Of a DNA stretch of 64,000 nt, positions 1 to 64,000 are shown piece after piece. A program made the position numbers and the translations under genes. Location: positions 124,001 through 188,000 of the forward strand of contig DASVBS010000060.1 in the NCBI GenBank assembly GCA_036375715.1, written 5' to 3'. This stretch comes from Longimicrobiaceae bacterium. Its GTDB lineage: Bacteria > Gemmatimonadota > Gemmatimonadetes > Longimicrobiales > Longimicrobiaceae. Below the pieces are notes generated by a model. It was not told where the DNA came from, did no database searches, and saw only the letters and a list, made by a program, of their open reading frames with translations. The stretch's first letter is position 1; each line of letters opens with the position of its first letter.

Positions 1-990
1 ATGCCCGCCGCATTCGATCAGCGGTACGTGAAGCGACTGCAGGGAACCAACGTCATCCCGGGAGATTCGAAGCGCGAGTGGGTCGAGGCGCTGCGCGCTG
101 ACATCCGACGCTTCCGCTCGGAGAACAACTGCGAGCGCCTGGTGGTCGTGTGGTGCGGCTCGACGGAGATCTACATCAAGCCCAGCGCGATTCACCAATC
201 GCTGGAGGCGTTCGAGGCCGCGATCGACGCCGACGACCCCGGGGTCTCGCCGAGCATGCTGTACGCCTACGCCGCCCTCTCCGAGGGCGTGCCGTTCGCG
301 AACGGAGCGCCCAACCTCACGCTGGATTTCCCGGCGATGATCGAGCTCGCCGAGCGGAACGGCGTGCCGATCGCGGGCAAGGACTTCAAGACCGGCCAGA
401 CGCTGATGAAGACCATCATCGCACCTGGCTTGAAGGCACGCATGCTGGGCGTCGACGGCTGGTTCTCCACCAACATCCTGGGGAACCGCGACGGCGCGGT
501 CCTGGACGATCCGGAATCGTTCAAGACCAAGGAGGAGTCGAAGCTCAGCGTGCTGGAATACATCCTCCAACCGCAGCTCTATCCGGAGCTCTACGGCGAC
601 GTCTACCACAAGGTGCGGATCAACTACTATCCGCCCCGCGGCGACGCCAAGGAGGGGTGGGACAACATCGACATCCGCGGGTGGCTCGACTACCCGATGC
701 AGATCAAGGTCGATTTCCTCTGCCGGGATAGCATCCTGGCCGCGCCCATCGTCCTCGATCTGGCGCTCTTCCTCGATCTTGCCGCCCGTGCGGGGATGTC
801 GGGGATCCAGGAGTGGCTCTCCTTCTACCTCAAGAGCCCGATGCACGCGGAGGGGATCTACCCGGAGCACGACCTCTTCATCCAGCACACCAAGCTGAAG
901 AACACACTGCGCTGGATGATGGGGGAGGAGCAGATCACCCACCTCGGCCTCGAGTACTACCTCACGCCGACGGAGGTGGGCAGCGACTGA
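1..990 (+). CDS. ino1: Inositol-3-phosphate synthase, C-terminal part
   Basis: Converts D-glucose 6-phosphate to 1D-myo-inositol 3-phosphate using NAD+. The visible 329 residues cover the C-terminal catalytic half: GKDFKTGQT (about residues 126-134 of this piece) and NILGNRDG (158-165) are family signatures. Family members are usually about 360-440 residues with an N-terminal NAD-binding GxGxxG motif. That motif is absent here, so the gene most likely begins before the window and the ATG at base 1 is an internal methionine. The next reading frame (YigZ) opens right at its stop. The product could feed inositol phospholipids or an inositol-based solute; the window does not say which. Confidence 0.93.
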   Translation: MPAAFDQRYVKRLQGTNVIPGDSKREWVEALRADIRRFRSENNCERLVVVWCGSTEIYIKPSAIHQSLEAFEAAIDADDPGVSPSMLYAYAALSEGVPFANGAPNLTLDFPAMIELAERNGVPIAGKDFKTGQTLMKTIIAPGLKARMLGVDGWFSTNILGNRDGAVLDDPESFKTKEESKLSVLEYILQPQLYPELYGDVYHKVRINYYPPRGDAKEGWDNIDIRGWLDYPMQIKVDFLCRDSILAAPIVLDLALFLDLAARAGMSGIQEWLSFYLKSPMHAEGIYPEHDLFIQHTKLKNTLRWMMGEEQITHLGLEYYLTPTEVGSD

Positions 991-1006
991 CGGGTCCTTC
1001 CTCACG

Positions 1007-1645
1007 CTGGCGGAGCGCGGCGAAGCCGAGCTCCGCGTCCGCGGCTCCCGCTTCCTCGGGGTCGCCGCGCCGGCGGACTCCGAGGAAGCGGCACGCGAGC
1101 TCCTGGGCGAGCTGCAACGCCGCTACTTCGACGCAACCCATCACTGCTCGGCCTGGCGGCTCCGCAATGGCGTCTGGCGCGCAAACGACGCCGGGGAGCC
1201 GAGCGGCAGCGCCGGCGGGCCGATCCTCGCCGCGATCGACGCGGCAGGCGTGGTCGACGCTGCGGTGGTGGTCGTGCGCTACTTCGGCGGCACCAAGCTG
1301 GGCGTGGGCGGCCTCGTACGCGCCTACGGCGAGGCCGCGCAGGCGGCACTGGCCGCCTGTCCGCGCCGGCACGCCATTCCCGCCGTACGGATCCTCATCC
1401 GCTACCCCTACAGCCACACCGCCGCGGTGATGCGGGCGCTGGAATTCGCTCGGGCGACCGGGATCGAGCACGGCTACTCGGAGGCCGCGGCTGCCGCGGA
1501 GGTGCGCGCGGTAGCGCCCGAGGGCTCGCTGGCGGCGCTCGCCGACCTGCTCCGCGAGCAAACTTCGGGCGAGGTCGCCGCCGAGCCGATCGGTGAGACG
1601 ATCATCTACCGCGCGGCCCCGGACCAGGGGTCGACTTCGGCTTGA
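1007..1645 (+). CDS. yigZ: YigZ/IMPACT family protein, start codon uncertain
   Basis: Conserved YigZ/IMPACT family protein of poorly defined role, possibly linked to translation or stress control. The reading frame holds the family signatures SRFLG, DATHHCSAW, the NDAGEPSGSAGGPIL block and VVRYFGGTKLGVGGLVRAYG. Oddly, no in-frame ATG, GTG or TTG lies between the in-frame stop at 917-919 and a GTG at 1250, which is already deep inside the conserved domain. The homologous N-terminus would lie near 980-1010, so I use the in-frame CTG at 1007. A rare start codon, or a sequencing or real frameshift with ino1 (GTG at 976 is in the ino1 frame), are the alternatives. Family assignment is firm; the start is not. 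Confidence 0.8.
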   Translation: MAERGEAELRVRGSRFLGVAAPADSEEAARELLGELQRRYFDATHHCSAWRLRNGVWRANDAGEPSGSAGGPILAAIDAAGVVDAAVVVVRYFGGTKLGVGGLVRAYGEAAQAALAACPRRHAIPAVRILIRYPYSHTAAVMRALEFARATGIEHGYSEAAAAAEVRAVAPEGSLAALADLLREQTSGEVAAEPIGETIIYRAAPDQGSTSA

Positions 1646-1686
1646 CGCTCGCCCGGCACTCCTCTAGGTTGGACCGAGCAGGACGT

Positions 1687-1717
1687 GCCCGGCGGCCGGG
1701 CGGCCGGGCGATTCTTT
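1687..1717 (+). terminator. Putative terminator after yigZ
   Basis: GCCCGGC at 1687-1693 can pair with GCCGGGC at 1703-1709, followed by GATTCTTT. The T run is short and interrupted, so a rho-independent role is only plausible. Confidence 0.35.
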
Positions 1718-1831
1718 CCGCGCCAGCGGTACGCGTGTGATGAGCCATCCCTTCCCCGTACAGCGACTTTTCCGATCTGGCGCTGCTGGCACGCGCCGCG
1801 GGCCGGCGGCTTGCGCCAGGAGGAGGAAGGA

Positions 1832-2224
1832 ATGAGCGAGATCCTGCTGGCGGAAGCCGTGATGGACCGCCTCAAACAGCGGTATCCCTGCTATCACGAA
1901 ACCGCTTACCTGTTTATTCTCTCGGCGCTCCACTACAGCATCGAGCGCCTCGACGAGCCGCGGCACATCACCGGGCGCGAGCTGGCCGAGGGATGCCGCG
2001 ACCTGGCCATCGAGCGCTGGGGCTTGATGGCGCGGACCGTACTGGAGTACTGGGGGATCCGTTCCACCCGCGACCTGGGGGCCATCGTCTTCGCCCTGGT
2101 CGAATGCGGCGTGCTGGTCAAGCAGGAAACGGATGTGCTCGACGATTTCGACTCCGTTTTCGACTTCCATCTCGCCTTCGAGCGCGACTACCCCTGGCCC
2201 GGCCTGCGGAAGCTCATCTCCTGA
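1832..2224 (+). CDS. Minf_1886 family protein
   Basis: A 130-residue conserved protein of unknown function. The pattern matches what I know of the Minf_1886 family of Planctomycetes, Verrucomicrobia and relatives: an N-terminal helix, YHETAYLFILSAL, a HITGRELAEG segment, then AIERWGLMARTVLEYWGIRSTRDLGAIVF and a final FDFHLAFE. The ATG at 1832 is preceded by a strong AGGAGGAAGG ribosome site at 1819-1828, so the longer open frame upstream is not used. No catalytic residues can be named. It stands alone between a putative terminator and a small zinc-ribbon gene on the same strand. Confidence 0.8.
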   Translation: MSEILLAEAVMDRLKQRYPCYHETAYLFILSALHYSIERLDEPRHITGRELAEGCRDLAIERWGLMARTVLEYWGIRSTRDLGAIVFALVECGVLVKQETDVLDDFDSVFDFHLAFERDYPWPGLRKLIS

Positions 2225-2342
2225 CTCCGGAAAGGATTGATCTTGTCCCTGGAACGGGGTTTGCGGTTGCGCGATCTGTTCAGACGCGGAAGTGCCCGGG
2301 GGCGCTCCGCCGATCGCCAACGTGGAAGGGAGGGGATGAACG

Positions 2343-2537
2343 ATGCCCGAACTCGAGTTCCCGGAATGCAAGAAATGCGGTGAGGGGAAAATGTTACCCC
2401 TCTCTGACTACGGGCGGGACGGGGCACCGATCACGTTCAAAGCCTGGGTTTGTCAGAACCCCGAATGCGGCTTCAACATCCGCATCGACAACGGAGAGAT
2501 CAGTTTCGGCCGTTCCATCGGGCAGAGTTACAAGTAA
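2343..2537 (+). CDS. Small zinc-ribbon protein
   Basis: A 64-residue protein with two cysteine pairs: CKKC near residues 9-12, and C37 with C42 in a CQNPEC arrangement. This is the spacing of a zinc ribbon that binds one Zn2+. The family is not recognised. It sits 118 bases after the Minf_1886 gene in the same direction, and a 12-bp hairpin follows its stop. Codon use matches its neighbours, so I consider it real. The role could be nucleic-acid or protein binding, but that is a guess from the fold. Confidence 0.65.
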   Translation: MPELEFPECKKCGEGKMLPLSDYGRDGAPITFKAWVCQNPECGFNIRIDNGEISFGRSIGQSYK

Positions 2538-2563
2538 GCGGGCAACCGCCCGGGAAGGAGAAC

Positions 2564-2599
2564 ACGGTGCCCACGGCGCTTCTGCGACGTGGGCACCGT
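2564..2599. repeat. 12-bp perfect hairpin between zinc-ribbon gene and nnr
   Basis: ACGGTGCCCACG at 2564-2575 pairs perfectly with CGTGGGCACCGT at 2588-2599 around a 12-base loop. No T run follows on either strand. It may pause or insulate transcription between 2537 and 2637, or be an RNA-processing site. Confidence 0.5.
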
Positions 2600-2636
2600 C
2601 GCGTGGAGAACCGCCGCACTCCGCGACGAACGTGAC

Positions 2637-4175
2637 ATGAATCGAGACAACTCTCCCGCTCCGCCACTCCCCCTCGTGACCGCCCGGCAGATGCAGGAGT
2701 GGGATCACCGGGCGATCACGGAGCTCGGGGTGCCCGAGCGGGTGTTGATGGAGTCGGCGGGGCGGGCCGCGGCTCGGATTGTCCACGCCCTCTTCCCACG
2801 AGGAAGGGTGGGTGCCGCGGTGGGGCGGGGCAACAACGGCGGGGACGCGGTGGTCTTGCTTCGTTCGCTGCGCTCCTGGGGGAGGGAAGCGATCGCCGTG
2901 CCCGTCGGAGCGGACGCCCTGCCCGCGGAGCTGCTGCACGGGTGGGAGATCCCCGTGGCGAAGGAGGCGGATGCGGTCTCCGTGTTCCGCGATTGCGCGG
3001 TGGTGGTCGACGGGTTGCTCGGGACCGGCGCCAGCGGCCCTCCCCGGCCCCCACAGGCCGAGTGCATCCGGGCCATGCATGCCGCGGGTCGACCGGTGGT
3101 TGCGCTGGACGGGCCGACGGGCGTGGACCTGACGCGGGGGACGGTCGAGGGAGAAGCGGTTCGCGCAGAGTGCACGATCACTTTCGGCGCACCGAAAAGG
3201 GGATTGCTGCTCCACCCGGGAAGGGTACACGCCGGCCGCATCTTCGTGGTCGAGACGGGGTTCCCGCCGTTGCGGGCGGAGGCGGTCGGCGCGGGCGTGA
3301 TCACGGCGGAGTGGGCCGCGAGCCGCTGGAAGCGGCTGCCGCCCGACGCGCACAAGGGCGTGGCCGGCCGGCTGATCGTTCTCGCCGGACACAACGCCGT
3401 CGGCGGCGCGCCCATCATGTGCGGTCACGCGGCCCTCAGGACGGGAGCGGGTACGGTGCGGATCGTCTCTCATGCGGGCATCCGGGTCGCCGTGGCCGCG
3501 GCAATTCCCGAAGCCCTCTTCTCCGACCGCGAGGTGGACGACGTCGCGGAGCTCGCCCGGACTGCCTCGGCCCTGGTGGCGGGGCCGGGCATCGGGACCG
3601 ACGAGGCCGCGCGCGTGATCCTCGCCAGGATGCTGGAAGCCGCCGAGTGCCCTGTGCTGCTCGACGCCGATGCGCTGACCCTGCTCGCCAGTGACCAGAC
3701 CCTGCTTCCCGAGCGCCTGCGGGACCGCACCTTGCTCACGCCGCACCCCGGAGAGATGGGGCGTCTGCTGGGGATTCAGACTCACGAGGTCACCGCTGAC
3801 GCCTTCGGCGCGGTCGAGGCCGCGCGCGACCGCTTCGGGTGCACGGTGCTCCTGAAGGGCGCTCCCACGCTCGTCGCGGCGCCGGGCGCGCCGGTCCTCG
3901 CCAACATCACAGGCCATTCAGGGGTGGGGGTCGGTGGCATGGGGGACACTCTGGCCGGGCTGATCGGGGCGCTGATGGCGCGAGGACTACCGCCCGCGGA
4001 CGCCGCCGGGCTCGGGATCTACTACGCCGGCGCTGCGGCCGACCGGCTTGGCAGGGGCCGTCCCATCCTGCCCCGAGACGTGGCCGAGATGCTGCCGAAC
4101 GTGCTGGGGCAGTCGGTCGAGGTTGGTGGCCTCGACTTTCCGGAGATCCTGCTCGAGCTGGAGGAGGCTGTTTGA
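2637..4175 (+). CDS. nnr: Bifunctional NAD(P)H-hydrate epimerase / ADP-dependent dehydratase
   Basis: Repairs hydrated NADH and NADPH. The N-terminal YjeF half epimerises the R and S forms; the C-terminal ribokinase-like half dehydrates S-NAD(P)HX using ADP. In the first half GRGNNGGDA, DGLLGTG and DGPTGVD are visible. In the second half there are KGVAGRLIVLAG, LLDADAL, LTPHPGEMGRLLG, and GVGGMGDTLAG, whose GD is the expected catalytic site. The usual NPGMATGG segment is here SGVGVGG, a mild variation. The 512-residue protein from the ATG at 2637 is normal for the fusion; 16 more upstream in-frame codons lack a ribosome site. Confidence 0.93.
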   Translation: MNRDNSPAPPLPLVTARQMQEWDHRAITELGVPERVLMESAGRAAARIVHALFPRGRVGAAVGRGNNGGDAVVLLRSLRSWGREAIAVPVGADALPAELLHGWEIPVAKEADAVSVFRDCAVVVDGLLGTGASGPPRPPQAECIRAMHAAGRPVVALDGPTGVDLTRGTVEGEAVRAECTITFGAPKRGLLLHPGRVHAGRIFVVETGFPPLRAEAVGAGVITAEWAASRWKRLPPDAHKGVAGRLIVLAGHNAVGGAPIMCGHAALRTGAGTVRIVSHAGIRVAVAAAIPEALFSDREVDDVAELARTASALVAGPGIGTDEAARVILARMLEAAECPVLLDADALTLLASDQTLLPERLRDRTLLTPHPGEMGRLLGIQTHEVTADAFGAVEAARDRFGCTVLLKGAPTLVAAPGAPVLANITGHSGVGVGGMGDTLAGLIGALMARGLPPADAAGLGIYYAGAAADRLGRGRPILPRDVAEMLPNVLGQSVEVGGLDFPEILLELEEAV

Positions 4176-4191
4176 GGGTGGGGCAAGGTGA

Positions 4192-5890
<1,699 letters not shown>

Positions 5891-5894
<4 letters not shown>

Positions 5895-5918
5895 CATCCG
5901 GCCCTAAAGAGTTACCTT
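5891..5918 (+). promoter_or_regulatory. Promoter for the tRNA pair
   Basis: TTGACA at 5891-5896, a 16-base spacer and TACCTT at 5913-5918 precede the first tRNA (5930) by about 11 bases. The -35 box overlaps the stop codon of the upstream division gene. Confidence 0.55.
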
Positions 5919-5929
5919 TCAGGCTCTGT

Positions 5930-6003
<74 letters not shown>

Positions 6004-6008
6004 TAGTG

Positions 6009-6035
6009 ACGGCCGGCCCGGCGGGCCGGCCGTTT
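6009..6035 (+). terminator. Strong hairpin between the two tRNAs
   Basis: ACGGCCGGCCC (6009-6019) pairs with GGGCCGGCCGT (6023-6033) around a 3-base loop and is followed by TT. It could be a terminator or partial terminator, or an RNA-processing signal between the tRNAs. Confidence 0.5.
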
Positions 6036-6042
6036 GCTTCGC

Positions 6043-6116
6043 GGCTGGGTAGCTCAGTTGGTGAGAGCGCCCGACTCATAATCGTGAGGTCGGGGGTTCG
6101 AATCCCCCCCCAGCTA
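6043..6116 (+). tRNA. tRNA-Met (CAT), probably elongator
   Basis: A 74-base cloverleaf with GGCTGGG/CCCAGCT acceptor stem, D arm GCTC...GAGC, anticodon loop CTCATAA and T arm with a GGGGG/CCCCC stem. The GGCT start with U4-A69 resembles elongator tRNA-Met. The CGA-loop-TCG part of the anticodon stem resembles tRNA-Ile2, the TilS substrate, so that assignment cannot be excluded. The anticodon stem CCCGA/TCGTG has a C28-U42 mismatch. CCA is not encoded. Confidence 0.88.
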
Positions 6117-6118
6117 TT

Positions 6119-6158
6119 TGCCTCCGTCGGCCAATGCGCCGGCGGAGGCAAATTCTTT
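6119..6158 (+). terminator. Rho-independent terminator after the tRNAs
   Basis: TGCCTCCGTCGGC (6119-6131) pairs with GCCGGCGGAGGCA (6138-6150) with one wobble pair and a 6-base loop, followed by AATTCTTT. Placement directly after the second tRNA supports a terminator. Confidence 0.8.
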
Positions 6159-6161
6159 CAC

Positions 6162-6246
6162 TCAAATTTTGAATTTTGGATTTGAATTGGGGCGCTCGAG
6201 CCGCCAGATCGCAATTCAAAATTCAAAATTAAGAATTCAAAATTAG
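6162..6246. repeat. Paired inverted heptamer arrays, element A
   Basis: Left array (about 6162-6189) is built of AATTTTG units. After a GC-rich spacer of about 22 bases, the right array (about 6212-6246) carries the complement, CAAAATT units. The two arms can fold into an AT-rich hairpin. The element lies between the convergent tRNA operon and the SWIM gene and is far lower in GC than its surroundings. Confidence 0.75.
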
Positions 6247-6250
6247 GCCT

Positions 6251-6490
6251 TCAGGCCTCATGCGGCGCCATGACGCCGAGGACGCGGTCGAGGGCCATGA
6301 CGTGGCTGCAGGTGTGGTGGCCGCGGAAGTAGCTGCAGTCGCACTGCCAGTGGTCGTTGCGGAACTCTACTGTATGGGGGCTGTGGTTGCCGTCGAACTC
6401 CACCCGCAGCTCGCGGATGTGGATCCGTTCAGGCTGGTCGGCATAGATCTTGGCCTTCTGGATCTTGTTGATCATCCCGGAATCGAGCAT
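6251..6490 (-). CDS. Small SWIM zinc-finger protein
   Basis: A 79-residue protein with a SWIM-type zinc site: CDC, a short loop, then CSH. The N-terminal half has IQKAKIYADQPERIHI and a strand-rich segment, as in other stand-alone SWIM proteins. Two starts are possible. ATG at 6490 has a GGGGAGG site nearby. ATG at 6475 forms an ATGA overlap with the stop of a 46-codon upstream frame, suggesting translational coupling. SWIM domains bind DNA or proteins; the specific function is unknown. A TTGACA/TAAGCT promoter upstream (6654-6682) would transcribe both frames. Confidence 0.75.
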   Translation of the reverse strand: MLDSGMINKIQKAKIYADQPERIHIRELRVEFDGNHSPHTVEFRNDHWQCDCSYFRGHHTCSHVMALDRVLGVMAPHEA

Positions 6491-6612
6491 GTCCGACCTC
6501 CCCTCAGTGAGTGAAAATACGAACGCCCACGCAGTTTTGGCTGCGTGGGCGCCTCGGCACAGCGGCGTTCCTCAAAGACAAGGATCTTCTCTGTCTCCGT
6601 CAGGTCGAGCAT
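6472..6612 (-). CDS. 46-residue leader ORF upstream of SWIM gene
   Basis: The frame starts at an ATG (6610-6612) with a GGGGGAG ribosome site, begins MLDLTETEKILVFEERR, and ends in TGA overlapping the second ATG of the SWIM gene (ATGA). It starts about 35 bases after a predicted transcription start. A perfect 11-bp hairpin (6524-6551) lies inside it. No family is recognised. It may be a real small protein or a leader peptide that sets SWIM translation. Confidence 0.45.
   Translation of the reverse strand: MLDLTETEKILVFEERRCAEAPTQPKLRGRSYFHSLRGGRTCSIPG
6524..6551 (-). promoter_or_regulatory. Hairpin inside the SWIM leader
   Basis: CGCCCACGCAG (6524-6534) pairs with CTGCGTGGGCG (6541-6551) around a 6-base loop. 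On the minus strand the stem is followed by TTCGTATTTTC. It could be an attenuator or mRNA structure ahead of the SWIM start. Confidence 0.45.
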
Positions 6613-6653
6613 TGCAACTCCCCCGGCCGGGAACGCGATTCGTGCTCAAGCTG

Positions 6654-6682
6654 AGCTTAGCGCGGGCGACAGGGACTGTCAA
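6654..6682 (-). promoter_or_regulatory. Promoter of the leader ORF / SWIM unit
   Basis: Read on the minus strand: TTGACA (6682-6677), a 17-base spacer, TAAGCT (6659-6654). The predicted start near 6647 is about 35 bases before the leader ORF. Confidence 0.55.
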
Positions 6683-6706
6683 GGGCCCCTCGCCCGCGCG
6701 TCGACG

Positions 6707-7030
6707 TCAGTCCGGGCGGGTCCCCCCGACCGCCGGATCGCCCTTGGCGAGACCACCGCGCTCACGCACGACGATCCTTGAAGAATCGGGGCGATCGGCG
6801 CTCGGCGTGTTGGTCCGGTGCTGCTCCGGGCGCGGGACACCGGCGACCTTCTGGGGGAGGCGTCCCGGCCGCCGCTCGGGGGTCTGATCCTCGGTTTCGG
6901 AGGATTCGAAGCGCGGACCGCCGTCCTCCGCATCGTCGAACCCTGCCTCGTCGAACGCGTCCTCGCCGAGCGGGTCCTGCTCCATGGTCTCTTCCTCGTC
7001 GAAGCCGCGGCCATCGAAGCGTCGCGTCAT
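6707..7030 (-). CDS. Hypothetical acidic, probably disordered protein
   Basis: A 107-residue frame preceded by an AAGGAGG ribosome site. The N-terminal half is rich in D and E with FDEEE and DEAGFDDAEDGG; the C-terminal half is rich in P, R and T. No domain, membrane segment or signal peptide is visible, and the composition suggests disorder. It lies just upstream of the SWIM promoter on the same strand. Chance open frames are common in GC-rich DNA, so the ribosome site is the main support. Confidence 0.45.
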   Translation of the reverse strand: MTRRFDGRGFDEEETMEQDPLGEDAFDEAGFDDAEDGGPRFESSETEDQTPERRPGRLPQKVAGVPRPEQHRTNTPSADRPDSSRIVVRERGGLAKGDPAVGGTRPD

Positions 7031-7254
7031 AATGCCCTCCTTTCGCTGATGCTCCGGCGCCGGCGTGTGGGAGCAGGTGATGTCCGCAGGTCCGATACCA
7101 GCGCGCGGACCAGCGGAGGGTGACGATCGGCCGCGCCTGCGCCCTGGCTTGCCTGGCGCCCTCGCTCGCCGACATCTTGCCGCATGCTCGCTTCACATCC
7201 TGGCTCCGTGCTCGATCCGTCTTCCACCCCGGTTCGGACCGTTCCCCGCCATCG

Positions 7255-8187
7255 ATGATCCGTCCGCGCCCGGGCGCCCCGTACCTGGCGGGCGCGCCGC
7301 TCCTGATCGCGCATCGCGGCGGCGCCGCGCTCGCGCCCGAGAACACGCTGGAAGCCTTCCGGCAGGCGGTGCGCTGGTGGGGATGCGACGTGCTGGAGAT
7401 CGACGTGCAGCCGACGCGGGACGGGGAGGTCGTCGTCCTGCACGACGCCAATGTCGACCGCACCACGGACGGCCGCGGGCCGGCCGCCGCTCACACCCTG
7501 GACGCCCTGCGCGAGCTGGACGCGGGGTACCGCTACTCGCCGGACGGCGGGCGGACGCACCCGTGGCGCGATCGGGGCGTTCGCATCCCCACCCTTGCAG
7601 AGGTCCTGGAGGCCTTCCCAACGGTTCGCGTCAACATCGAGATCAAGGATGCCCGGGCGGGGCCGCGAGCGCGGGAGGTGATCGCCGCGGCGGGGGCGGA
7701 GGGAAGGGTGCTGGTGGCGGCTGAGGATCGAGCCGCGCGGCTGGCCGCCGGCGCCCACGGTGCGCCCACCAGCGCGTCCGAGCAGGAGCTGCGGGCTTTC
7801 TATCTCCTGCACCGGTTGGGGCTCGCGGCGTTGTACCGGCCCGAGGTGGACGCCTTGCAGCTCCCCTTCCGCCATCGCAACCGGGTAATTCCGACACCAC
7901 GCTTCGTCCGCGATGCGCACCGCCTCAACCTCCCCGTTCACGTATGGACGGTCGACGAGGTGGAGGAGATGCGCTGGCTGCTCCGCGCGGGCGTCGACGG
8001 CATCGTCACCGACCGGCCGGATCGTCTGGCACTCGTTCTCCATCACACCTGCGGGCGGCCTCTTCCGCCCGGTCCGTCGGCGGAGGAGAGGGAGCGCTAC
8101 CTGGAACGGTTGTTGCTCGATTGGCCGCGCGCCATCGACGCGAACGTGCAGGGCATTGAAGAGGAAGGCCATGGGTCGCTACGATGA
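7255..8187 (+). CDS. Glycerophosphodiester phosphodiesterase
   Basis: Hydrolyses glycerophosphodiesters to glycerol 3-phosphate and an alcohol. The 310-residue protein has the GDPD signature: HRGG at residues 20-23, PENT at 28-31, E48 and D50 as metal ligands, LHD with H63 as second catalytic histidine, NIEIKD, and a C-terminal VWTVDEVEEMRWLLRAGVDGIVTDRP. No signal peptide is seen from the ATG at 7255; the 45 in-frame codons upstream are not conserved-looking. It overlaps the following BON gene by 17 bases, so the two are co-transcribed. Confidence 0.92.
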   Translation: MIRPRPGAPYLAGAPLLIAHRGGAALAPENTLEAFRQAVRWWGCDVLEIDVQPTRDGEVVVLHDANVDRTTDGRGPAAAHTLDALRELDAGYRYSPDGGRTHPWRDRGVRIPTLAEVLEAFPTVRVNIEIKDARAGPRAREVIAAAGAEGRVLVAAEDRAARLAAGAHGAPTSASEQELRAFYLLHRLGLAALYRPEVDALQLPFRHRNRVIPTPRFVRDAHRLNLPVHVWTVDEVEEMRWLLRAGVDGIVTDRPDRLALVLHHTCGRPLPPGPSAEERERYLERLLLDWPRAIDANVQGIEEEGHGSLR

Positions 8188-8572
8188 TCGAGGGGGCTTC
8201 CCCGGCGAGGAGTGGGAGACCGGATATCGCCGGCGACGTCCGCGGTTCCAGACGCCTCACGAGGACGGATGGGGCTTCGCCGGCGGATATCCCCAGCGGA
8301 TGTATGGCCCGGAGCGCTATGGTCTGGGTCCCTATTACGAGCGCCTGCGCCGTCGCCGCCGCCCCGATGACGAGATCGAGCGGGAGGTGAAGGACGCCCT
8401 CTTCTACGACACCTGGGTGGACGCCGACGCGATCAGCGTGGAGGTGCGGGAAGGAATCGTAACCCTGCGTGGAACGCTGCCCAGCTACGACGAGATCCGC
8501 TATGCGAACGACGATGCCTGGGATGTCGATGGCGTCGTCGGCGTGCACTCGGAGCTCGAGGTGCGTGAGTAG
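8171..8572 (+). CDS. BON-domain protein
   Basis: A 133-residue protein with an R-, Y- and G-rich N-terminal half (about residues 1-60, probably disordered). One BON domain follows (about 67-132) with the pattern DDEIEREVKDAL, VEVREGIVTLRGTL and VVGVHSELEV. BON domains bind phospholipid or other BON proteins and are usually periplasmic, but no signal peptide is visible here. The ATG at 8171 has a GAGGAAGG site and overlaps the GDPD gene by 17 bases. A membrane-associated stress role is only suggested. Confidence 0.8.
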   Translation: MGRYDDRGGFPGEEWETGYRRRRPRFQTPHEDGWGFAGGYPQRMYGPERYGLGPYYERLRRRRRPDDEIEREVKDALFYDTWVDADAISVEVREGIVTLRGTLPSYDEIRYANDDAWDVDGVVGVHSELEVRE

Positions 8573-8643
8573 GCAGACCCCACCCTGCTCGGTTTCCAGC
8601 TCCGATCCCCTCCGATTCCGCCCCCCACCGCATCGCCACGAAG

Positions 8644-10011
8644 ATGACAGGCGAACACCCGGTTGAGGCTCGGGTGCGGCGCCAGCTCGCCAGCCTGGGG
8701 TTCGGCGCGCGGCCCCGACGGTGTTTGGTCGCGCTTTCGGGGGGCTGCGACTCGGTGACCCTCCTTTACCTGCTGCGCTTTCCCCTCGCCGGACTACAGC
8801 TCGTACTGGAGGCAGCCCACCTCGACCACGCCATGCGTCCCGACAGCGCCGCCGATGCGTGCTGGGTTCGCGGTCTCTGCAGGGCCTGGGGCGTGCCTAT
8901 CCATAGCAGTCGGCTGGAGCAGCCACCTCGCTCCGAGCAGGAGGCGCGCGATGCTCGCTACGCGTTTCTGCGGCAGTGCGCGGAGAAGGCGGGGGCCGAG
9001 GTGATCCTCACCGCTCATCACGCCGATGATCAGGCGGAGACGGTGCTCTTCCGCATCGCCCGGGGAACGGGACTGCGAGGCCTGGCGGGAATGAGGACTC
9101 GCGCAGGCGACCTGGTTCGGCCCCTGCTCGGCGTGTGGCGCGAGGAGCTGGCGGCGTACGCTGAAGAGCGTGGATTGGCCTGGCGCACCGACGTGACCAA
9201 TCGCAGCCTCGATCCGGCGCGGAATCGCATCCGGCATCAGATCCTGCCGATGCTGGAGCGGAGCGTGGCGCCGGGCGCGCGGCGAAATCTGGTCTCGCTG
9301 GCGGAGATCGCGGCCGAGGCGGAGGCGGCGCTCGAGCGTATGGCAAAGGCTGCCGAGGCTGATCTCGTGACCTGGGAAGACGGCGCACCTTTGCTTGCGA
9401 GAGATCGTCTTCATCTCTATGATTCCGCCGTTACTTCTCGCGTGCTTCGCAACCTGTTGCGCCGCTTCGGCGTGGTCCCTGGAAGGATGGGAACCCGAAG
9501 GGCGCTTCAGTTTATTACCGGGGCCGAAAGTGGCCGGGTGATGCCACTTTCCGACCGCCTGCAGATCGAGATCGAGTTCGATCGGGCCCGTCTGAGCACA
9601 ACGCGGCCGCCCGGGCCCGCGGACCGGGGCTTTCAGATCGACTCGGCAGATGCGGCTGGCGAAGCGTCGATCCGGATCGGAGGGGTGGACTACCGCATCC
9701 GGTATGGGCGGAGCGAGCGGGGCGATTTTCCTGAGGACTCCTGGACCTTTCGTGCCGACGTCACGTCTCTGGCCTTCCCGTTGCGGGTTCGGGGGTGGGA
9801 AGACGGAGACCGGATGCGGACCCAGAGCGGGAGACGCAGTCTGAAGAAGATCTTTCTCGAGCGGCGAGTACCGAGGTCGCGACGCAGACGCCTGCCTCTG
9901 CTCGTCGATGCCTCGGGCGAAGTGCTCTGGGTGGCGGGGTTGCCGCCGGATCGGCCGGGTGGCGGTGGGGTACCGCACGATCCCTTCATCGTCCGGGTGT
10001 TGCATGCTTGA
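8644..10011 (+). CDS. tilS: tRNA(Ile)-lysidine synthase
   Basis: ATP-dependent enzyme that converts C34 of the CAU-anticodon tRNA-Ile2 to lysidine. It has the PP-loop motif SGGCDS at residues 32-37, LDHAMR, the HHADDQAET segment, and RNRIRHQILPML. It then continues into the C-terminal substrate-binding domain, giving 455 residues, a normal full length. It overlaps hpt by 8 bases, a tilS-hpt-ftsH order also found in many Firmicutes. A CAT tRNA that might be its substrate or a lookalike is 2.5 kb upstream. Confidence 0.95.
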   Translation: MTGEHPVEARVRRQLASLGFGARPRRCLVALSGGCDSVTLLYLLRFPLAGLQLVLEAAHLDHAMRPDSAADACWVRGLCRAWGVPIHSSRLEQPPRSEQEARDARYAFLRQCAEKAGAEVILTAHHADDQAETVLFRIARGTGLRGLAGMRTRAGDLVRPLLGVWREELAAYAEERGLAWRTDVTNRSLDPARNRIRHQILPMLERSVAPGARRNLVSLAEIAAEAEAALERMAKAAEADLVTWEDGAPLLARDRLHLYDSAVTSRVLRNLLRRFGVVPGRMGTRRALQFITGAESGRVMPLSDRLQIEIEFDRARLSTTRPPGPADRGFQIDSADAAGEASIRIGGVDYRIRYGRSERGDFPEDSWTFRADVTSLAFPLRVRGWEDGDRMRTQSGRRSLKKIFLERRVPRSRRRRLPLLVDASGEVLWVAGLPPDRPGGGGVPHDPFIVRVLHA

Positions 10012-10558
10012 TTCGGCGCAGGTCCTCGCCCGCACGGGTGGGCGCGAGCTGCGCCGTGTCGTCTACGACGAGGACGAGATCCGGCGCCGGGTAGAGGAGA
10101 TGGGGGCCGACATCACGGCCCATTATCCAGCGGACGAGGGTCTCCTGCTGGTCGGCCTGTTGAAGGGTTCCTTCATCTTCGTCGGCGACCTGGTCCGCGC
10201 GATCGCTCGGCCGTTGCAGGTCGACTTCCTCGTCGCCTCCAGCTACGGCTCGGGCACCACCAGCTCGGGCGAGGTGAAGCTGCTCTACGACCCCGAAGCC
10301 GACCTCCGGGACCGTCACGTCCTGCTGGTGGAGGACATCATCGACAGCGGCAACACCCTCAACCGATTGATTCCACTCCTGCGTGAGCGAGGTCCGCGCT
10401 CGCTCGAAATGGTGGCCCTGCTGCACAAGCGTCTGGCGGACCGGTTGGAGCTGGAGCCACGTTGGGTCGGCTTTGACGCCCCTAACGAGTTCCTGATCGG
10501 CTACGGGTTGGATCATTCGGAGGATTTCCGAAACCTGCCCTTCATCGCGAGCCTCTGA
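10004..10558 (+). CDS. hpt: Hypoxanthine phosphoribosyltransferase
   Basis: Purine salvage enzyme that joins hypoxanthine or guanine to PRPP. The PRPP-binding motif VEDIIDSGNT is at residues 109-118, LLKGSFIF lies in the N-terminal part, and the C-terminal segment PNEFLIGYGLD is typical. The 184-residue length fits. The ATG at 10004 overlaps the tilS stop by 8 bases; a longer open frame upstream is antiparallel-like noise within tilS. Confidence 0.95.
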   Translation: MLDSAQVLARTGGRELRRVVYDEDEIRRRVEEMGADITAHYPADEGLLLVGLLKGSFIFVGDLVRAIARPLQVDFLVASSYGSGTTSSGEVKLLYDPEADLRDRHVLLVEDIIDSGNTLNRLIPLLRERGPRSLEMVALLHKRLADRLELEPRWVGFDAPNEFLIGYGLDHSEDFRNLPFIASL

Positions 10559-10615
10559 TCTCGAGACGCGAGCTGCGCCCGCGCCAACGCCCGGCCGTTC
10601 CACGAAAGAAGTAAT

Positions 10616-12618
<2,003 letters not shown>

Positions 12619-12619
<1 letters not shown>

Positions 12620-13506
12620 TGCCGCCGGCCGGGGAGGTATCCGCGACGACGAGCCCCGAGGAGGGGATCTGGGCGATTCGTCGTGAGCGGATCGCCCTGA
12701 CCCAGCCGCTGCTGATGGGGGTTCTCAACGTGACCCCCGACTCCTTCAGCGACGGTGGGCAGCATCTCGACCCACAGGTTGCCCTGCAACGGGCGCGGGA
12801 GATGGTGGAGGAGGGCGCCGGGATGATCGACGTGGGCGGCGAGTCCACCCGACCCGGAGCACGACCGGTAGATCCGCGCGAGGAGATCGCGCGGGTCGTG
12901 CCGGTCATTTCTTTGCTGAAAGCCGAGCTCAGCGTGCCGGTGTCGGTGGATACTCGCAAGGCGGAGGTGGCGGGAGCGGCGCTCGAGGCCGGCGCGGACG
13001 TGGTGAACGACGTCTCCGCCCTGCGGGATCCGGCGATGGGCGGCGTGGTCGCGAAGTCGCGTGCCGGTCTGGTGCTGATGCACATGCGCGGGACGCCGGA
13101 GACGATGCAGCGCGATCCGCACTACGACGATGTTGCCGGCGAGGTGTGCCAAGAGCTGGAGCGCGCACTGCAAGCGGCCCGCGACGCGGGGATCAGGGAG
13201 GAGGCGGTGGTGGTCGACCCCGGGATTGGCTTCGCCAAGAACCAGGAGCACAATCTCCAGCTCCTTGCGCAACTGGAGCGCCTGCATGCCCTCCGCCGCC
13301 CGATCGTGGTCGGGGTCTCGCGTAAGACGTTCATCGGGCGGCTGCTGGGTGGCGTCGCGCCCGCCGAACGTGCGGTAGGCACGGCGGCCGCCTGTGTGGT
13401 GGCGCTTCTCAAGGGAGCGCGCATCTTTCGGGTGCACGATGTGCGGGTCGCGCGAGAGGCGCTGACCGTGGCGGAGGCCATCCGCGTTGCTTCCCACCCA
13501 GCATGA
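12619..13506 (+). CDS. folP: Dihydropteroate synthase
   Basis: Condenses 6-hydroxymethyl-dihydropterin pyrophosphate with p-aminobenzoate in folate synthesis; the sulfonamide target. The signatures LMGVLNVTPDSFSDGG, GGESTRPGA, VSVDTRKA, NDVSALRDP, LMHMRG, DPGIGFAK and GVSRKTFIG appear in order. The 295-residue length is normal with a short N-terminal extension. It follows ftsH with a 1-base overlap, as in the ftsH-folP pairing of Proteobacteria, and runs into cdaA with an ATGA overlap. Confidence 0.96.
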
Positions 13507-14294
13507 CCGACGTGTTCGAGCGCTTCGGCTTCCTCGCACCGGGCTGGCAGGATCTGATCGAGATCCTGGTTGTCGCGGCCGTCTTCTATCGGCTCCTGGT
13601 CCTCATCGCCGGCACCCGGGCGATTCAGATCCTGCTGGGTGTGCTCCTCCTCGTCGGAACCTACTTCCTCGCGCGCATCCTCCAGTTCGATCTGGTCCAG
13701 TACCTGCTGGAAAACCTGTTCGAATTCGGCGCCATCGCCGCTCTGATCGTCTTCCAGCCCGAGCTCCGCAACGCTCTGGCGCTGCTGGGGCAGAATCGGA
13801 TTCTTCGCTTGCGGATACTGAATCCGGTGGAGGAGAGCGAGGTGGCGGAGGAGATCGCGGCGGCGGTCGAGGAGCTGTCCCGTGCCAAGGTCGGTGCGAT
13901 CATCGCCATCGAGCGGGAAATCAGCCTGGACGAGTTCGCGGAGACGGGGAGCCCGTTGCGCGCACGGGTGTCTGCGCCGCTGCTGACGACGATCTTCACC
14001 CCTTACACGCCGCTTCACGACGGGGCGGTCATCATCCGCGGTGATACGATCGTGGCGGCTGGTGCCATCCTGCCGCTGACCCAGTTCCCGGTCTCCGACC
14101 GATCGATCGGGACGCGCCATCGGGCCGCGCTCGGCCTCTCCGAGGAGACCGACGCCCTGGTGATCGTGGTATCCGAGGAGACCAGCTCGGTCTCGGTCGC
14201 GGTGCGGGGTCGACTGGAGCGAGGGGTGGGTCGCGAGCGGTTGATGGAGTTGCTTTCCACGGGCGGAGCGGAGATGATCGCGGCACCGGCCTGA
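13503..14294 (+). CDS. cdaA: Diadenylate cyclase (CdaA type)
   Basis: Makes cyclic di-AMP from two ATP. Three membrane segments occupy the first 90 residues, followed by the DAC domain with LHDGAVIIRG (DGA at 173-175) and GTRHRAALGLSEETD (RHRAA at 205-209), the two catalytic motifs. The 263-residue length fits CdaA. The usual partner cdaR and glmM are absent next door; instead an ExbB-ExbD set follows. The folP-cdaA coupling is also known in Bacteroidetes. Likely targets are potassium and osmotic control, but none is encoded here. Confidence 0.95.
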   Translation: MTDVFERFGFLAPGWQDLIEILVVAAVFYRLLVLIAGTRAIQILLGVLLLVGTYFLARILQFDLVQYLLENLFEFGAIAALIVFQPELRNALALLGQNRILRLRILNPVEESEVAEEIAAAVEELSRAKVGAIIAIEREISLDEFAETGSPLRARVSAPLLTTIFTPYTPLHDGAVIIRGDTIVAAGAILPLTQFPVSDRSIGTRHRAALGLSEETDALVIVVSEETSSVSVAVRGRLERGVGRERLMELLSTGGAEMIAAPA

Positions 14295-14318
14295 GTCGCC
14301 TCCCACCTGGAGCAATCC

Positions 14319-15101
14319 TTGGAAACGTCGTACGGCCTGATTCAGCTTTTCAAGGACGGCGGCTGGATGATGTATCCGCTGCTGCTCGCCTCGCTCCTCG
14401 GGCTCGGCGTGATGATCGCCAAGGTCTACGTCCTCTGGGTCGCGCAGAGGGGGTCCGGGAAGCTCCTCGCAGCGATGGAGCAGAAGGCCGCGAGCGGGCG
14501 GGTCGACGAGGTGCTCGAGCAAGCCGAACGAACGCCGGGCCCGGTGGCTGCCATCCTGGTCGCCGGGTTGAACCCGCTACGCGCCGGCCGCCCTGCGGAA
14601 GAAGTCGAGCAGGGAATGGACGCCGCCGGTAAGCTGGAGCTCGGGTTTCTCGAGCGGGGGATGGTGTTGCTGGCAACCGTGGCGTCGGTGGCGCCGCTTC
14701 TGGGCTTCCTCGGTACGGTCTGGGGGATGATCGAAGCGTTCGCGGCCATCGAAGCGGCCGGCCAGGTGGAGGCGAGTCTGGTGGCCTCGGGCATCAAGAT
14801 CGCCCTGATCACAACCGCCGCGGGGCTCATCATCGCCATCCCGGTCAACACGGCGTATAACTACTTCGTGACCCGGATCGATCGGTTGATCGTGGAGATG
14901 GACGAGGCCACCGCCGCGGTGCTGAATCTCGTCTGGGACCTCACGGGCACCGGCGGAGCCGCCGCGGTTGCGGGGGCTCCGGCCGGTGTCGCCATGCCGA
15001 CCGCGAAACCAGCAGGGCGGCGCCTCGAGGGAGATGATCGGGGTGTGCGGGGAGTCGAGCGGGAGTCGCGCGGCAGTGCCGCTCCGAAGGAGCGGGAGTG
15101 A
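14319..15101 (+). CDS. exbB: MotA/TolQ/ExbB proton channel family protein
   Basis: Inner-membrane channel subunit that with ExbD uses the proton gradient to energise an outer-membrane or Tol-type process. There is an N-terminal membrane helix (about residues 15-38), then a cytoplasmic region. Two further helices (about 112-135 and 150-175) carry the signature GLLGTVWGM-like stretch LGFLGTVWGMIEAF and a T-rich IALITTAAGLIIAIP. A TTG start at 14319 is supported by GGAG at 14309-14312. The C-terminal tail after residue 205 is basic and G-rich. Two exbD genes follow directly. Confidence 0.92.
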   Translation: METSYGLIQLFKDGGWMMYPLLLASLLGLGVMIAKVYVLWVAQRGSGKLLAAMEQKAASGRVDEVLEQAERTPGPVAAILVAGLNPLRAGRPAEEVEQGMDAAGKLELGFLERGMVLLATVASVAPLLGFLGTVWGMIEAFAAIEAAGQVEASLVASGIKIALITTAAGLIIAIPVNTAYNYFVTRIDRLIVEMDEATAAVLNLVWDLTGTGGAAAVAGAPAGVAMPTAKPAGRRLEGDDRGVRGVERESRGSAAPKERE

Positions 15102-15112
15102 GAGGAACTCGC

Positions 15113-15538
15113 ATGGCCCTCATCCGCAGAAGAGTGAAGGCTACCGAGGGGATCCCAACCGCCTCGATGGCCGATATTGCCTTCCTCCTGCTGATCTTCT
15201 TCCTGACGACCACCGTCTTCGACGAGGACATAGGGCTGCAGGTGGTTTTGCCGGATCCGGGTCCGGAGGCGGCGACGGACATCCCGGTGAGCAATATGCT
15301 CTTCTTCCTGATCCAACCGGATGGCACCCTGCAGATCAGGCGCGGGAGCAGTTCCACGACGCAGCCCGCCACGGCACGCCAGGTGGAGCCGATCATGCGG
15401 CAGGAGCTCGTGCGGAACCCGAACGTCGTCGCGGTCATTCAGACGTCGCCCGAGGCCGCCTACCAGGACATGATCAACGTCCTCGACGGAATCCGATCTG
15501 CTGGCGCGACGCGCTACTCCATCCAGCTGATGGACTGA
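15113..15538 (+). CDS. exbD: ExbD/TolR family biopolymer transporter (first copy)
   Basis: A 141-residue partner of the upstream ExbB. A cytoplasmic basic N-terminus leads into a single membrane helix (about residues 18-38), with SMADIAFLLLIFFLTTT carrying the conserved aspartate needed for proton flow. A periplasmic domain follows. ATG at 15113 has a GAGAGGA site; a GTG at 15098 would overlap the exbB stop but is less well placed. A second exbD follows after 6 bases, so the complex may use two different ExbD subunits. Confidence 0.92.
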   Translation: MALIRRRVKATEGIPTASMADIAFLLLIFFLTTTVFDEDIGLQVVLPDPGPEAATDIPVSNMLFFLIQPDGTLQIRRGSSSTTQPATARQVEPIMRQELVRNPNVVAVIQTSPEAAYQDMINVLDGIRSAGATRYSIQLMD

Positions 15539-15544
15539 GGGGCA

Positions 15545-15994
15545 ATGGCGATCTCCCACGGTGGCTTCAAGCGCAAGTCCAAGGTTGCCAGCGAGATCCC
15601 GGATAGTTCCCTGGCCGATATCGCTTTCCTGCTGTTGATCTTCTTCATGGTGACCACCGTCTTCCGGAAGGAGGAGCCGCGGGAGATCGACTGGGCCGAG
15701 GCGACCGCCACGCAACAGGTGGACGAGAAGCGGAAGGACATCCTGCACTTGTGGGTGGAGCCGGACGGCGCGGTATGGATCAACGACGCCCCCGTGCCGA
15801 TCCCTCAGATCGCGGACGTCGTCGCTCCTCTGGTCACAGCGTCGGGGGGACGGCTGGTGGTCTCGATTCGCTCCGATCGGTCGGTGCAGTACGGGACGAT
15901 TCACCAGATCACCGAGGAGCTGCGCGAAGCGGGGGCATTGCGGGTGAATTTCGCAACGAACTTCGAGCAGCGCCTCGCGGCAGCAAGGCGGTAA
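15545..15994 (+). CDS. exbD: ExbD/TolR family biopolymer transporter (second copy)
   Basis: A 149-residue ExbD-type protein with SLADIAFLLLIFFMVTT (membrane helix with the key aspartate) and a periplasmic domain distinct from the first copy. The RIDE-like segment EIDWAEATA and QITEELREAGALRVNFAT are characteristic of the soluble part. The ribosome site GAGGGG precedes ATG 15545. As last gene of the set it is followed by a hairpin terminator. Paired exbD genes next to one exbB are common in Bacteroidetes and Gemmatimonadota. Confidence 0.92.
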   Translation: MAISHGGFKRKSKVASEIPDSSLADIAFLLLIFFMVTTVFRKEEPREIDWAEATATQQVDEKRKDILHLWVEPDGAVWINDAPVPIPQIADVVAPLVTASGGRLVVSIRSDRSVQYGTIHQITEELREAGALRVNFATNFEQRLAAARR

Positions 15995-16074
15995 CCTGGC
16001 GACCTCCCCGACCACGCCACGACAGCCCGGGAACGGCGGCGAGGCGCGGGCGTGCCGTCTTTTCAGGTACCCCG

Positions 16075-16101
16075 GACCGGGGCCCTTCCGGGGCCCCGGT
16101 C
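16075..16101 (+). terminator. Hairpin terminator after the ExbD genes
   Basis: GACCGGGGCCC (16075-16085) pairs perfectly with GGGCCCCGGTC (16091-16101) around TTCCG, followed by TGCTTGCG. The T tail is weak and overlaps the -35 region of the next promoter. Confidence 0.6.
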
Positions 16102-16104
16102 TGC

Positions 16105-16133
16105 TTGCGTCGGTTAGGGGGGAGGTCTACAAT
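16105..16133 (+). promoter_or_regulatory. Promoter of the yggS operon, leaderless
   Basis: TTGCGT at 16105-16110, a 17-base spacer and TACAAT (5 of 6 consensus) at 16128-16133. The predicted transcription start falls on or next to the A of the yggS ATG (16140). Confidence 0.65.
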
Positions 16134-16139
16134 CCGGCC

Positions 16140-16838
16140 ATGAATTATGCGGACTTAGCGGTGCGGCTGGAGGAGGTTCGCGAGCGCATCGGCGCGGCGT
16201 TGGCGCGATCCGGGCGGGAGGGCGTGGAGGTGACCATTGTCGCGGTTACCAAGACCCATCCCGTCGAGGCCGCCCGGGCGGCCCTCGCAGCCGGGATTTT
16301 CGACCTGGCGGAGAATCGTGTCCAGGAGCTGGAGGAGAAGGTGCGGGGCGTCGACGATCCCCGCGTCCGTTGGCATCTCATCGGTCACCTGCAGCGGAAC
16401 AAGGTACGGCGCGCGCTGCCTCTCTTCGATCTCCTTCACTCCCTGGACTCGCTGCGACTGGCGGAGGAGTTGAGTCGGATCGCCCGCGAAGAGGGCCGCG
16501 TCGTGCGTGCGCTGGTGCAGGTGAACACTTCCGGCGAACAGACCAAGGGCGGGTTCGATAGCGAGGAGGCGGTCGACGCCATCGGCAGAATCGCGGAGAT
16601 GGAAGCGATCCGCCTGGAGGGAATGATGACGATGGCCCCCTTCGAGGCGCCTGAAGCGGTTCTGCGGTCGGTGTTCGAGCGCACCCGGAGGTTGAGCGAG
16701 GAAGCGGCCCGGCAGGTGCCCGGCTATCGACCTCTCCACCTCTCGATGGGGATGAGCGGCGACTACGAGATCGCCGTGGAGGAGGGTAGCACGATCGTGC
16801 GACTCGGCACGGTCCTATTTGGAGCGCGCGAGAGATGA
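16140..16838 (+). CDS. yggS: YggS family PLP-dependent protein
   Basis: PLP-binding protein of the YggS/PROSC family, involved in vitamin B6 homeostasis and without a firmly assigned reaction. PLP lysine K38 lies in VAVTKTHP. Further signatures are ENRVQELEEK, WHLIGHLQRNK, LVQVNTSGEQTKGGF, and LSMGMSGDYEIAVEEGSTIVRLGTVLFG, so the single-domain TIM-barrel fold is complete at 232 residues. It begins an operon with divIVA (ATGA overlap). This order, YggS before DivIVA and ileS, is familiar from Gram-positive division loci. Confidence 0.95.
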   Translation: MNYADLAVRLEEVRERIGAALARSGREGVEVTIVAVTKTHPVEAARAALAAGIFDLAENRVQELEEKVRGVDDPRVRWHLIGHLQRNKVRRALPLFDLLHSLDSLRLAEELSRIAREEGRVVRALVQVNTSGEQTKGGFDSEEAVDAIGRIAEMEAIRLEGMMTMAPFEAPEAVLRSVFERTRRLSEEAARQVPGYRPLHLSMGMSGDYEIAVEEGSTIVRLGTVLFGARER

Positions 16839-17422
16839 TCGACCTGACCCCGCTGGACGTTCGCAAGAAGAAGGGTGACTTCGCCCGTGCACTGCGCGGC
16901 TACGAGCCCGCCACGGTTGACCAGTTCCTCGAGGTGGTCGCCGACCGCATGGAGGAGCTACTCCGGGACAACACCGCCCTCTCTGAGCGGGTAGCTCAGC
17001 TTTCCGAATCGTTGAGCGCATACCGGGAGCGCGAGCGGGCGATGAACGAGGCGCTGGTCGCGGCGCAGCAGCTCCGCGAGGAGCTGCGCACGCAGAGCGC
17101 GCGTGAGTCGGAGGCGGTGCTCCGGGAAGCCCGGGTGGAGGCGGAGCGGATCGTCGCGGATGCTCGCCGGACGGCGCAGGAGGCGGCCGAGGCGACCCGA
17201 AGGGTGTACGCGGCCCGCGCCCGCTTTCTGCGCAGCTATCGAGCTTTTCTGGAGCGGCAGATCGAGGAGGTGGCGGCCGAGGAAGATCGGGTGAAAGACG
17301 GGCTGCGCCCGCGGGAGGAGGGCATCGAGGCAGCGCGGACGGTTCTGGAGCCGGCCCCCGCCGCCGATGACCCGGAGCTCGAGATCAGCCGGGGAGGGGC
17401 GGAAGATCTGGCTCAGCCATGA
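16835..17422 (+). CDS. divIVA: DivIVA domain-containing protein
   Basis: A coiled-coil protein expected to bind negatively curved membrane at poles or septa. The N-terminal DivIVA membrane-binding block is clear: MIDLTPLDVRKKKGDF, then RGYEPATVDQFL, the segment expected of a curvature sensor. Residues about 35-165 are almost entirely heptad-like, rich in E, R, A and L. The C-terminal 30 residues are acidic and P-rich. Its 195 residues are typical. It overlaps yggS and punA by ATGA on both sides, so it is translated within the operon. Confidence 0.9.
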   Translation: MIDLTPLDVRKKKGDFARALRGYEPATVDQFLEVVADRMEELLRDNTALSERVAQLSESLSAYRERERAMNEALVAAQQLREELRTQSARESEAVLREARVEAERIVADARRTAQEAAEATRRVYAARARFLRSYRAFLERQIEEVAAEEDRVKDGLRPREEGIEAARTVLEPAPAADDPELEISRGGAEDLAQP

Positions 17423-18261
17423 TCGACGCCGCGACGCACCTTGGCCGGCTCCGGGAGGCCGTTGCCGCGGTGCAGGGAAGGAGCCCCGACTCACCGCAGG
17501 TCGGCATCGTCCTCGGGACCGGGCTGGGCGCTCTGGCCGAGGAGATCGAGGTCGACGTCGCCATCCCTTACTCGGAGATCCCCCACTTCGTGCCGTCGAC
17601 CGTCGAGTCGCATTCCGGCCGACTGCTGCTGGGAAGGCTGGAGGGGCAGCGGGTCGTGGCGATGCAGGGGCGGCTGCACCTCTACGAGGGGTACGCGGCC
17701 TGGCAGGTCGTTTTCCCGGTTCGGGTGATGGCGCTGTTGGGCGTGCACACGTTGATCGTGTCGAACGCCAGCGGGGGGATGAATCCGCTCTGGTCCCCCG
17801 GCGACGTGATGTTGATCGCCGACCATATCAACCTGCTCGGCGACAACCCGCTGATCGGACCCAACCTGGACGAGTTGGGACCACGGTTCCCGGACATGTC
17901 GGCGGCCTACGATCCCGAGCTGCAGCGTCTGGCGCAGGAGGTCGCGCTGGAAGAGCGCATACCGCTGCGGCGCGGCGTCTACGTCGCGGTGCCCGGTCCG
18001 AACCTGGAGACGGCCGCGGAGTACCGTATGCTTCGGACGATCGGTGCGGACGTGGTGGGGATGTCTACCGTGCCCGAGGTGATCGCGGCCGTGCACGCGG
18101 GGCTCCGCGTGCTCGGCCTTTCGATCATCACGGACGCGTGCCTTCCCGACGCGCTGCGGCCGACCAGCCTCCAGGAGATCCTGGAGACCGCGCGAAGCGC
18201 CGAGCCCAAGTTGACGGCGCTGGTGAAGGGGGTGTTGAGGAAGCTGGACGCTGGAAGCTAG
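17419..18261 (+). CDS. punA: Purine nucleoside phosphorylase I
   Basis: Phosphorolysis of inosine and guanosine to base plus ribose 1-phosphate. It belongs to the trimeric class: VGIVLGTGLGALAE, HFVPSTVESHSGRLLLG, the MQGRLHLYEGY block, SNASGGMNP, GVYVAVPGPNLETAAEYRMLRTIGADVVGMSTVPEV, and ITDACLPD in order. The last residues (KLDAGS) and the TAG stop are encoded by AAGCTGG/AAGCTAG repeat units, so the 3' end runs into repeat element B. It interrupts the otherwise conserved yggS-divIVA-ileS order. Confidence 0.94.
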   Translation: MIDAATHLGRLREAVAAVQGRSPDSPQVGIVLGTGLGALAEEIEVDVAIPYSEIPHFVPSTVESHSGRLLLGRLEGQRVVAMQGRLHLYEGYAAWQVVFPVRVMALLGVHTLIVSNASGGMNPLWSPGDVMLIADHINLLGDNPLIGPNLDELGPRFPDMSAAYDPELQRLAQEVALEERIPLRRGVYVAVPGPNLETAAEYRMLRTIGADVVGMSTVPEVIAAVHAGLRVLGLSIITDACLPDALRPTSLQEILETARSAEPKLTALVKGVLRKLDAGS

Positions 18262-18389
18262 AAGCTGGCATGCTTTCCTTCCGACCCTTTGAGAATACCA
18301 ATCGACGCCTCGGAGACACTTTTGGCAGCCTGGGAGCCAGCAGCTAGGGTGCATTCTAGCTCCTAGCTTCTAGCTCCTAGCTTCTTCAG
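18241..18389. repeat. Paired inverted heptamer arrays, element B
   Basis: Left array at about 18241-18275 consists of AAGCTGG/AAGCTAG heptamers and overlaps the last codons of punA. The right array at about 18354-18385 is the complement, alternating CTAGCTC and CTAGCTT (period 7, four units). It ends about 10 bases before the ileS ATG. The arms can pair around a spacer of about 80 bases. Confidence 0.75.
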
Positions 18390-18396
18390 AGAAAGA

Positions 18397-21300
18397 ATGA
18401 AGCGATACAGAGACCTCCCGTCGTCGGTCGAGGAGCTCGAGACAGAGATCCTGGCCACGTGGAACGAGGAGGGGACTTTTGCCCGCAGCGTGGAGCAGAA
18501 CGCGGGCGGGGAACCGTACGTTTTCTACGAGGGACCTCCCACGGCCAACGGCCGACCGGGCATTCACCATGTGTTCTCGCGCACCATCAAGGACGTGGTC
18601 GCGCGTTTCTGGACGATGCAGGGCCGCCACGTGCCACGGATCGCCGGCTGGGATACGCACGGCCTGCCAGTCGAGATCGAGGCGGAAAGGCGCCTGGGAA
18701 TCTCCGGGAAGCCGGAGATCGAAAAGGTCGGAATCGCGCGGTTCAACGAAGTCTGCCGCGAGAGCGTGCTCACCTACACGGAGGAATGGGAGCGCTTCTC
18801 CGCGCGCATCGGCTACTGGCTGGACTACTCCCGGCCGTATGTCACCTACCACGCCTCGTACATCGAGTCGATCTGGTGGAGCCTGAAGCAGATCGCCGAT
18901 CGCGGGCTGATCTACCGGGGACACAAGATCCTCCCGTACTGCCCGCGCTGTGGCACGGGGCTGTCCAGCCACGAGGTGGCGCTCGGCTACCAGGACGTCC
19001 TCGATCCGTCGCTGTACGTCACCTTCCCGCTGGAAGACCAGGCGACCGAGGGTGAGCCGGTGGCGCTGCTGGTCTGGACGACCACCCCCTGGACCCTGGT
19101 CTCCAATGTCGCGGCCGCGGTGGATCCGGAGCTGGAGTACGCCGAGGTGCGGCACGACGGGAGGCGGTTGGTGCTGGCCCGCACGCGCGTGCCGGCCCTG
19201 TTCGGCCAGGACGCCGAGATCGTACGAACCTTCCCCGGCAGTGAGCTGATCGGGCTGCGCTACGTGCGACCCTTCGACTGGGTGGCGGCTCCGGAGCAGA
19301 GCCGCGAGCGGGCCTGGCGCGTGGTCGGGGCGGACTTCGTTTCGGCCGAGGACGGTACCGGCATCGTGCATCTGGCCCCCGCCTTCGGGGCAGACGACTA
19401 CGCCGTCGGCCAGGCGCACGGGCTGCCCATCCTGCAGCCGGTGGACGATCGTGGCCAGTTCGAGGCGGATCTGCCGCTGGTGGGCGGGAAGTTCGTGAAG
19501 GAGGCCGACGACCTGCTGGTGCGTGCCCTCAAGGAGGCGGGGCGCGTTTTCCGCTTCGGCCGGGAATCGCACTCCTATCCGCATTGTTGGCGGTGCGGCA
19601 GCCCGCTGCTCTACATGGCGCGCGACTCCTGGTTCATCCGTACCACCCAGGTGCGCGACGACCTGCTCGCCAACAACTCGCGGGTCAACTGGTACCCGCC
19701 GGAGGTGGGTGCCGGGCGCTTCGGCGAATGGATCGCCAACAACGTCGATTGGGCGCTGTCGCGAAACCGCTACTGGGGCACTCCGCTCCCCGCCTGGGTC
19801 TGCGACCGGAACGTTGAGCACGTGGAGTTCGTCGGCTCCTTCGCACAGCTCGCCGAACGGGTCGGGGGACTGCCGGAGCCGTTCGATCCGCATCGCCCCT
19901 TCATCGACGAGTACACCTGGACGTGCACCGAGCCGGACTGCGGCGGCACCATGCGCCGGACCCCGGAAGTGATCGACGTCTGGTACGACTCCGGGGCCAT
20001 GCCGTTCGCGCAGTGGCACTATCCGTTCGAGAATCGGGATACCGCCGAGCGCTTCTTCCCCGCGGACTTCATCTGCGAGGGGGTGGATCAGACGCGCGGG
20101 TGGTTCTATTCCCTGATGGCGATCTCCACCCTGCTCGGACGTGGACCTGCCTTCCGCAACGTGATCGTGAACGATCTCGTGCTCGACGCGGACGGCCAGA
20201 AGATGTCCAAGTCACGGGGCAACGTGGTGGATCCGTGGGAGGCGCTGTCCCAGTACGGCGCGGACGCCATCCGCTGGTACCTGCTCGCCTCTTCCAATCC
20301 GTGGTTGCCGAAGCGCTTCGATCCGGCGGCCGTGCGAGAAGTGCAGCGCAAGGTATTCGACACCCTGCGCAGCACCTACCACTTCTTCTCGCTGTACGCG
20401 GACCTGGAGGGGTGGCAACCGAGCTGGAAGGACGTGCCGGTCTCGCAGCGCCCGGTCATGGACCGGTGGGTGCTCTCTCGGCTGGCGGCGGTGACCGCCT
20501 CGATGACGGAGCAACTGGAGAGCTACAACCTCACCCACGCGGTGCGAGCGCTGGGAGATTTCATTGTCGACGAGCTGTCGAACTGGTACGTACGACGCTC
20601 ACGGGATCGTTTCTGGGGGAGCGGCGACAGCCAGGATACCCGCGCCGCCTTCGCCACGCTGCATCGCTGTCTGCTGGAAGTGGCGCGGCTGGCGGCGCCG
20701 TTCGCCCCGTTTCTCTCTGACTGGCTGCACCGATCCCTCGCCGCCGGAGAGAGCGCGCACCTCTGTCGCTACCCGGTGGCCGACGAGGCACTGCGTGATC
20801 CCCAGCTCGACGCGGGGATGGAGGCGGTGCGCACCCTCGCCACGCTCGGTCGTGCGGCGCGGGACCGTGTTCGCATCAGGGTCCGCCAGCCGCTCGAGGT
20901 TCTGTACGCCGTGGTACCGGATTCCGGGCTGGTGACCCCGGATCTACTCGCGATCCTGCGCGACGAGCTGAACGTGCACCGGGTGGAGTTCATGGGGCGG
21001 GCGGAAGAGCTGGTGACCTTCACCGCGCGTCCGAACTTCAAAGCGATCGGGGCGCGCTTCGGCAGCCGGACGCAGCAGGTGGCCGCGGCGATCCGCGCGC
21101 TGCCCTCCTCCACGCTGGCGGCGTTCCACGCGGGCGGTACGCTGCGCGTGAAGGTGGACGGCGAGGAGGTGCAACTCAGCCGCGAGGAGGTGGAGCTGGT
21201 CCAGGAGTCGAAGGGAGAGCTGGTGGTGGAGGCCGAGGGCGGGTATACGGTCGCGCTCGATCCGACTATCACGCCCGAGCTGCGCGCGGAGGGTCTGGCC

Positions 21301-21573
21301 CGTGAGGTAGTGAATCGGGTGCAGCGCCTGCGCAAGGATGCGGGGTTGGAGGTCGCGGACCGGATCCGATTGGCGGTGCAGGGCGGGGAGGAGCTGAGGC
21401 ACGCCCTGGAGACCCACCGCGCCTTTGTCTGCGGTGAAACGCTCGCGCTCGAGCTACAGGTGGTGGACTCGGGCATCGAGAGCTTCGGTCATGCCGAATC
21501 CAGGGAGATCGACCTGGACGGTGAGCCGGCTGTCATCGCGCTGAGCCGCGCGCAGGCCGGGGTGGCCGGGTGA
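18397..21573 (+). CDS. ileS: Isoleucyl-tRNA synthetase, type 2, with GXHH motif
   Basis: Charges tRNA-Ile with isoleucine. At 1058 residues, and with GWDTHGLPVE rather than GWDCHGLP, it is the longer type-2, eukaryote-like form. KMSKS is at residues 602-606. The class-I HIGH signature, normally HxGH, reads GIHH at residues 55-58, that is the first and third positions swapped (GXHH). This form has been reported for type-2 IleRS enzymes with extreme mupirocin resistance. CxxC pairs for zinc occur near residue 185 and in the CIP-type editing region. It starts just after repeat element B and overlaps lspA by 4 bases. Confidence 0.96.
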   Translation: MKRYRDLPSSVEELETEILATWNEEGTFARSVEQNAGGEPYVFYEGPPTANGRPGIHHVFSRTIKDVVARFWTMQGRHVPRIAGWDTHGLPVEIEAERRLGISGKPEIEKVGIARFNEVCRESVLTYTEEWERFSARIGYWLDYSRPYVTYHASYIESIWWSLKQIADRGLIYRGHKILPYCPRCGTGLSSHEVALGYQDVLDPSLYVTFPLEDQATEGEPVALLVWTTTPWTLVSNVAAAVDPELEYAEVRHDGRRLVLARTRVPALFGQDAEIVRTFPGSELIGLRYVRPFDWVAAPEQSRERAWRVVGADFVSAEDGTGIVHLAPAFGADDYAVGQAHGLPILQPVDDRGQFEADLPLVGGKFVKEADDLLVRALKEAGRVFRFGRESHSYPHCWRCGSPLLYMARDSWFIRTTQVRDDLLANNSRVNWYPPEVGAGRFGEWIANNVDWALSRNRYWGTPLPAWVCDRNVEHVEFVGSFAQLAERVGGLPEPFDPHRPFIDEYTWTCTEPDCGGTMRRTPEVIDVWYDSGAMPFAQWHYPFENRDTAERFFPADFICEGVDQTRGWFYSLMAISTLLGRGPAFRNVIVNDLVLDADGQKMSKSRGNVVDPWEALSQYGADAIRWYLLASSNPWLPKRFDPAAVREVQRKVFDTLRSTYHFFSLYADLEGWQPSWKDVPVSQRPVMDRWVLSRLAAVTASMTEQLESYNLTHAVRALGDFIVDELSNWYVRRSRDRFWGSGDSQDTRAAFATLHRCLLEVARLAAPFAPFLSDWLHRSLAAGESAHLCRYPVADEALRDPQLDAGMEAVRTLATLGRAARDRVRIRVRQPLEVLYAVVPDSGLVTPDLLAILRDELNVHRVEFMGRAEELVTFTARPNFKAIGARFGSRTQQVAAAIRALPSSTLAAFHAGGTLRVKVDGEEVQLSREEVELVQESKGELVVEAEGGYTVALDPTITPELRAEGLAREVVNRVQRLRKDAGLEVADRIRLAVQGGEELRHALETHRAFVCGETLALELQVVDSGIESFGHAESREIDLDGEPAVIALSRAQAGVAG

Positions 21574-22109
21574 ACGGGGCGGATTCGGAGGGGGCACTGA
21601 GCACCGTGGAGCGGGAAGCCACTGGTAAGCTGACCCTCTACGTGGCGCTGGTGGGGAGCATCGTCGCGCTCGACGCATTGACCAAGTGGGTGGTGCAGCA
21701 GACACTGGTGCTGTACCACCCGGTGCCTATCCTGGGGGACTTCTTCCGACTGACCTACATCTACAATCCCGGAGCGGCGTTCGGACTGCACCTGGGGAAC
21801 TACTCGAGATTCATCTTCCTGGCGCTGACGGTGGTGGCGGTGGTCGTCCTGTACCTGTGGTACCGGGCGACCCCAGCGGAGGATCGGTTGCGGCTGGTGG
21901 CAATCGCCTGCGTGACCGGCGGAGCGATCGGGAACCTCATCGATCGTGTGCGCTCCCACCAGGGCGTGGTCGACTTTCTGGACGTGGGGATCGGCGCCCT
22001 GCGCTGGCCCGTCTTCAACGTCGCCGACATCGCCGTGACCACCGGCGCAATCCTGCTGGCCATTTCACTCTGGAAGGAGGAGCAGCGCCACGAAGCCCAT
22101 GGCAAATGA
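21570..22109 (+). CDS. lspA: Lipoprotein signal peptidase (signal peptidase II)
   Basis: Inner-membrane aspartyl protease that cleaves lipoprotein signal peptides after lipid attachment. Four membrane segments are visible. Conserved motifs are DALTKW, YNPGAAFGL, GGAIGNLIDR, GVVDFLDVG (catalytic D135) and FNVADI (catalytic D153). GTG at 21570 overlaps the ileS stop as GTGA, and the N-terminal 20 residues are a short cytoplasmic extension. The ileS-lspA-rluD order is widely conserved. Several lipoproteins in this window would be its substrates. Confidence 0.95.
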   Translation: MNGADSEGALSTVEREATGKLTLYVALVGSIVALDALTKWVVQQTLVLYHPVPILGDFFRLTYIYNPGAAFGLHLGNYSRFIFLALTVVAVVVLYLWYRATPAEDRLRLVAIACVTGGAIGNLIDRVRSHQGVVDFLDVGIGALRWPVFNVADIAVTTGAILLAISLWKEEQRHEAHGK

Positions 22110-23073
22110 GGAGGACTGGACGGAGTTGACCGTTGAGGGGGAGAACGAGTCGCGCCTGGATGCGTACCTGGCCGGCCGGCTTCCCCTCTCGCGCTCGCGC
22201 GTGGCACAGCTGATCGAAGAGGGGGCGGTTCTGCTCAACGGACATGTCCCTCGCAAGCGGGACATACCCGCTCCGGGAGACCGGATCTCCATCCGAATTC
22301 CCCCTCCCGAACCCTCACCGCTCACGCCCGAGCCCATACCGTTCGATATTCTCTACCAGGACACCGACCTGCTCGTGATCGACAAGCCCGGGGGGCTCGT
22401 CGTGCACCCCGCGCCCGGACACCGGGGCGGTACGCTGGTCAACGCCCTGCTCCACGAGGTGGGCGACCTCTCCGGGATCGGGGGCGTGCTCCGGCCCGGG
22501 ATCGTGCACCGGCTGGACAAGGACACCTCCGGGTTGATGCTGGTGGCCAAGAATGACGAGGCGCACCGGAGGCTCGCCGACGAGCTTCGGCAGCGGCGGA
22601 TAATCCGGCTCTACGTGGCAGCCGCCTGGGGCCACCTTCCCGCGGAGGAGATGACCACGGACGCTCCGATCGGACGTCACCCGACCGATCGGAAGCGGAT
22701 GGCGGTGGTCGAGGGCGGACGGCGTGCTGTGACCCATTTCCGGGTGCTGGAGCGCTGGCGCGCCGCGGATCTGGTGCGCGCGCGCCTGGAGACCGGGCGG
22801 ACCCACCAGATCCGCGTCCACCTGGCGCACCTGGGCCATCCCGTTGTCGGCGATCCGGTTTACGGCGCCGCGCGGGAACGGGGATTTTCGGGACCGGCCC
22901 GTGCCTGGGCGCAGGAGTTCGCTCGTCGGGTGCCACGGCAGTTTCTCCACGCCACCGAGCTGAGGTTCGTTCACCCCCGAAGCGGAGAGGAGATGAGGTT
23001 CGTTTCCGAGCTTCCTGATGAACTGGCTCGCGCCGCGGAATGGGCGCGTGGGGGGACTCGTGCCGTCGACTGA
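22099..23073 (+). CDS. rluD: RluD-type 23S rRNA pseudouridine synthase
   Basis: Isomerises uridines in large-subunit rRNA. An S4 RNA-binding domain (about residues 15-75, SRLDAYLAGRLPLSRSRVAQLIEEGAVLLNG) precedes the RluA-type catalytic domain. The catalytic aspartate lies in PGIVHRLDKDTSGL, then GRTHQIRVHLAHLGHPVVGDPVYG. The 324 residues are normal. The ATG overlaps lspA by 11 bases. Substrate sites (RluD or RluA/C-like) cannot be fixed from sequence alone. Confidence 0.94.
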   Translation: MANEEDWTELTVEGENESRLDAYLAGRLPLSRSRVAQLIEEGAVLLNGHVPRKRDIPAPGDRISIRIPPPEPSPLTPEPIPFDILYQDTDLLVIDKPGGLVVHPAPGHRGGTLVNALLHEVGDLSGIGGVLRPGIVHRLDKDTSGLMLVAKNDEAHRRLADELRQRRIIRLYVAAAWGHLPAEEMTTDAPIGRHPTDRKRMAVVEGGRRAVTHFRVLERWRAADLVRARLETGRTHQIRVHLAHLGHPVVGDPVYGAARERGFSGPARAWAQEFARRVPRQFLHATELRFVHPRSGEEMRFVSELPDELARAAEWARGGTRAVD

Positions 23074-23650
23074 AGCGCAGCAGGCGCGGGCCGACCTGCT
23101 GTCGACGACGCCTTCGGACGCGTGGGACGAGGGCGCGGAGGATACGCTTGCCGGCGAGTCCCTGCGCCGCCTCCTGCTCGTTTCGCTGCAGGAAGAAGTT
23201 GTAGCGCTGCCCGCCGAGTTGGTCGTCGAGGTGCTCCCGGAGCGTATCTACGCCCACATTCCCGGCGCGCCGCGGCCTGTCGCAGGGGTGGCAAACCGGC
23301 GGGGGAGGATGCTCACCGTGGTGGATCTGGGAGTTGCCCTGGGCGGAGCGCCCACTACGGCGGCGGGCCATCGGGTCGTGGTCGTCGCGTTCCGGGGCAG
23401 GGAGATCGGCCTGGCGGTGCGTGACGTCCTGCAGTTTGCCACCGACTGGTGGAGTCAGGCGCAGGCGGAGGCGCTGGAGGACGAAGGCATGTTGGCCGCC
23501 GTCGAGGAGGGGAGTGGTGCGGGCGGCGATCTCGCGGCTGGAAGTGGCGGAGACGAGCAGCTCCGCGTCATCGAAGTAGAATCCGTGCTCGCACCTCTCT
23601 TTGGCGGCGAGGATCACGGCGTCGGGGAACCAAGCGAAGGAAGAACATGA
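23018..23650 (+). CDS. cheW: CheW-domain chemosensory coupling protein
   Basis: First gene of a 14-gene chemosensory operon; it should couple a receptor to CheA. A single CheW-like domain runs from about residue 50 to the end with LLLVSLQEEVVALPAELVVEVLP, PGAPRPVAGVANRRGRMLTVVDLG, VVVVAFRGREIGLAV and a long acidic insertion (about residues 150-185). The conserved NxRG-type pattern appears as NRRGRML. ATG at 23018 overlaps rluD by 56 bases; GTG at 23060 gives a smaller overlap and may be the true start. The stop is coupled to cheY through ATGA. Confidence 0.88.
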   Translation: MNWLAPRNGRVGGLVPSTEAQQARADLLSTTPSDAWDEGAEDTLAGESLRRLLLVSLQEEVVALPAELVVEVLPERIYAHIPGAPRPVAGVANRRGRMLTVVDLGVALGGAPTTAAGHRVVVVAFRGREIGLAVRDVLQFATDWWSQAQAEALEDEGMLAAVEEGSGAGGDLAAGSGGDEQLRVIEVESVLAPLFGGEDHGVGEPSEGRT

Positions 23651-24009
23651 GCTCGACCGTACTCATCTGTGACGACGCCATCTTCATGCGGACGATGATC
23701 GGCGACATCCTGCGCCAGGCAGGCTTCGAGGTGGTTGGCGAGGCCGAGAACGGCCAGCAGGCAGTCGAAAAGTACCGCGAGCTGCGGCCCGATCTCGTCA
23801 CCATGGACATCGTGATGCCCGACATGGGCGGGATCGACGCCGTGCGCGAGATCATTCGCGACGACCCCAAGGCCAAGATCCTGATGTGCAGCGCGATGGG
23901 GCAGCAGGCGCTGGTGATCGAAGCAATCCAGGCCGGCGCCCGCGACTTCGTGGTCAAGCCGTTCCAGCCTTCACGGGTGCTCGAGGCGGTCCAACGGGTG
24001 CTCGCCTGA
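23647..24009 (+). CDS. cheY: CheY-like response regulator
   Basis: A 120-residue stand-alone receiver domain, expected to be phosphorylated by the CheA encoded 25 bases downstream. D9 and D10 form the acidic pocket, D54 (in VTMDIVMPDMGG) is the phospho-acceptor, S82 and K104 (in DFVVKPF) complete the active site. No output domain is fused, so it must bind another protein, for example a motor or a PATAN (DUF4388) domain as in cyanobacteria. Which target it has is unknown. Confidence 0.95.
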   Translation: MSSTVLICDDAIFMRTMIGDILRQAGFEVVGEAENGQQAVEKYRELRPDLVTMDIVMPDMGGIDAVREIIRDDPKAKILMCSAMGQQALVIEAIQAGARDFVVKPFQPSRVLEAVQRVLA

Positions 24010-24034
24010 GCTTCCCGCCCGGTATCCGGGGACG

Positions 24035-25957
24035 ATGGACCCGTCGCGGTACAGCGAGCTCTTCCATTCCGAGGCACGAGAGCACCTCGGAACGCTGACG
24101 CGGCTCCTGCTCGAGCTGGAGCGCGACCCGGAGCGCCCGGGAGTGGTGGAGCAGCTCTTCCGGTCGGTCCACACGCTGAAGGGCTCCTCGGCGGCGATGG
24201 GGTACCAATCGGCGAGCGAGGTGGCGCATGCGCTCGAGGAGCTGCTCGCCCGACTGCGCCAGGGATCCCTCGCCATCGGCCCCACCACCATCGACCTGCT
24301 CCTGCAGGGCGCCGACGCTCTCGAGCGGGCCATCGAGCACCCGGAGGAGGGTGCCTCGGCGGTGGTGCTGGACCGGCTCGCGGCATATGTAGAGGCTGGC
24401 GCCCCAAGCCGGACTGCGGCCCCAGCGAGCTCGGCGGGGCCAGCCGCCACTCCGGATTCCGGTGCTCCCACGTCGGCTGGACCCGCTCACCGGGTCAAGG
24501 TTCGGCTGGAGAGCGACACAGCGCTTCCCGCCGTGCGGGCGACGCTGGTCCTGCGCGCCGCGCGCTCCCTCGGCGAGGTGTCGCAGATCCAGCCGCCGGA
24601 GGCCTCGATCCTGGCCGGCGAGCTGCAGGGCCCGTTCGCCTTCGTCATCCACGGCGAGGCGACGCCTGAGCAGATCGAGGCGGCGGTGCGCTCGGCGGGT
24701 GAGGTGGCGGAGGTGGAGGTCAATCCCCTCGCCACGACCGAGGGCGAGCCGGAACGCACCCGACCTCGCGAAGATCGGACGCCGCGGCTCGGACCGATCG
24801 TTCGGGTGCCCCAGAGCCGTCTGGACGCGCTGGTGGACCAGGTCGGCGAGCTGATCATCGCGCGGGATCGTCTGCGGAGGACGGTCGCTGAACCGGCGGA
24901 GGCGGATCCGGAGCTGGCCGAGTCGCTGGAGGGCGTCTCCCGCCTCATCGACGATCTCCGCGAGGAGATCATGCGCCTGCGCATGGTCCCGGTGGGGGAG
25001 GTGTTCGACCGCTTCCCGCGCATGGTGCGCGATGCTGCGCGGCGGCTTGATCGACGGGTCGAGCTGGAGATCAGCGGCCGGGAGGAGGAGGTCGACCGCG
25101 GGCTGCTCAACGAGGTGGCGGATCTGCTCGTCCACCTGCTTCGGAACGCCGTCGACCACGGCATTGAGCCACCGGAAGAGCGGGAGAGAGCGGGCAAGCC
25201 ACGCGTCGGCCGCATCCGGCTCTCCGCCATCCGGGAGGCTTCGATGGTGCGGATCGAGGTCGCGGACGACGGGCGGGGGCTGCAGCGCGAGCGGATACTG
25301 GCCACGGCCGTGAAGCGCGGGCTCATCGAGGCGCCGGATCGACACCTCAGCGACCAGGAGATCTGGGCGCTGCTCACCACGCCAGGATTCTCCACCAGCG
25401 AGCGGGTGACCGATGTCTCGGGGCGCGGGGTGGGCCTCGACATGGTCCGGACCAGGGCGCAGGCGCTCGGTGGCAGCCTGGAGGTGCGCAGCGAAGCCGG
25501 GAAGGGAGCGACCTTCACCCTGCGCATCCCGCTTTCACTTACGCTGGTGCGGGCGCTGCGCTTCGAGGCCGGAGGAGCGTACTATTCCGTCCCGCTCTCC
25601 GGGGTGGTGGAAGTGGCGGAGCTGGTCGACTATGATGGGCACTCGCTCCAGGTGCGCGGTGAGACGCTCCCCGCCCTGGACCTGCGCGTCCTCTTCGCGG
25701 GCGGCTCGGGTTCACCAGGTCGGGAGAATGTGGCTGTCGTGGTGGTTGAGTTCGGCGGTGAAAAGGCAGGGTTGATCGTGGCGGCTCTGGAAGGACAGCA
25801 TCAGGCCGTGGTGAAGCCGGTCGATCTCCCGGAAGGGGCTCTGCCCATCTTCGGTGGTGCGACCATCCTGCCGGATGGTCGCCCCTCGCTCATCCTCGAT
25901 CCGGCCAGGACCGTCGCGTTCGCGACGGGGCGGGCGGATCTCTCTGCCAGGGCTTGA
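24035..25957 (+). CDS. cheA: Chemotaxis histidine kinase CheA
   Basis: Histidine kinase of the chemosensory array. The HPt domain (residues 1-110) has phospho-histidine H46 in HTLKGSSAAMG. A P2-like domain spans about 150-235 and a dimerisation helix pair about 265-325. The ATPase domain has LLRNAVDHGIEPPEERERAGKP (N box), VADDGRGL and GRGVGLDMVRT (G boxes). A CheW-like regulatory domain ends the protein (about 500-635). At 640 residues nothing is missing. It would phosphorylate the CheY encoded next to it, and it is bracketed by CheW, CheC and CheD genes. Confidence 0.96.
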   Translation: MDPSRYSELFHSEAREHLGTLTRLLLELERDPERPGVVEQLFRSVHTLKGSSAAMGYQSASEVAHALEELLARLRQGSLAIGPTTIDLLLQGADALERAIEHPEEGASAVVLDRLAAYVEAGAPSRTAAPASSAGPAATPDSGAPTSAGPAHRVKVRLESDTALPAVRATLVLRAARSLGEVSQIQPPEASILAGELQGPFAFVIHGEATPEQIEAAVRSAGEVAEVEVNPLATTEGEPERTRPREDRTPRLGPIVRVPQSRLDALVDQVGELIIARDRLRRTVAEPAEADPELAESLEGVSRLIDDLREEIMRLRMVPVGEVFDRFPRMVRDAARRLDRRVELEISGREEEVDRGLLNEVADLLVHLLRNAVDHGIEPPEERERAGKPRVGRIRLSAIREASMVRIEVADDGRGLQRERILATAVKRGLIEAPDRHLSDQEIWALLTTPGFSTSERVTDVSGRGVGLDMVRTRAQALGGSLEVRSEAGKGATFTLRIPLSLTLVRALRFEAGGAYYSVPLSGVVEVAELVDYDGHSLQVRGETLPALDLRVLFAGGSGSPGRENVAVVVVEFGGEKAGLIVAALEGQHQAVVKPVDLPEGALPIFGGATILPDGRPSLILDPARTVAFATGRADLSARA

Positions 25958-25979
25958 ACACGCGCAAGGACGCGGAACG

Positions 25980-26597
25980 ATGATCGAGATCCAGGACCTT
26001 CAGGAGCTGCAGCTCGACGCACTGCGCGAAGTGGCGAGCATCGGCGCCGGACATGCCGCCACCGCCCTGTCGCAGATGACCGCTTCGCGTATCATGATCA
26101 GCGTGCCGCGGCTGCAGATCGCCCGGCTCGAGGAGATCCCCGAGCTGATCGGCACGGCCGACGCGGTGGTGGCCACCGTGCTCATGCACGTGCTCGGCGA
26201 TGTCACCGGGCGGACGCTGCTGGTGCTCCCCGAGAACGCCGCGCAGCGTCTCTCCGAGCGCCTTCTCCGCCGTGCCACCGGAACGGTGAAGGAGTTCCGC
26301 GAGGTGGAGCAGTCCGCCCTGAAGGAAACTGGCAATATCCTGTGCGCGGCTTATCTGAATGCCCTGTCGGATTTCATGGGGCTGATGCTGCTCCTCTCCG
26401 TGCCGATCCTGGTCATCGACCAGTGCGGCGCGGTGCTTACCAGCGCTTACATCGAGTTCGCCCAGGCACAGGATTTCGTGTTCAGCATCGAGACGCAGTT
26501 CACCCTGGGAGAGGGTGATCCGGTGGCCGGTCACTTCCTGCTCCTGCCTGATCTACCCTCGCTCCAGGTCATCTTGAAGTCAATCCGGCTTGCCTGA
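25980..26597 (+). CDS. cheC: CheC-like CheY phosphatase
   Basis: Dephosphorylates CheY-P. CheC proteins hold two ExxN phosphatase sites. Here the second, LKETGNILCAAYLNALSDFM, has the intact E and N. The first, LREVASIGAGHAATALSQM, keeps E but has S in place of N, so it is probably inactive. Length 205 is normal. CheC normally works with CheD, whose gene is 9 kb downstream in the same operon. The TPR gene start overlaps its last codons. Confidence 0.9.
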   Translation: MIEIQDLQELQLDALREVASIGAGHAATALSQMTASRIMISVPRLQIARLEEIPELIGTADAVVATVLMHVLGDVTGRTLLVLPENAAQRLSERLLRRATGTVKEFREVEQSALKETGNILCAAYLNALSDFMGLMLLLSVPILVIDQCGAVLTSAYIEFAQAQDFVFSIETQFTLGEGDPVAGHFLLLPDLPSLQVILKSIRLA

Positions 26598-29289
26598 CGT
26601 GCCGCCTTCTGTACCGACGCCGGTCTCTCCGCCCCCTCTGTCGGAGCGGGATCGTAAGATCCTGCTCGGGCTCGCCGCGAGGATCGACCCGGGGGACTCG
26701 GGGGCTCACAACAACCTGGGTGTCCTCTACTTCAACAAGGGAATGCTGGATGAGGCGGTCATCCAGTTCCAGCGCGCGCTCGAGATCGACCCGCGGATGC
26801 AGGTGGCGCAGCGGAACCTGGAGATCGCCTATTTCAACACCGGATACTACCACCGCCTGATCCGCGAGCTGTCCGAACGGCTCGCTACGGCACCGGACGA
26901 CACCGCCGCGCGCCGACGGCTGGCCCGCGCCTACCTGAGCACCGGCGACCACGCCGCAGCGGCGAGGGAGCTGAGCTATATCCTGGCGGAGACGCCGAAC
27001 GACCTCCAGACCCTCCTGGAGCTGGGCAGGGTGGAAAAGGAGGCAGGCCGGTATGACGCCGCGCTGGTGTGGCTCCGCCGCGGGATCGAGCTCGATCCGG
27101 GAAGCGGCGTTTTTCGATTTCACCTCGGCGAGCTGGAGTATCACCGGGGCATGCTGGCGGAAGCCCGTGAGCACCTCGAGCAGGCCATTCGCATCCTCCC
27201 CGACTTCGCGGATGCGTATCACCTCCTGGCTTTCGTGCTGGGGGACCTGGGAGAGGACGGAGCCGCCGCGGAGGCCGCCGAACGCGCGCGGCAGCTGAAT
27301 CCAGCGCTCAGCCGGGCGGAAACGAATCTCTCGCTCGACCATTACAACCCCGCGCACTACGGCGAGCTGGTGGGGAATCGCGATGCCCGCCCGGACGTGG
27401 TGCAGAGCGGATACCTGGCGGGCTACCACCTCGGCATCGCGTATCGGCAGCGTGGCCTCTACGCGGAGGCGCTACGCGAGCTGGAGCGGGCTCTGGCGGC
27501 GGGCGAGGACACGGGGCTGGTGCGACAGGCCATCGCGGAGGTCCGCCTTGTCCGCGGAGAGGTCGAGGAGGCGGCCGCCCTCTATCGCGAGCTGCTGAAG
27601 GGAGATCCGCACAGCCCGAAGCTGCTGAACGAGCTCGGCGTGGCTCTGCATCGCCAGGGCAACACCGCCGGGGCGGAACGCTGCTACCGCCGCGCCCTGG
27701 AGGCGGATCCCGAGTACGCGCTCGCCTGGAACAACCTCGCGGTGGTGCGGATGCACCGCGGTGACGCGGCGGCCGCCGGGGAATGTCTCGCCCGCACGGT
27801 CGAGCTCAGGCCCCGCCTGATGGACGGTTGGTTCAATCTGGGGTTGCTGGCGGAGCAGACTCGCCGTTTCCCGCAGGCGCTGCGGGCGTACCGCGCGGGT
27901 ACCGAGGCCGATCCGAACGCACTGGCAGCGTGGATCGGGATCGGACGGGTACTGAGCGAGATGGACCGCTTCGCCGAGGCTCGCAATGCCCTCGCGCGAG
28001 CGGTGGAGATCGATCCCGATTCCGCGGCGGCCCGATACCACCTGGGCTTCGTGCTGGCACGGTTGGGGGAGTACGACGCGGCGCGCCGGGAGACGGAGCG
28101 TGCGCTCGCACTCGATCCGTATTACCCCGCGCCGCGCTACCGCCTCGCCATCGACCTGCAGTTCGAGTTCACCGAGGTGTTGGCGCCGGAGCTGGACGTC
28201 GCCTCTCGGGTCGCAGCCGGAGAGGCGGTTCCGACCTTCGACTTCGACGCCGCGGAGCTGGCACACGCTTTCAGCGCGCTCCAGTCTCCGAGAGCGGCGG
28301 AGCCTCCACCCGCTGCCGCGGAGGAGGATCCCTTCCGCCTGGCGAGGGACTACCTGAGCAAGGGGTTGCTGGCCCGTGCTGCCGCAGAGGTTCGCCGACT
28401 CGTGGCCCAGGGCGCCGAACCGGTGGAGGCAGCCCTGCTGGCGGCCGAGATTCTGATGGGGCAGGGGTACTTCGGCGAGGCGCTGGAGCGCTACGACTCT
28501 GCCCTGGTGCGGCTCGAGGACCGACCCGGCGACCCGCGCTTGGGCCGCATCTGGCTGGGGCGCGCCGAAGCCCTGTTGCGTCTGGGTCGTGCTGCCGATG
28601 CGCATCAGGCCGCACGGCAGGCGGAGGCATACGCGGGCGCCGAAGCTGAAGCACTGCGCAGCCATGGCGAGGCGTACCTGCTCGAGCGGAAGGCGGGTGC
28701 GGCAGTGGAGGCGTTCCGTAAGCTCACCACTCTGCGGCCCGAGGATCCCACGCCGTGGCGCGAGCTCGGCGCCGCCCTGCGGCTCGCCGGCGACCTGAGA
28801 GGCGCGGAGGAAGCGCTCGACCGCGCCCTCACGCTCGATCCCGACTTCGTGGCGGCGCGGGTGGAGTTGGCGGAGGTCCTGCTGCAACAGGGGCGCGAAG
28901 AGGAAGCTGCGGCAATGAGCGAGACTGCGCTCGAGGTACTGCCGGGCTACCCCGACGCAGCCATGCTGCTGGCGGAGGTTCGTCGGCGGCAGGGCCGTCA
29001 TCCCGAGGCGGTCGACCTGATGGTCGATCTGCTCAGCCGCGACGCCTACCACCTCTCCGGTCTGCTCGCGCTGGGGCGAATCCTGGAGGAGTGGGGCCGA
29101 AGGGACGATGCGATCCACGCCCTGCGACGCGCGGTGCGCCTCGATCCGAACTTCCGCGAGGCCGTAGCGGAGCTGGAGCGGCTCGAGGTGCTGGCGGGAG
29201 AAGACGCACCGGGCACGTGGGAAGGAAGGGAGCCGGTCGCGGCGACTTCGACCACCCCGGGGTCCGACGCGCGCTGCGCGCGGGACTGA
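26590..29289 (+). CDS. Large TPR-repeat protein
   Basis: An 899-residue cytoplasmic protein composed almost wholly of tetratricopeptide repeats (about 20), e.g. AHNNLGVLYFNKGMLDEAVIQFQRALEIDP, with recurring W/LG/Y/A and terminal DP positions. There is no signal peptide or membrane segment. A break around residues 525-580 (acidic and P-rich) separates two TPR blocks. TTG at 26590 or GTG at 26599 may start it. It lies inside the chemosensory operon and is most likely a scaffold for its signalling proteins, but no partner can be named from sequence. Confidence 0.85.
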   Translation: MPDVPPSVPTPVSPPPLSERDRKILLGLAARIDPGDSGAHNNLGVLYFNKGMLDEAVIQFQRALEIDPRMQVAQRNLEIAYFNTGYYHRLIRELSERLATAPDDTAARRRLARAYLSTGDHAAAARELSYILAETPNDLQTLLELGRVEKEAGRYDAALVWLRRGIELDPGSGVFRFHLGELEYHRGMLAEAREHLEQAIRILPDFADAYHLLAFVLGDLGEDGAAAEAAERARQLNPALSRAETNLSLDHYNPAHYGELVGNRDARPDVVQSGYLAGYHLGIAYRQRGLYAEALRELERALAAGEDTGLVRQAIAEVRLVRGEVEEAAALYRELLKGDPHSPKLLNELGVALHRQGNTAGAERCYRRALEADPEYALAWNNLAVVRMHRGDAAAAGECLARTVELRPRLMDGWFNLGLLAEQTRRFPQALRAYRAGTEADPNALAAWIGIGRVLSEMDRFAEARNALARAVEIDPDSAAARYHLGFVLARLGEYDAARRETERALALDPYYPAPRYRLAIDLQFEFTEVLAPELDVASRVAAGEAVPTFDFDAAELAHAFSALQSPRAAEPPPAAAEEDPFRLARDYLSKGLLARAAAEVRRLVAQGAEPVEAALLAAEILMGQGYFGEALERYDSALVRLEDRPGDPRLGRIWLGRAEALLRLGRAADAHQAARQAEAYAGAEAEALRSHGEAYLLERKAGAAVEAFRKLTTLRPEDPTPWRELGAALRLAGDLRGAEEALDRALTLDPDFVAARVELAEVLLQQGREEEAAAMSETALEVLPGYPDAAMLLAEVRRRQGRHPEAVDLMVDLLSRDAYHLSGLLALGRILEEWGRRDDAIHALRRAVRLDPNFREAVAELERLEVLAGEDAPGTWEGREPVAATSTTPGSDARCARD

Positions 29290-29292
29290 CCT

Positions 29293-30429
29293 ATGGCCTT
29301 CGAGGGTCCGCTGCGTGAGCTCGCGCTCACGGACGTCATCCAGCTCCTGTACCTCTCGCGTAAGACCGGAACGCTGTCGATTACCGGCGAGGGAGCGCCA
29401 CGCCCGGGGCTGATCCACTTCGACGAGGGGTTTGTCGTCGGCGCGCGATCGGCGGGAGAGATCAGTCCGCTGGGTCGCCTGCTGGTGATGGCGGGAAAGG
29501 CCACCATGCGCCAGGTTGAAGCCGCCCTGGAGGCCCAGCGGCGGGAACCGGGGCGTCGAATCGGCACTCTGCTGGCGGAGACGCAGGGCATCCCGGTACG
29601 TGACATCCAGCGCCAGCTCCGCTTTCAGGTGGAGGAGGCGGTTTTCGAGCTGGTCCGCTGGCGCGACGGCCACTTCCGCTTCGAGGAGACCGAACGGCCG
29701 CAGAACGGGGGAATCCCCGTTCGGATCCCCTCGGAAGCGCTGCTCATGGAATCCATGCGGCGTGCCGACGAGTGGACGGAGATGGCGAGCGGCGATCCCG
29801 ACGCATCGCTGGTCCCCGCGTTGGTCGACAGCGCTGCCGGAGCGGCCGGGGTGCTCGACCTGCAGCCGCGGGAATGGCAGGTACTGGCCGCGATCGACGG
29901 TTCGCGCACACTGCGCGAGATTGCCCGAGAGATCGGGCGCGCGGAGTTCGACGTGGCCAAGGCTGTGTACAGCCTGGCGTCGGGAGGCGTGGTCGAGCTG
30001 AAGACCCGTCCCTCCGCTCCGCGCCCCGGCGCCAGGCGCGACCCCTCGAGCGCAGCCGTCGACGGCGTGGAAGCGGAGCTACGTGCGGAAAGGATCGGCG
30101 AGGCGCTCCGGCGGGCAGAAGGACTGCGCGAGAGCCACCCGGCGTCGGGCGTCGCCAGGCTGCTGTACGGGCGCGCGCTGGTCGCCTCTGGAGAGATCGA
30201 GCGGGGCGTTGCAGCGCTGAAGGAGGCTGTGCAACTGGATCCGCTCCTTGCGGCGGGATACTTCCACCTGGGAATGGCCGCGGCTCGCCTGGGCGATTTC
30301 GGGCGCGGGCGGGAGAACCTGACCACCTTCTCGCGCCTGCCCGATGCCCCGCCGAGGGACGTCGAGATCGCGATGCGTGCGGTGCAGCTCATGACGGAGC
30401 TCAGCGCGCTGCTGGAGGAGATTCGATGA
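29293..30429 (+). CDS. DUF4388 (PATAN) domain protein with TPR tail
   Basis: A 378-residue protein. The N-terminal DUF4388/PATAN domain (about residues 1-150) starts MAFEGPLRELALTDVIQLLYLSRKTGTLSI and includes the GLIHFDEGFVVGA segment typical of the family. A winged-helix-like middle (REIAREIGRAEFDVAKAVYSLASGGVVEL, about 205-240) and two TPR-like repeats follow. PATAN domains occur with CheY-like regulators, so it may be a phospho-CheY effector. A second such protein is encoded 3 kb downstream. The stop couples to the next gene through ATGA. Confidence 0.82.
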   Translation: MAFEGPLRELALTDVIQLLYLSRKTGTLSITGEGAPRPGLIHFDEGFVVGARSAGEISPLGRLLVMAGKATMRQVEAALEAQRREPGRRIGTLLAETQGIPVRDIQRQLRFQVEEAVFELVRWRDGHFRFEETERPQNGGIPVRIPSEALLMESMRRADEWTEMASGDPDASLVPALVDSAAGAAGVLDLQPREWQVLAAIDGSRTLREIAREIGRAEFDVAKAVYSLASGGVVELKTRPSAPRPGARRDPSSAAVDGVEAELRAERIGEALRRAEGLRESHPASGVARLLYGRALVASGEIERGVAALKEAVQLDPLLAAGYFHLGMAAARLGDFGRGRENLTTFSRLPDAPPRDVEIAMRAVQLMTELSALLEEIR

Positions 30430-31367
30430 CATCACAGATCGAGGCACAGCGCGTCCGACGCTGGCAGGAAGAGGTCGCCAGGGACCCCGGCAGCCCCTCC
30501 TTTCTCCCCCTGGCGGAGGTCTATCGGAAAGAAGGGCGCCTCGCCGTGGCCCTGCGCCTCTGCGTGCGCGGGCTCGAGCGCAACCCCGATCACGTGGAGG
30601 GGCACGTCCTGCTCGGCCGCATCTATCGGGAGTTGGGGGAGCCCGAGCCCGCCTGCGACGAGCTGGACATCGCGTTGCGCCTCGATCCGGAGCATCGCTC
30701 GGCGCGCCGGGCGCTCGGCTATCTCTACCTGGAACGGAGGATGTGGGCCGAGGCAGTCCGGCACCTGGAGATCGCCGCCGAGCACGACCGGCACGATCCG
30801 CGGCTGGCCAGCGCGTTAGCCCTGGCCCGGCGAAATCTTTCCGCGGAAGGTCCACCGGCGCCGGCCCCGCACGCCCTCCAGGAGGCGCTCGATCGCTTCG
30901 CGCGGGGGGCGCGTGTTCGCCTGGCGCTGTTGATGGAGAGCAACGGCCGAATTCTGGCGCGGCACGGTAGCGCCGAGGGGATCGATCTGGCGGCGCTCAC
31001 CACGCTCGGGGCCGGCATCCAGTCGGCTTCACGCGAGATTGCCCGCATGCTGGGGCAGCGACAGTTCGAGCAGCTGTACCAGGGGCAGGGGGATCGCCAG
31101 CTATTTCTGGCGCCGATACCCACGCCCACCGGCGAACTGATCCTGGTGGCGTTGTTCGGTCGATCCACCAACGTGGGCCTCGTGCGCGTGCGCTTCGACG
31201 AGATGCTGCGCGAATGCGCGGAGCACGACTGGACGTCTGCGCAATCGGGCTCGGCGCGAGACGCGGCCGCCTTCGAGGCGCATCTCGCGTCCGGCCTGGG
31301 GTTGCACGGAGAGCGGGACGCGGCTGCCTCAGGTGGTGGCCGCGGCGTGCCCCCTAACTCCGCCTGA
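30426..31367 (+). CDS. TPR and roadblock/LC7 domain protein (MglB-like)
   Basis: A 313-residue protein with N-terminal TPR repeats (about residues 15-130) and a C-terminal roadblock/LC7 domain (about 145-265: HALQEALDRFARGARVRLALLMESNGRILARHG...GELILVALFGRSTNVGLVRVRF). Roadblock proteins of the MglB type activate MglA GTPases, and an MglA gene follows immediately, with a 5-base gap. It is therefore probably the GAP or regulator of that GTPase, with the TPR part linking to the scaffold. The start ATG overlaps the previous stop as ATGA. Confidence 0.85.
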   Translation: MTSQIEAQRVRRWQEEVARDPGSPSFLPLAEVYRKEGRLAVALRLCVRGLERNPDHVEGHVLLGRIYRELGEPEPACDELDIALRLDPEHRSARRALGYLYLERRMWAEAVRHLEIAAEHDRHDPRLASALALARRNLSAEGPPAPAPHALQEALDRFARGARVRLALLMESNGRILARHGSAEGIDLAALTTLGAGIQSASREIARMLGQRQFEQLYQGQGDRQLFLAPIPTPTGELILVALFGRSTNVGLVRVRFDEMLRECAEHDWTSAQSGSARDAAAFEAHLASGLGLHGERDAAASGGGRGVPPNSA

Positions 31368-31371
31368 GACC

Positions 31372-31983
31372 ATGTCCCTGGTCAACTATTCGACCCGCGA
31401 AATCACCTGCAAGATCGTCTACTACGGTCCGGGTCGATCGGGCAAGACCACGAATCTGCAGCACATCCACAGTCTCCTTCCGGAGGAGACCCGTGGCCGC
31501 ATCGTGTCGCTGGCGACGGAGATGGACCGGACCCTCTTCTTCGACTTCCTCCCTCTCGATCTGGGTAGGATCTCGGGATTTCAGGTCCGCTTCCAGCTCT
31601 ATACCGTTCCGGGCCAGGTCTATTACGACGCCACGCGGCGGCTGGTGCTGCAGGGGGCGGACGGGGTAGTCTTCGTCGCGGATAGCCAGCCGGGGCGGCA
31701 GCAGGACAATGTGGAGAGCTTCCGCAACCTGCAGGAGAACCTGCTCCGGCAGGGAGTCGACCCGCGCGCGGTGCCCGTCTGCATCCAGTACAACAAGCGC
31801 GATCTGCCCGATGCAATGCCGATCGCGACCATGGAGCGAACCATCAACTACCGGGGCGTGCGGTCACTGGGGGCGTCGGCTACGACGGGGGAAGGGGTGC
31901 TCGAGACGCTGAAGTGCGTTTCCGAGCTGGTGCTGGCCGGGCTCGCCGCAAGGTTCCAGAGTCCGGAAAGCCTGGCGCGATGA
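31372..31983 (+). CDS. mglA: MglA-type small GTPase
   Basis: A Ras-like GTPase of the MglA family that sets cell polarity and motility in myxobacteria. P-loop GPGRSGKT is at residues 19-26. The switch segment TVPGQVYYDATRRLVLQGADGVVFVADSQ is characteristic of MglA, and NKRDLP gives guanine specificity. The 203-residue length fits. ATG at 31372 gives MSLVNYSTREITCKIVYYG, the standard N-terminus. Its gene follows a roadblock protein (putative GAP) and precedes a DnaA-like ATPase, all within the chemosensory operon. Confidence 0.94.
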   Translation: MSLVNYSTREITCKIVYYGPGRSGKTTNLQHIHSLLPEETRGRIVSLATEMDRTLFFDFLPLDLGRISGFQVRFQLYTVPGQVYYDATRRLVLQGADGVVFVADSQPGRQQDNVESFRNLQENLLRQGVDPRAVPVCIQYNKRDLPDAMPIATMERTINYRGVRSLGASATTGEGVLETLKCVSELVLAGLAARFQSPESLAR

Positions 31984-31989
31984 CAAGCG

Positions 31990-33192
31990 ATGCCGACCCC
32001 TCTCGATCCTCGCTGCAGCTTCGAGCGCTTCATCGTCGGCCCGGCGAATCGAGTTGCGGCCGCGGCGGCAGTTCGCGCAGCGGAGGCACCTGGGCGGATC
32101 TACAATCCTCTGGTCATTGCCGGCGCTCCGGGGCTCGGCAAGACCCACCTGCTGATGGCGATCGGGCAGCGCGCGCGCATGTTCGACGCCGAGCTTCGGG
32201 TCCACTACGAGACGGGTGAGGAGTTCGTCGACCGTGTGACCGCCGCCCTCGCGGCGGGCACTCTCGAGGCCTTCCGCGCCGCCATGGCCAGCGTGGACCT
32301 GCTTCTCCTGGACGGCCTCGATCAGGTCGCCGGTAAGGGGCGGACTGAGGAAGAGCTCCTCCGCCTCGCGGGCGAGATGCTCGGGCGTGGGCGACAACTG
32401 GTGATCGCCTCGGAGGCCCCTCCCGCCGCGATCCCCCACCTGCACCCTTCCCTCCTGGAGCGGGTCAGCGGCGGGCTCAATGTCGAGATCGCTTCTCCCG
32501 ATCCGGCGACTCGCCGCGCCATCGTCACGCGCCTCGTCGCCAATCGCGACCAGCCATTTCCGGAGGCCGTGACCGCGGCCCTCACGCAGCTCCCGCTCGC
32601 CAGCGTGCCGGCAATTCAGGAGGCGGTCGATCGCCTGCTGGCGGTCGCAGACCTCGAGGGACGCGAGGTTCGGCTGGAGGACGTCTCCCGCGTGGCCACC
32701 ATGACGCCGCACGTCGTTCAGGCCGACGAGTTCGACGACTTCCTCGCGGACATCTCCACGGCAGTGGCTGCGGTGGTGGAGACGGCGCCGTGGAGACGCC
32801 GGCTTGCCGAAGCGATCCTCCGTTGGGAGGGGGAGGGGATCTGCACCCGCCGGCTCGAGGCCGCACTCGATGCCGATTCCGCGCCGGACGTCGAGGCGCT
32901 GCTGACCTCCTTCGGGCGCGACGTCGGGCGCCTCCGGCGCATCGCCCGCGAGCTCCCGCCCGGGGTGGCGGTAGATCCGCTCCTCTTACGGGATCCGGAT
33001 CGGCTCCAGGAGGCGGAGCGGCTGCTCGCCGAGAACGCCCCGACGGCAGCCGGATCCGATCGGCCCGGCGCGGTCCGACGCGCGGCGGCCGGATTGCCCC
33101 GCGATTCCTTCGATCGCTGGTTCCTGGATCGCGAGAAGCTCGCCTGGGACTGGCTCGCTCTGGATGACCGGATCGTGGAGGAGCAGCGCTGA
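31990..33192 (+). CDS. DnaA-like AAA+ ATPase without DNA-binding domain
   Basis: A 400-residue protein whose first 240 residues match the DnaA ATPase domain: FERFIVGPANRVAAAAA, Walker A GAPGLGKT at 45-52, a Walker B LLLLDGLDQVAG, and the ERVSGGLNVEI box. The acidic residue after the Walker B aspartate (DD in DnaA) is G, and the sensor-2 arginine region reads ASVPAIQEAVDRL without the usual R. There is no C-terminal helix-turn-helix. The last 160 residues form an unrecognised helical tail. It is not a replication initiator; a polar localisation or switch role near the MglA GTPase is an inference. Confidence 0.83.
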   Translation: MPTPLDPRCSFERFIVGPANRVAAAAAVRAAEAPGRIYNPLVIAGAPGLGKTHLLMAIGQRARMFDAELRVHYETGEEFVDRVTAALAAGTLEAFRAAMASVDLLLLDGLDQVAGKGRTEEELLRLAGEMLGRGRQLVIASEAPPAAIPHLHPSLLERVSGGLNVEIASPDPATRRAIVTRLVANRDQPFPEAVTAALTQLPLASVPAIQEAVDRLLAVADLEGREVRLEDVSRVATMTPHVVQADEFDDFLADISTAVAAVVETAPWRRRLAEAILRWEGEGICTRRLEAALDADSAPDVEALLTSFGRDVGRLRRIARELPPGVAVDPLLLRDPDRLQEAERLLAENAPTAAGSDRPGAVRRAAAGLPRDSFDRWFLDREKLAWDWLALDDRIVEEQR

Positions 33193-34826
33193 TGGCTATA
33201 CGGGGAAACCTGCGCGAAGTGGGGCTGCCGGACGTGCTGCAACTCCTGGCGCTAGGGCAGAAGACGGGCTGCCTGTCGGTAACCGATCGCTCCAATCTCG
33301 GATACATCTACTTCGAGCGCGGGCACATCACCTACGCCTCCATCGTCAACCGGCGGGACCGCCTCGGAGACCTGCTGGTCAAGAATGGGCTGGTGGACCC
33401 GGAGGAGCTCGCCGCCGCAGTCGAGATTCAGACTACGCGCAGCGGAGTCCGGCTGGGCGAGATCCTGGTCGAGCGCGGTACCATCACCCGAGAGCAGCTC
33501 GAGCGTTACATCCGCCTGCAGATCGAAGAGGCGGTGTACACTCTGTTCACCTGGACCCAGGGCGCGTTCACCTTCGAGCCGGACCAGCAGCCAGAGGAGT
33601 GGACGCTGCGGGTCTGGATCAACCCCGAGAGCGTACTCCTGGAGGGGGCTCGTCGGGTCGACGAGTGGTCGCTGATCGAGAAGAAGATCCCTTCACTGGA
33701 TATCATCTTCTCCCCCACCGACCGACTCGTGGAAAGTGCCCAGATCGATTTCTCGTCGGAACAGCGCGCGATCCTGCCCCTGCTCGACGGTACGCGCAGC
33801 GTACAGGACATCGTCGACGAGTCGGGTCTGGTGGAGTTCGACGTCGGCAAGGCGGTATTCGGGCTGATCCAGGCCGGCCTGGTGCAGGCCACCGGGCGAA
33901 AGCAGAGCAAGCCTCCGGCGTCCGCAGCGACCCGGACCCAGGAGCACCGCAACCTCGGGATCGCCTTCTACCGAACGGGCATGTTGGAGGAGGCGCGGCG
34001 GGAATTCGAGCGCGTACTCGAGAGACTCCCCGACGACCTTCCGGCCCGCTTCTATATCGGGCTGATTTCCTTGCGTTCGGGTGACGCGCGGAGCGCTTTC
34101 CGTCAGCTCAAGGGGGTGATCGAACAGGGCGGGCGATGGGGCTCGGCCTTCTTCAACCTGGCGCTCGCGCTGGAGATGCTCGGCCGGGTGGACGGTGCGC
34201 TGCTGGCGGTGGACGAGGGATTGCGATTGCTGCCAGACTACCCGCCGGCACTGCTCTCCCGAGCGATTCTACTCGCCAAGGCGGAGCGGCTGGGGGAGGC
34301 CGTAGAGGCCTTCCGCGTGTACCGGGCGTCGGTGGGTGAACACGATCGTCCCGCCCCTTCCTTCTTCGCCTTCGCGGCCCTGGCGGAAGCGGCCGTCGGG
34401 CGTCCGGAGCTGGGTCGACAGCTCGCCGAGGAAGGTATGCGCCTCTATCCGCACATTCCGGAGCTGATTCTGCACCTGGGAGCTCTGCGGGAGCGGGCGG
34501 GTGTGGCGGAGGAGGCCGAAGTCTTCTACCGGCGGGCCGTGGAGGAGGCGCCGGAGCTCCCGCAGGCGCGGAAGGCGCTGGGCGACGCCCTGTATCGCCG
34601 GGGAGCGTACGAGGAGGCCACCGAGCAGTACCGCCGCGCGATCGAGCTCAGACCGGAGCTCGGCGACGACGTCTACCTGAAGCTCGGCAACATCGCCTAT
34701 AAGCAGGGGGAGCGCGGAGAGGCGGTCGGGCTGTGGACGCGGGCGTTGGAGCTCAATCCGGAGAACGGGATCGCCCGCACCAACCTGGAGCTGGTGCAGC
34801 GTGTGCTCGCGAGCAGTCCCTCATGA
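33192..34826 (+). CDS. DUF4388 (PATAN) domain protein with long TPR region
   Basis: A 544-residue protein with N-terminal DUF4388/PATAN (about 1-160: MAIRGNLREVGLPDVLQLLALGQKTGCLSV, YIYFERGHITYASI). A winged-helix-like segment follows (about 190-235: RSVQDIVDESGLVEFDVGKAVFGLIQAGLV). About seven TPR repeats make up the rest. It is closely related in layout to the DUF4388 protein encoded upstream, suggesting duplication. The start shares a base with the preceding stop and the end couples to cheR (ATGA), so the operon is continuous. Confidence 0.84.
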   Translation: MAIRGNLREVGLPDVLQLLALGQKTGCLSVTDRSNLGYIYFERGHITYASIVNRRDRLGDLLVKNGLVDPEELAAAVEIQTTRSGVRLGEILVERGTITREQLERYIRLQIEEAVYTLFTWTQGAFTFEPDQQPEEWTLRVWINPESVLLEGARRVDEWSLIEKKIPSLDIIFSPTDRLVESAQIDFSSEQRAILPLLDGTRSVQDIVDESGLVEFDVGKAVFGLIQAGLVQATGRKQSKPPASAATRTQEHRNLGIAFYRTGMLEEARREFERVLERLPDDLPARFYIGLISLRSGDARSAFRQLKGVIEQGGRWGSAFFNLALALEMLGRVDGALLAVDEGLRLLPDYPPALLSRAILLAKAERLGEAVEAFRVYRASVGEHDRPAPSFFAFAALAEAAVGRPELGRQLAEEGMRLYPHIPELILHLGALRERAGVAEEAEVFYRRAVEEAPELPQARKALGDALYRRGAYEEATEQYRRAIELRPELGDDVYLKLGNIAYKQGERGEAVGLWTRALELNPENGIARTNLELVQRVLASSPS

Positions 34827-35638
34827 TCAAGGACGATGATCCGGAGCTGGAGCAGTTGAAGCGGAAGATCCAACGCGAGCGAGGCTTCAACTGCCACCTC
34901 TACAAGGACAAGTGCTTGCGGCGGCGCATCGCGGTGCGGATGCGCGCGCGTGGGGAGAGCACGTACGCCGGGTACGCCGCCCTTCTGGACCGGGACGCGG
35001 TAGAGTACGAGCAGTTGCTGGACGCGCTCACCATCAACGTCACCAAGTTCTTCCGCAACCAGGAGATGTGGGCGGTCCTGGAAGAGGAAGTGATCCCCCG
35101 GCTCTTCGAGGGTGCCCCGGAGCCGCGGCGGATCTGGAGCGCGGGGTGCGCCAGCGGCGAGGAGATCTTCTCGGCTTCCATCCTCCTCCACGAGTGGGCG
35201 GCGCGATTCGGCCGCACCGCGGAGCTGGAGCGCTTCGACCTGCTCGGAACCGACATCGACCGCCGCAGCCTGGACGCGGCGCGGCGCGGCAGCTTTCCCG
35301 AGCTCTCCATGGGCGAGATGCCAGCCGCCTACCGGGAGCGCTGGTTCTCGCCCGGGCCGCCCTACCAGCTCGATGCCCGCATCCAGGAGCGCGTCCGCTT
35401 CGAGCACCGCGACCTCATCTCGGGCGAGCCCGAGCGGGAGCAGCATCTGATCTTGTGCCGCAACGTGATCATCTACTTCGACCGCGGCATCCAGGAGAAG
35501 ATCTTCGACCGCTTCTACGAAGCCCTGGTTCCAGGCGGTTTCCTGGTATTGGGCAAGGTGGAGACCCTCCTGGGCCGAACACGCTCGCTCCTGCGCCCGG
35601 TCAGCAACCGCCAGCGGATATTCTGGAAACCGGAGTGA
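34823..35638 (+). CDS. cheR: CheR-type receptor methyltransferase
   Basis: S-adenosylmethionine-dependent methylation of receptor glutamates for adaptation. The all-helical N-terminal domain (about residues 5-70) has YKDKCLRRRIAVRMRARG and ends TINVTKFFRN. The SAM-binding core has IWSAGCASGEEIFSASILL, and LILCRNVIIYFDRGIQEKIFDRF follows. The 271-residue length is standard. Its presence implies methylated receptors, yet no methyl-accepting protein and no CheB methylesterase are encoded in the operon. Confidence 0.95.
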   Translation: MIKDDDPELEQLKRKIQRERGFNCHLYKDKCLRRRIAVRMRARGESTYAGYAALLDRDAVEYEQLLDALTINVTKFFRNQEMWAVLEEEVIPRLFEGAPEPRRIWSAGCASGEEIFSASILLHEWAARFGRTAELERFDLLGTDIDRRSLDAARRGSFPELSMGEMPAAYRERWFSPGPPYQLDARIQERVRFEHRDLISGEPEREQHLILCRNVIIYFDRGIQEKIFDRFYEALVPGGFLVLGKVETLLGRTRSLLRPVSNRQRIFWKPE

Positions 35639-36123
35639 ACAGTCCCTCCATCTTCGTCGGGGTCGCGGAGGCCGCGGTAGCCGCCGGAGAGGAGGTGCTG
35701 GTTACCGTGGGACTGGGGTCGTGCGTGGCCATCCTGCTCTACGATGCCGACGTCCGGGTAGCGGGGATGGCGCACGTCTTGTTGCCGGCTCCGCACCGCG
35801 CCTTCGAGGAGAGCCAGGCCGCCAAGTACGCGACCACGGCGGTCCCCCACCTGCTGCGCGAGATGTCGGCGCGCGGTGCCGATCGGCGGCGGGTCACCGC
35901 GCGGATCGTCGGGGGTGCCTCGATGTTCTCCGGCCCCCGCAGCTCCCCGCTAGCCTCGGCCGGAGCGCGCAACCTCGAAGCGACCCGCGATGCCCTGGAG
36001 TGGGCTGGCGTCCCCGTCACCGGCGAAGAGGTCGGCAGCGACCACGGACGCTCCGTCCGCCTCTTCGCCGCCGACGGACGGGTGGTGGTGAGCTCGTACC
36101 GACGCGGAGACGTGATACTGTAG
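35635..36123 (+). CDS. cheD: CheD receptor glutamine deamidase
   Basis: Deamidates receptor glutamines and binds CheC. The catalytic cysteine C30 is in VTVGLGSCVAILLYD, the histidine H47 in AHVLLPAP, and GGASMF is the third signature; all three are intact. The 162-residue length is normal. A GTG start overlaps the cheR stop as GTGA. The 8-copy heptamer array of repeat element C starts 28 bases after its stop. Confidence 0.94.
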   Translation: MNSPSIFVGVAEAAVAAGEEVLVTVGLGSCVAILLYDADVRVAGMAHVLLPAPHRAFEESQAAKYATTAVPHLLREMSARGADRRRVTARIVGGASMFSGPRSSPLASAGARNLEATRDALEWAGVPVTGEEVGSDHGRSVRLFAADGRVVVSSYRRGDVIL

Positions 36124-36150
36124 GGATGACGAATCAAGAATGCAGGCACT

Positions 36151-36417
36151 ACGAATTACGAATTACGAATTACGAATTACGAATTACGAATTACGAATTA
36201 CGAATTAGTCGCGGCAATTTTGCATTTTGAATGACGCAGCGGCCATCCCGGTCGTCTTGCCATAGCCTGAGTCGGTCGCCGCGCTTCCGTTGTCTGTTTT
36301 TCAGTCGGCCGAACTTCCGGTTGCGTAATCTACAACTCATAATCCGCTACCTATAACCCGTAATTCGTAATTCGTAATTCCTGCCGCCCGCCGCACTAAT
36401 TCAGAATTTTAAATTCC
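36151..36417. repeat. Paired inverted heptamer arrays, element C
   Basis: Left: eight perfect head-to-tail copies of ACGAATT (36151-36206), followed by AATTTTGCATTTTGAATG of the element-A type. Right: three perfect copies of CGTAATT (36359-36379), the inverted form, then another AT-rich AATTC block (36397-36417) just before the cheW-like gene. The spacer between arms is about 150 bases. The element splits the operon between cheD and the second CheW-like gene. Confidence 0.85.
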
Positions 36418-36422
36418 AGCCG

Positions 36423-36815
36423 ATGCGTCTGCTCACCTTTTCGCTCGCGGAGACCGTCCACGCGGTGGAGCTGTCCACCGTGGAGGGGGTGGCGCGTTGG
36501 GAGGAGGTCGAGGGGCGCGGGCTGCCGTTGTTGGACCTGGCGCGGTGGCTCGGGTATGGGGGAGAGGAGGATCGGCAGGAGGGGCGGGCCCCGGTGCTGG
36601 TGCTGCAGGCTGGCGGGCGACGGGCGCTGATGCGGGTCGACCGATCCGGTGAGGTACTCGAGGTGGCTACGGACGCCGCCCGGGATCCGCCGGAGATCTT
36701 TCCGCGCCACCTGTTGAAGGGGGTGATCGAGCACGGGGGTGGACTGGTGGTGTGGCTCGACGGAGAGGCCCTGGTTCAGGAGGCCTGGAGGTCGGCCCGA
36801 GAGGAGCCGGCATGA
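36423..36815 (+). CDS. Short CheW-like protein
   Basis: A 130-residue, rather divergent CheW-like domain. It starts MRLLTFSLAETVHAVELSTVEGVARW, has LPLLDLARWLGYGGEE and APVLVLQAGGRRALMRVDRSGEVLEV, and ends in a short basic tail. Compared with the first CheW it lacks the insertion. It may compete for CheA or serve a different array. It follows repeat element C after 5 bases and couples to the next TPR gene through ATGA. Confidence 0.78.
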   Translation: MRLLTFSLAETVHAVELSTVEGVARWEEVEGRGLPLLDLARWLGYGGEEDRQEGRAPVLVLQAGGRRALMRVDRSGEVLEVATDAARDPPEIFPRHLLKGVIEHGGGLVVWLDGEALVQEAWRSAREEPA

Positions 36816-37759
36816 CTGCCGCGGATTATCTGCGGGACCGCTACGAGACGCTGGTGCGCGAGGTCGAACGGCTCGATCGATCGACCCCGGCCGAGCAGCG
36901 GAGCGAGCTCCGGCGACGAATCATCGACCTGTACCACGAGGTGGATGCTGCTGCCGCGCGCCTGCTCGAGTTACGTGAGTCCGTGCAGGAGCTGGGTGAG
37001 CGCTACCGAAGCTCCGTCGCCTCGATCGTGACGATTGCCGCATCCGGGTCGACCGACGCCGCTCAACCAGCGGACGGTTCCGCGCTCGCCCGGGCCGACG
37101 ATCTGGACGTGTCGACGTATCTCGACCGTGCCTGGAACCGGTTGGCCAGCTGCCGGTACGAGGATGCCCTGGCCGAGGTGAACCGGGCGCTCGAGAGGGT
37201 GCCGGGCAGCGAGGATGCCGCAACTTTGCGCGGGTGGGCTCTGATGCGGCTGGATCGGCTCGAGGAGGCGCGGCAGGCACTCGAGTCGGTGCTCCGCCTG
37301 AACTCCTCTGCGGCGCTGGCACGGGCGAGTCTCGGATACGTGGCTCTACGGGAGGGTCGATTCGCCGAGGCGCTGGAGCATCTCTCCCTCGCCGCGCGGG
37401 ACGCCACGGATCGCAAGGCAGTGCTCTATGCCCATCTCTATCTGGGGATGCTCTACACGCGCCGTGCCCTCTACCGCGACGGCCGCGGTTTCCTGGCACG
37501 GGCGCTCGAGCTGGGGCCCTCGCTGGTGGAGGCCTACTGGGAGATGGGGCGATCGTACTACCTTGAAGGCCAGTTCACGCAAGCGTTGGAGACTTGGCGC
37601 CGCGGCGCCGAGGTGAACCGCTTCGACCCGTGGGGAGAGCGATGCCAGGAAGCGGTCGAGCGGGCGGAGGCGGGTGCGCCGCTTCCGCTCGGATGGGAGG
37701 CCGAGCGGGCCGCCCCGGCATCGTCACCCGATGGCGTGGCCCGCTCCGAGCGGCCGTAG
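36812..37759 (+). CDS. TPR protein with coiled-coil N-terminus
   Basis: A 315-residue cytoplasmic protein. Residues 1-70 are helical and charged (YLRDRYETLVREVERLDRS, then a heptad-rich part), a linker follows, and residues about 105-280 hold four or five TPR repeats such as ALLRGW/ALMRLDRLEEARQALESVLRLN. The C-terminal end is P- and A-rich. As last gene of the operon it overlaps the downstream peptidase gene. Function beyond protein-protein contact is unknown. Confidence 0.8.
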   Translation: MTAADYLRDRYETLVREVERLDRSTPAEQRSELRRRIIDLYHEVDAAAARLLELRESVQELGERYRSSVASIVTIAASGSTDAAQPADGSALARADDLDVSTYLDRAWNRLASCRYEDALAEVNRALERVPGSEDAATLRGWALMRLDRLEEARQALESVLRLNSSAALARASLGYVALREGRFAEALEHLSLAARDATDRKAVLYAHLYLGMLYTRRALYRDGRGFLARALELGPSLVEAYWEMGRSYYLEGQFTQALETWRRGAEVNRFDPWGERCQEAVERAEAGAPLPLGWEAERAAPASSPDGVARSERP

Positions 37760-38742
37760 GGTCAACGCGGCGTTGGCTCTGGCTCGCCTCGCTGGTAGTG
37801 CTGGCGACCACTGCGAATGCGGGTGCCGCACAGCTCTCGTCGGGAGATCCAGCGCTGCAGTCGCTACGCAGCGGCCCCATAGAGGTTCAGTTCTGGCCGG
37901 GACACCGCCCCCTGGCCGAGCGCACTCTCCGCGCGGCCGCGGCGCCCCTGCGGCTGCCCGGCATCACCCCGGCTGCGCCCGCGCCGCGGGCAACCGTGGT
38001 GCTGGCCCCCACCCCTTCCGCCTTCGATTCGCTGACGCACGGGGCGCCTCACTGGAGCGCCGGCGTCGCGGTTCCGGCAGAGCGGAGAATCGTCCTTCCA
38101 GCCTTCTCCTCCGCGCGCACGCCTCTCGGTGACCCCCTGATCGCGCTCCGGCACGAGCTGGTGCACCTCGCACTCAACGCCGCGGTGCCCGGCCGCGTGC
38201 CGCGCTGGTTCGACGAGGGGTATGCCACCTGGGCATCCGGGGAGTGGGACCAGGGTAGGGGGTGGGAGATCCGTCTGGCGCTGCTGGCTGGTGGCGCGCC
38301 TCCGCTGGACAGCCTGCGGCTGGGCTGGCCGGGGGAGGAGGCCGACGCGCGGCTGGCGTACCTGCTTTCCGCCAGCGCAGTGAGCTATCTGGCCCAGCGG
38401 GGCGGCCCGGACTCCTTTGCCGCCTTCTTCGCGGCCTGGCGCCAGAGCGGCGACTTCGACACCGCCCTGCGCGGCACCTACGGTCTCACCCTCACCCAGT
38501 TCGAGCGCGACTGGCGCGGGATGGTGAAGCGCCGCTATGGGTGGCTGCTCGCCCTCTCCCAGATGGGCGTGATCTGGGGCCTGGTCGCCCTCCTGCTGGT
38601 GCTGCTCACCTGGCCCCGCCGCCGCCGCAACCGCGAGAAGCTGCGGAAGATGCAGATCGAGGAGTGGGTGGAGGAGTGGGCGGATGAGGTGGACGGCAGA
38701 CAAGGAGAAGAGGAGACAAGGAGACAAGGAGTGGTTGAGTGA
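37693..38742 (+). CDS. Membrane-anchored peptidase MA-like zinc protease
   Basis: A 349-residue protein with an N-terminal signal or anchor segment (RRWLWLASLVVLATTANAGA, about residues 35-54). It has a gluzincin site: HELVH at 154-158 and E175 in WFDEGYATWASGEW, which supplies the third zinc ligand. A hydrophobic helix near 296-318 and a basic stop-transfer follow, then an acidic tail. ATG at 37693 overlaps the previous gene by 67 bases; longer starts are less likely. The last codons (GRQGEEETRRQGVVE) and stop lie within repeat array D, so the 3' end has been captured by repeats. Confidence 0.82.
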   Translation: MGGRAGRPGIVTRWRGPLRAAVGSTRRWLWLASLVVLATTANAGAAQLSSGDPALQSLRSGPIEVQFWPGHRPLAERTLRAAAAPLRLPGITPAAPAPRATVVLAPTPSAFDSLTHGAPHWSAGVAVPAERRIVLPAFSSARTPLGDPLIALRHELVHLALNAAVPGRVPRWFDEGYATWASGEWDQGRGWEIRLALLAGGAPPLDSLRLGWPGEEADARLAYLLSASAVSYLAQRGGPDSFAAFFAAWRQSGDFDTALRGTYGLTLTQFERDWRGMVKRRYGWLLALSQMGVIWGLVALLLVLLTWPRRRRNREKLRKMQIEEWVEEWADEVDGRQGEEETRRQGVVE

Positions 38743-38790
38743 GGGAGGCGTGACGGGTGACAAGGGGACAAGGAGACAAGGGGACAAGGA
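38699..38790. repeat. Tandem octamer array, element D left arm
   Basis: GACAAGGA/GACAAGGG units repeat with an 8-base period. The first ones encode the C-terminus of the peptidase gene. A 19-base stretch GAGAAGAGGAGACAAGGAG (38705-38723) is a perfect inverted match of 40006-40024 on the other side of the luxR remnant. A CGGGTGAACGGG direct repeat (38796-38807 and 39884-39895) also flanks it. Confidence 0.8.
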
Positions 38791-38862
38791 ATGAGCGGGT
38801 GAACGGGCGAACGCTGACGTAGAGTCCCGCGCGGCTAGTATCCGGCGCTCGCTAGCACCTAC

Positions 38863-39841
38863 TCACCTCGTCATCCCCTCACGCCGCCCCTGGCGCAGGG
38901 CCGCTTCCTGCAACACCTTCGCGACCTCGCGACGAGAGCTCACACCGAGTTTGAGGAAAACCTGCTCTGTGTGACGTTTTGCGGTGTGGTCGCTGATTAC
39001 CAGAGACTCGGCGATTTCTCTATTGGTAGAGCCACGCGCGAGATGTAGTGCAACCTGCGCCTGTCTCTTCGTAAGCCCGAATTTCTCCTGAAGTTGTTTC
39101 ACTGACGGACTCTGGTGTGCCAGGTGGTCCACCACTACAGGGACCGCTGGAGTAGGCATCATGGCCTCTCCGATCAAAACTGCCCTCAATTGGTACGCTC
39201 CGCTTGAAGTAGTCACGACCTCGGCAGGATTCTCTGGAACCTTTGATCGCTTTGGGCGACGACTACGGGTATCGACTCGTGTCGCGAGAGCTTTTGCCGC
39301 GTCAACAAGGGGTTGACGCTCTGGCTCCCGCTCGAGTATGCGGCGCAGATGGGCATTCACGTGCGCAATGACGCCTTCGCACGTGATGATGAGAACACCC
39401 TGTGAAACCTCGTCGATCAACCTTCCAGAATGCTTCGCCTTGCCGTCCGATGCGCAGCCAGCCTGTGACTCCTGTCTTGAATGCTGGAAGAAGAACGCTG
39501 AGCAGGGTGGCTCCGAAGTCGGAGAATCGCTCGGCCCCGTAGGTCGATCGTTGGAGGTAAACCCCGGCCGTTCCCATGCCGACACCCGGCTCGAAGGTCA
39601 GCCCTGCCGCGTCCTCAAATCGCTGAGGGATGCAGAAATCATTGTAGAACTCGCTGTTTTTGAACGTTTTCAGTTCTTCTCTTGAGGGGAAGTGAAGGGT
39701 CCGGGTCCACACCTCCAACCTCTTCTTGTTGTTCTTCCGAGCGAGACCTGGATCCACCCTTACGAAGTAGTTTGCGTAAAGCTCTACGAAATCTCTCCCG
39801 AGGTCCGTCCGGTGAATCGGAGTTTCGGGATTGACCGGCAA
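38863..39841 (-). pseudogene. Decayed LuxR-type regulator
   Basis: Remnant of a LuxR-family regulator, broken in two places. The C-terminal helix-turn-helix is clean: LTKRQAQVALHLARGSTNREIAESLVISDHTAKRHTEQVFLKLGVSSRREV. The middle (SEFYNDFCIPQRFEDAAGLTFEPGVGMG) lies in a different frame; joining WKVD to LIDEVSQGV near 39430 needs a one-base change. The 5' end stops at a TGA next to the repeats and lacks the expected first domain. GC content is clearly lower than nearby genes. It probably arrived by transfer and is no longer functional. Confidence 0.72.
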
Positions 39842-39952
39842 CAGGAAGCTTGTGACGCGGTGCGTCCAGTGAGAGATCCATCACGGGTGAACGGGTGAGT
39901 CGGCTGCCGACGCTCAGAGCTTCCCTGCACGCGCGGAGCCGGCGCCACGGAT

Positions 39953-40051
39953 CACCTTCTCACCTTGTCGCCCCGTCACCCCGTCTCCTTGTCCACTGTC
40001 CGTCACTCCTTGTCTCCTCTTCTCGTGTCTCCTTGTCTTGTCTGCTCCTCC
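39953..40051. repeat. Tandem octamer array, element D right arm
   Basis: CCTTGTCTCCTTGTC-type units, the inverted complement of the left arm (38699-38790). CTCCTTGTCTCCTCTTCTC at 40006-40024 pairs exactly with 38705-38723. The array lies between the truncated 5' end of the luxR remnant and a small membrane protein gene. Confidence 0.8.
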
Positions 40052-40073
40052 ATCCTCCCGTTAACTTCCAGCC

Positions 40074-40280
40074 ATGGCACGCTCGAATCCATCCGTGGCG
40101 CCCGCGGAGGGCGGGGAAGGACAGGTTCAGTTCAGCTTGCTGAACTGGGTGCTGCTCGCGGCGGCGGTGGTGGCCATCGTGGCGGGATTCTTCCTGCTCT
40201 CGGGCGGTTCGACGATCGCGGCCCCGCTGCTGCTGGTGCTCGGATACGTGATCCTGATGCCGCTGGGCATCATCCTGTAG
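40074..40280 (+). CDS. Small two-helix membrane protein, DUF3098-like
   Basis: A 68-residue protein with a polar N-terminus (about 20 residues) and two membrane segments: LLNWVLLAAAVVAIVAGFFLL (about 22-42) and APLLLVLGYVILMPLGIIL (about 49-67) joined by SGGS. This layout resembles DUF3098 proteins of Bacteroidetes, but the match is by eye only. It ends 16 bases before tRNA-Val, so the two may share a transcript. Function unknown. Confidence 0.7.
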   Translation: MARSNPSVAPAEGGEGQVQFSLLNWVLLAAAVVAIVAGFFLLSGGSTIAAPLLLVLGYVILMPLGIIL

Positions 40281-40296
40281 TGCGAGGAAAGTTTTC

Positions 40297-40371
40297 GGGC
40301 GCTTAGCTCAGCTGGTCCAGAGCACCTCGTTTACACCGAGGGGGTCGGGGGTTCGAATCCCTCAGCGCCCA
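40297..40371 (+). tRNA. tRNA-Val (TAC)
   Basis: A 75-base cloverleaf with anticodon TAC at 40332-40334 in a CCTCG/CGAGG stem. Acceptor GGGCGCT pairs with AGCGCCC, and the T arm GGGGG/CCCTC has one wobble. CCA is not encoded. It is placed after the small membrane protein and followed by a hairpin terminator. Confidence 0.95.
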
Positions 40372-40396
40372 TTCCGTTCGACCTTCCACGGAAGAG

Positions 40397-40430
40397 ACGC
40401 CGGCCCATAATGGCGCCGGCGTTCGTGGTT
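40397..40430 (+). terminator. Hairpin terminator after tRNA-Val
   Basis: ACGCCGGC (40397-40404) pairs with GCCGGCGT (40415-40422) around a 10-base loop, followed by TCGTGGTTTCC. The rest up to 40670 shows no gene. Confidence 0.6.
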
Positions 40431-40670
40431 TCCGTCGCTCGAGACGGCCCCGCCCAGCTTGTGTCACTCCCTCAGCCCGCCGGCGGCTGAGGGATCCGCG
40501 ACCCGCGGCCTCGTGCCATGGTTGCCTGGGCTCGGATTCACCAGGCAGGTGGAGTGGTCACGTCACGCGCGGCGGCGTCGAACGGTGGGTGACCGACAAA
40601 GGGCGGAACGAGGCGGATCGCTGCCGGGGTTCACGGTCTCCGGACCGAGCCGCGCCCTCCCGGGGGATCG

Positions 40671-41582
40671 ATGAACGACGGAAAGCGCGGAATGCTCTTC
40701 GCGACCGGTGCCTACCTCGCCTGGGGGTTGCTGCCGGTGTACTGGAAGAGCCTGCAGCAGGTCCCCGCCGACGAGATCCTGGCGCACCGGATGACCTGGT
40801 CGCTGGGGTTCGTGGCCATCCTCCTCGCCGCGCGCGGTCACTGGGGGTGGCTTCGATCGGTGCTGGGCGATCGGCGGGTGCTGCTGACCTTCACGGCCTC
40901 GGCGCTGCTGCTCTCGGCCAACTGGTTCCTCTACATCTGGGCGGTCAACGCCGATCACGTGGTGGAGACCAGCCTCGGCTACTTCATCAATCCGCTGGTG
41001 AACGTGGTACTGGGGATGGTCTTCCTGCGAGAGCGGCTGCGGCCTGTGCAGACGGTGGCGCTTCTGACGGCGGCCGCGGGGGTGCTATACCTGACCGTCA
41101 ACCACGGACGATTGCCGTGGATCGCGCTGGGACTCGCCTTCTCCTTCGGCCTCTACGGCCTGCTGCGAAAGACGGCGACGCTGAGCTCGTTGGAAGGGCT
41201 GGCGCTGGAGACGCTGGTCCTCTTCCTTCCGGCGCTCCTCTATCTCCTGTATCTCGAGCTGGAGGGGCGCGCCAGCTTCGCCCACGCGGGGGCGACGACC
41301 TCGCTCCTGCTTGCCCTGGCGGGCGCCGCGACGGCCATCCCCCTGCTGCTCTTCGCCTCGGGCGCACGTCTCATCTCCATGACGGTCCTGGGCGTGCTGC
41401 AGTACATCGCCCCCACCCTGCAGTTCCTGCTCGGCGTCTTCGTCTACGACGAAGAGCTGACGACCGAGCGGCTGATCGGCTTCTGTTTCGTCTGGGTCGC
41501 CCTGCTCATCTTCGCCGGTGAGGGAATCGCCCATCGGCAAGCAGCGCTACGCTCCCCTCCCTACGCCCTGGACAACCAATGA
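40671..41582 (+). CDS. rarD: RarD family EamA-type transporter
   Basis: A 303-residue inner-membrane permease with ten hydrophobic segments arranged as two EamA repeats. RarD hallmarks are GAYLAWGLLPVYWKSL at the start, HRMTWS, SANWFLYIWAVNADHVVETSLGYFINPLVNVVLG, and LGVLQYIAPTLQFLLGVFVY. RarD was first described in chloramphenicol-sensitive strains; the natural substrate is not known. The stop overlaps the esterase start as ATGA, so the two genes share a transcript. Confidence 0.93.
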   Translation: MNDGKRGMLFATGAYLAWGLLPVYWKSLQQVPADEILAHRMTWSLGFVAILLAARGHWGWLRSVLGDRRVLLTFTASALLLSANWFLYIWAVNADHVVETSLGYFINPLVNVVLGMVFLRERLRPVQTVALLTAAAGVLYLTVNHGRLPWIALGLAFSFGLYGLLRKTATLSSLEGLALETLVLFLPALLYLLYLELEGRASFAHAGATTSLLLALAGAATAIPLLLFASGARLISMTVLGVLQYIAPTLQFLLGVFVYDEELTTERLIGFCFVWVALLIFAGEGIAHRQAALRSPPYALDNQ

Positions 41583-43006
41583 TCCCTCCCATACGCCCTC
41601 ACTGCGTCCTGCGGCTCGGATCCGTCTTCCTGCTGGCTGCCGCGACCGCCTCGTCCGCCGCTGCTCAGCGGCCGGATTCGGCCGAGCGGGCCGCCATAGC
41701 CGCCGCCACCGCCGCAGACCACCGGCGGATGATGGATCTGCTGGGGATCACCTCGCTGCGGCCCGGACCCTCGGGCAATCCCGAAGCTCCGAACGCGGCC
41801 AACAGCGACGAGTCGAAGGTTCCGCCGTATACCCTCCCCGATCCGCTCGTGCTGGAGAACGGCCGCCGCGTCACGACACCACGGGAGTGGTGGGAGCTCC
41901 GTCGGCCGGAGATCGTCGAGCTGTTTGACCGGGAGGTCTACGGTCGGGTGCCCGAGGATGTCCCGGCGGTGCGCTGGGAGGTGGCGAGCGTCACCGAGGA
42001 TTCGGTGGGCGACCATCGGGTGGTGGTAAAGAAGCTGGTTGGCCGCGCCGACAACTCCGGGTATCCCGACATCGAGGTGGCGATCGATGCCACCCTCACG
42101 ACCCCGAGCGGTGCGACGGGTCCCGTGCCGGTGATGATCCACTTCGGCTTCTCCCCCCCGCCGGGGTTTCGGCCACCCCCTCCGGCGCGGCCAGGTACCG
42201 CGCCGGAGGGCCCAACCTGGCAGCAACAGCTCCTCGACCGCGGCTGGGGATATGCCGTGCTGGTGCCAACCAGCTACCAGGCCGACAATGGCGCGGGGTT
42301 GACAAAAGGAATCATCGGGCTAACGAATCGCGGACAGTCAAGACGGTCCGACGACTGGGGAGCGTTGCGCGCCTGGGCATGGGGCGTGAGCCGGCTCCTC
42401 GACTACCTGGAGACCGATTCCGCGGTAGACGCGAAGCGGGTGGGGATCGAGGGGCTCTCTCGCTACGGTAAGGCGGCGTTGGTGGCGATGGCGTACGAGC
42501 CCCGTCTCGCGATCGGCTTCATCGGGTCCTCCGGCGCTGGCGGCGCCAAGATCCTGCGCCGGATCTTCGGTGAGCAGGTGGAGAACCTCGCCTCATCGGG
42601 CGAATACCACTGGTTCGCGGGGAACTTTCTCAAGTACGCCGGTCCCCTTACCGCGAACGATCTGCCGGTCGATGCTCACGAGCTGATCGCATTGGTCGCA
42701 CCCCGGCCGGTGTTCGTCAGCGTCGGCTCTCCTCAGGTCGAGGGCCAGTGGGTCGATGGGCGCGGGATGTTCCTGGCGGCGGTGCACGCTGGACCGGTCT
42801 ATCGGCGCCTGGGTAAGAAGGACCTCGGTACCTCGACCTTTCCGCCCATGGAAACGCCTCTCGTCGACGGGGAGATTGCCTTCCGCCAGCACGCGGGAGG
42901 GCATACGACCGGGCCGAACTGGCCGACCTTTCTGGACTGGGCCGAACGGTACATCGGGGCGTCCGCATCCGCCGTGGCTCGCCCGGAATCGGCGGGGGTT
43001 CCTTGA
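41579..43006 (+). CDS. Secreted CE15-like glucuronoyl esterase
   Basis: A 475-residue secreted alpha/beta hydrolase. An N-terminal signal peptide (about residues 8-30, ending in AAAQ) is followed by a linker and the catalytic domain. The nucleophile S294 is in EGLSRYGKAALVAMAYEPR, the SSGAGGAK segment matches CE15, and H442 in QHAGGHTTG is the candidate histidine. CE15 enzymes cleave the ester between lignin and 4-O-methyl-glucuronoxylan. The substrate here is inferred. It overlaps rarD by ATGA, an unusual partner. Confidence 0.87.
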   Translation: MIPPIRPHCVLRLGSVFLLAAATASSAAAQRPDSAERAAIAAATAADHRRMMDLLGITSLRPGPSGNPEAPNAANSDESKVPPYTLPDPLVLENGRRVTTPREWWELRRPEIVELFDREVYGRVPEDVPAVRWEVASVTEDSVGDHRVVVKKLVGRADNSGYPDIEVAIDATLTTPSGATGPVPVMIHFGFSPPPGFRPPPPARPGTAPEGPTWQQQLLDRGWGYAVLVPTSYQADNGAGLTKGIIGLTNRGQSRRSDDWGALRAWAWGVSRLLDYLETDSAVDAKRVGIEGLSRYGKAALVAMAYEPRLAIGFIGSSGAGGAKILRRIFGEQVENLASSGEYHWFAGNFLKYAGPLTANDLPVDAHELIALVAPRPVFVSVGSPQVEGQWVDGRGMFLAAVHAGPVYRRLGKKDLGTSTFPPMETPLVDGEIAFRQHAGGHTTGPNWPTFLDWAERYIGASASAVARPESAGVP

Positions 43007-43418
43007 CGCGTGGGGGCGGTCGGAACATCTTTTCTCGCTGTCGTTTCTCCACTTAGACTCAATCGGCCCGCCTGGAGCCTGGTGCCTCGAACCTCGATCG
43101 CCCTGCTGATCATGCCGTTGCTGCCAGGAATGCCCCGGGTTGTTGGAAGCAGGGTCAGCTGCCGATACGATCGAGTCGTGGCGGGGATCACCGTCCCGGC
43201 CTGGCACTAGGTCTCCGCAGTCATTCGCGTTGCATGTCCCTGTCGAGTGTTGACCCACGGCGCCAGCGTCTCCGCCCGAGGCGCCCTGGCGCGATTGCCC
43301 GTACGCAAAGGGGGAGTTCTGCGGCGGTGCCCCCGTCGTCGTGCCACGTTCCGCTCCAACGCGTGGCTCGCCTCGGTACTCCGCACCCCTCGCTCACCTT
43401 CACCCGGAGCGCTCTATA
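43007..43418. other. 412-base intergenic region before the NSS transporter
   Basis: No supported gene. I looked for a glycine riboswitch, since these often precede NSS transporters, and saw none of its conserved elements. TATAGT at 43415-43420 overlaps the GTG start but has no matching -35 box. Confidence 0.5.
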
Positions 43419-45050
43419 GTGAGTCACAACCCTTCGAATCCCAACGAAGCCTGGGGAACCCGCATCGGGCTCATTCTCGCCATGGCGGGCAACGCCGTGG
43501 GGCTGGGGAACTTCCTGCGATTCCCCACCCAGGCCGCCAGCAACGGCGGCGGCTCATTCATGATCGCCTACTTCGTCGCGCTCTTCCTGCTCGGCATTCC
43601 GTTGATGTGGATCGAGTGGGGGATCGGGCGAAACGGCGGCCGGTTTCGCAAGGGACATATTCCGGGCATGTTCGCCGCCCTCTGGCACCATCCTGCCGCC
43701 AAGTACGTCGGCGTCATCGGGATGGTGATCCCGCTGGTGGTGATGATCTACTACACCTACATCGAGAGCTGGACGCTGGCCTTCACCTGGTTCTCGCTGT
43801 CGCGGGACTACTGGGGGAACACCACGCAGGCGGCGATGACCGACTACCTGCGGTCCTTCCAGGGGATCGGAGGGAGCGGCCAGCACGCGTGGTACACCCC
43901 GTTCGCGTTCTTCCTGGTCACTCTCGGAATCAACATCTGGGTCCTGTCGCGGGGGATCTCCGGCGGGATCGAGCGGCTCGCCCGCATCGGGATGCCGATC
44001 CTCTTCCTCTTCGCCATCGTCCTGGCAGTGACGGTGTTGTTGCTCCCGGCGGGTCCGGGTGGGGAAACCGCTTTCCAGGGGCTGGAGTTCATCTACGCTC
44101 CCGACCTCTCGCGGTTGGACGAGCCGAGGGTCTGGCTGGCGGCCGCGGGGCAGATCTTCTTCACCCTCTCGGTGGGCATGGGGACGCTGCAGGCTTACGC
44201 CTCCTACCTCTCCAAGAAGGACGACATCGCTTTGTCGGGCATCGCCACCGCGGCCACCAACGAGACCGCTGAGGTCGTCCTCGGCGGCACGATCGCCATC
44301 CCGGCGGCGGTGGTCTTCTTCGGTGTGAGCGGCGCGACTGCCGTGGCGCAGTCCGGCTCCTTCAACCTGGCTTTCGCTTCGATGCCGGTGGTCTTCCAGC
44401 AGCTCCCGCTGGGCAACATTCTCGGGGCGATGTGGTTCGGGCTTCTCTTCTTTGCCGGGATCACCTCGTCGGTGGCGATGCTCACCCCGATCGTGGCCTT
44501 CTTCCGTGAGGAGTTCGGATTTAGCCGCGAGCCAGTGGCCTGGCTGATGGGCTTGGTCACGCTGTGCTTCGGCTTGATGCACATCGTCTGGCTCGAGCAC
44601 GGCTTCCTGGACGAATGGGACTACTGGGGCGGAACGTTCGGCCTGGTGTTGATGGCGGTGGTGGAAGTGGTCCTTTTCATGTGGGTCTTCAAGCCGGAGA
44701 ATGCCTGGCGTAGCATCCACCAGGGCGCTGACATTCGCATTCCTTCCATCTTCAAGTTCGTGATGACGTGGATCACCCCGGCCTACCTGATGGTGATCCT
44801 GGGGTGGTGGGGGATTGCGGACGCGATTCCGATCCTTCGTCTCGAGCGCTCGGCAGGGGGCGGGCCGGTCGATCCGGAGGCGATGCCGTACATCCTGATG
44901 TCGCGCGGCGTGATCCTGTTCTTTGCGGTGGTCTTCCTCTTCCTGATCCGGCTGGCCTGGAAGCGCAACAACTACGACGAGCGGGCCGGATTCGTGGAGG
45001 TCGAGGATGCGGCGCTGGCGGTTCCCGCGGGTAAGGAGGCGGTGGTATGA
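43419..45050 (+). CDS. Sodium-dependent NSS-family transporter
   Basis: A 543-residue inner-membrane transporter of the neurotransmitter:sodium symporter family. The first helix has the signature GNAVGLGNFLRFP with the unwound sodium site, and about twelve hydrophobic segments follow, including AAGQIFFTLSVGMGTLQAYASY and the ETAEVVLGG segment. Substrate is probably an amino acid (LeuT, MetP and TnaT are relatives). A GTG start at 43419 has GGAG upstream. It is coupled by ATGA to a MetS-like small subunit, as in the MetPS methionine transporter of Corynebacterium. Confidence 0.93.
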   Translation: MSHNPSNPNEAWGTRIGLILAMAGNAVGLGNFLRFPTQAASNGGGSFMIAYFVALFLLGIPLMWIEWGIGRNGGRFRKGHIPGMFAALWHHPAAKYVGVIGMVIPLVVMIYYTYIESWTLAFTWFSLSRDYWGNTTQAAMTDYLRSFQGIGGSGQHAWYTPFAFFLVTLGINIWVLSRGISGGIERLARIGMPILFLFAIVLAVTVLLLPAGPGGETAFQGLEFIYAPDLSRLDEPRVWLAAAGQIFFTLSVGMGTLQAYASYLSKKDDIALSGIATAATNETAEVVLGGTIAIPAAVVFFGVSGATAVAQSGSFNLAFASMPVVFQQLPLGNILGAMWFGLLFFAGITSSVAMLTPIVAFFREEFGFSREPVAWLMGLVTLCFGLMHIVWLEHGFLDEWDYWGGTFGLVLMAVVEVVLFMWVFKPENAWRSIHQGADIRIPSIFKFVMTWITPAYLMVILGWWGIADAIPILRLERSAGGGPVDPEAMPYILMSRGVILFFAVVFLFLIRLAWKRNNYDERAGFVEVEDAALAVPAGKEAVV

Positions 45051-45232
45051 GCACCGGGGCTATCGTCTTCATGGTGATGAGCTGGGCCTTTGTGCTCGGG
45101 CTCGCCACCTGGGCCTATTCGCGAATTCTTCGCGCCCAGAAGCATCTCGATCCGGATGGCATCGGGCCGGAGTCTCCGCCGGAACCGGGGCATTTCGACG
45201 AGTCCGGGAAGCCGCGCGAGGATCCCCGGTGA
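45047..45232 (+). CDS. metS: MetS-like small subunit of NSS transporter
   Basis: A 61-residue protein with one N-terminal membrane helix (about residues 5-26) and a polar tail rich in P, D and E. The start MSTGAIVFMVMSWAFVLGLATW is typical of MetS-type subunits found directly after NSS transporters. It overlaps the transporter by ATGA and the next VOC gene by GTGA. Requirement for transport is known for MetPS and inferred here. Confidence 0.82.
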   Translation: MSTGAIVFMVMSWAFVLGLATWAYSRILRAQKHLDPDGIGPESPPEPGHFDESGKPREDPR

Positions 45233-45651
45233 AACCCCGCGTGACAGTTCTTACCCTCGGGGTGGACGACCTCGAGCGCGCCGTGGCCTTCTACCGCGAT
45301 GGTCTCGGGTGGCAGACGCCGGGCATCGTGGGTACCGAGTTCGAGCACGGAGCCGTGGCCTTCTTCGAGCTGGAAGGCGGGGTGCAGCTCGCATTGTGGC
45401 CGAGGCGGAGCATCGCGCACGACAGTGGTGTGTCCGAGGGGGCACCGTCTCCGACGGAGCTCACCCTCGGGCACAACGTTGCCAGCCGCGAGCAGGTAGA
45501 TGCGGTGATGGAGGAGGCACGGCGGGCGGGTGGGCGCATCGTCAAGGAAGCGGGGGAGACCTTCTGGGGAGGCTACGCCGGGTACTTCGCCGATCCGGAC
45601 GGGCATCTCTGGGAAGTCGTCTGGAATCCGGCGGCGCTGCCCCCGGATTGA
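45229..45651 (+). CDS. VOC family protein (glyoxalase-like)
   Basis: A 140-residue single-pair VOC fold: VTVLTLGVDDLERAVAFYRDGLGW, an alternating strand region FEHGAVAFFELEGGVQLALWP, and GYAGYFADPDGHLWEVVWNP at the end, which carries the E metal ligand. Whether it is a glyoxalase, dioxygenase or resistance protein cannot be told. It overlaps metS by GTGA and is the last gene before the repeat and operator region. Confidence 0.8.
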   Translation: MKPRVTVLTLGVDDLERAVAFYRDGLGWQTPGIVGTEFEHGAVAFFELEGGVQLALWPRRSIAHDSGVSEGAPSPTELTLGHNVASREQVDAVMEEARRAGGRIVKEAGETFWGGYAGYFADPDGHLWEVVWNPAALPPD

Positions 45652-45696
45652 CAGCGGCTGCCTTAATTAGTCCGATCTGACTCCTCTCTGTTTCCA

Positions 45697-45788
45697 CGCC
45701 GATTCTCCCGGTCTCTCCGCGCCGACACGCCTCCTGCATCTGCGCCGAGTCTTCTCCTGGCTTCACGCCGATTTCCCATCCGGACCAG
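45697..45788. repeat. Four 23-bp degenerate direct repeats
   Basis: CGCCGA occurs at 45697, 45720, 45743 and 45766, exactly 23 bases apart each time. The 17 bases between follow a loose pattern rich in TCT and CTCC. A degenerate fifth unit may begin near 45788. The set ends about 15 bases upstream of the catE promoter. Confidence 0.7.
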
Positions 45789-45802
45789 CCCGATCGAGCG
45801 GG

Positions 45803-45831
45803 TTGACAATATATGTGTTACAACACATATT
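45803..45831 (+). promoter_or_regulatory. Promoter with MarR-type palindromic operator
   Basis: TTGACA (45803-45808), a 17-base spacer and CATATT (45826-45831). A perfect palindrome, ATATGTGTTACAACACATAT (45811-45830; 9-bp arms, AC centre), fills the spacer and overlaps the -10. This is the classic position for repression by a dimeric winged-helix regulator; the MarR gene at 47988 is the local candidate. Confidence 0.72.
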
Positions 45832-45862
45832 TGTGCCTGGCCACAAGCAACGGGGGGACACG

Positions 45863-46795
45863 ATGAACGACGCTACACGGCCGGGAGCGAACGGGGGGGC
45901 GCAGCCGGATTTCGGCTGGGGGATTGCGCCCGCGGGGCACCGGCTTCCCGCAGACACGCGCCTCGGGCCGGTGCAACTGCAGGTGGCCGATCTCGAGCGA
46001 TCACTTCGCTACTATCAGCAGGTGATCGGGCTGCGTCTGCTGGAAAAGGACGGCAGTGGTGCGACCCTCGGGGCAGAGGATCAGCGTCCATTGGTGGTGC
46101 TGAAGGAGCGGCCCGGAAGTACGCCCGTGCCGCCCCGCGGGCGGCTCGGGCTCTACCACTTCGCCATCCTGCTGCCCACGAGAGAAGATCTCGGCCGCTT
46201 TCTCCGCCACGTCGGCGACCTGCGACAGCGAATCGGCGCCTCTGACCACCTGGTCAGCGAGGCCGTCTACCTGCACGATCCCGACGGGCTCGGCATCGAG
46301 GTCTACGCCGATCGGCCGCGCTCCGCATGGCGGGCTGAAGGTCGTGAGCTGCGGATGAGCACCGAGCCGCTGCGTGCCCACGAGCTACTGGCGTCGGCCG
46401 GCGATCTTCCCTGGGCCGGCCTCCCCGACGGTACGGTCATCGGGCACGTGCACCTGCACGTGGGCGACCTCGGGTCCGCGTCGAGCTTCTACCACGACGC
46501 GCTCGGGTTCGACAAGGTCGTCTGGAGCTACCCCGGCGCGCTCTTTCTCTCCGCCGGCGGATACCACCACCACCTCGGGGTGAACACCTGGGCGGCCTCG
46601 GAGCGCGCCGCGGGCGAGGGTGATGCGCGCCTGCTCGAATGGACGGTCGAGCTCCCACGTACGGAGCAAGTCGAGGCCACCGCCGAGAGCCTGGTGCGAG
46701 CCGGCTACCCGGTCGAGCGCCCCGCTCCCGGCGAGGTCGTCACGCGAGATCCCTGGGGGACGCTGGTGCGGGTGCGGAGGGGAGGGGCGGCGTGA
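45863..46795 (+). CDS. CatE-like two-domain VOC (extradiol) dioxygenase
   Basis: A 310-residue protein with two VOC halves (about 35-150 and 190-305). The second half matches the Bacillus CatE pattern: GHVHLHVGDLGSASSFYHDALGF, ALFLSAGGYHHHLGVNTW, with histidines placed as Fe ligands. CatE opens catechol rings and is regulated by MarR or DUF24-type quinone sensors. ATG at 45863 is preceded by GGGGGG and a repressible promoter. A flavin reductase, another VOC protein and a MarR regulator follow, so a response to phenols or quinones is likely but inferred. Confidence 0.87.
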   Translation: MNDATRPGANGGAQPDFGWGIAPAGHRLPADTRLGPVQLQVADLERSLRYYQQVIGLRLLEKDGSGATLGAEDQRPLVVLKERPGSTPVPPRGRLGLYHFAILLPTREDLGRFLRHVGDLRQRIGASDHLVSEAVYLHDPDGLGIEVYADRPRSAWRAEGRELRMSTEPLRAHELLASAGDLPWAGLPDGTVIGHVHLHVGDLGSASSFYHDALGFDKVVWSYPGALFLSAGGYHHHLGVNTWAASERAAGEGDARLLEWTVELPRTEQVEATAESLVRAGYPVERPAPGEVVTRDPWGTLVRVRRGGAA

Positions 46796-46911
46796 CGGGG
46801 TGACAAGGTGACCGGGGCTCAGGCTACGAGGCATGCGGCAGACCGCTATGGACTCCTCCGCCCCTCGGAGGCACCTTACCGGGAGCACGTCCTCGTTTCC
46901 GCCAGAACGCC

Positions 46912-47433
46912 ATGGTTCGTCCCAACCGTCGACCGATTCAGGCCTCGATCCGTACCTCCTCCGCGGAGAGCGGCGGGGATTTCGCCGGGCTGATGCGGGA
47001 AGCCCTGTCGCACTGGGCGAGTGGTGTAGCGGTGCTCGCCGCCAGCGACGGGGAGGAGATCGATGCGATCACGGTCAGCGCCTTTGCCTCTCTCTCGCTC
47101 GAGCCTCCACTCGTGCTCGCCTGCGTGGGTGAGCACGCCTCCATCCTGCCCATGCTCCGCGAGGAGCAGCGGTTCGTGGTGAGCATCCTCTCCGCCGCGC
47201 AGCAACACGCCGCCGGGACGGTCGCCCAGCGACTTCCGGGGATGACGGAGCTCTTCCAGAGCCTGGAGCGTCCCGTGGTGATCGACGCCCCCGCGGCGCT
47301 CGAGTGTGCGCTGTGGGAAGAATACGCGGGTGGCGATCACCGCATCATCGTCGGGCGAGTGGAATCCGTCACGCTCGGGCCGGAAGCGCCGCCGCTCCTC
47401 TACCACCGCCGCCAGTACCAGAGCCTCACCTGA
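46912..47433 (+). CDS. Flavin reductase family protein
   Basis: A 173-residue NAD(P)H:flavin oxidoreductase-like protein with the FMN-binding split-barrel pattern: LREALSHWASGVAVLAASDGEEIDAITVSAFASLSLEPPLVLACVG, RFVVSILSAAQQHAA, and a C-terminal DHRIIVGRVESVTLGPEAPPLLYHRRQY. Such proteins supply reduced flavin to monooxygenases such as HpaB. No oxygenase partner is encoded nearby. The gap to catE (116 bases) contains a GGTGACAAGG piece like repeat D. Confidence 0.88.
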   Translation: MVRPNRRPIQASIRTSSAESGGDFAGLMREALSHWASGVAVLAASDGEEIDAITVSAFASLSLEPPLVLACVGEHASILPMLREEQRFVVSILSAAQQHAAGTVAQRLPGMTELFQSLERPVVIDAPAALECALWEEYAGGDHRIIVGRVESVTLGPEAPPLLYHRRQYQSLT

Positions 47434-47453
47434 TCCCCCACTCCTCCACGATC

Positions 47454-47834
47454 ATGGCACATATCACTTCCGTCGCGCCGGTTCTGCTCGTGCGCGATGT
47501 CGTCGCTGCCGCGGAGCACTATCGCGACCGCCTGGGCTTCACCTTCGAGCGCTTCTGGGGAGATCCGCCCGACTTCTGCATGGTCAAGCGGGACGGCATC
47601 ATCGTCATGCTGAGCCAGGTGCCGCCGCAGACACAGGTGGTGCCGCACTGGAAGGTCGTGCACCAGCTCTGGAGCGCCTACTTCTGGGTCGATGATGCGG
47701 ATGTCCTGCACGACGAGTTCGTGCGTCGCGGCGCAACGATCGACTATGGGCTCAGCGACAAGCCGTACGGCATCCGCGAGTTCGGCGTCCAGGACCTGGA
47801 TGGCCACGACCTCGGGTTCGGGCAGCCGCTGTGA
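47454..47834 (+). CDS. Single-domain VOC family protein
   Basis: A 126-residue protein with MAHITSVAPVLLVRDVVAAAEHYRDRLGFTFERFWGDPPDFCMVKRDGIIVMLSQ, then FWVDDADVLHDEFVRRGA and a final EFGVQDLDGHDLGFGQ carrying metal-ligand positions. The pattern is like glyoxalase/bleomycin-resistance proteins of the DUF-type. The substrate is unknown. It follows the flavin reductase after 20 bases on the same strand and precedes the MarR gene. Confidence 0.85.
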   Translation: MAHITSVAPVLLVRDVVAAAEHYRDRLGFTFERFWGDPPDFCMVKRDGIIVMLSQVPPQTQVVPHWKVVHQLWSAYFWVDDADVLHDEFVRRGATIDYGLSDKPYGIREFGVQDLDGHDLGFGQPL

Positions 47835-47987
47835 GGCCTCCCCTCATTGCGATGGCCTCCCGATCATCCCGAGTGCGAGCGCGCAACCAACTGCCGGAGC
47901 TACGGTCAGAGCTCGAGGGGGCGACCCGGTGATCCTGAGCGAAGCCACGGCCGCCCTTGCCCCCCTCCCGGGGATCGGTGCATATAC

Positions 47988-48491
47988 ATGGTCATGGATT
48001 ACCGACTCGCTGCGGAGCAGATGGCCGCCGAGTGCCTGTGCTTCCGCGCCCGCAGAGTTTCCCGGGTCCTGACCCGGATATATGATGAGGAATTGCGTCC
48101 CCTGGGGATCCAGGCGACCCAGCTCACGCTGCTCAACGCGGTAGCGATCGGCGGGGAGGCAGGAGCCCGGATGAATCGCCTCGCGGAGATCCTCGCCATG
48201 GACGCCACCACGCTCTCGCGCAACCTGCGCCCCTTGGCGCGTCAGGGGCTTCTTCGCATCGAGCGCTCGACGCGCGATCGCCGGGTCAGGATTGCCCGGC
48301 TCACCCACGCTGGACGAGACCGGGTCGCTCGTGCCCTTCCACTCTGGAGGCGCGCGCAGGAGCGGATCGAGCAAGCCCTCGGCGCCGCGCTGGCTTCGGA
48401 CCTGCGCACCAGGATGGATGCGGCCGTTGAGGCCGGTGCCGGCTCGGAGGTGAGTCTACCGGTTCCCGCGAGAACCGGCACCGGCGACTGA
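47988..48491 (+). CDS. MarR family transcriptional regulator
   Basis: A 167-residue winged-helix repressor. Residues about 30-135 follow the MarR pattern: LTRIYDEELRPLGIQATQLTLLNAVA, MNRLAEILAMDATTLSRNLRPLARQGLLRIERSTRDRRVRIARLTHAGRDRV. A CLC cysteine pair near the N-terminus could sense oxidants or quinones. Two ATGs (47988, 47994) are possible; a TTGCCC/CATATA-like promoter would start transcription at about 47994, giving a leaderless message. The obvious target is the palindrome upstream of catE. Confidence 0.88.
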   Translation: MVMDYRLAAEQMAAECLCFRARRVSRVLTRIYDEELRPLGIQATQLTLLNAVAIGGEAGARMNRLAEILAMDATTLSRNLRPLARQGLLRIERSTRDRRVRIARLTHAGRDRVARALPLWRRAQERIEQALGAALASDLRTRMDAAVEAGAGSEVSLPVPARTGTGD

Positions 48492-48567
48492 CGATCCTGG
48501 CGGAGCGGCCCGGAGGCGGCTCCTCGCACTAAAGCCACCACCGACTGCGGGCCGTTCGCCCGCGCCA

Positions 48568-50130
48568 ATGCCGATGGCAGACCTCCGCGCCGATCTCGCC
48601 TCCAGGGCCAAATTGCCGGAAGAATCCCGCTCCGGCGAGACCGATTCGCACCGCCCAACCACTCCCGAAGAGGGTCGGGCTCCCGCCGGTTCTGGGGCGG
48701 TAACGCCCCCGCTTGCGGCCGTACCCCCCGCTTCTCCGCCTCCAGGCAGGCGCTACGACCGCTCCATCGTCGATGGCCCGCTGGCCCCAACGGTGTGGAA
48801 GCTCGCCTGGCCCGCGATGTTGACCAACATCATCGGCGGGATCCAGGGGATGGTCGATCACGTGATGGTCGGCCACCTGGTCGGCTTCCAGGCTAATGCT
48901 GCCATCGGGGTCGCCTGGCAGATCTTCATCGTCGTTATCGTCTTCATCACCTCGCTCTTCACCGGGATGAGCGTCCTGGTGGCCCGCTTTGCCGGTGCCG
49001 ACGAGCCCGAGAAGGTCGACCGGGTGGTCTTCCAGGCATTCCTGACCGCGGTGGGGATTTCTCTTCTGGTGCTGGCTCCGGTGGGCTACCTCCTCTCGCC
49101 GGCGCTGCTCGACCTTGTCAACGCTGCCCCCGCCGTTCGCGCCGAAGCCCTCCCGTTTCTACGGGTGATGTTTCTGTTCAGCGTCGGCATGATGATCTTC
49201 TTCATGCTGAGCGGGGCGCTGCGGTCGGCCGGCGATGCGCGGACCCCGATGGTGCTGGGAATCGCCATGACCGTGCTGAACATGGGGCTCAACATCGTCC
49301 TCATCGCCGGACTTGGCCCGGTCCCGGCCTTCGGCACCACCGGCGCGGCGATGGGAACGGTGATCGCTTCGGGGCTGGTGGCGGTCTATTCGCTCTGGAA
49401 GCTGCAGAACGGAAGCTGGGTCATCTCCTTCCCCCGTGGGCAGGGATACGCTCCGGACTGGGGGATCATACGCGCGCTCTTCCGCTTCGGCCTGCCGACC
49501 GGTATCCAGGGAATTGCGATGAACGTCGGCGGCGTGCTGATGCTTTCGTTCATCGGTTCTCTCGCCCAGAGCGCGGCTGCCCAGGCGGCCTTTGCGATCT
49601 CCTATTCGCAGCTCTTCTCGCTGGTGACCTGGACCTCGGTGGGGTTGATGGGGGCGGCGGCGGCGATCGCGGGTCAGAGTCTCGGGGCGGGGAAGCCTGA
49701 GCGCGCGGTGTCCGCGGTGCACGTGGCGGCGCGGATCGCCGTTGGCGGTGCGGCGGCCATCGGCGCCCTGTTCCTGCTCATGCCCGAGGCGTTGCTCGGC
49801 CTCTTCGGCATGACCGAACCGGCGGTGATCGAGATCGGTACTCAGTTGCTGCGCATCCTGAGCCTGTCGGGACTCTTCATCGCCGTCGCCCTCACCTACA
49901 CCGGCGGGCTTCAGGGAACCGGCGACACGAAGAGCCCGCTCTACATCTCGATCATCTCGCAGGTGGTGGTGCCGCTTGGTCTCTGCTTCATCATCCAGCA
50001 GACGGTGGGGCTCGACCCGATCGATATCTGGATCGCGATCCTGCTGGGGCACACGGTCCGCTGCGTCCTCAGCGTCGCGCGCTTCCGGCAAGGGCGGTGG
50101 AAGTCGATCGTAGTGGACGTGCAGGGTTAG
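48568..50130 (+). CDS. MATE family efflux transporter
   Basis: A 520-residue inner-membrane antiporter with twelve hydrophobic segments. An unusually long, P- and S-rich cytoplasmic N-terminus (about 70 residues) precedes the first helix. MatE signatures are LAPTVWKLAWPAMLTNIIGGIQGMVDHVMVGHL, ALRSAGDARTPMVLGI and a second half beginning RFGLPTGIQGIAMNVGG. It would expel organic cations or drugs. It is near the MarR gene, but whether it is under MarR control cannot be seen. Confidence 0.9.
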   Translation: MPMADLRADLASRAKLPEESRSGETDSHRPTTPEEGRAPAGSGAVTPPLAAVPPASPPPGRRYDRSIVDGPLAPTVWKLAWPAMLTNIIGGIQGMVDHVMVGHLVGFQANAAIGVAWQIFIVVIVFITSLFTGMSVLVARFAGADEPEKVDRVVFQAFLTAVGISLLVLAPVGYLLSPALLDLVNAAPAVRAEALPFLRVMFLFSVGMMIFFMLSGALRSAGDARTPMVLGIAMTVLNMGLNIVLIAGLGPVPAFGTTGAAMGTVIASGLVAVYSLWKLQNGSWVISFPRGQGYAPDWGIIRALFRFGLPTGIQGIAMNVGGVLMLSFIGSLAQSAAAQAAFAISYSQLFSLVTWTSVGLMGAAAAIAGQSLGAGKPERAVSAVHVAARIAVGGAAAIGALFLLMPEALLGLFGMTEPAVIEIGTQLLRILSLSGLFIAVALTYTGGLQGTGDTKSPLYISIISQVVVPLGLCFIIQQTVGLDPIDIWIAILLGHTVRCVLSVARFRQGRWKSIVVDVQG

Positions 50131-50177
50131 AGGCCCGCGAATCGATCCCCAGCCGGCGATAGGAAGGGCTACCATCA

Positions 50178-50825
50178 TTACAGGTACCTGGCGCACCCAC
50201 TGTACTTCCGCCCCTCGAGCTGCAGCGTCGCCGTGAGTGGAAAGCGCTCGCCGCTCATCACGTCCTCGCACGGAGTCTCGCGCACCCGCAGCACCACCTC
50301 TCCCGTCTGTATCGCGCCGGTGTAAACCTTCTCCCGCTCCGGGCCGTCGCTCCGTACCGGCCCGTCCACAAAGAACTCGACCTCGCCATAGTCGGCCAGC
50401 ACGTGCATCCGGCGACCGGTGGCCACCTCCACCAGCCATCCCGGCTCCTGCCCGATCGCACGCAGATCGTAACCGAGCAGCCGAGAGACCTCCCACGGCG
50501 ACTGCGCGGGGGTGCCAGTGCAACGCTCGAACTTCTCGTCCGGGGTCTCGTAGCGCGCACTGAGGCCCTTGCTCCAGAAAGTCACCACACCGTCACTGTA
50601 GCGCGTGCCCGAGGCAGCGATCACCTGGGGCAGCGTGCGCACGTCCAGTTCCCGCTCCAGCCGTACGCTCTCCGGCTCGACACGCACGACCACACGGATG
50701 TCGTCCTCACACCGGTACACGTAGGCGAACGCCGGCTGGTAGGAGCCCTCCGCTTCGACCGCCCGTGCCGACGTACGGGGTGAGCATCCCGCGATCACGA
50801 TCGTCGCAAGGGCGTATACCCACAA
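50178..50825 (-). CDS. MliC / COG3650-type lipoprotein
   Basis: A predicted outer-membrane lipoprotein of about 215 residues. A TTG at 50825 gives a short signal with lipobox VIAGC; no ATG is near, so the start is uncertain. Domain one is MliC-like (YRCEDDIRVVVRV, LPQVIAASGTRYSDGVVTFWSKGLSARYET). Domain two has the COG3650 pattern GQEPGWLVEVATG and ends PCEDVMSGERFPLTATLQLEGRKYSGCAR. MliC inhibits C-type lysozyme. A defence against lysozyme is likely from the domain but untested. It is convergent with the MATE gene. Confidence 0.78.
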   Translation of the reverse strand: MWVYALATIVIAGCSPRTSARAVEAEGSYQPAFAYVYRCEDDIRVVVRVEPESVRLERELDVRTLPQVIAASGTRYSDGVVTFWSKGLSARYETPDEKFERCTGTPAQSPWEVSRLLGYDLRAIGQEPGWLVEVATGRRMHVLADYGEVEFFVDGPVRSDGPEREKVYTGAIQTGEVVLRVRETPCEDVMSGERFPLTATLQLEGRKYSGCARYL

Positions 50826-50836
50826 AGCTGCTTTAC

Positions 50837-50866
50837 TTGACTCTACGAATCCTGACAGGGTAGTTT
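50837..50866 (+). promoter_or_regulatory. Possible promoter for a leader RNA or sRNA
   Basis: TTGACT (50837-50842), an 18-base spacer and TAGTTT (50861-50866). Two direct repeats of AATCCTGACA (50848 and 50872, 24 bases apart) overlap the spacer and the start region and could be operator sites. Confidence 0.4.
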
Positions 50867-50949
50867 CTCGAAATCCTGACAAGGGAATTGGTCGGCGTTG
50901 TAACTCGGGGATGGCGTTGGAGCTCAGGTATTCCAATGAATCCCCGTTG

Positions 50950-50981
50950 GCCCCGCGCGAGCCGGGCGGGGCTTCTTTCTT
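50950..50981 (+). terminator. Intrinsic terminator in the leader before 51040
   Basis: GCCCCGC (50950-50956) pairs with GCGGGGC (50966-50972) around a 9-base loop, followed by TTCTTTCTT. There is no + strand gene between the MATE gene and this site, so it may end a short RNA or act as an attenuator for the zinc-ribbon gene. Confidence 0.6.
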
Positions 50982-51039
50982 GCGGCTCTTGTGGGCCATT
51001 CCCGCGACCGTTGTCACGCTCAGACCGGAAGAGATCTCG

Positions 51040-51279
51040 ATGCCGCTCACGAACTCGGAAGTCGACAGGATGACCGCCTGGCTCCAGGAGAAGGGAGTCA
51101 ACGCCGCCTGTCCCGCGTGCAGCCGGAAGCAGTGGGGGCTCGGAGAAATCGTTTCTCAACCGGTGAGCACCCGCCTGGGTCCGGACATGACCGCCGAGCA
51201 CATTCCCGCCGTTTCGCTGGTGTGCGGAAACTGCGGCTTCATGATGATGTTTTCCGCCAAGCTGGTGGGTCTGCGGTAG
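51040..51279 (+). CDS. Small zinc-ribbon protein
   Basis: A 79-residue protein with paired CPAC and CGNC motifs about 40 residues apart (zinc ribbon), between them GLGEIVSQPVSTRLGPDMTAEHIPAVSLV, and a hydrophobic end FMMMFSAKLVGLR. ATG at 51040 has a GGAAGAG site. It is the first gene after a possible terminator or attenuator. Function unknown; the fold suggests protein or nucleic-acid contact. Confidence 0.72.
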   Translation: MPLTNSEVDRMTAWLQEKGVNAACPACSRKQWGLGEIVSQPVSTRLGPDMTAEHIPAVSLVCGNCGFMMMFSAKLVGLR

Positions 51280-51324
51280 CCCCCGCCCGCTCGAGCTCAT
51301 CCGCACCACCGCGCGGTCGTCGCG

Positions 51325-53481
51325 TCAGCGCTTCCTCGGGCTCTGCCGGCGCTCGACCTCCCTGAAGAGCGCCAGCGCTCGCGCCTCCAGTCGATAGACT
51401 TCGCCACCGGGAATCGGGTCCTCATCCTCCGGCTGCCGCGTCCGCGCCGTGTCGATGAGAGGCTGCCAGCCCGCGCCCGCTCCGGCCTTGGGAAGGGTGA
51501 AATCGATCGGCTCGTGGTGAGCATTGAGCAGCACGAGCAGGTTGTCGTCCTCCACCGGATCACCGTTCGGATCGAGCTCACCGAGCGCCTCTCCGCCCAG
51601 ACGGACCGCCATCGAGCGGGTCCAGGCCGCATCCCACTCCGCTTCGGTCATCTCCGTCCCGTCCGGCTTGAGCCAGCTGATGTCGTGAATCTCGGAGCCG
51701 TGGATCGGTCGCCCCTGGAAGAACTTGCGACGACGCAACGCGGGATGGGAATGGCGGATCCGTATGAGCCGCCGGGTGAACTCCAGCAGCTCGCGTCGGC
51801 GGTCGTCGAGGTCCCAATCGTACCAGCTGATCTCGTTGTCCTGGCAGTACGCGTTGTTGTTTCCTTGCTGGGTTCGCCCGATCTCATCTCCGCCCAGAAT
51901 CATCGGTACTCCCTGGGAGAGCAGCAGGGTTGCCAGCAGGTTGCGCTGCTGCCGAGCGCGGAGCGCGTTCGTCTCCGGGTCGTCCGTGGGTCCCTCGACC
52001 CCGCAGTTCCAGGACAGGTTGTCGCTGTGCCCGTCCCGGTTGTCCTCACCGTTGGCCTCGTTGTGCTTCTCGTTGTAGGAGACGAGGTCGGCCAGGGTGA
52101 AGCCGTCGTGGGCGGTGATGAAGTTGATGCTGGCGTGCGGCTGTCGCCCGTCTTCGCTGTAGAGGTCGCTGCTTCCCGTGAGCCGGTAGCCCAGCTCGCC
52201 CATCACGCCGCTGTCCCCCTTCCAGAACGCCCGCGCCGAATCACGGTACTTCCCGTTCCATTCGGTCCAGATCACGGGGAAGTTGCCGACCTGGTAACCG
52301 CCCGGTCCCACGTCCCAGGGTTCCGCGATGAGCTTTACGTCCGCCAGCACGGGGTCCTGGTGGATGACGTCGAAGAACGATCCCAATCGATCCACGTCGT
52401 GCAGCTCGCGGGCCAGCGCCGAAGCGAGGTCGAAGCGGAAGCCGTCCACGTGCATCTCCTGCACCCAGTAGCGCAGGGAATCCATGATGAGCTTCAGCAC
52501 CTCGGGTGACTGGGCGTTGAGGCTGTTGCCGGTGCCTGTGTAGTCCATGTAGTAGCGGGGATCGTCCTCCACCAGACGGTAGTAGGCGGGATTGTCGATC
52601 CCCTTGAAGGAGAGGGTGGGTCCGAGGTGGTTCCCTTCGGCGGTGTGGTTGTAGACCACGTCGAGGATCACCTCGAGCCCGGCGCGGTGGAGCGCCTTCA
52701 CCATCTCCTTGAACTCCCGCACCTCTTCTCCGCGCCGCTTGGCGCTGGCGTAGCGCGCCTGCGGGGCGAAGAAGTTGATGGTGTTGTAGCCCCAGTAGTT
52801 ACGTAGTCCCTTCTCGAGCAGGTAGCTGTCGTCCGGAAAGGCGTGTACGGGGAGAAGCTCGACCGCGGTGACGCCGAGACTCGTGAGGTAGTCGAGTATG
52901 TGGGGCGAGGCCAGACCTGCGTACGTGCCGCGCAGTCGACGGGGTACGTCGGGGTGGCGCATGGTGAGTCCGCGCACGTGTGTCTCGTAGATGATCGTGC
53001 GGTGCCAGGGGGTACGCGGGGGCCGGTCTCCCTCCCAGTCGAAGTCGTTCGCGATCACCACCCCCTTGGGTACACCCGGGGCGTCATCGCCCTCGTCGAA
53101 AGCGAGGTCTTCGTCCGGGTGGCCAAGGGGATAGCTGAAGACCGGCTGGCTCCAGTCGACTTCGCCGTACAGGGCCCGAGCGTACGGATCGATCAGGAGC
53201 TTGTTGGGATTGAAGCGGAGACCGGATCCGGGCTCGTACGGGCCATCAACCCGGTAGCCATAGAGCTGGCCCGGCCTGATACCCTTCAGGTATCCGTGCC
53301 AGACGTGTCCCGTGACTTCGGGAAGGGGGATGCGCTCCTTCTCTGCGGGCCGCCTCCCGGCGGAGAAGAGGCAGAGCTCCACCTTGGTGGCATTCAGGGA
53401 GAAGAGGGCGAAGTTGACCCCGTTTCCGTCATAGGTGGCGCCCAGCGGGTCGCGCCGGCCAGGCAGGATCTTTCGTGGCAT
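51325..53481 (-). CDS. glgX: Glycogen debranching enzyme GlgX
   Basis: Hydrolyses alpha-1,6 branches in glycogen or limit dextrin. The 718-residue protein has an N-terminal CBM48-like domain (about 10-100) and a GH13 isoamylase-type barrel. [53 protein letters not shown] (nucleophile D), [19 protein letters not shown] (acid E) and [26 protein letters not shown] are all intact, and a C-terminal beta domain is present. No other glycogen gene is nearby. Confidence 0.96.
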
Positions 53482-53937
53482 TGGAGTGCATCGTGTCGGG
53501 AGGCGCCTGGACGTCGGCGCCGGCGCGGGTAGCTGCTTCAGGTGGCGAGGGGCAGAGCAAGAGGTGTTCCCCAGGCAGGATCACGAGACGGAACCTGGCG
53601 CAAGACGGGGCGGTACGGTCTCGCGCTCGAACTTGCGCGGACGGAGGTTACGTTCAATATTACCTCGCTGCACCTCTTTCCACACATGCTGTGGATGCGG
53701 CCTCGCGCCCGCGAATTCCCACAGCGACTCCCGAGAGGCCGCCGTCCTGGCCTCGTCTTGGTGGGAGATTTCGGGGTTCGGCTTCCCCTGAATGAAGCAG
53801 TCGCGCGCCGGGGCACTATCCTCGGCGTGGGCGCAGCTTTTTTCCTGCGTTGGAAGGTGCTTAGGCATGCCGGGGCACCATGCCCCTCGAGGTCCGTCTG
53901 ATTCCGATTCGTTCACTCAAGACCGGAGAAACGGCTA
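53482..53937. other. 456-base divergent intergenic region
   Basis: No supported gene; short open frames on both strands have no ribosome site or recognisable product. A + strand promoter candidate is TTGCGC (53633-53638), a 17-base spacer and AATATT (53656-53661), which would leave a leader of about 270 bases before the TPR lipoprotein. Confidence 0.35.
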
Positions 53938-55632
53938 ATGCGACGTTTTGTTCCTCGCGCCGTACTGGGCGCGGCGCTGGCGATCGGCGCGGCCGCCTGC
54001 GCGGCGGGGACGGCGACCTCCGGCCCCGCCAGTGAGGATGCCGGGGGCCGTTACCAGGTCATGATCCCCGATCCGACGCCGCAGGGTGGCGTTTCGGAGC
54101 GAGACGCCCAGCGCGTCGCTGCGCTTCTTCGACGGCAGGTCAGTGGGATGCCCACGCACGTCGCCCTGGACGTGGAGCGAATCCGTGCCGCAATGCAGCA
54201 GTACGGAGTCGCGGCTCTGGACTCCACCACCTCCCGCCAGCTTGCTCAGCAGCTCGGAGCGCAGAACGTACTCTACCTGGTTCTGGGTCAGGGTGGATCG
54301 GGCCTCTCCGCCGATGCGCAGTTCATCGACGTGGCCAGCGGCGACGTGATCCGTCTCGATGACGTCTCCGGTGCGAACGCGAACGAGCTGGCCGACTCCA
54401 TCTTCAGCGCGCTGGAATCCTCGATCGAGGGCCTCCGCCAGGCAGCGGCCTGCAACGATCAGCTGGCCAGCGAGCAGTACGAGCGGGCGCTGGCGATGTG
54501 TGATAGCGCGCTCGCGGTGGTGCCTTCGAGCACTTCGGCCCTCTACGGCAAGGCGACCGCACTCCTTCAGCTGGAGCGCTACGAGGAGGCGCTGGCGGCG
54601 TACGAGGAGCTGCTGCAGCGCGAGAATACGCACCAGGATGCGCTGCTCGGAGCGGGTCTGGCGGCGAGCAACCTCGGCCGCTCCGAGGATGCGCGCGGGT
54701 ACTATAACCGTTACCTCGAGCTCAACCCTGGCAACGCCCAGGTGCGGATGAGGGCGGCGACCGACATCGCCGGGGCGGGGGACTATCTCTCCGCCTATGA
54801 GGTTCTGCAGCCCGTCGCGGATCAGTTCCAGAGCGATCTCGAGTTCCAGCGCTTCCTGTTCAGCCTCGCCACCGCGGCCGGGCAGCAGGCGTCGAACGAT
54901 GGCGGTGAGGATGCGGCCCGTCCGTACTTCGAGGCGGCGCTGCAGGCGTACGAGCGCGCTTTCTCGAGCGACAGCGTCAAGCCCGACATCTCTCAGATCC
55001 GCCAGGCGATCGCGGTGAACATGGGTCTCGGGCGCACCGACCAGGCGCTGGAGATGGCTCGGCAGGCGACCGTTCAGTACGACACGGTGGCCTCGATCTG
55101 GAACCAGTACGCGACCGCACTCGCCGACGCCGGCCGCCACCAGGAGGCCATTCCGGCGTTCACGCGGGTCATCGAGCTCGATCCGGACTACGAGGACGTC
55201 TACATCCGTCGGGCCATGGCCTACCTGGAGACGGGACAGCAGCAGGAGGCGCTGGCGGACCTGCAGCAGGCGGCCCAGCGCGGCAACACCGATAACGTGG
55301 CGCGCGTGCTCTTCGCCGAGGGGAACGAGGCGATGCAGGCGACCCGCTATGAGGACGCCGAGCAGCTGTTGGAGATGGCCGCACAGTACGCTACCGGCGA
55401 GCTGCGCGCCCAGATCCTGTTCTTCCAGGGATACGCGATCTTCCAGCAGGGTAACCAGATCGCCCGGGCGAACGGCACCGGTGCGGCTGGCCCCGCGCGC
55501 CAGGCGCTCGAGCTCTTCCAGCGCGCCCGTCCGCTCGTCGAAGCGGGGTCGAACGCGCAGAAAGAGCAGCTCCTGAACTCGATCGATCAGTACATCGCGA
55601 ACCAGGAAGCCATCATCCGCGCCGCCGGCTGA
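53938..55632 (+). CDS. TPR lipoprotein
   Basis: A 564-residue exported lipoprotein. The signal peptide (basic RRFVPR, hydrophobic segment) ends with the lipobox AAAC. Residues about 30-160 resemble a LpoB/CsgG-like domain (VRVAALLRRQ...QQLGAQNVLYLVLGQGGSGLSADAQFIDVASGDVIRLDDVSG). At least six TPR repeats follow, e.g. YEEALAAYEELLQREN and RHQEAIPAFTRVIELDPDYEDVYIRRAMAYLETGQQQEALADL. GGAGA precedes the ATG. It could organise envelope complexes. The gene ends at repeat element E. Confidence 0.82.
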   Translation: MRRFVPRAVLGAALAIGAAACAAGTATSGPASEDAGGRYQVMIPDPTPQGGVSERDAQRVAALLRRQVSGMPTHVALDVERIRAAMQQYGVAALDSTTSRQLAQQLGAQNVLYLVLGQGGSGLSADAQFIDVASGDVIRLDDVSGANANELADSIFSALESSIEGLRQAAACNDQLASEQYERALAMCDSALAVVPSSTSALYGKATALLQLERYEEALAAYEELLQRENTHQDALLGAGLAASNLGRSEDARGYYNRYLELNPGNAQVRMRAATDIAGAGDYLSAYEVLQPVADQFQSDLEFQRFLFSLATAAGQQASNDGGEDAARPYFEAALQAYERAFSSDSVKPDISQIRQAIAVNMGLGRTDQALEMARQATVQYDTVASIWNQYATALADAGRHQEAIPAFTRVIELDPDYEDVYIRRAMAYLETGQQQEALADLQQAAQRGNTDNVARVLFAEGNEAMQATRYEDAEQLLEMAAQYATGELRAQILFFQGYAIFQQGNQIARANGTGAAGPARQALELFQRARPLVEAGSNAQKEQLLNSIDQYIANQEAIIRAAG

Positions 55633-55642
55633 CGCGCCCGGG

Positions 55643-55798
55643 ATTACGGATTACGAATTACGAATTACGACCTGTCACTGAATCGCGCAGGGCCCGAGGG
55701 AAGGATCGCGTATCGGGGCGGTCGTCGCCGGACGCGACCCTTCGCTTCGCGGGAATGCTAGCCGGACAAGTAATTCGTAATTCGTAATTCGTAATTTT
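55643..55798. repeat. Paired inverted heptamer arrays, element E
   Basis: Left: four ATTACGA/ATTACGG units (55643-55670). Right: TAATTCG three times plus TAATTTT (55771-55798), the inverted form. The spacer is about 100 bases. Units are the same as in element C, 19 kb away. The element lies between convergent genes, so a role as bidirectional terminator is possible. Confidence 0.85.
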
Positions 55799-55810
55799 TC
55801 GCCTCCGCCC

Positions 55811-56752
55811 TCAGCATTTCACTGCCAGCTTCCACTCCGCCACTCCGTAGCTGAATTTCCGTCCGCTGATCGGCTCGCCGTCCGCGTTCACGCTCAGCTC
55901 CTCGTCCGATTCCAGGGTGAAGGCGGGGAGTTGGAGGTAGACGACCGCGGGGTGTCCGAGGTGCTCTCCCGCGCGCAGCTGCGGCAGGAGCCGCAGGAAC
56001 TCCACGCGCGACATCTCCCGGACGAGGCAGAGGTCGAGCAAGCCGTCGGACGGATCGGCGACCGGGGTGAGGACGTTGCCTCCGCCCGTGCGGCGCCCGT
56101 TTCCGACCGCGAAGAGCAGGAAGCGACCCTCGGCGATCGTTCCTTCGGCGGTGCTCACCCGAGCGGTGAGCGGTTCCAGCGCAACGAACTTGCGCACACC
56201 GGTAACCAGATAGGCGAGCGGACCGAGAACCCGCTTGGCCTCGGTAGAGGCCTCCTCGGTCGCCTCGGCACCGAACCCGCCGGTGGAGACGTTCAGGAAG
56301 CACCTTCCTTCCACTCGGGCCACGTCCATCAGCCGCTCCCCTCCGCCGACCGCGACCTCCACCGCTTCTTCCACCTCCTCGGGAATCTCCAGCGCCCCGG
56401 CGAGATCGTTGGCGGTGCCCAGGGGAATGATGCCCAATCGGGGCGGCTCGCGGCCGGCACCGCTTGCCCGCATCCACTGGTCGATCCCGTTGACCACCTC
56501 GTTGATGGTCCCGTCTCCGCCGGCCGCGATCAACAGATCGCAGCTCTGCTCACACGCCTCTCTTGCCATCCAGATCGCATCGCCGCCCTCGAAGGTGAGC
56601 CGCGCCCGAACCTCGTCTCCCGCCTGGCGACGCGCCTGGATGCTGTTCCTGAGCCGCTCGAGCGTGTCGGTGTTCGACTCGTTTATGATGAAGGTGATGC
56701 GCACCTGCGACTCCGTGCTGAGGGTTACGTTGCGAACGTGCAAATTCTTCAC
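55811..56752 (-). CDS. Diacylglycerol/sphingosine kinase-like lipid kinase (YegS family)
   Basis: ATP-dependent kinase of the YegS/BmrU family acting on diacylglycerol or related lipids. Motifs are LLIAAGGDGTINEVVNG, IPLGTANDLAGALEIP, FLNVSTGGFGAEATEEA and a C-terminal NADGEPISGRKFSY, all intact; about 313 residues. A GTG at 56752 opens the frame, but a GTG at 56704 (VRITFIINES, with GGAG upstream) gives the more usual N-terminus. It is divergent from the mraZ promoter. Confidence 0.92.
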   Translation of the reverse strand: MKNLHVRNVTLSTESQVRITFIINESNTDTLERLRNSIQARRQAGDEVRARLTFEGGDAIWMAREACEQSCDLLIAAGGDGTINEVVNGIDQWMRASGAGREPPRLGIIPLGTANDLAGALEIPEEVEEAVEVAVGGGERLMDVARVEGRCFLNVSTGGFGAEATEEASTEAKRVLGPLAYLVTGVRKFVALEPLTARVSTAEGTIAEGRFLLFAVGNGRRTGGGNVLTPVADPSDGLLDLCLVREMSRVEFLRLLPQLRAGEHLGHPAVVYLQLPAFTLESDEELSVNADGEPISGRKFSYGVAEWKLAVKC

Positions 56753-56830
56753 CCGATCCGGCCTTCAGGTCGCCCACTCTTCGCTCAGCGCCTCACTCTC
56801 TCCGCCACACCTGCTCCGCAAAGGCTTGGG

Positions 56831-56858
56831 TTGACTTCTTGCAGGCGGCCCATAGCTT
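56831..56858 (+). promoter_or_regulatory. Promoter of the mra/dcw cluster
   Basis: TTGACT (56831-56836), a 16-base spacer and TAGCTT (56853-56858). It lies immediately upstream of the MraZ boxes and resembles the tRNA promoter at 5891 (TTGACA-16-TACCTT). Confidence 0.6.
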
Positions 56859-56862
56859 TCGG

Positions 56863-56897
56863 GTGGGGAAAAGTGGGGGAGAATGGGGCGACGTGGT
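56863..56897 (+). promoter_or_regulatory. MraZ boxes
   Basis: GTGGG at 56863, GTGGG at 56873, ATGGG at 56883 and GTGGT at 56893 recur every 10 bases exactly. MraZ binds GTGGG repeats spaced in this way upstream of its own gene in other bacteria. Here the first two boxes are perfect and the last two degenerate, and the set sits just after the -10 box, over the transcription start. Confidence 0.8.
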
Positions 56898-56918
56898 TCA
56901 ACTCCGAATGGGCGCGGG

Positions 56919-57350
56919 ATGAGCGGCTTCCTGGGGAGCTATCGACATCAGATCGATGAGAAGGGGAGGCTGAGCCTGCCCGCTCCATTTCGCCGCGATA
57001 CAGACGAGCGCCCACTGGTACTGGTCCAGGTCCACGCCCAGTCGCTGACCCTCTACCCGGCCGACACCTGGTCGGGCGTCGAGGAACGCCTGCTCGAGCT
57101 CCTGCGACGTCAGCCTGCGGCCCGCGCCAACGTCCTCGCCATCACCGCCAACGCCGTCGAAGTCGTCCCCGATCGACAGGGTCGCATCCTGGTCCCGCAG
57201 CGCCTGCTTGCCGCTGCGGGGTTGACCGACTCGGCACTCCTCGTCGGCGTGATCGACCGCATCGAGATCTGGGATCCGCAGCGTTTCGAGGCGACGCTGG
57301 CGGAGCGGGACCAGCAGTTCGATCGGTTCACGGCGCAGATCTTCGGGTGA
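56919..57350 (+). CDS. mraZ: MraZ transcriptional regulator
   Basis: AbrB-like DNA-binding repressor of the division and cell-wall cluster. Two MraZ half-domains: SGFLGSYRHQIDEKGRLSLPAPFR at the N-terminus, and ANAVEVVPDRQGRILVPQRLLAAAGL, each with the DxKGR(L/I)xxP-type motif. The 143-residue length is standard. ATG at 56919 is chosen since homologs start at this motif; the upstream ATG at 56883 lies inside a MraZ box. The gene is autoregulated by the boxes described above. Confidence 0.95.
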   Translation: MSGFLGSYRHQIDEKGRLSLPAPFRRDTDERPLVLVQVHAQSLTLYPADTWSGVEERLLELLRRQPAARANVLAITANAVEVVPDRQGRILVPQRLLAAAGLTDSALLVGVIDRIEIWDPQRFEATLAERDQQFDRFTAQIFG

Positions 57351-57354
57351 GCTG

Positions 57355-58287
57355 ATGAGCGACGCGACCTCCTACCACGTACCGGTCCTGGTCGAGGAGG
57401 TAATGGAGATTCTGCGGCCGGAAGCGGGCGGACTCTTTCTGGATGGAACCGTGGGAGGCGGTGGACACGCCGAAGCGCTGCTCACTCGTGGCCCCGAGGC
57501 GCGGTTGATCGGGGTCGATCGCGATCCCGACGCCATCGCGGCTGCAAGCCGCCGGCTGGAACGCTTCGGCGACCGCGTGAGGCTCGTCTCCGCCGTGTAT
57601 GCCGATGCGGTGGCCGCTGCAGGGATTGCGCCCGGGTCGTTGCAGGGAGCCCTCCTGGACCTGGGGGTCTCCTCGCACCAGGTCGACGAGGAGGCCCGTG
57701 GCTTCACCTTTCGCGCCGGGGCGCCGCTCGACATGCGGATGGCCGCGGCGAGTCGGGGCGAGGAGACCGCCGCCGATCTGCTCGCGCGCCTCTCCGAGGA
57801 GGAGCTCGCGAACATCTTCTTCCGCTACGGCGAGGAGCGCCGCGCGCGCCGGCTCGCCCGCACCATCGTGGAGATGCGCGAGCGAGAGCCGCTCACCCGC
57901 AGCGAGCACCTGGTCGAGGCGATCGAGCGATCGCTGATCCGGCCCACCGCCCAGGATCGCGCCCGCATCTTCCAGGCGCTTCGCATCGCGGTGAACAAGG
58001 AGATCGAGGGGCTGGAGCGCGCCCTCCCCTCCCTCCGCGACGCGCTGGCGAGTGGCGGCGCCTTCGTGGTGCTCTCCTACCATTCGCTGGAGGATCGACT
58101 GGTGAAGGAATCCTTCCGGGAATGGAGCCGAGACTGTGTGTGCCCACCCCAGCTCCCGGTCTGCGTCTGCGGCGGCAAGGCGATGGGAAAGCTGATCACG
58201 CGCAAGCCAATCGTCGCGAGCCGGGAAGAGGTGGAGCGCAACCCTCGCGCGCGTAGCGTGCGTCTGCGAGCGTGGAGGCGAGCATGA
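57355..58287 (+). CDS. rsmH: 16S rRNA (cytosine1402-N4)-methyltransferase RsmH
   Basis: Methylates N4 of C1402 in 16S rRNA. The SAM motif LDGTVGGGGHAEALL near the start, GALLDLGVSSHQVDE, GFTFRAGAPLDMRM, RIFQALRIAVNKEI, GGAFVVLSYHSLEDRLVKE and the C-terminal CVCGG segment are all present. The 310-residue length is normal. It follows mraZ after 4 bases and overlaps ftsL (ATGA), as usual in this cluster. Confidence 0.96.
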   Translation: MSDATSYHVPVLVEEVMEILRPEAGGLFLDGTVGGGGHAEALLTRGPEARLIGVDRDPDAIAAASRRLERFGDRVRLVSAVYADAVAAAGIAPGSLQGALLDLGVSSHQVDEEARGFTFRAGAPLDMRMAAASRGEETAADLLARLSEEELANIFFRYGEERRARRLARTIVEMREREPLTRSEHLVEAIERSLIRPTAQDRARIFQALRIAVNKEIEGLERALPSLRDALASGGAFVVLSYHSLEDRLVKESFREWSRDCVCPPQLPVCVCGGKAMGKLITRKPIVASREEVERNPRARSVRLRAWRRA

Positions 58288-58646
58288 CGGGTCGGCGAGG
58301 GCTCCACCGTCCTGTTCAGCCGCCACGATTGCCGACCTGGCTGCGTGCGACAGGCTGGCTAGCGCTCCTCCTGAGCGCGCTCTTCGTGGTTACCTGGCGG
58401 CAGACACGAGGGCTGGAGCTGGAGGCAGCGTTACGCGATCTGGCCACCCAGCGGGAGCTGGCCGAGACGGAGCGAATCGAACACCAGCGAAACATCCAGC
58501 GACTGCGCAGCCGGGCACGCGTGCTTCGCGTAGCTCGCGAGCGGCTCGGGATGAGGCTTGCGGTCGGCGACGAGATCGTCTTCCTGCCCGCCGCGGGAGC
58601 GGTGGCTCCCGCCAGGAAACTCGATCCAGCGGAGGGGGCCGAATGA
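58284..58646 (+). CDS. ftsL: FtsL-like cell division protein
   Basis: Bitopic divisome protein. A basic, P-rich cytoplasmic N-terminus is followed by one membrane helix (about residues 20-40, WLALLLSALFVVTW) and a periplasmic leucine-zipper-like coiled coil (about 42-90). The end AVGDEIVFLPA has the usual signal for the periplasmic part. It is poorly conserved in sequence, so identity rests on topology and on position between rsmH and ftsI. ATG 58284 overlaps the rsmH stop. Confidence 0.85.
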   Translation: MTGRRGLHRPVQPPRLPTWLRATGWLALLLSALFVVTWRQTRGLELEAALRDLATQRELAETERIEHQRNIQRLRSRARVLRVARERLGMRLAVGDEIVFLPAAGAVAPARKLDPAEGAE

Positions 58647-60640
58647 GCGCGCACCGCAACAACGCGCCTCCCTCGAACTGGCCACGCTTCCGGCTGCGCC
58701 GCTGGCTCCTGTTGGGCGCTTTTCTGCTCGCCGCCGGTGCTGTGCTGGGACGCGCATTCCAGCTGCAGGCGCTCGAACACGAAAGATGGGCGGCGGAAGC
58801 GCTGGAGCAGCAGCAGGAGCGGGTCCCGCTTCCTGCCCGGCGCGGCGGCATCTACGACCGGGATGGGGAACCGCTCGCTCTCAGCTACGAGACTTACCGT
58901 GTATCCGTGGCACCGCGGGAGCTTCGCGACGCGGAGGCGGCGCGCGACCTCCTGGTGGAGGCGCTGGGGGTTTCCCGCCGCGTCGCGGAGCGTGCGGTGG
59001 ACCCGGAACGCCGCTGGGTGGTGCTGCCCGGTCGCTACTCCGCCGAGCAGCGCGTGAAAGTCGGACGTGTGGCCGGCATCTATTTCGAGCGCGACCTCGA
59101 GCGCTTCTACCCGCAGGGTGAGGTCGGGCGCGAGCTGGTCGGCGTGGTCACGCGGGACGGCCGGGCGCTGGGTGGGGTGGAACAGTATTTCGACGACGTG
59201 CTCAGCGGCGTTCAGGGGTATTCCGTGCTCCGGCGCGACGCCCGGGGCAGAACCCACCCCGCGCTCTCGCTGCCGGTGGTCCCGCCGGTTGACGGGTCGG
59301 ATGTGCGGCTGACGATCGATCTGGACCTGCAGGAGATTGCGGACGACGCGCTGCGTACCGCCATCGAACAGGCCAATGCCTCCGGCGGCGACCTGGTGCT
59401 GCTCGACGTGAATACCGGCGAGATTCTCGCCGCCGCCTCTCGCCGCGGGGGAAGGGCCCGGACCCTGACCGCTATTACAGAGCCGTATGAACCCGGATCC
59501 ACGTTGAAGCCGCTGTTCGCTGGAGCTCTCCTCGCGGAAGGCCGTGCGACGCGCCACGATTCGGTCTACACGGAGAACGGAAGATGGACGCTCGCAGGGC
59601 GAACGATCACAGACACGCACGCGATGGAGTGGGCCTCGCTCGAGGAGGTGATCCGCGAGTCGAGCAACATCGGCATCGTGAAGTTCGCGACGCGGCTCAC
59701 CCCCGGCGAGCAGTACCGCTATCTGCGCGACTATGGCTTCGGCACGCCCACGGGCGTGGCCTATCCCTCGGAATCGTCGGGACGGCTCCGCAGGCCGCAG
59801 CAGTGGTCGCGCCTGAGCCCCGCCAGCCTGGCCATGGGGTACGAGATCTCGGTGACCCCCCTGCAGCTCGCCGCGGCCTACGCCGCGGTAGCGAACGGGG
59901 GGGTGCTGATGGAGCCTTACCTGGTGCGAGAGATCCGTGACGCGAGCGGGCGGGTGATCGAGCGCAGGGAGCCGCGGGCGCTCCGGCGCGTGCTGCCCGA
60001 ATGGGCCGCCGAGCAGGTAACCGAGATGCTGGCCAAAGTGGTGGAGGACGGAACCGCCACGCGCGCCGCGATCGACAACTTCAAGGTTGCCGGAAAAACC
60101 GGTACATCGCGACGCACAGGACCCAATGGGAGATACCTGCCCGGTAGCTACACCGCTTCCTTCGTCGGGTACTTCCCCGTGGAGGACCCGCAGGTCGTGA
60201 TCCTGGTCAAGATCGACGAGCCGCGCGGCGACTATTACGGCGGCCTCACTGCCGCCCCCGTGACCCGCGAGACGCTCCAGGGGATCCTCGCCAGCCGGTC
60301 CTCGGCCGTTCACCTCGCCCGGCTGGTTGGCACGACCGCACTCGCCACCCCCGGCGCTTCGGCGCTGATCCGGGGGACCACGCCGCCCGAGCGGCCCGCG
60401 GAGCCGGCGTACGTGCTCGACCTGGACGACATCCCAGAGACGGCTCCCGATACGACGACTCGCAGCGTGCGTGTGCCCCAGCTGGTCGGCTTGCCGTTGC
60501 GTGAAGCGGCCCGGCGGAGTCACGCGGCCGGTCTCCTGGTGCGCCTGCGAGGTTCCGGTCTGGTGGAGTGGACCGAGCCGGCCGCGGGCGAGACGGTCGC
60601 CATCGGCGACACCATTCTGCTGGTGGGGAGGAACCGGTGA
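58643..60640 (+). CDS. ftsI: Penicillin-binding protein FtsI (PBP3) with PASTA domain
   Basis: Septal peptidoglycan transpeptidase. One N-terminal membrane helix (about residues 21-41) precedes the pedestal domain (RGGIYDRDGEPLALS). The transpeptidase motifs are S286-T-L-K289, S340-S-N342 and K485-T-G. One C-terminal PASTA domain (about 605-664: VRVPQLVGLPLREAARRSHAAGLLVRLRGSGLVEW...) follows; such a domain is usual in Gram-positive class-B PBPs but less so in Proteobacteria. It overlaps ftsL and murE by 4 bases each. Confidence 0.95.
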   Translation: MSAHRNNAPPSNWPRFRLRRWLLLGAFLLAAGAVLGRAFQLQALEHERWAAEALEQQQERVPLPARRGGIYDRDGEPLALSYETYRVSVAPRELRDAEAARDLLVEALGVSRRVAERAVDPERRWVVLPGRYSAEQRVKVGRVAGIYFERDLERFYPQGEVGRELVGVVTRDGRALGGVEQYFDDVLSGVQGYSVLRRDARGRTHPALSLPVVPPVDGSDVRLTIDLDLQEIADDALRTAIEQANASGGDLVLLDVNTGEILAAASRRGGRARTLTAITEPYEPGSTLKPLFAGALLAEGRATRHDSVYTENGRWTLAGRTITDTHAMEWASLEEVIRESSNIGIVKFATRLTPGEQYRYLRDYGFGTPTGVAYPSESSGRLRRPQQWSRLSPASLAMGYEISVTPLQLAAAYAAVANGGVLMEPYLVREIRDASGRVIERREPRALRRVLPEWAAEQVTEMLAKVVEDGTATRAAIDNFKVAGKTGTSRRTGPNGRYLPGSYTASFVGYFPVEDPQVVILVKIDEPRGDYYGGLTAAPVTRETLQGILASRSSAVHLARLVGTTALATPGASALIRGTTPPERPAEPAYVLDLDDIPETAPDTTTRSVRVPQLVGLPLREAARRSHAAGLLVRLRGSGLVEWTEPAAGETVAIGDTILLVGRNR

Positions 60641-62130
60641 GCCGCCTCCGCGAGATCGCCCGCAGGTTGGCGGCGGAAGGTCTGCTCCGTGTGCCATCGG
60701 AGGCGGAATCGACCCCTGACGTGCCGGTGCGGGAGGTGACCATCGACTCCCGGCAGGCCGGTCCCGACGTCCTCTTCTGCGCGATCCGCGGGACCACGGC
60801 GGACGCGCACCGGTACCTGGGTGAGGTTCAGCGCGCCGGCGCGGCAGCGGCCCTGGTGGAGGAGGTGAATGGCGCAGTTCCGCTCACTCAGGTCCAGGTG
60901 GTCGACGGGCGCAGGGCGGCGGCATTCGCGGCGGCGGAGCATTTCGGCGATCCGTGGACCGAGCTGACGCTCGTTGGCGTTACGGGTACCAATGGCAAGA
61001 CCACCAGCGTCTCGATCCTGCGCCACCTGCTCTCGGCGCGAGGGCCGGCGGCGTCGATCGGGACGCTTGGCGTGGTGGGGCCCGAGGGAGGGGTGCTGCC
61101 GGGAACGGAGGGTCTCACCACGCCAGGCCCGGTCGACGTTGCGCGCTGGCTGCGCCGCTTGCGGGAGACCCCCGTAGACGCAGTGGCGATGGAAGTCTCC
61201 TCCCACGCGCTGCACCAGGCGCGTGCCGCTGCAGTCCGGTTCGACGCCGCCCTCTTCACCAATCTCAGCCGCGACCACCTGGATTACCACGGCACGCTCG
61301 AGGAGTACCGCGCCGCCAAGCTGCTGCTGGCGTCGCTGGTGAAGCCGGGAGGAGCGGTGGTTGTCAACGCTGACGATCCGGCTTGGGCCGACGTGCGCGC
61401 GCCGTCCGGGGTGCGCACCGTACGTTTCGGCCTGCAGGCGGGGGAAGCCGAGGTGCGTGCAGCTTCTGTGCGGGTGGGAGCGCGGGGCATGGAGTTTCTC
61501 CTGACCCTCCCCGACGGGCAGGCCGAGGTGGTGCTACCGCTCTATGGCGCGTACAACGTCGCAAACGCTGTCGGTTGCGCGGCAGTCCTCTGGTCGCTGG
61601 GCTGGACCGCCGATGAGATCGCCGGAGGCCTACGCACGCTGCCGCAGGTGCCCGGTCGGCTCGAGCGGGTGCCGCTGCCCGAAGGGTTCCCGACCGTACT
61701 CATCGACTTCGCCCACACGCCGGACGCCCTGGAACGCGCCCTCGGTGCCGTGCGCCCCCTGGTCCGGGGGCGACTGGTCGTAGTGTTCGGTGCCGGCGGC
61801 GACCGCGACCGAGGCAAGCGCCCGGAAATGGGAGGGGTGGCCGTTCGGATGGCCGATCGCGTCATCGTTACCTCCGACAATCCGCGCACCGAGGACCCGG
61901 AGCGGATCGCCGACGACATCGAGGCGGGAATGGAGGGGGCGGCACACGAACGCATCATCGATCGGCGCGAGGCCATCCGGTATGCTCTGCAGACCTCCGG
62001 CGAGGACGATATCGTTCTGCTCGCCGGCAAGGGACACGAAACCTATCAGATCCGCGGCACTGAAAAGCTTCCCTTCGACGAGCGCGAAGTGATCCGCGAG
62101 ATCCTGAATGAGATCGGAGATCGACGTTGA
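60637..62130 (+). CDS. murE: UDP-MurNAc-tripeptide synthetase MurE
   Basis: Adds the third amino acid to UDP-MurNAc-L-Ala-D-Glu. The ATP-binding GVTGTNGKTTS, the MEVSSHALHQ segment and the C-terminal VTSDNPRTEDP are present. The DNPR motif marks meso-diaminopimelate as substrate, in contrast to lysine-adding enzymes. The 497-residue length fits. A GTG start overlaps the ftsI stop as GTGA, and the stop couples to murF as TTGA. Confidence 0.96.
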   Translation: MSRLREIARRLAAEGLLRVPSEAESTPDVPVREVTIDSRQAGPDVLFCAIRGTTADAHRYLGEVQRAGAAAALVEEVNGAVPLTQVQVVDGRRAAAFAAAEHFGDPWTELTLVGVTGTNGKTTSVSILRHLLSARGPAASIGTLGVVGPEGGVLPGTEGLTTPGPVDVARWLRRLRETPVDAVAMEVSSHALHQARAAAVRFDAALFTNLSRDHLDYHGTLEEYRAAKLLLASLVKPGGAVVVNADDPAWADVRAPSGVRTVRFGLQAGEAEVRAASVRVGARGMEFLLTLPDGQAEVVLPLYGAYNVANAVGCAAVLWSLGWTADEIAGGLRTLPQVPGRLERVPLPEGFPTVLIDFAHTPDALERALGAVRPLVRGRLVVVFGAGGDRDRGKRPEMGGVAVRMADRVIVTSDNPRTEDPERIADDIEAGMEGAAHERIIDRREAIRYALQTSGEDDIVLLAGKGHETYQIRGTEKLPFDEREVIREILNEIGDRR

Positions 62131-63518
62131 GTATCTTCTCCTGGCCGGCCTCGGAAGTTGCCGCGGCGCTGAACCTTCCCGCGCCGGCGGGAGAGGAGGT
62201 CGTCTTCCCGCGCGTCTCGACCGACACGCGGACGCTGCAGGCCGGCGACCTCTTCGTGGCTCTGAAGGGGGCGCGCTTCGATGCCCACACCATGCTCTCA
62301 GAAGCCGCGTCGGCGGGGGCGGCCGGGGCGGTGGTGAGCCACATCCCGGCGGACGCGCCCCGCTCCCTCCACTACTTCGTCGTTGCCGATACGTTGCATG
62401 CGCTGGGCGCACTTGCCCGGCATCGTCGTGACCGCACCGCCGCGAGGGTCGTCGGCGTGGTGGGCAGCAACGGCAAGACGACCACAAAGGATCTCCTGCG
62501 GGCGGCCCTCTCTGGCACCTACGAGGTGCACGCCACCCAGGGAAACCTGAACAACCAGATCGGCGTCCCGCTCACGCTCCTGGCCGCTCCGGAGGAGGCC
62601 GAGGTGCTGGTGGTGGAGATGGGCACGAACGAGCCGGGAGAGATCGCCATTCTCAGCTCCATCGTCCGTCCGGACTACGTGGTGGTGACTTCGATTGGCG
62701 AGGAGCACCTGGAGAAGCTCGGGAGCCTGGAGGGAGTCCTGGAGGAAGAGCTCAGTGCGCTGCGCGGTCTCGGCCCCGAGGGCATGGCCTTCGTCGCAGA
62801 AGAGCCTGAAGCGCTGCCTCGCCGCGCGAGGGAGATACTGTCCCCCGATCGGGTACGCGTCGCCGGAGTCGGTCCGACCGCGCAGCTCCGACCGGACGGG
62901 GGGGCAGATGGCATTGAGGTGCTACCGGATGGCACCACCCGCTGGAGCTGGCGGGGTCATGCGGTGCACCTCCCCATACCCGGTCGTTTCAACGTGCGCA
63001 ACGCCCTCCTGGCCCTCGGCGTGGCTGTCGAGCTGAAGGTGTCGGAGGCTGAGGCGGTGCGCGGCATCGGTGAGGTGACCTCCGCGCGCCTCCGCGGGGA
63101 GTGGCAGCGGATCGGGAGCCTGCGGGTGCTCGCCGACTGCTACAACTCGAACCCCCCGAGCGTGCGGGAGGCGATCGAGCTCCTGGCATCCCTTCCGGCG
63201 GAGGGACCGAAGGTGGCCGTGCTGGGAACGATGCGGGAAATGGGGGTGCACACCGAAGCGCTCCACCGGCAGGTCGCGGAGCGGGTCCTCGACCGCCTGG
63301 GGAAGGGGATCGACGTGGTGGTGGCGACCGGGGCGTTTGTCGCGGCCTTCGACGGCGTGGCGCCGGGAGACGGGCGCATCATCCGTTGTATCGACCCCGT
63401 CGAAGCTTATCACGCGCTGGCCGGTCGTCTCAACGGCGACGAGACCATCCTGCTCAAAGCCTCCCGCGGCGAGGCGCTCGAGCGCTGGTTGCCGCTGCTC
63501 AGGAAGGAGTGGGAGTGA
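62127..63518 (+). CDS. murF: UDP-MurNAc-tripeptide D-Ala-D-Ala ligase MurF
   Basis: Adds D-Ala-D-Ala to complete the UDP-MurNAc-pentapeptide. Motifs are STDTRTLQAGDLFVALKG, GVVGSNGKTTTKDLL (P-loop), the MGTNEPGEIAILSSIVRPDYVVVTSIGEEHLEKLGS stretch and DCYNSNPPSV. The 463-residue length is normal. A TTG start at 62127 overlaps the murE stop (TTGA). An intergenic gap of 42 bases follows before mraY. Confidence 0.95.
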   Translation: MSIFSWPASEVAAALNLPAPAGEEVVFPRVSTDTRTLQAGDLFVALKGARFDAHTMLSEAASAGAAGAVVSHIPADAPRSLHYFVVADTLHALGALARHRRDRTAARVVGVVGSNGKTTTKDLLRAALSGTYEVHATQGNLNNQIGVPLTLLAAPEEAEVLVVEMGTNEPGEIAILSSIVRPDYVVVTSIGEEHLEKLGSLEGVLEEELSALRGLGPEGMAFVAEEPEALPRRAREILSPDRVRVAGVGPTAQLRPDGGADGIEVLPDGTTRWSWRGHAVHLPIPGRFNVRNALLALGVAVELKVSEAEAVRGIGEVTSARLRGEWQRIGSLRVLADCYNSNPPSVREAIELLASLPAEGPKVAVLGTMREMGVHTEALHRQVAERVLDRLGKGIDVVVATGAFVAAFDGVAPGDGRIIRCIDPVEAYHALAGRLNGDETILLKASRGEALERWLPLLRKEWE

Positions 63519-63560
63519 TTCGCGAGTTGCCGATCGTCACACGCTAGAGCCGGAAAACCA

Positions 63561-64000
63561 TTGCTCTACCACTTCCTGGTTCCACTGGCGGAGTACCACA
63601 TCGTCTTCAACCTCTTCCGCTACCAGACCTTTCGGGCGGCGGGAGCGGTGGTGACGGCCTTCCTGGTCGCCTTCTACCTGGGACCGCCGATCATCCGGCG
63701 CCTGCGCATGCTGAAGGTGGGACAGGTGGTGCGGACGGAAGGGCCGCGTACGCACCTGGGGAAATCGGGCACGCCCACCATGGGCGGGGTGCTCATCGTG
63801 CTCGCCACGGTGATCCCTACGATCCTGTGGGCCGACCTGACCAACCCCTACACGATCACCGCCATGATCGTGCTGGTCTGGCTGGGCGCGCTCGGCTTCA
63901 TGGACGATTACCTCAAAGTCGTCCGCAAGAAGACCGAGGGGCTGGTCGGTCGTTACAAGATCATCGGGCAGGTCTCCATCGGTATGCTGCTGGGCATCGC
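63561..64000 (+). CDS. mraY: Phospho-MurNAc-pentapeptide translocase MraY, N-terminal part
   Basis: Transfers phospho-MurNAc-pentapeptide to undecaprenyl phosphate to form lipid I. The visible 146 residues show membrane segments and the family signatures GTPTMGGVLIVL, the catalytic DDY of GFMDDYLKV, and KTEGLVGRYKIIGQ. A TTG start at 63561 gives LYHFLVPLAEYHIVFN, the usual N-terminus. The gene runs past the end of the window. It is the last visible gene of the mra cluster. Confidence 0.94.
   Translation, partial: MLYHFLVPLAEYHIVFNLFRYQTFRAAGAVVTAFLVAFYLGPPIIRRLRMLKVGQVVRTEGPRTHLGKSGTPTMGGVLIVLATVIPTILWADLTNPYTITAMIVLVWLGALGFMDDYLKVVRKKTEGLVGRYKIIGQVSIGMLLGI

Follow-up and report, generated by a model that had tools for sequence, protein, structure and literature searches.

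DnaA-type ATPases are known for starting and regulating replication and for aiding transposons. In Synechocystis, PATAN response regulators bind PilB1 (PMC9090330, PMC7690835), and operons that bring MglA and MglB together with PATAN genes have been described (PMC4316618). Here we describe a locus in which a protein related to DnaA is encoded directly before a PATAN-TPR protein, within a chemosensory operon. The DNA analyzed, referred to as the window, is a stretch of 64,000 nucleotides from a member of the Longimicrobiaceae, and the features of the locus are collected in Table 1. We call the protein DnaAL and its PATAN-TPR neighbor PATAN2. Based on sequence comparisons, we propose with moderate confidence that DnaAL is a dedicated partner subunit of PATAN2 in a c-di-GMP/chemosensory module that controls type IV pili.

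Table 1. Features of the DnaAL locus, in window coordinates
Feature	Position	Strand	Basis
CheW, CheY, CheA (chemosensory core)	23018..25957	+	sequence and conserved order, no Pfam run
CheC/CheX-type phosphatase	25977..26597	+	Pfam
Large TPR protein of the operon	26590..29289	+	Pfam-level search
PATAN-TPR paralog PATAN1	29293..30429	+	DUF4388, E=5e-29
TPR and Roadblock/LC7 (MglB-like) protein	30420..31367	+	Robl_LC7, 27.3 bits, cut-off 23
MglA-type small GTPase	31363..31983	+	Pfam; adjoins DnaAL in f1, f2, f4, f5, f6 and f9, not in f3
DnaA-like protein DnaAL, 400 aa	31990..33192	+	ORF, Pfam/NCBIfam, 66 aligned homologs, AF2 model (pLDDT 86)
AAA+ domain D1, residues 1-240, DnaA domain III fold	31990..32709	+	Pfam, alignment, structure
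Helical linker, residues 241-352, motifs WEGEGxxTRRLE and LRDPDRxxEAE	32710..33045	+	alignment, model
First linker helix, residues 247-265, one of two segments retained in micro-proteins	32728..32784	+	model, micro-protein comparison
Conserved C-terminal motif DRWFLDREKLAWDWLALDDRIVEEQR; family consensus WFLSREKVVWDWPDLEDRLIEELR	33112..33189	+	homolog alignment
PATAN(DUF4388)-TPR protein PATAN2, start overlapping the DnaAL stop; constant partner of DnaAL	33192..34826	+	Pfam, neighborhoods
MshEN-like c-di-GMP motif, an insert at residues ~54-108 within the PATAN domain of PATAN2	33351..33515	+	NF053729; PDB sequence matches
CheR, CheD, CheW	34733..36815	+	CheR and CheW by Pfam; CheD by sequence and conserved order

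DnaAL and its relatives

The DnaAL reading frame opens with ATG a few nucleotides past the mglA stop and is unbroken; its stop codon is shared with the start of PATAN2 in the sequence TGATG (33190-33194). Residues 5-165 match Bac_DnaA (PF00308; E=1.3e-38, 133 bits, cut-off 23), and the modeled residues 3-239 superimpose on domain III of Bacillus subtilis DnaA (8btg) over 237 residues with Z 31.3 and 1.5 A; the alignments behind the structure models drew on the window and genome-contig loci only. The original prediction of a DnaA AAA+ core over residues 1-240 is thus borne out. Does DnaAL then act in replication? Over residues 3-236 the DnaA profile TIGR00362 scores 176.5 bits against an equivalog cut-off of 343.9, and the Hda profile TIGR03420 scores 64.7 bits against 194.8. 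DnaAL is distinct from DnaA, because its equivalog score is half of the cut-off, it has neither domain I nor domain IV, and a full-length DnaA is encoded separately in the genome of the window (G000:C6). Neither Bac_DnaA_C nor any other DNA-binding Pfam family is detected in the protein or its tail, and the homologs end instead in an EKxxWxWP motif. The tail (residues 241-400) gives zero Pfam matches up to E=10, helix-turn-helix and other DNA-binding families included, and a profile of the linker finds no PDB sequence better than E=0.055 and no Pfam homolog. The AF2 model places helices at 247-348, with pLDDT mostly around 90 or more, followed by disorder at 353-376 and two short helices of low confidence, in keeping with the helical tail lacking a helix-turn-helix that had been foreseen. 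In 40 neighborhoods, with genes assigned by similarity to those of the window, no dnaN or Hda-type context appears. An Hda-like or second-DnaA role in replication was rejected on scores, missing domains and neighbors, and the view that DnaAL is not a replication protein is supported.

In the window copy Walker A (GAPGLGKTH, residues 45-54) is intact and the arginine finger is R158. Walker B reads LLLLDGLD, in which D108 is followed by G109 in place of the second acidic residue, and the sensor-2 stretch is SVPAIQEAV, compared with (N)VRELxGAL in DnaA, with P207 at the arginine position. Given that Walker A is intact, Walker B broken and sensor 2 missing, this domain probably binds ATP and hydrolyzes it poorly or not at all. 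Both lesions had been predicted from the window alone; comparison with 66 homologs changes their emphasis. All 66 first domains have an intact Walker A and 65 keep the second acidic Walker B residue, G109 being the lone exception, and sensor-2 erosion is mainly confined to the family of the window (f1, which includes Longimicrobium). In nearly all members from families f2-f6 and f9, D1 retains Walker A, Walker B, the arginine finger and sensor 2, and the same motifs are intact in most second AAA+ domains (D2) of f4, f5 and f6. Since Walker A and B are preserved in nearly all relatives and the erosion of sensor 2 is largely an f1 trait, the window protein is not the type form; it is a shortened, degraded member of a family in which the ATPase is otherwise largely intact, and loss of catalysis falls away as the family's defining trait.

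Many of the 249 Gemmatimonadota genomes surveyed hold the DnaAL family alongside their own DnaA; the search also picks up true DnaA, so its tally is not a family count. The usual form is 570-690 residues long, with two DnaA-type AAA+ domains joined by a helical linker and the same C-terminal motif, whose consensus across the family is EKxVWxWPxxxDRLIEEL. The second AAA+ domain is recognized by Pfam with E=4e-39 in L016, and structure agrees. In a domain tree D1 (27 rows), D2 (17 rows) and true DnaA (13 rows) form three separate clades with D1 and D2 nearest to each other, which suggests that the tandem most likely has a single origin, early in the family, in the AAA+ domain of a DnaA. On this single-origin reading, f1 and f9 would have lost D2. 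The DNA-binding domain had been thought lost from the window protein; as a recent change this does not hold, since the family as a whole is without domain IV and D2 sits at its place in the common form. The window protein has the features by which the family is recognized, namely a D1 in the clade apart from DnaA, the helical linker, the EKxxWxWP motif and an adjoining PATAN-TPR gene, and its full-length identity to f1 relatives is 40-54%, linker and C-terminal motif included. Scanning genome contigs with the linker profile recovered 34 Gemmatimonadota loci and one chance match in Vineibacter; the scan is pattern-based and distant relatives would escape it. So far, the family has been found only in Gemmatimonadota.

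The PATAN2 partner and a natural deletion series

Full-length PATAN2 is present in 23 of 23 genomes with DnaAL and in 0 of 36 without it (59 genomes; Fisher p 7e-17, with kinship ignored). Wherever the sequence upstream of an insert-bearing PATAN-TPR gene is readable, a DnaAL-family gene lies directly upstream, usually 0-50 nt off. The insert, of about 55 residues, scores 53.2 bits with NF053729 (cut-off 38) and matches the MshEN sequences of solved PilF, PilB and MshE in the PDB (E 5e-7 to 3e-5). NF053729 is above cut-off in most PATAN2 orthologs tested, L048 and L090 being the exceptions. The window thus encodes a PATAN protein with a c-di-GMP motif inside a chemosensory operon. PATAN1 has a weaker MshEN-like match of 31.4 bits, below the cut-off of 38, and may hold a degenerate c-di-GMP site.

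Which parts of DnaAL are indispensable to the pair? Family f5 offers a natural deletion series. L160 retains the AAA+ part and the C-terminal motif, with the linker gone; L157 and L164 retain the linker and the C-terminal motif, with AAA+ gone and the PATAN2 insert kept. At 13 loci from three genera all that is left is a protein of 60-75 residues, composed of the first linker helix (GEFxxFLxDI..) and the C-terminal motif (..EWPxxxDRxIEEL). This micro-protein lies directly before PATAN2 in 13 of 13 insert-less loci, and PATAN2 there is missing exactly the MshEN insert. In a PATAN2 tree built with the insert columns removed, the 12 of these 13 loci that were placed form one clade nested among AAA+-bearing members, which argues for joint loss of AAA+ and insert in one event, not thirteen. 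Of all DnaAL parts, it seems safe to say, the first linker helix and the C-terminal motif outlast the loss of the others, and because they survive the rest, they are a probable docking element on PATAN2; the series points to the short C-terminal motif in this role. A strict coupling of ATPase and c-di-GMP was also considered and is weakened by the L157/L164 clade, which lost AAA+ and kept the insert.

Might the AAA+ part nevertheless be the point of the protein? Tandem ATPases could form a helical or ring assembly, an active remodeling motor that builds up or takes apart the pilus or chemosensory machinery. Such a motor would be in line with the intact motifs noted above for D1 (nearly all members of f2-f6 and f9) and for D2 (most of those in f4, f5 and f6), and with the ability of DnaA to form ATP filaments. 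However, AAA+ domains have repeatedly been lost or have decayed (f1 and f9 are without D2, two f5 clades are without either domain, and Walker B and sensor 2 are degenerate in the window copy) with the C-terminal motif kept, and we regard a motor as unlikely. For a dedicated partner of PATAN2, as we propose, the AAA+ part would best be read as a dispensable nucleotide switch.

The operon of the window runs CheW, CheY, CheA, CheC, TPR, PATAN-TPR, TPR-Roadblock, MglA, DnaAL, PATAN2, CheR, CheD, CheW, TPR, peptidase, an order that is largely retained in f1, f2, f9 and at most f4/f5/f6 loci. The sequence MglA, DnaAL, PATAN-TPR had been read correctly from the window, and on its strength it was suggested that DnaAL may be a nucleotide-dependent scaffold, with MglA as the partner to check. 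Such a scaffold for MglA, to which the PATAN-TPR link is not essential, is in line with the position of mglA directly before DnaAL in the window and in the families listed for it in Table 1, and with the degenerate Walker B and sensor 2 of the window copy. Yet in f3 the locus consists of just DnaAL and PATAN2, flanked by RluD and the peptidase, with MglA and the Che genes absent, and the sole mglA of these genomes is a ~55%-identical paralog elsewhere; MglA in turn persists without an AAA+-bearing DnaAL, for example in G047, G069 and G101. The association of DnaAL with MglA is therefore not constant, that with the PATAN-TPR protein is, and we judge a scaffold for MglA to be quite unlikely. DnaAL may still be a nucleotide-dependent scaffold as such, with the tail and C-terminal motif as the scaffolding part, as AAA+ is wholly lost in some lineages in which the motif stays.

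Other elements accompany the operon. The peptidase-like gene downstream of it (37750-38742) encodes a HELVHLAL zinc-binding-type motif and stays downstream of PATAN2 in nearly all loci, those of f3 without Che and MglA included. Between cheD and cheW lie two perfect heptamer arrays, (TACGAAT)8.3 at 36150-36207 and (CGTAATT)3.1 at 36359-36380; the CGTAATT unit is a rotation of the reverse complement of TACGAAT, so that the arrays are oriented toward one another and might fold into a hairpin.

The window copy may also be a decaying gene heading for loss, whose degenerate motifs carry no functional message. Its Walker B D-to-G change is unique, its branch is the longest of f1 in the domain tree (0.91 versus 0.25-0.69), and the AAA+ part or the whole pair has been lost in other lineages. 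But the reading frame is intact with stop and start coupled, Walker A is kept, similarity to f1 relatives extends through the linker and C-terminal motif, and the PATAN2 partner is likewise intact, with about 61-63% identity to most of its f1 orthologs, so that decay appears improbable. A nucleic-acid-binding regulator that ties replication, RNA or DNA uptake to the pilus by means of retained DnaA residues is very doubtful: K116, R118 and T119 of the window protein align with the GKERT stretch, through which DnaA contacts ssDNA, D2 of f4/f5/f6 keeps this stretch in 19-21 of 22 and type IV pili can take up DNA, but the triad is present in 0 of 17 D1 domains in f3 and R118 in 0 of 22 in f4/f5/f6, domain IV is lacking, and no replication or competence genes were recognized in the neighborhoods examined.

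Co-occurrence with type IV pili

In f3, the best-sampled family, 18 of the 20 genomes that carry DnaAL also have PilB, scored by TIGR02538 over its cut-off, as against 1 of the 30 that lack DnaAL (Fisher p 2e-10, uncorrected, the genomes not being phylogenetically independent). This co-occurrence is strong within f3 only; outside f3, PilB is present in nearly all tested genomes with the DnaAL family, but also in some without it. As for the two f3 exceptions with DnaAL and without PilB, G161 has a broken locus, in which DnaAL stops after the linker and PATAN2 is without its PATAN domain, and the G234 genome is 88% complete in 830 contigs. Genera that differ internally follow the same pairing. 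In g28 (contrast set G163 versus G047, G190, G179 and G251), G163 has DnaAL, PATAN2 and PilB, and G047 and G190 have none of the three; in g33, G058 has DnaAL and PilB, and G060 is without PilB. The latter genome bears an in-frame scar (L186, 7639-8415) in which ~40 N-terminal residues of DnaAL are fused to the C-terminal 57 of PATAN2. Another remnant is found in the PilB-less G024, and in G267 the micro-protein is present and PilB is not over the cut-off.

GGDEF counts in f3 genomes are 4-9 with DnaAL versus 0-2 without. Six f3 genomes (G022, G024, G026, G030, G044 and G149) have no PilB over cut-off, MglA or GGDEF at the thresholds used, which suggests that type IV pili, MglA and c-di-GMP signaling were lost jointly in them. 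FliG is absent from 10 of the 17 tested genomes with an AAA+-bearing DnaAL; a flagellar output was rejected, as FliG does not track DnaAL.

Proposed role and comparison with known systems

How might DnaAL work as a partner of PATAN2? In the model that we favor, chemosensory and c-di-GMP signals would converge on PATAN2, and DnaAL would dock on it via its C-terminal motif and first linker helix. The one or two AAA+ domains, where present, would sit atop this docking element as a nucleotide-driven conformational switch or an oligomerization device, and switching would alter the way in which the PATAN-TPR protein is presented to the pilus machinery. The complex would then act on pilus extension. 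The extension ATPase PilB is the most plausible target, because PATAN regulators act on PilB1 in Synechocystis. In the window copy, from which D2 is gone, DnaAL may work as an ATP-occupancy sensor or as a plain structural arm. Tentatively, we speculate that the DnaA branch of AAA+ ATPases was recruited wholesale from replication into motility signaling, giving rise to a DnaA-derived tandem ATPase that gates type IV pilus extension under c-di-GMP/PATAN control; Gemmatimonadota would provide the first example, in which living intermediates span the range between a double ATPase and a docking peptide of 60 residues. If true, this would be a new use of the DnaA-type ATPase fold, in a setting of PATAN, c-di-GMP, chemosensory signaling and type IV pili, and would give a concrete entry to motility control in Gemmatimonadota, a common, little-studied soil phylum.

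The fold, that of DnaA domain III, and the type of context, PATAN control and MglA operons, are already known. In the literature searched, which leaves out most subscription journals, we found no account of their combination, of a tandem DnaA architecture, of the conserved C-terminal motif or of the erosion series, and papers on DnaA with PATAN, twitching, MglA or chemotaxis yielded no description of the DnaAL family. With DnaA domain III (B. subtilis 8btg/8bv3, T. maritima 2z4r, A. aeolicus 1l8q) DnaAL shares the fold (Z 27-31, 1.5-2.5 A), sequence homology, Walker A and the position of the arginine finger. It differs from DnaA in the absence of domains I and IV, in the Walker B D-to-G change and lost sensor 2 of the window copy, in the mostly tandem form of its relatives and in its operon. 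Hda is likewise a stand-alone DnaA-type AAA+ protein without a DNA-binding domain, but the structural match is lower (Z 18-21), and DnaAL has the additional linker and C-terminal motif and no replication context. The operons of PMC4316618 share MglA, an MglB-like Roadblock protein and PATAN genes with the window, and the text of that paper, when searched, nowhere mentions DnaA. In Pil-Chp of Pseudomonas aeruginosa (PMC12632253) a chemosensory system is joined by c-di-GMP effectors that act on PilB at the pole, with neither DnaA nor PATAN mentioned. The common point with PixE, PixG and LsiR of Synechocystis is a PATAN domain tied to chemosensory or light signaling and to an ATPase of the pilus system (PMC7690835, PMC9090330); here, in contrast, PATAN is fused to TPR and carries an MshEN-like insert, and the ATPase-type protein linked to it is derived from DnaA and is not PilB.
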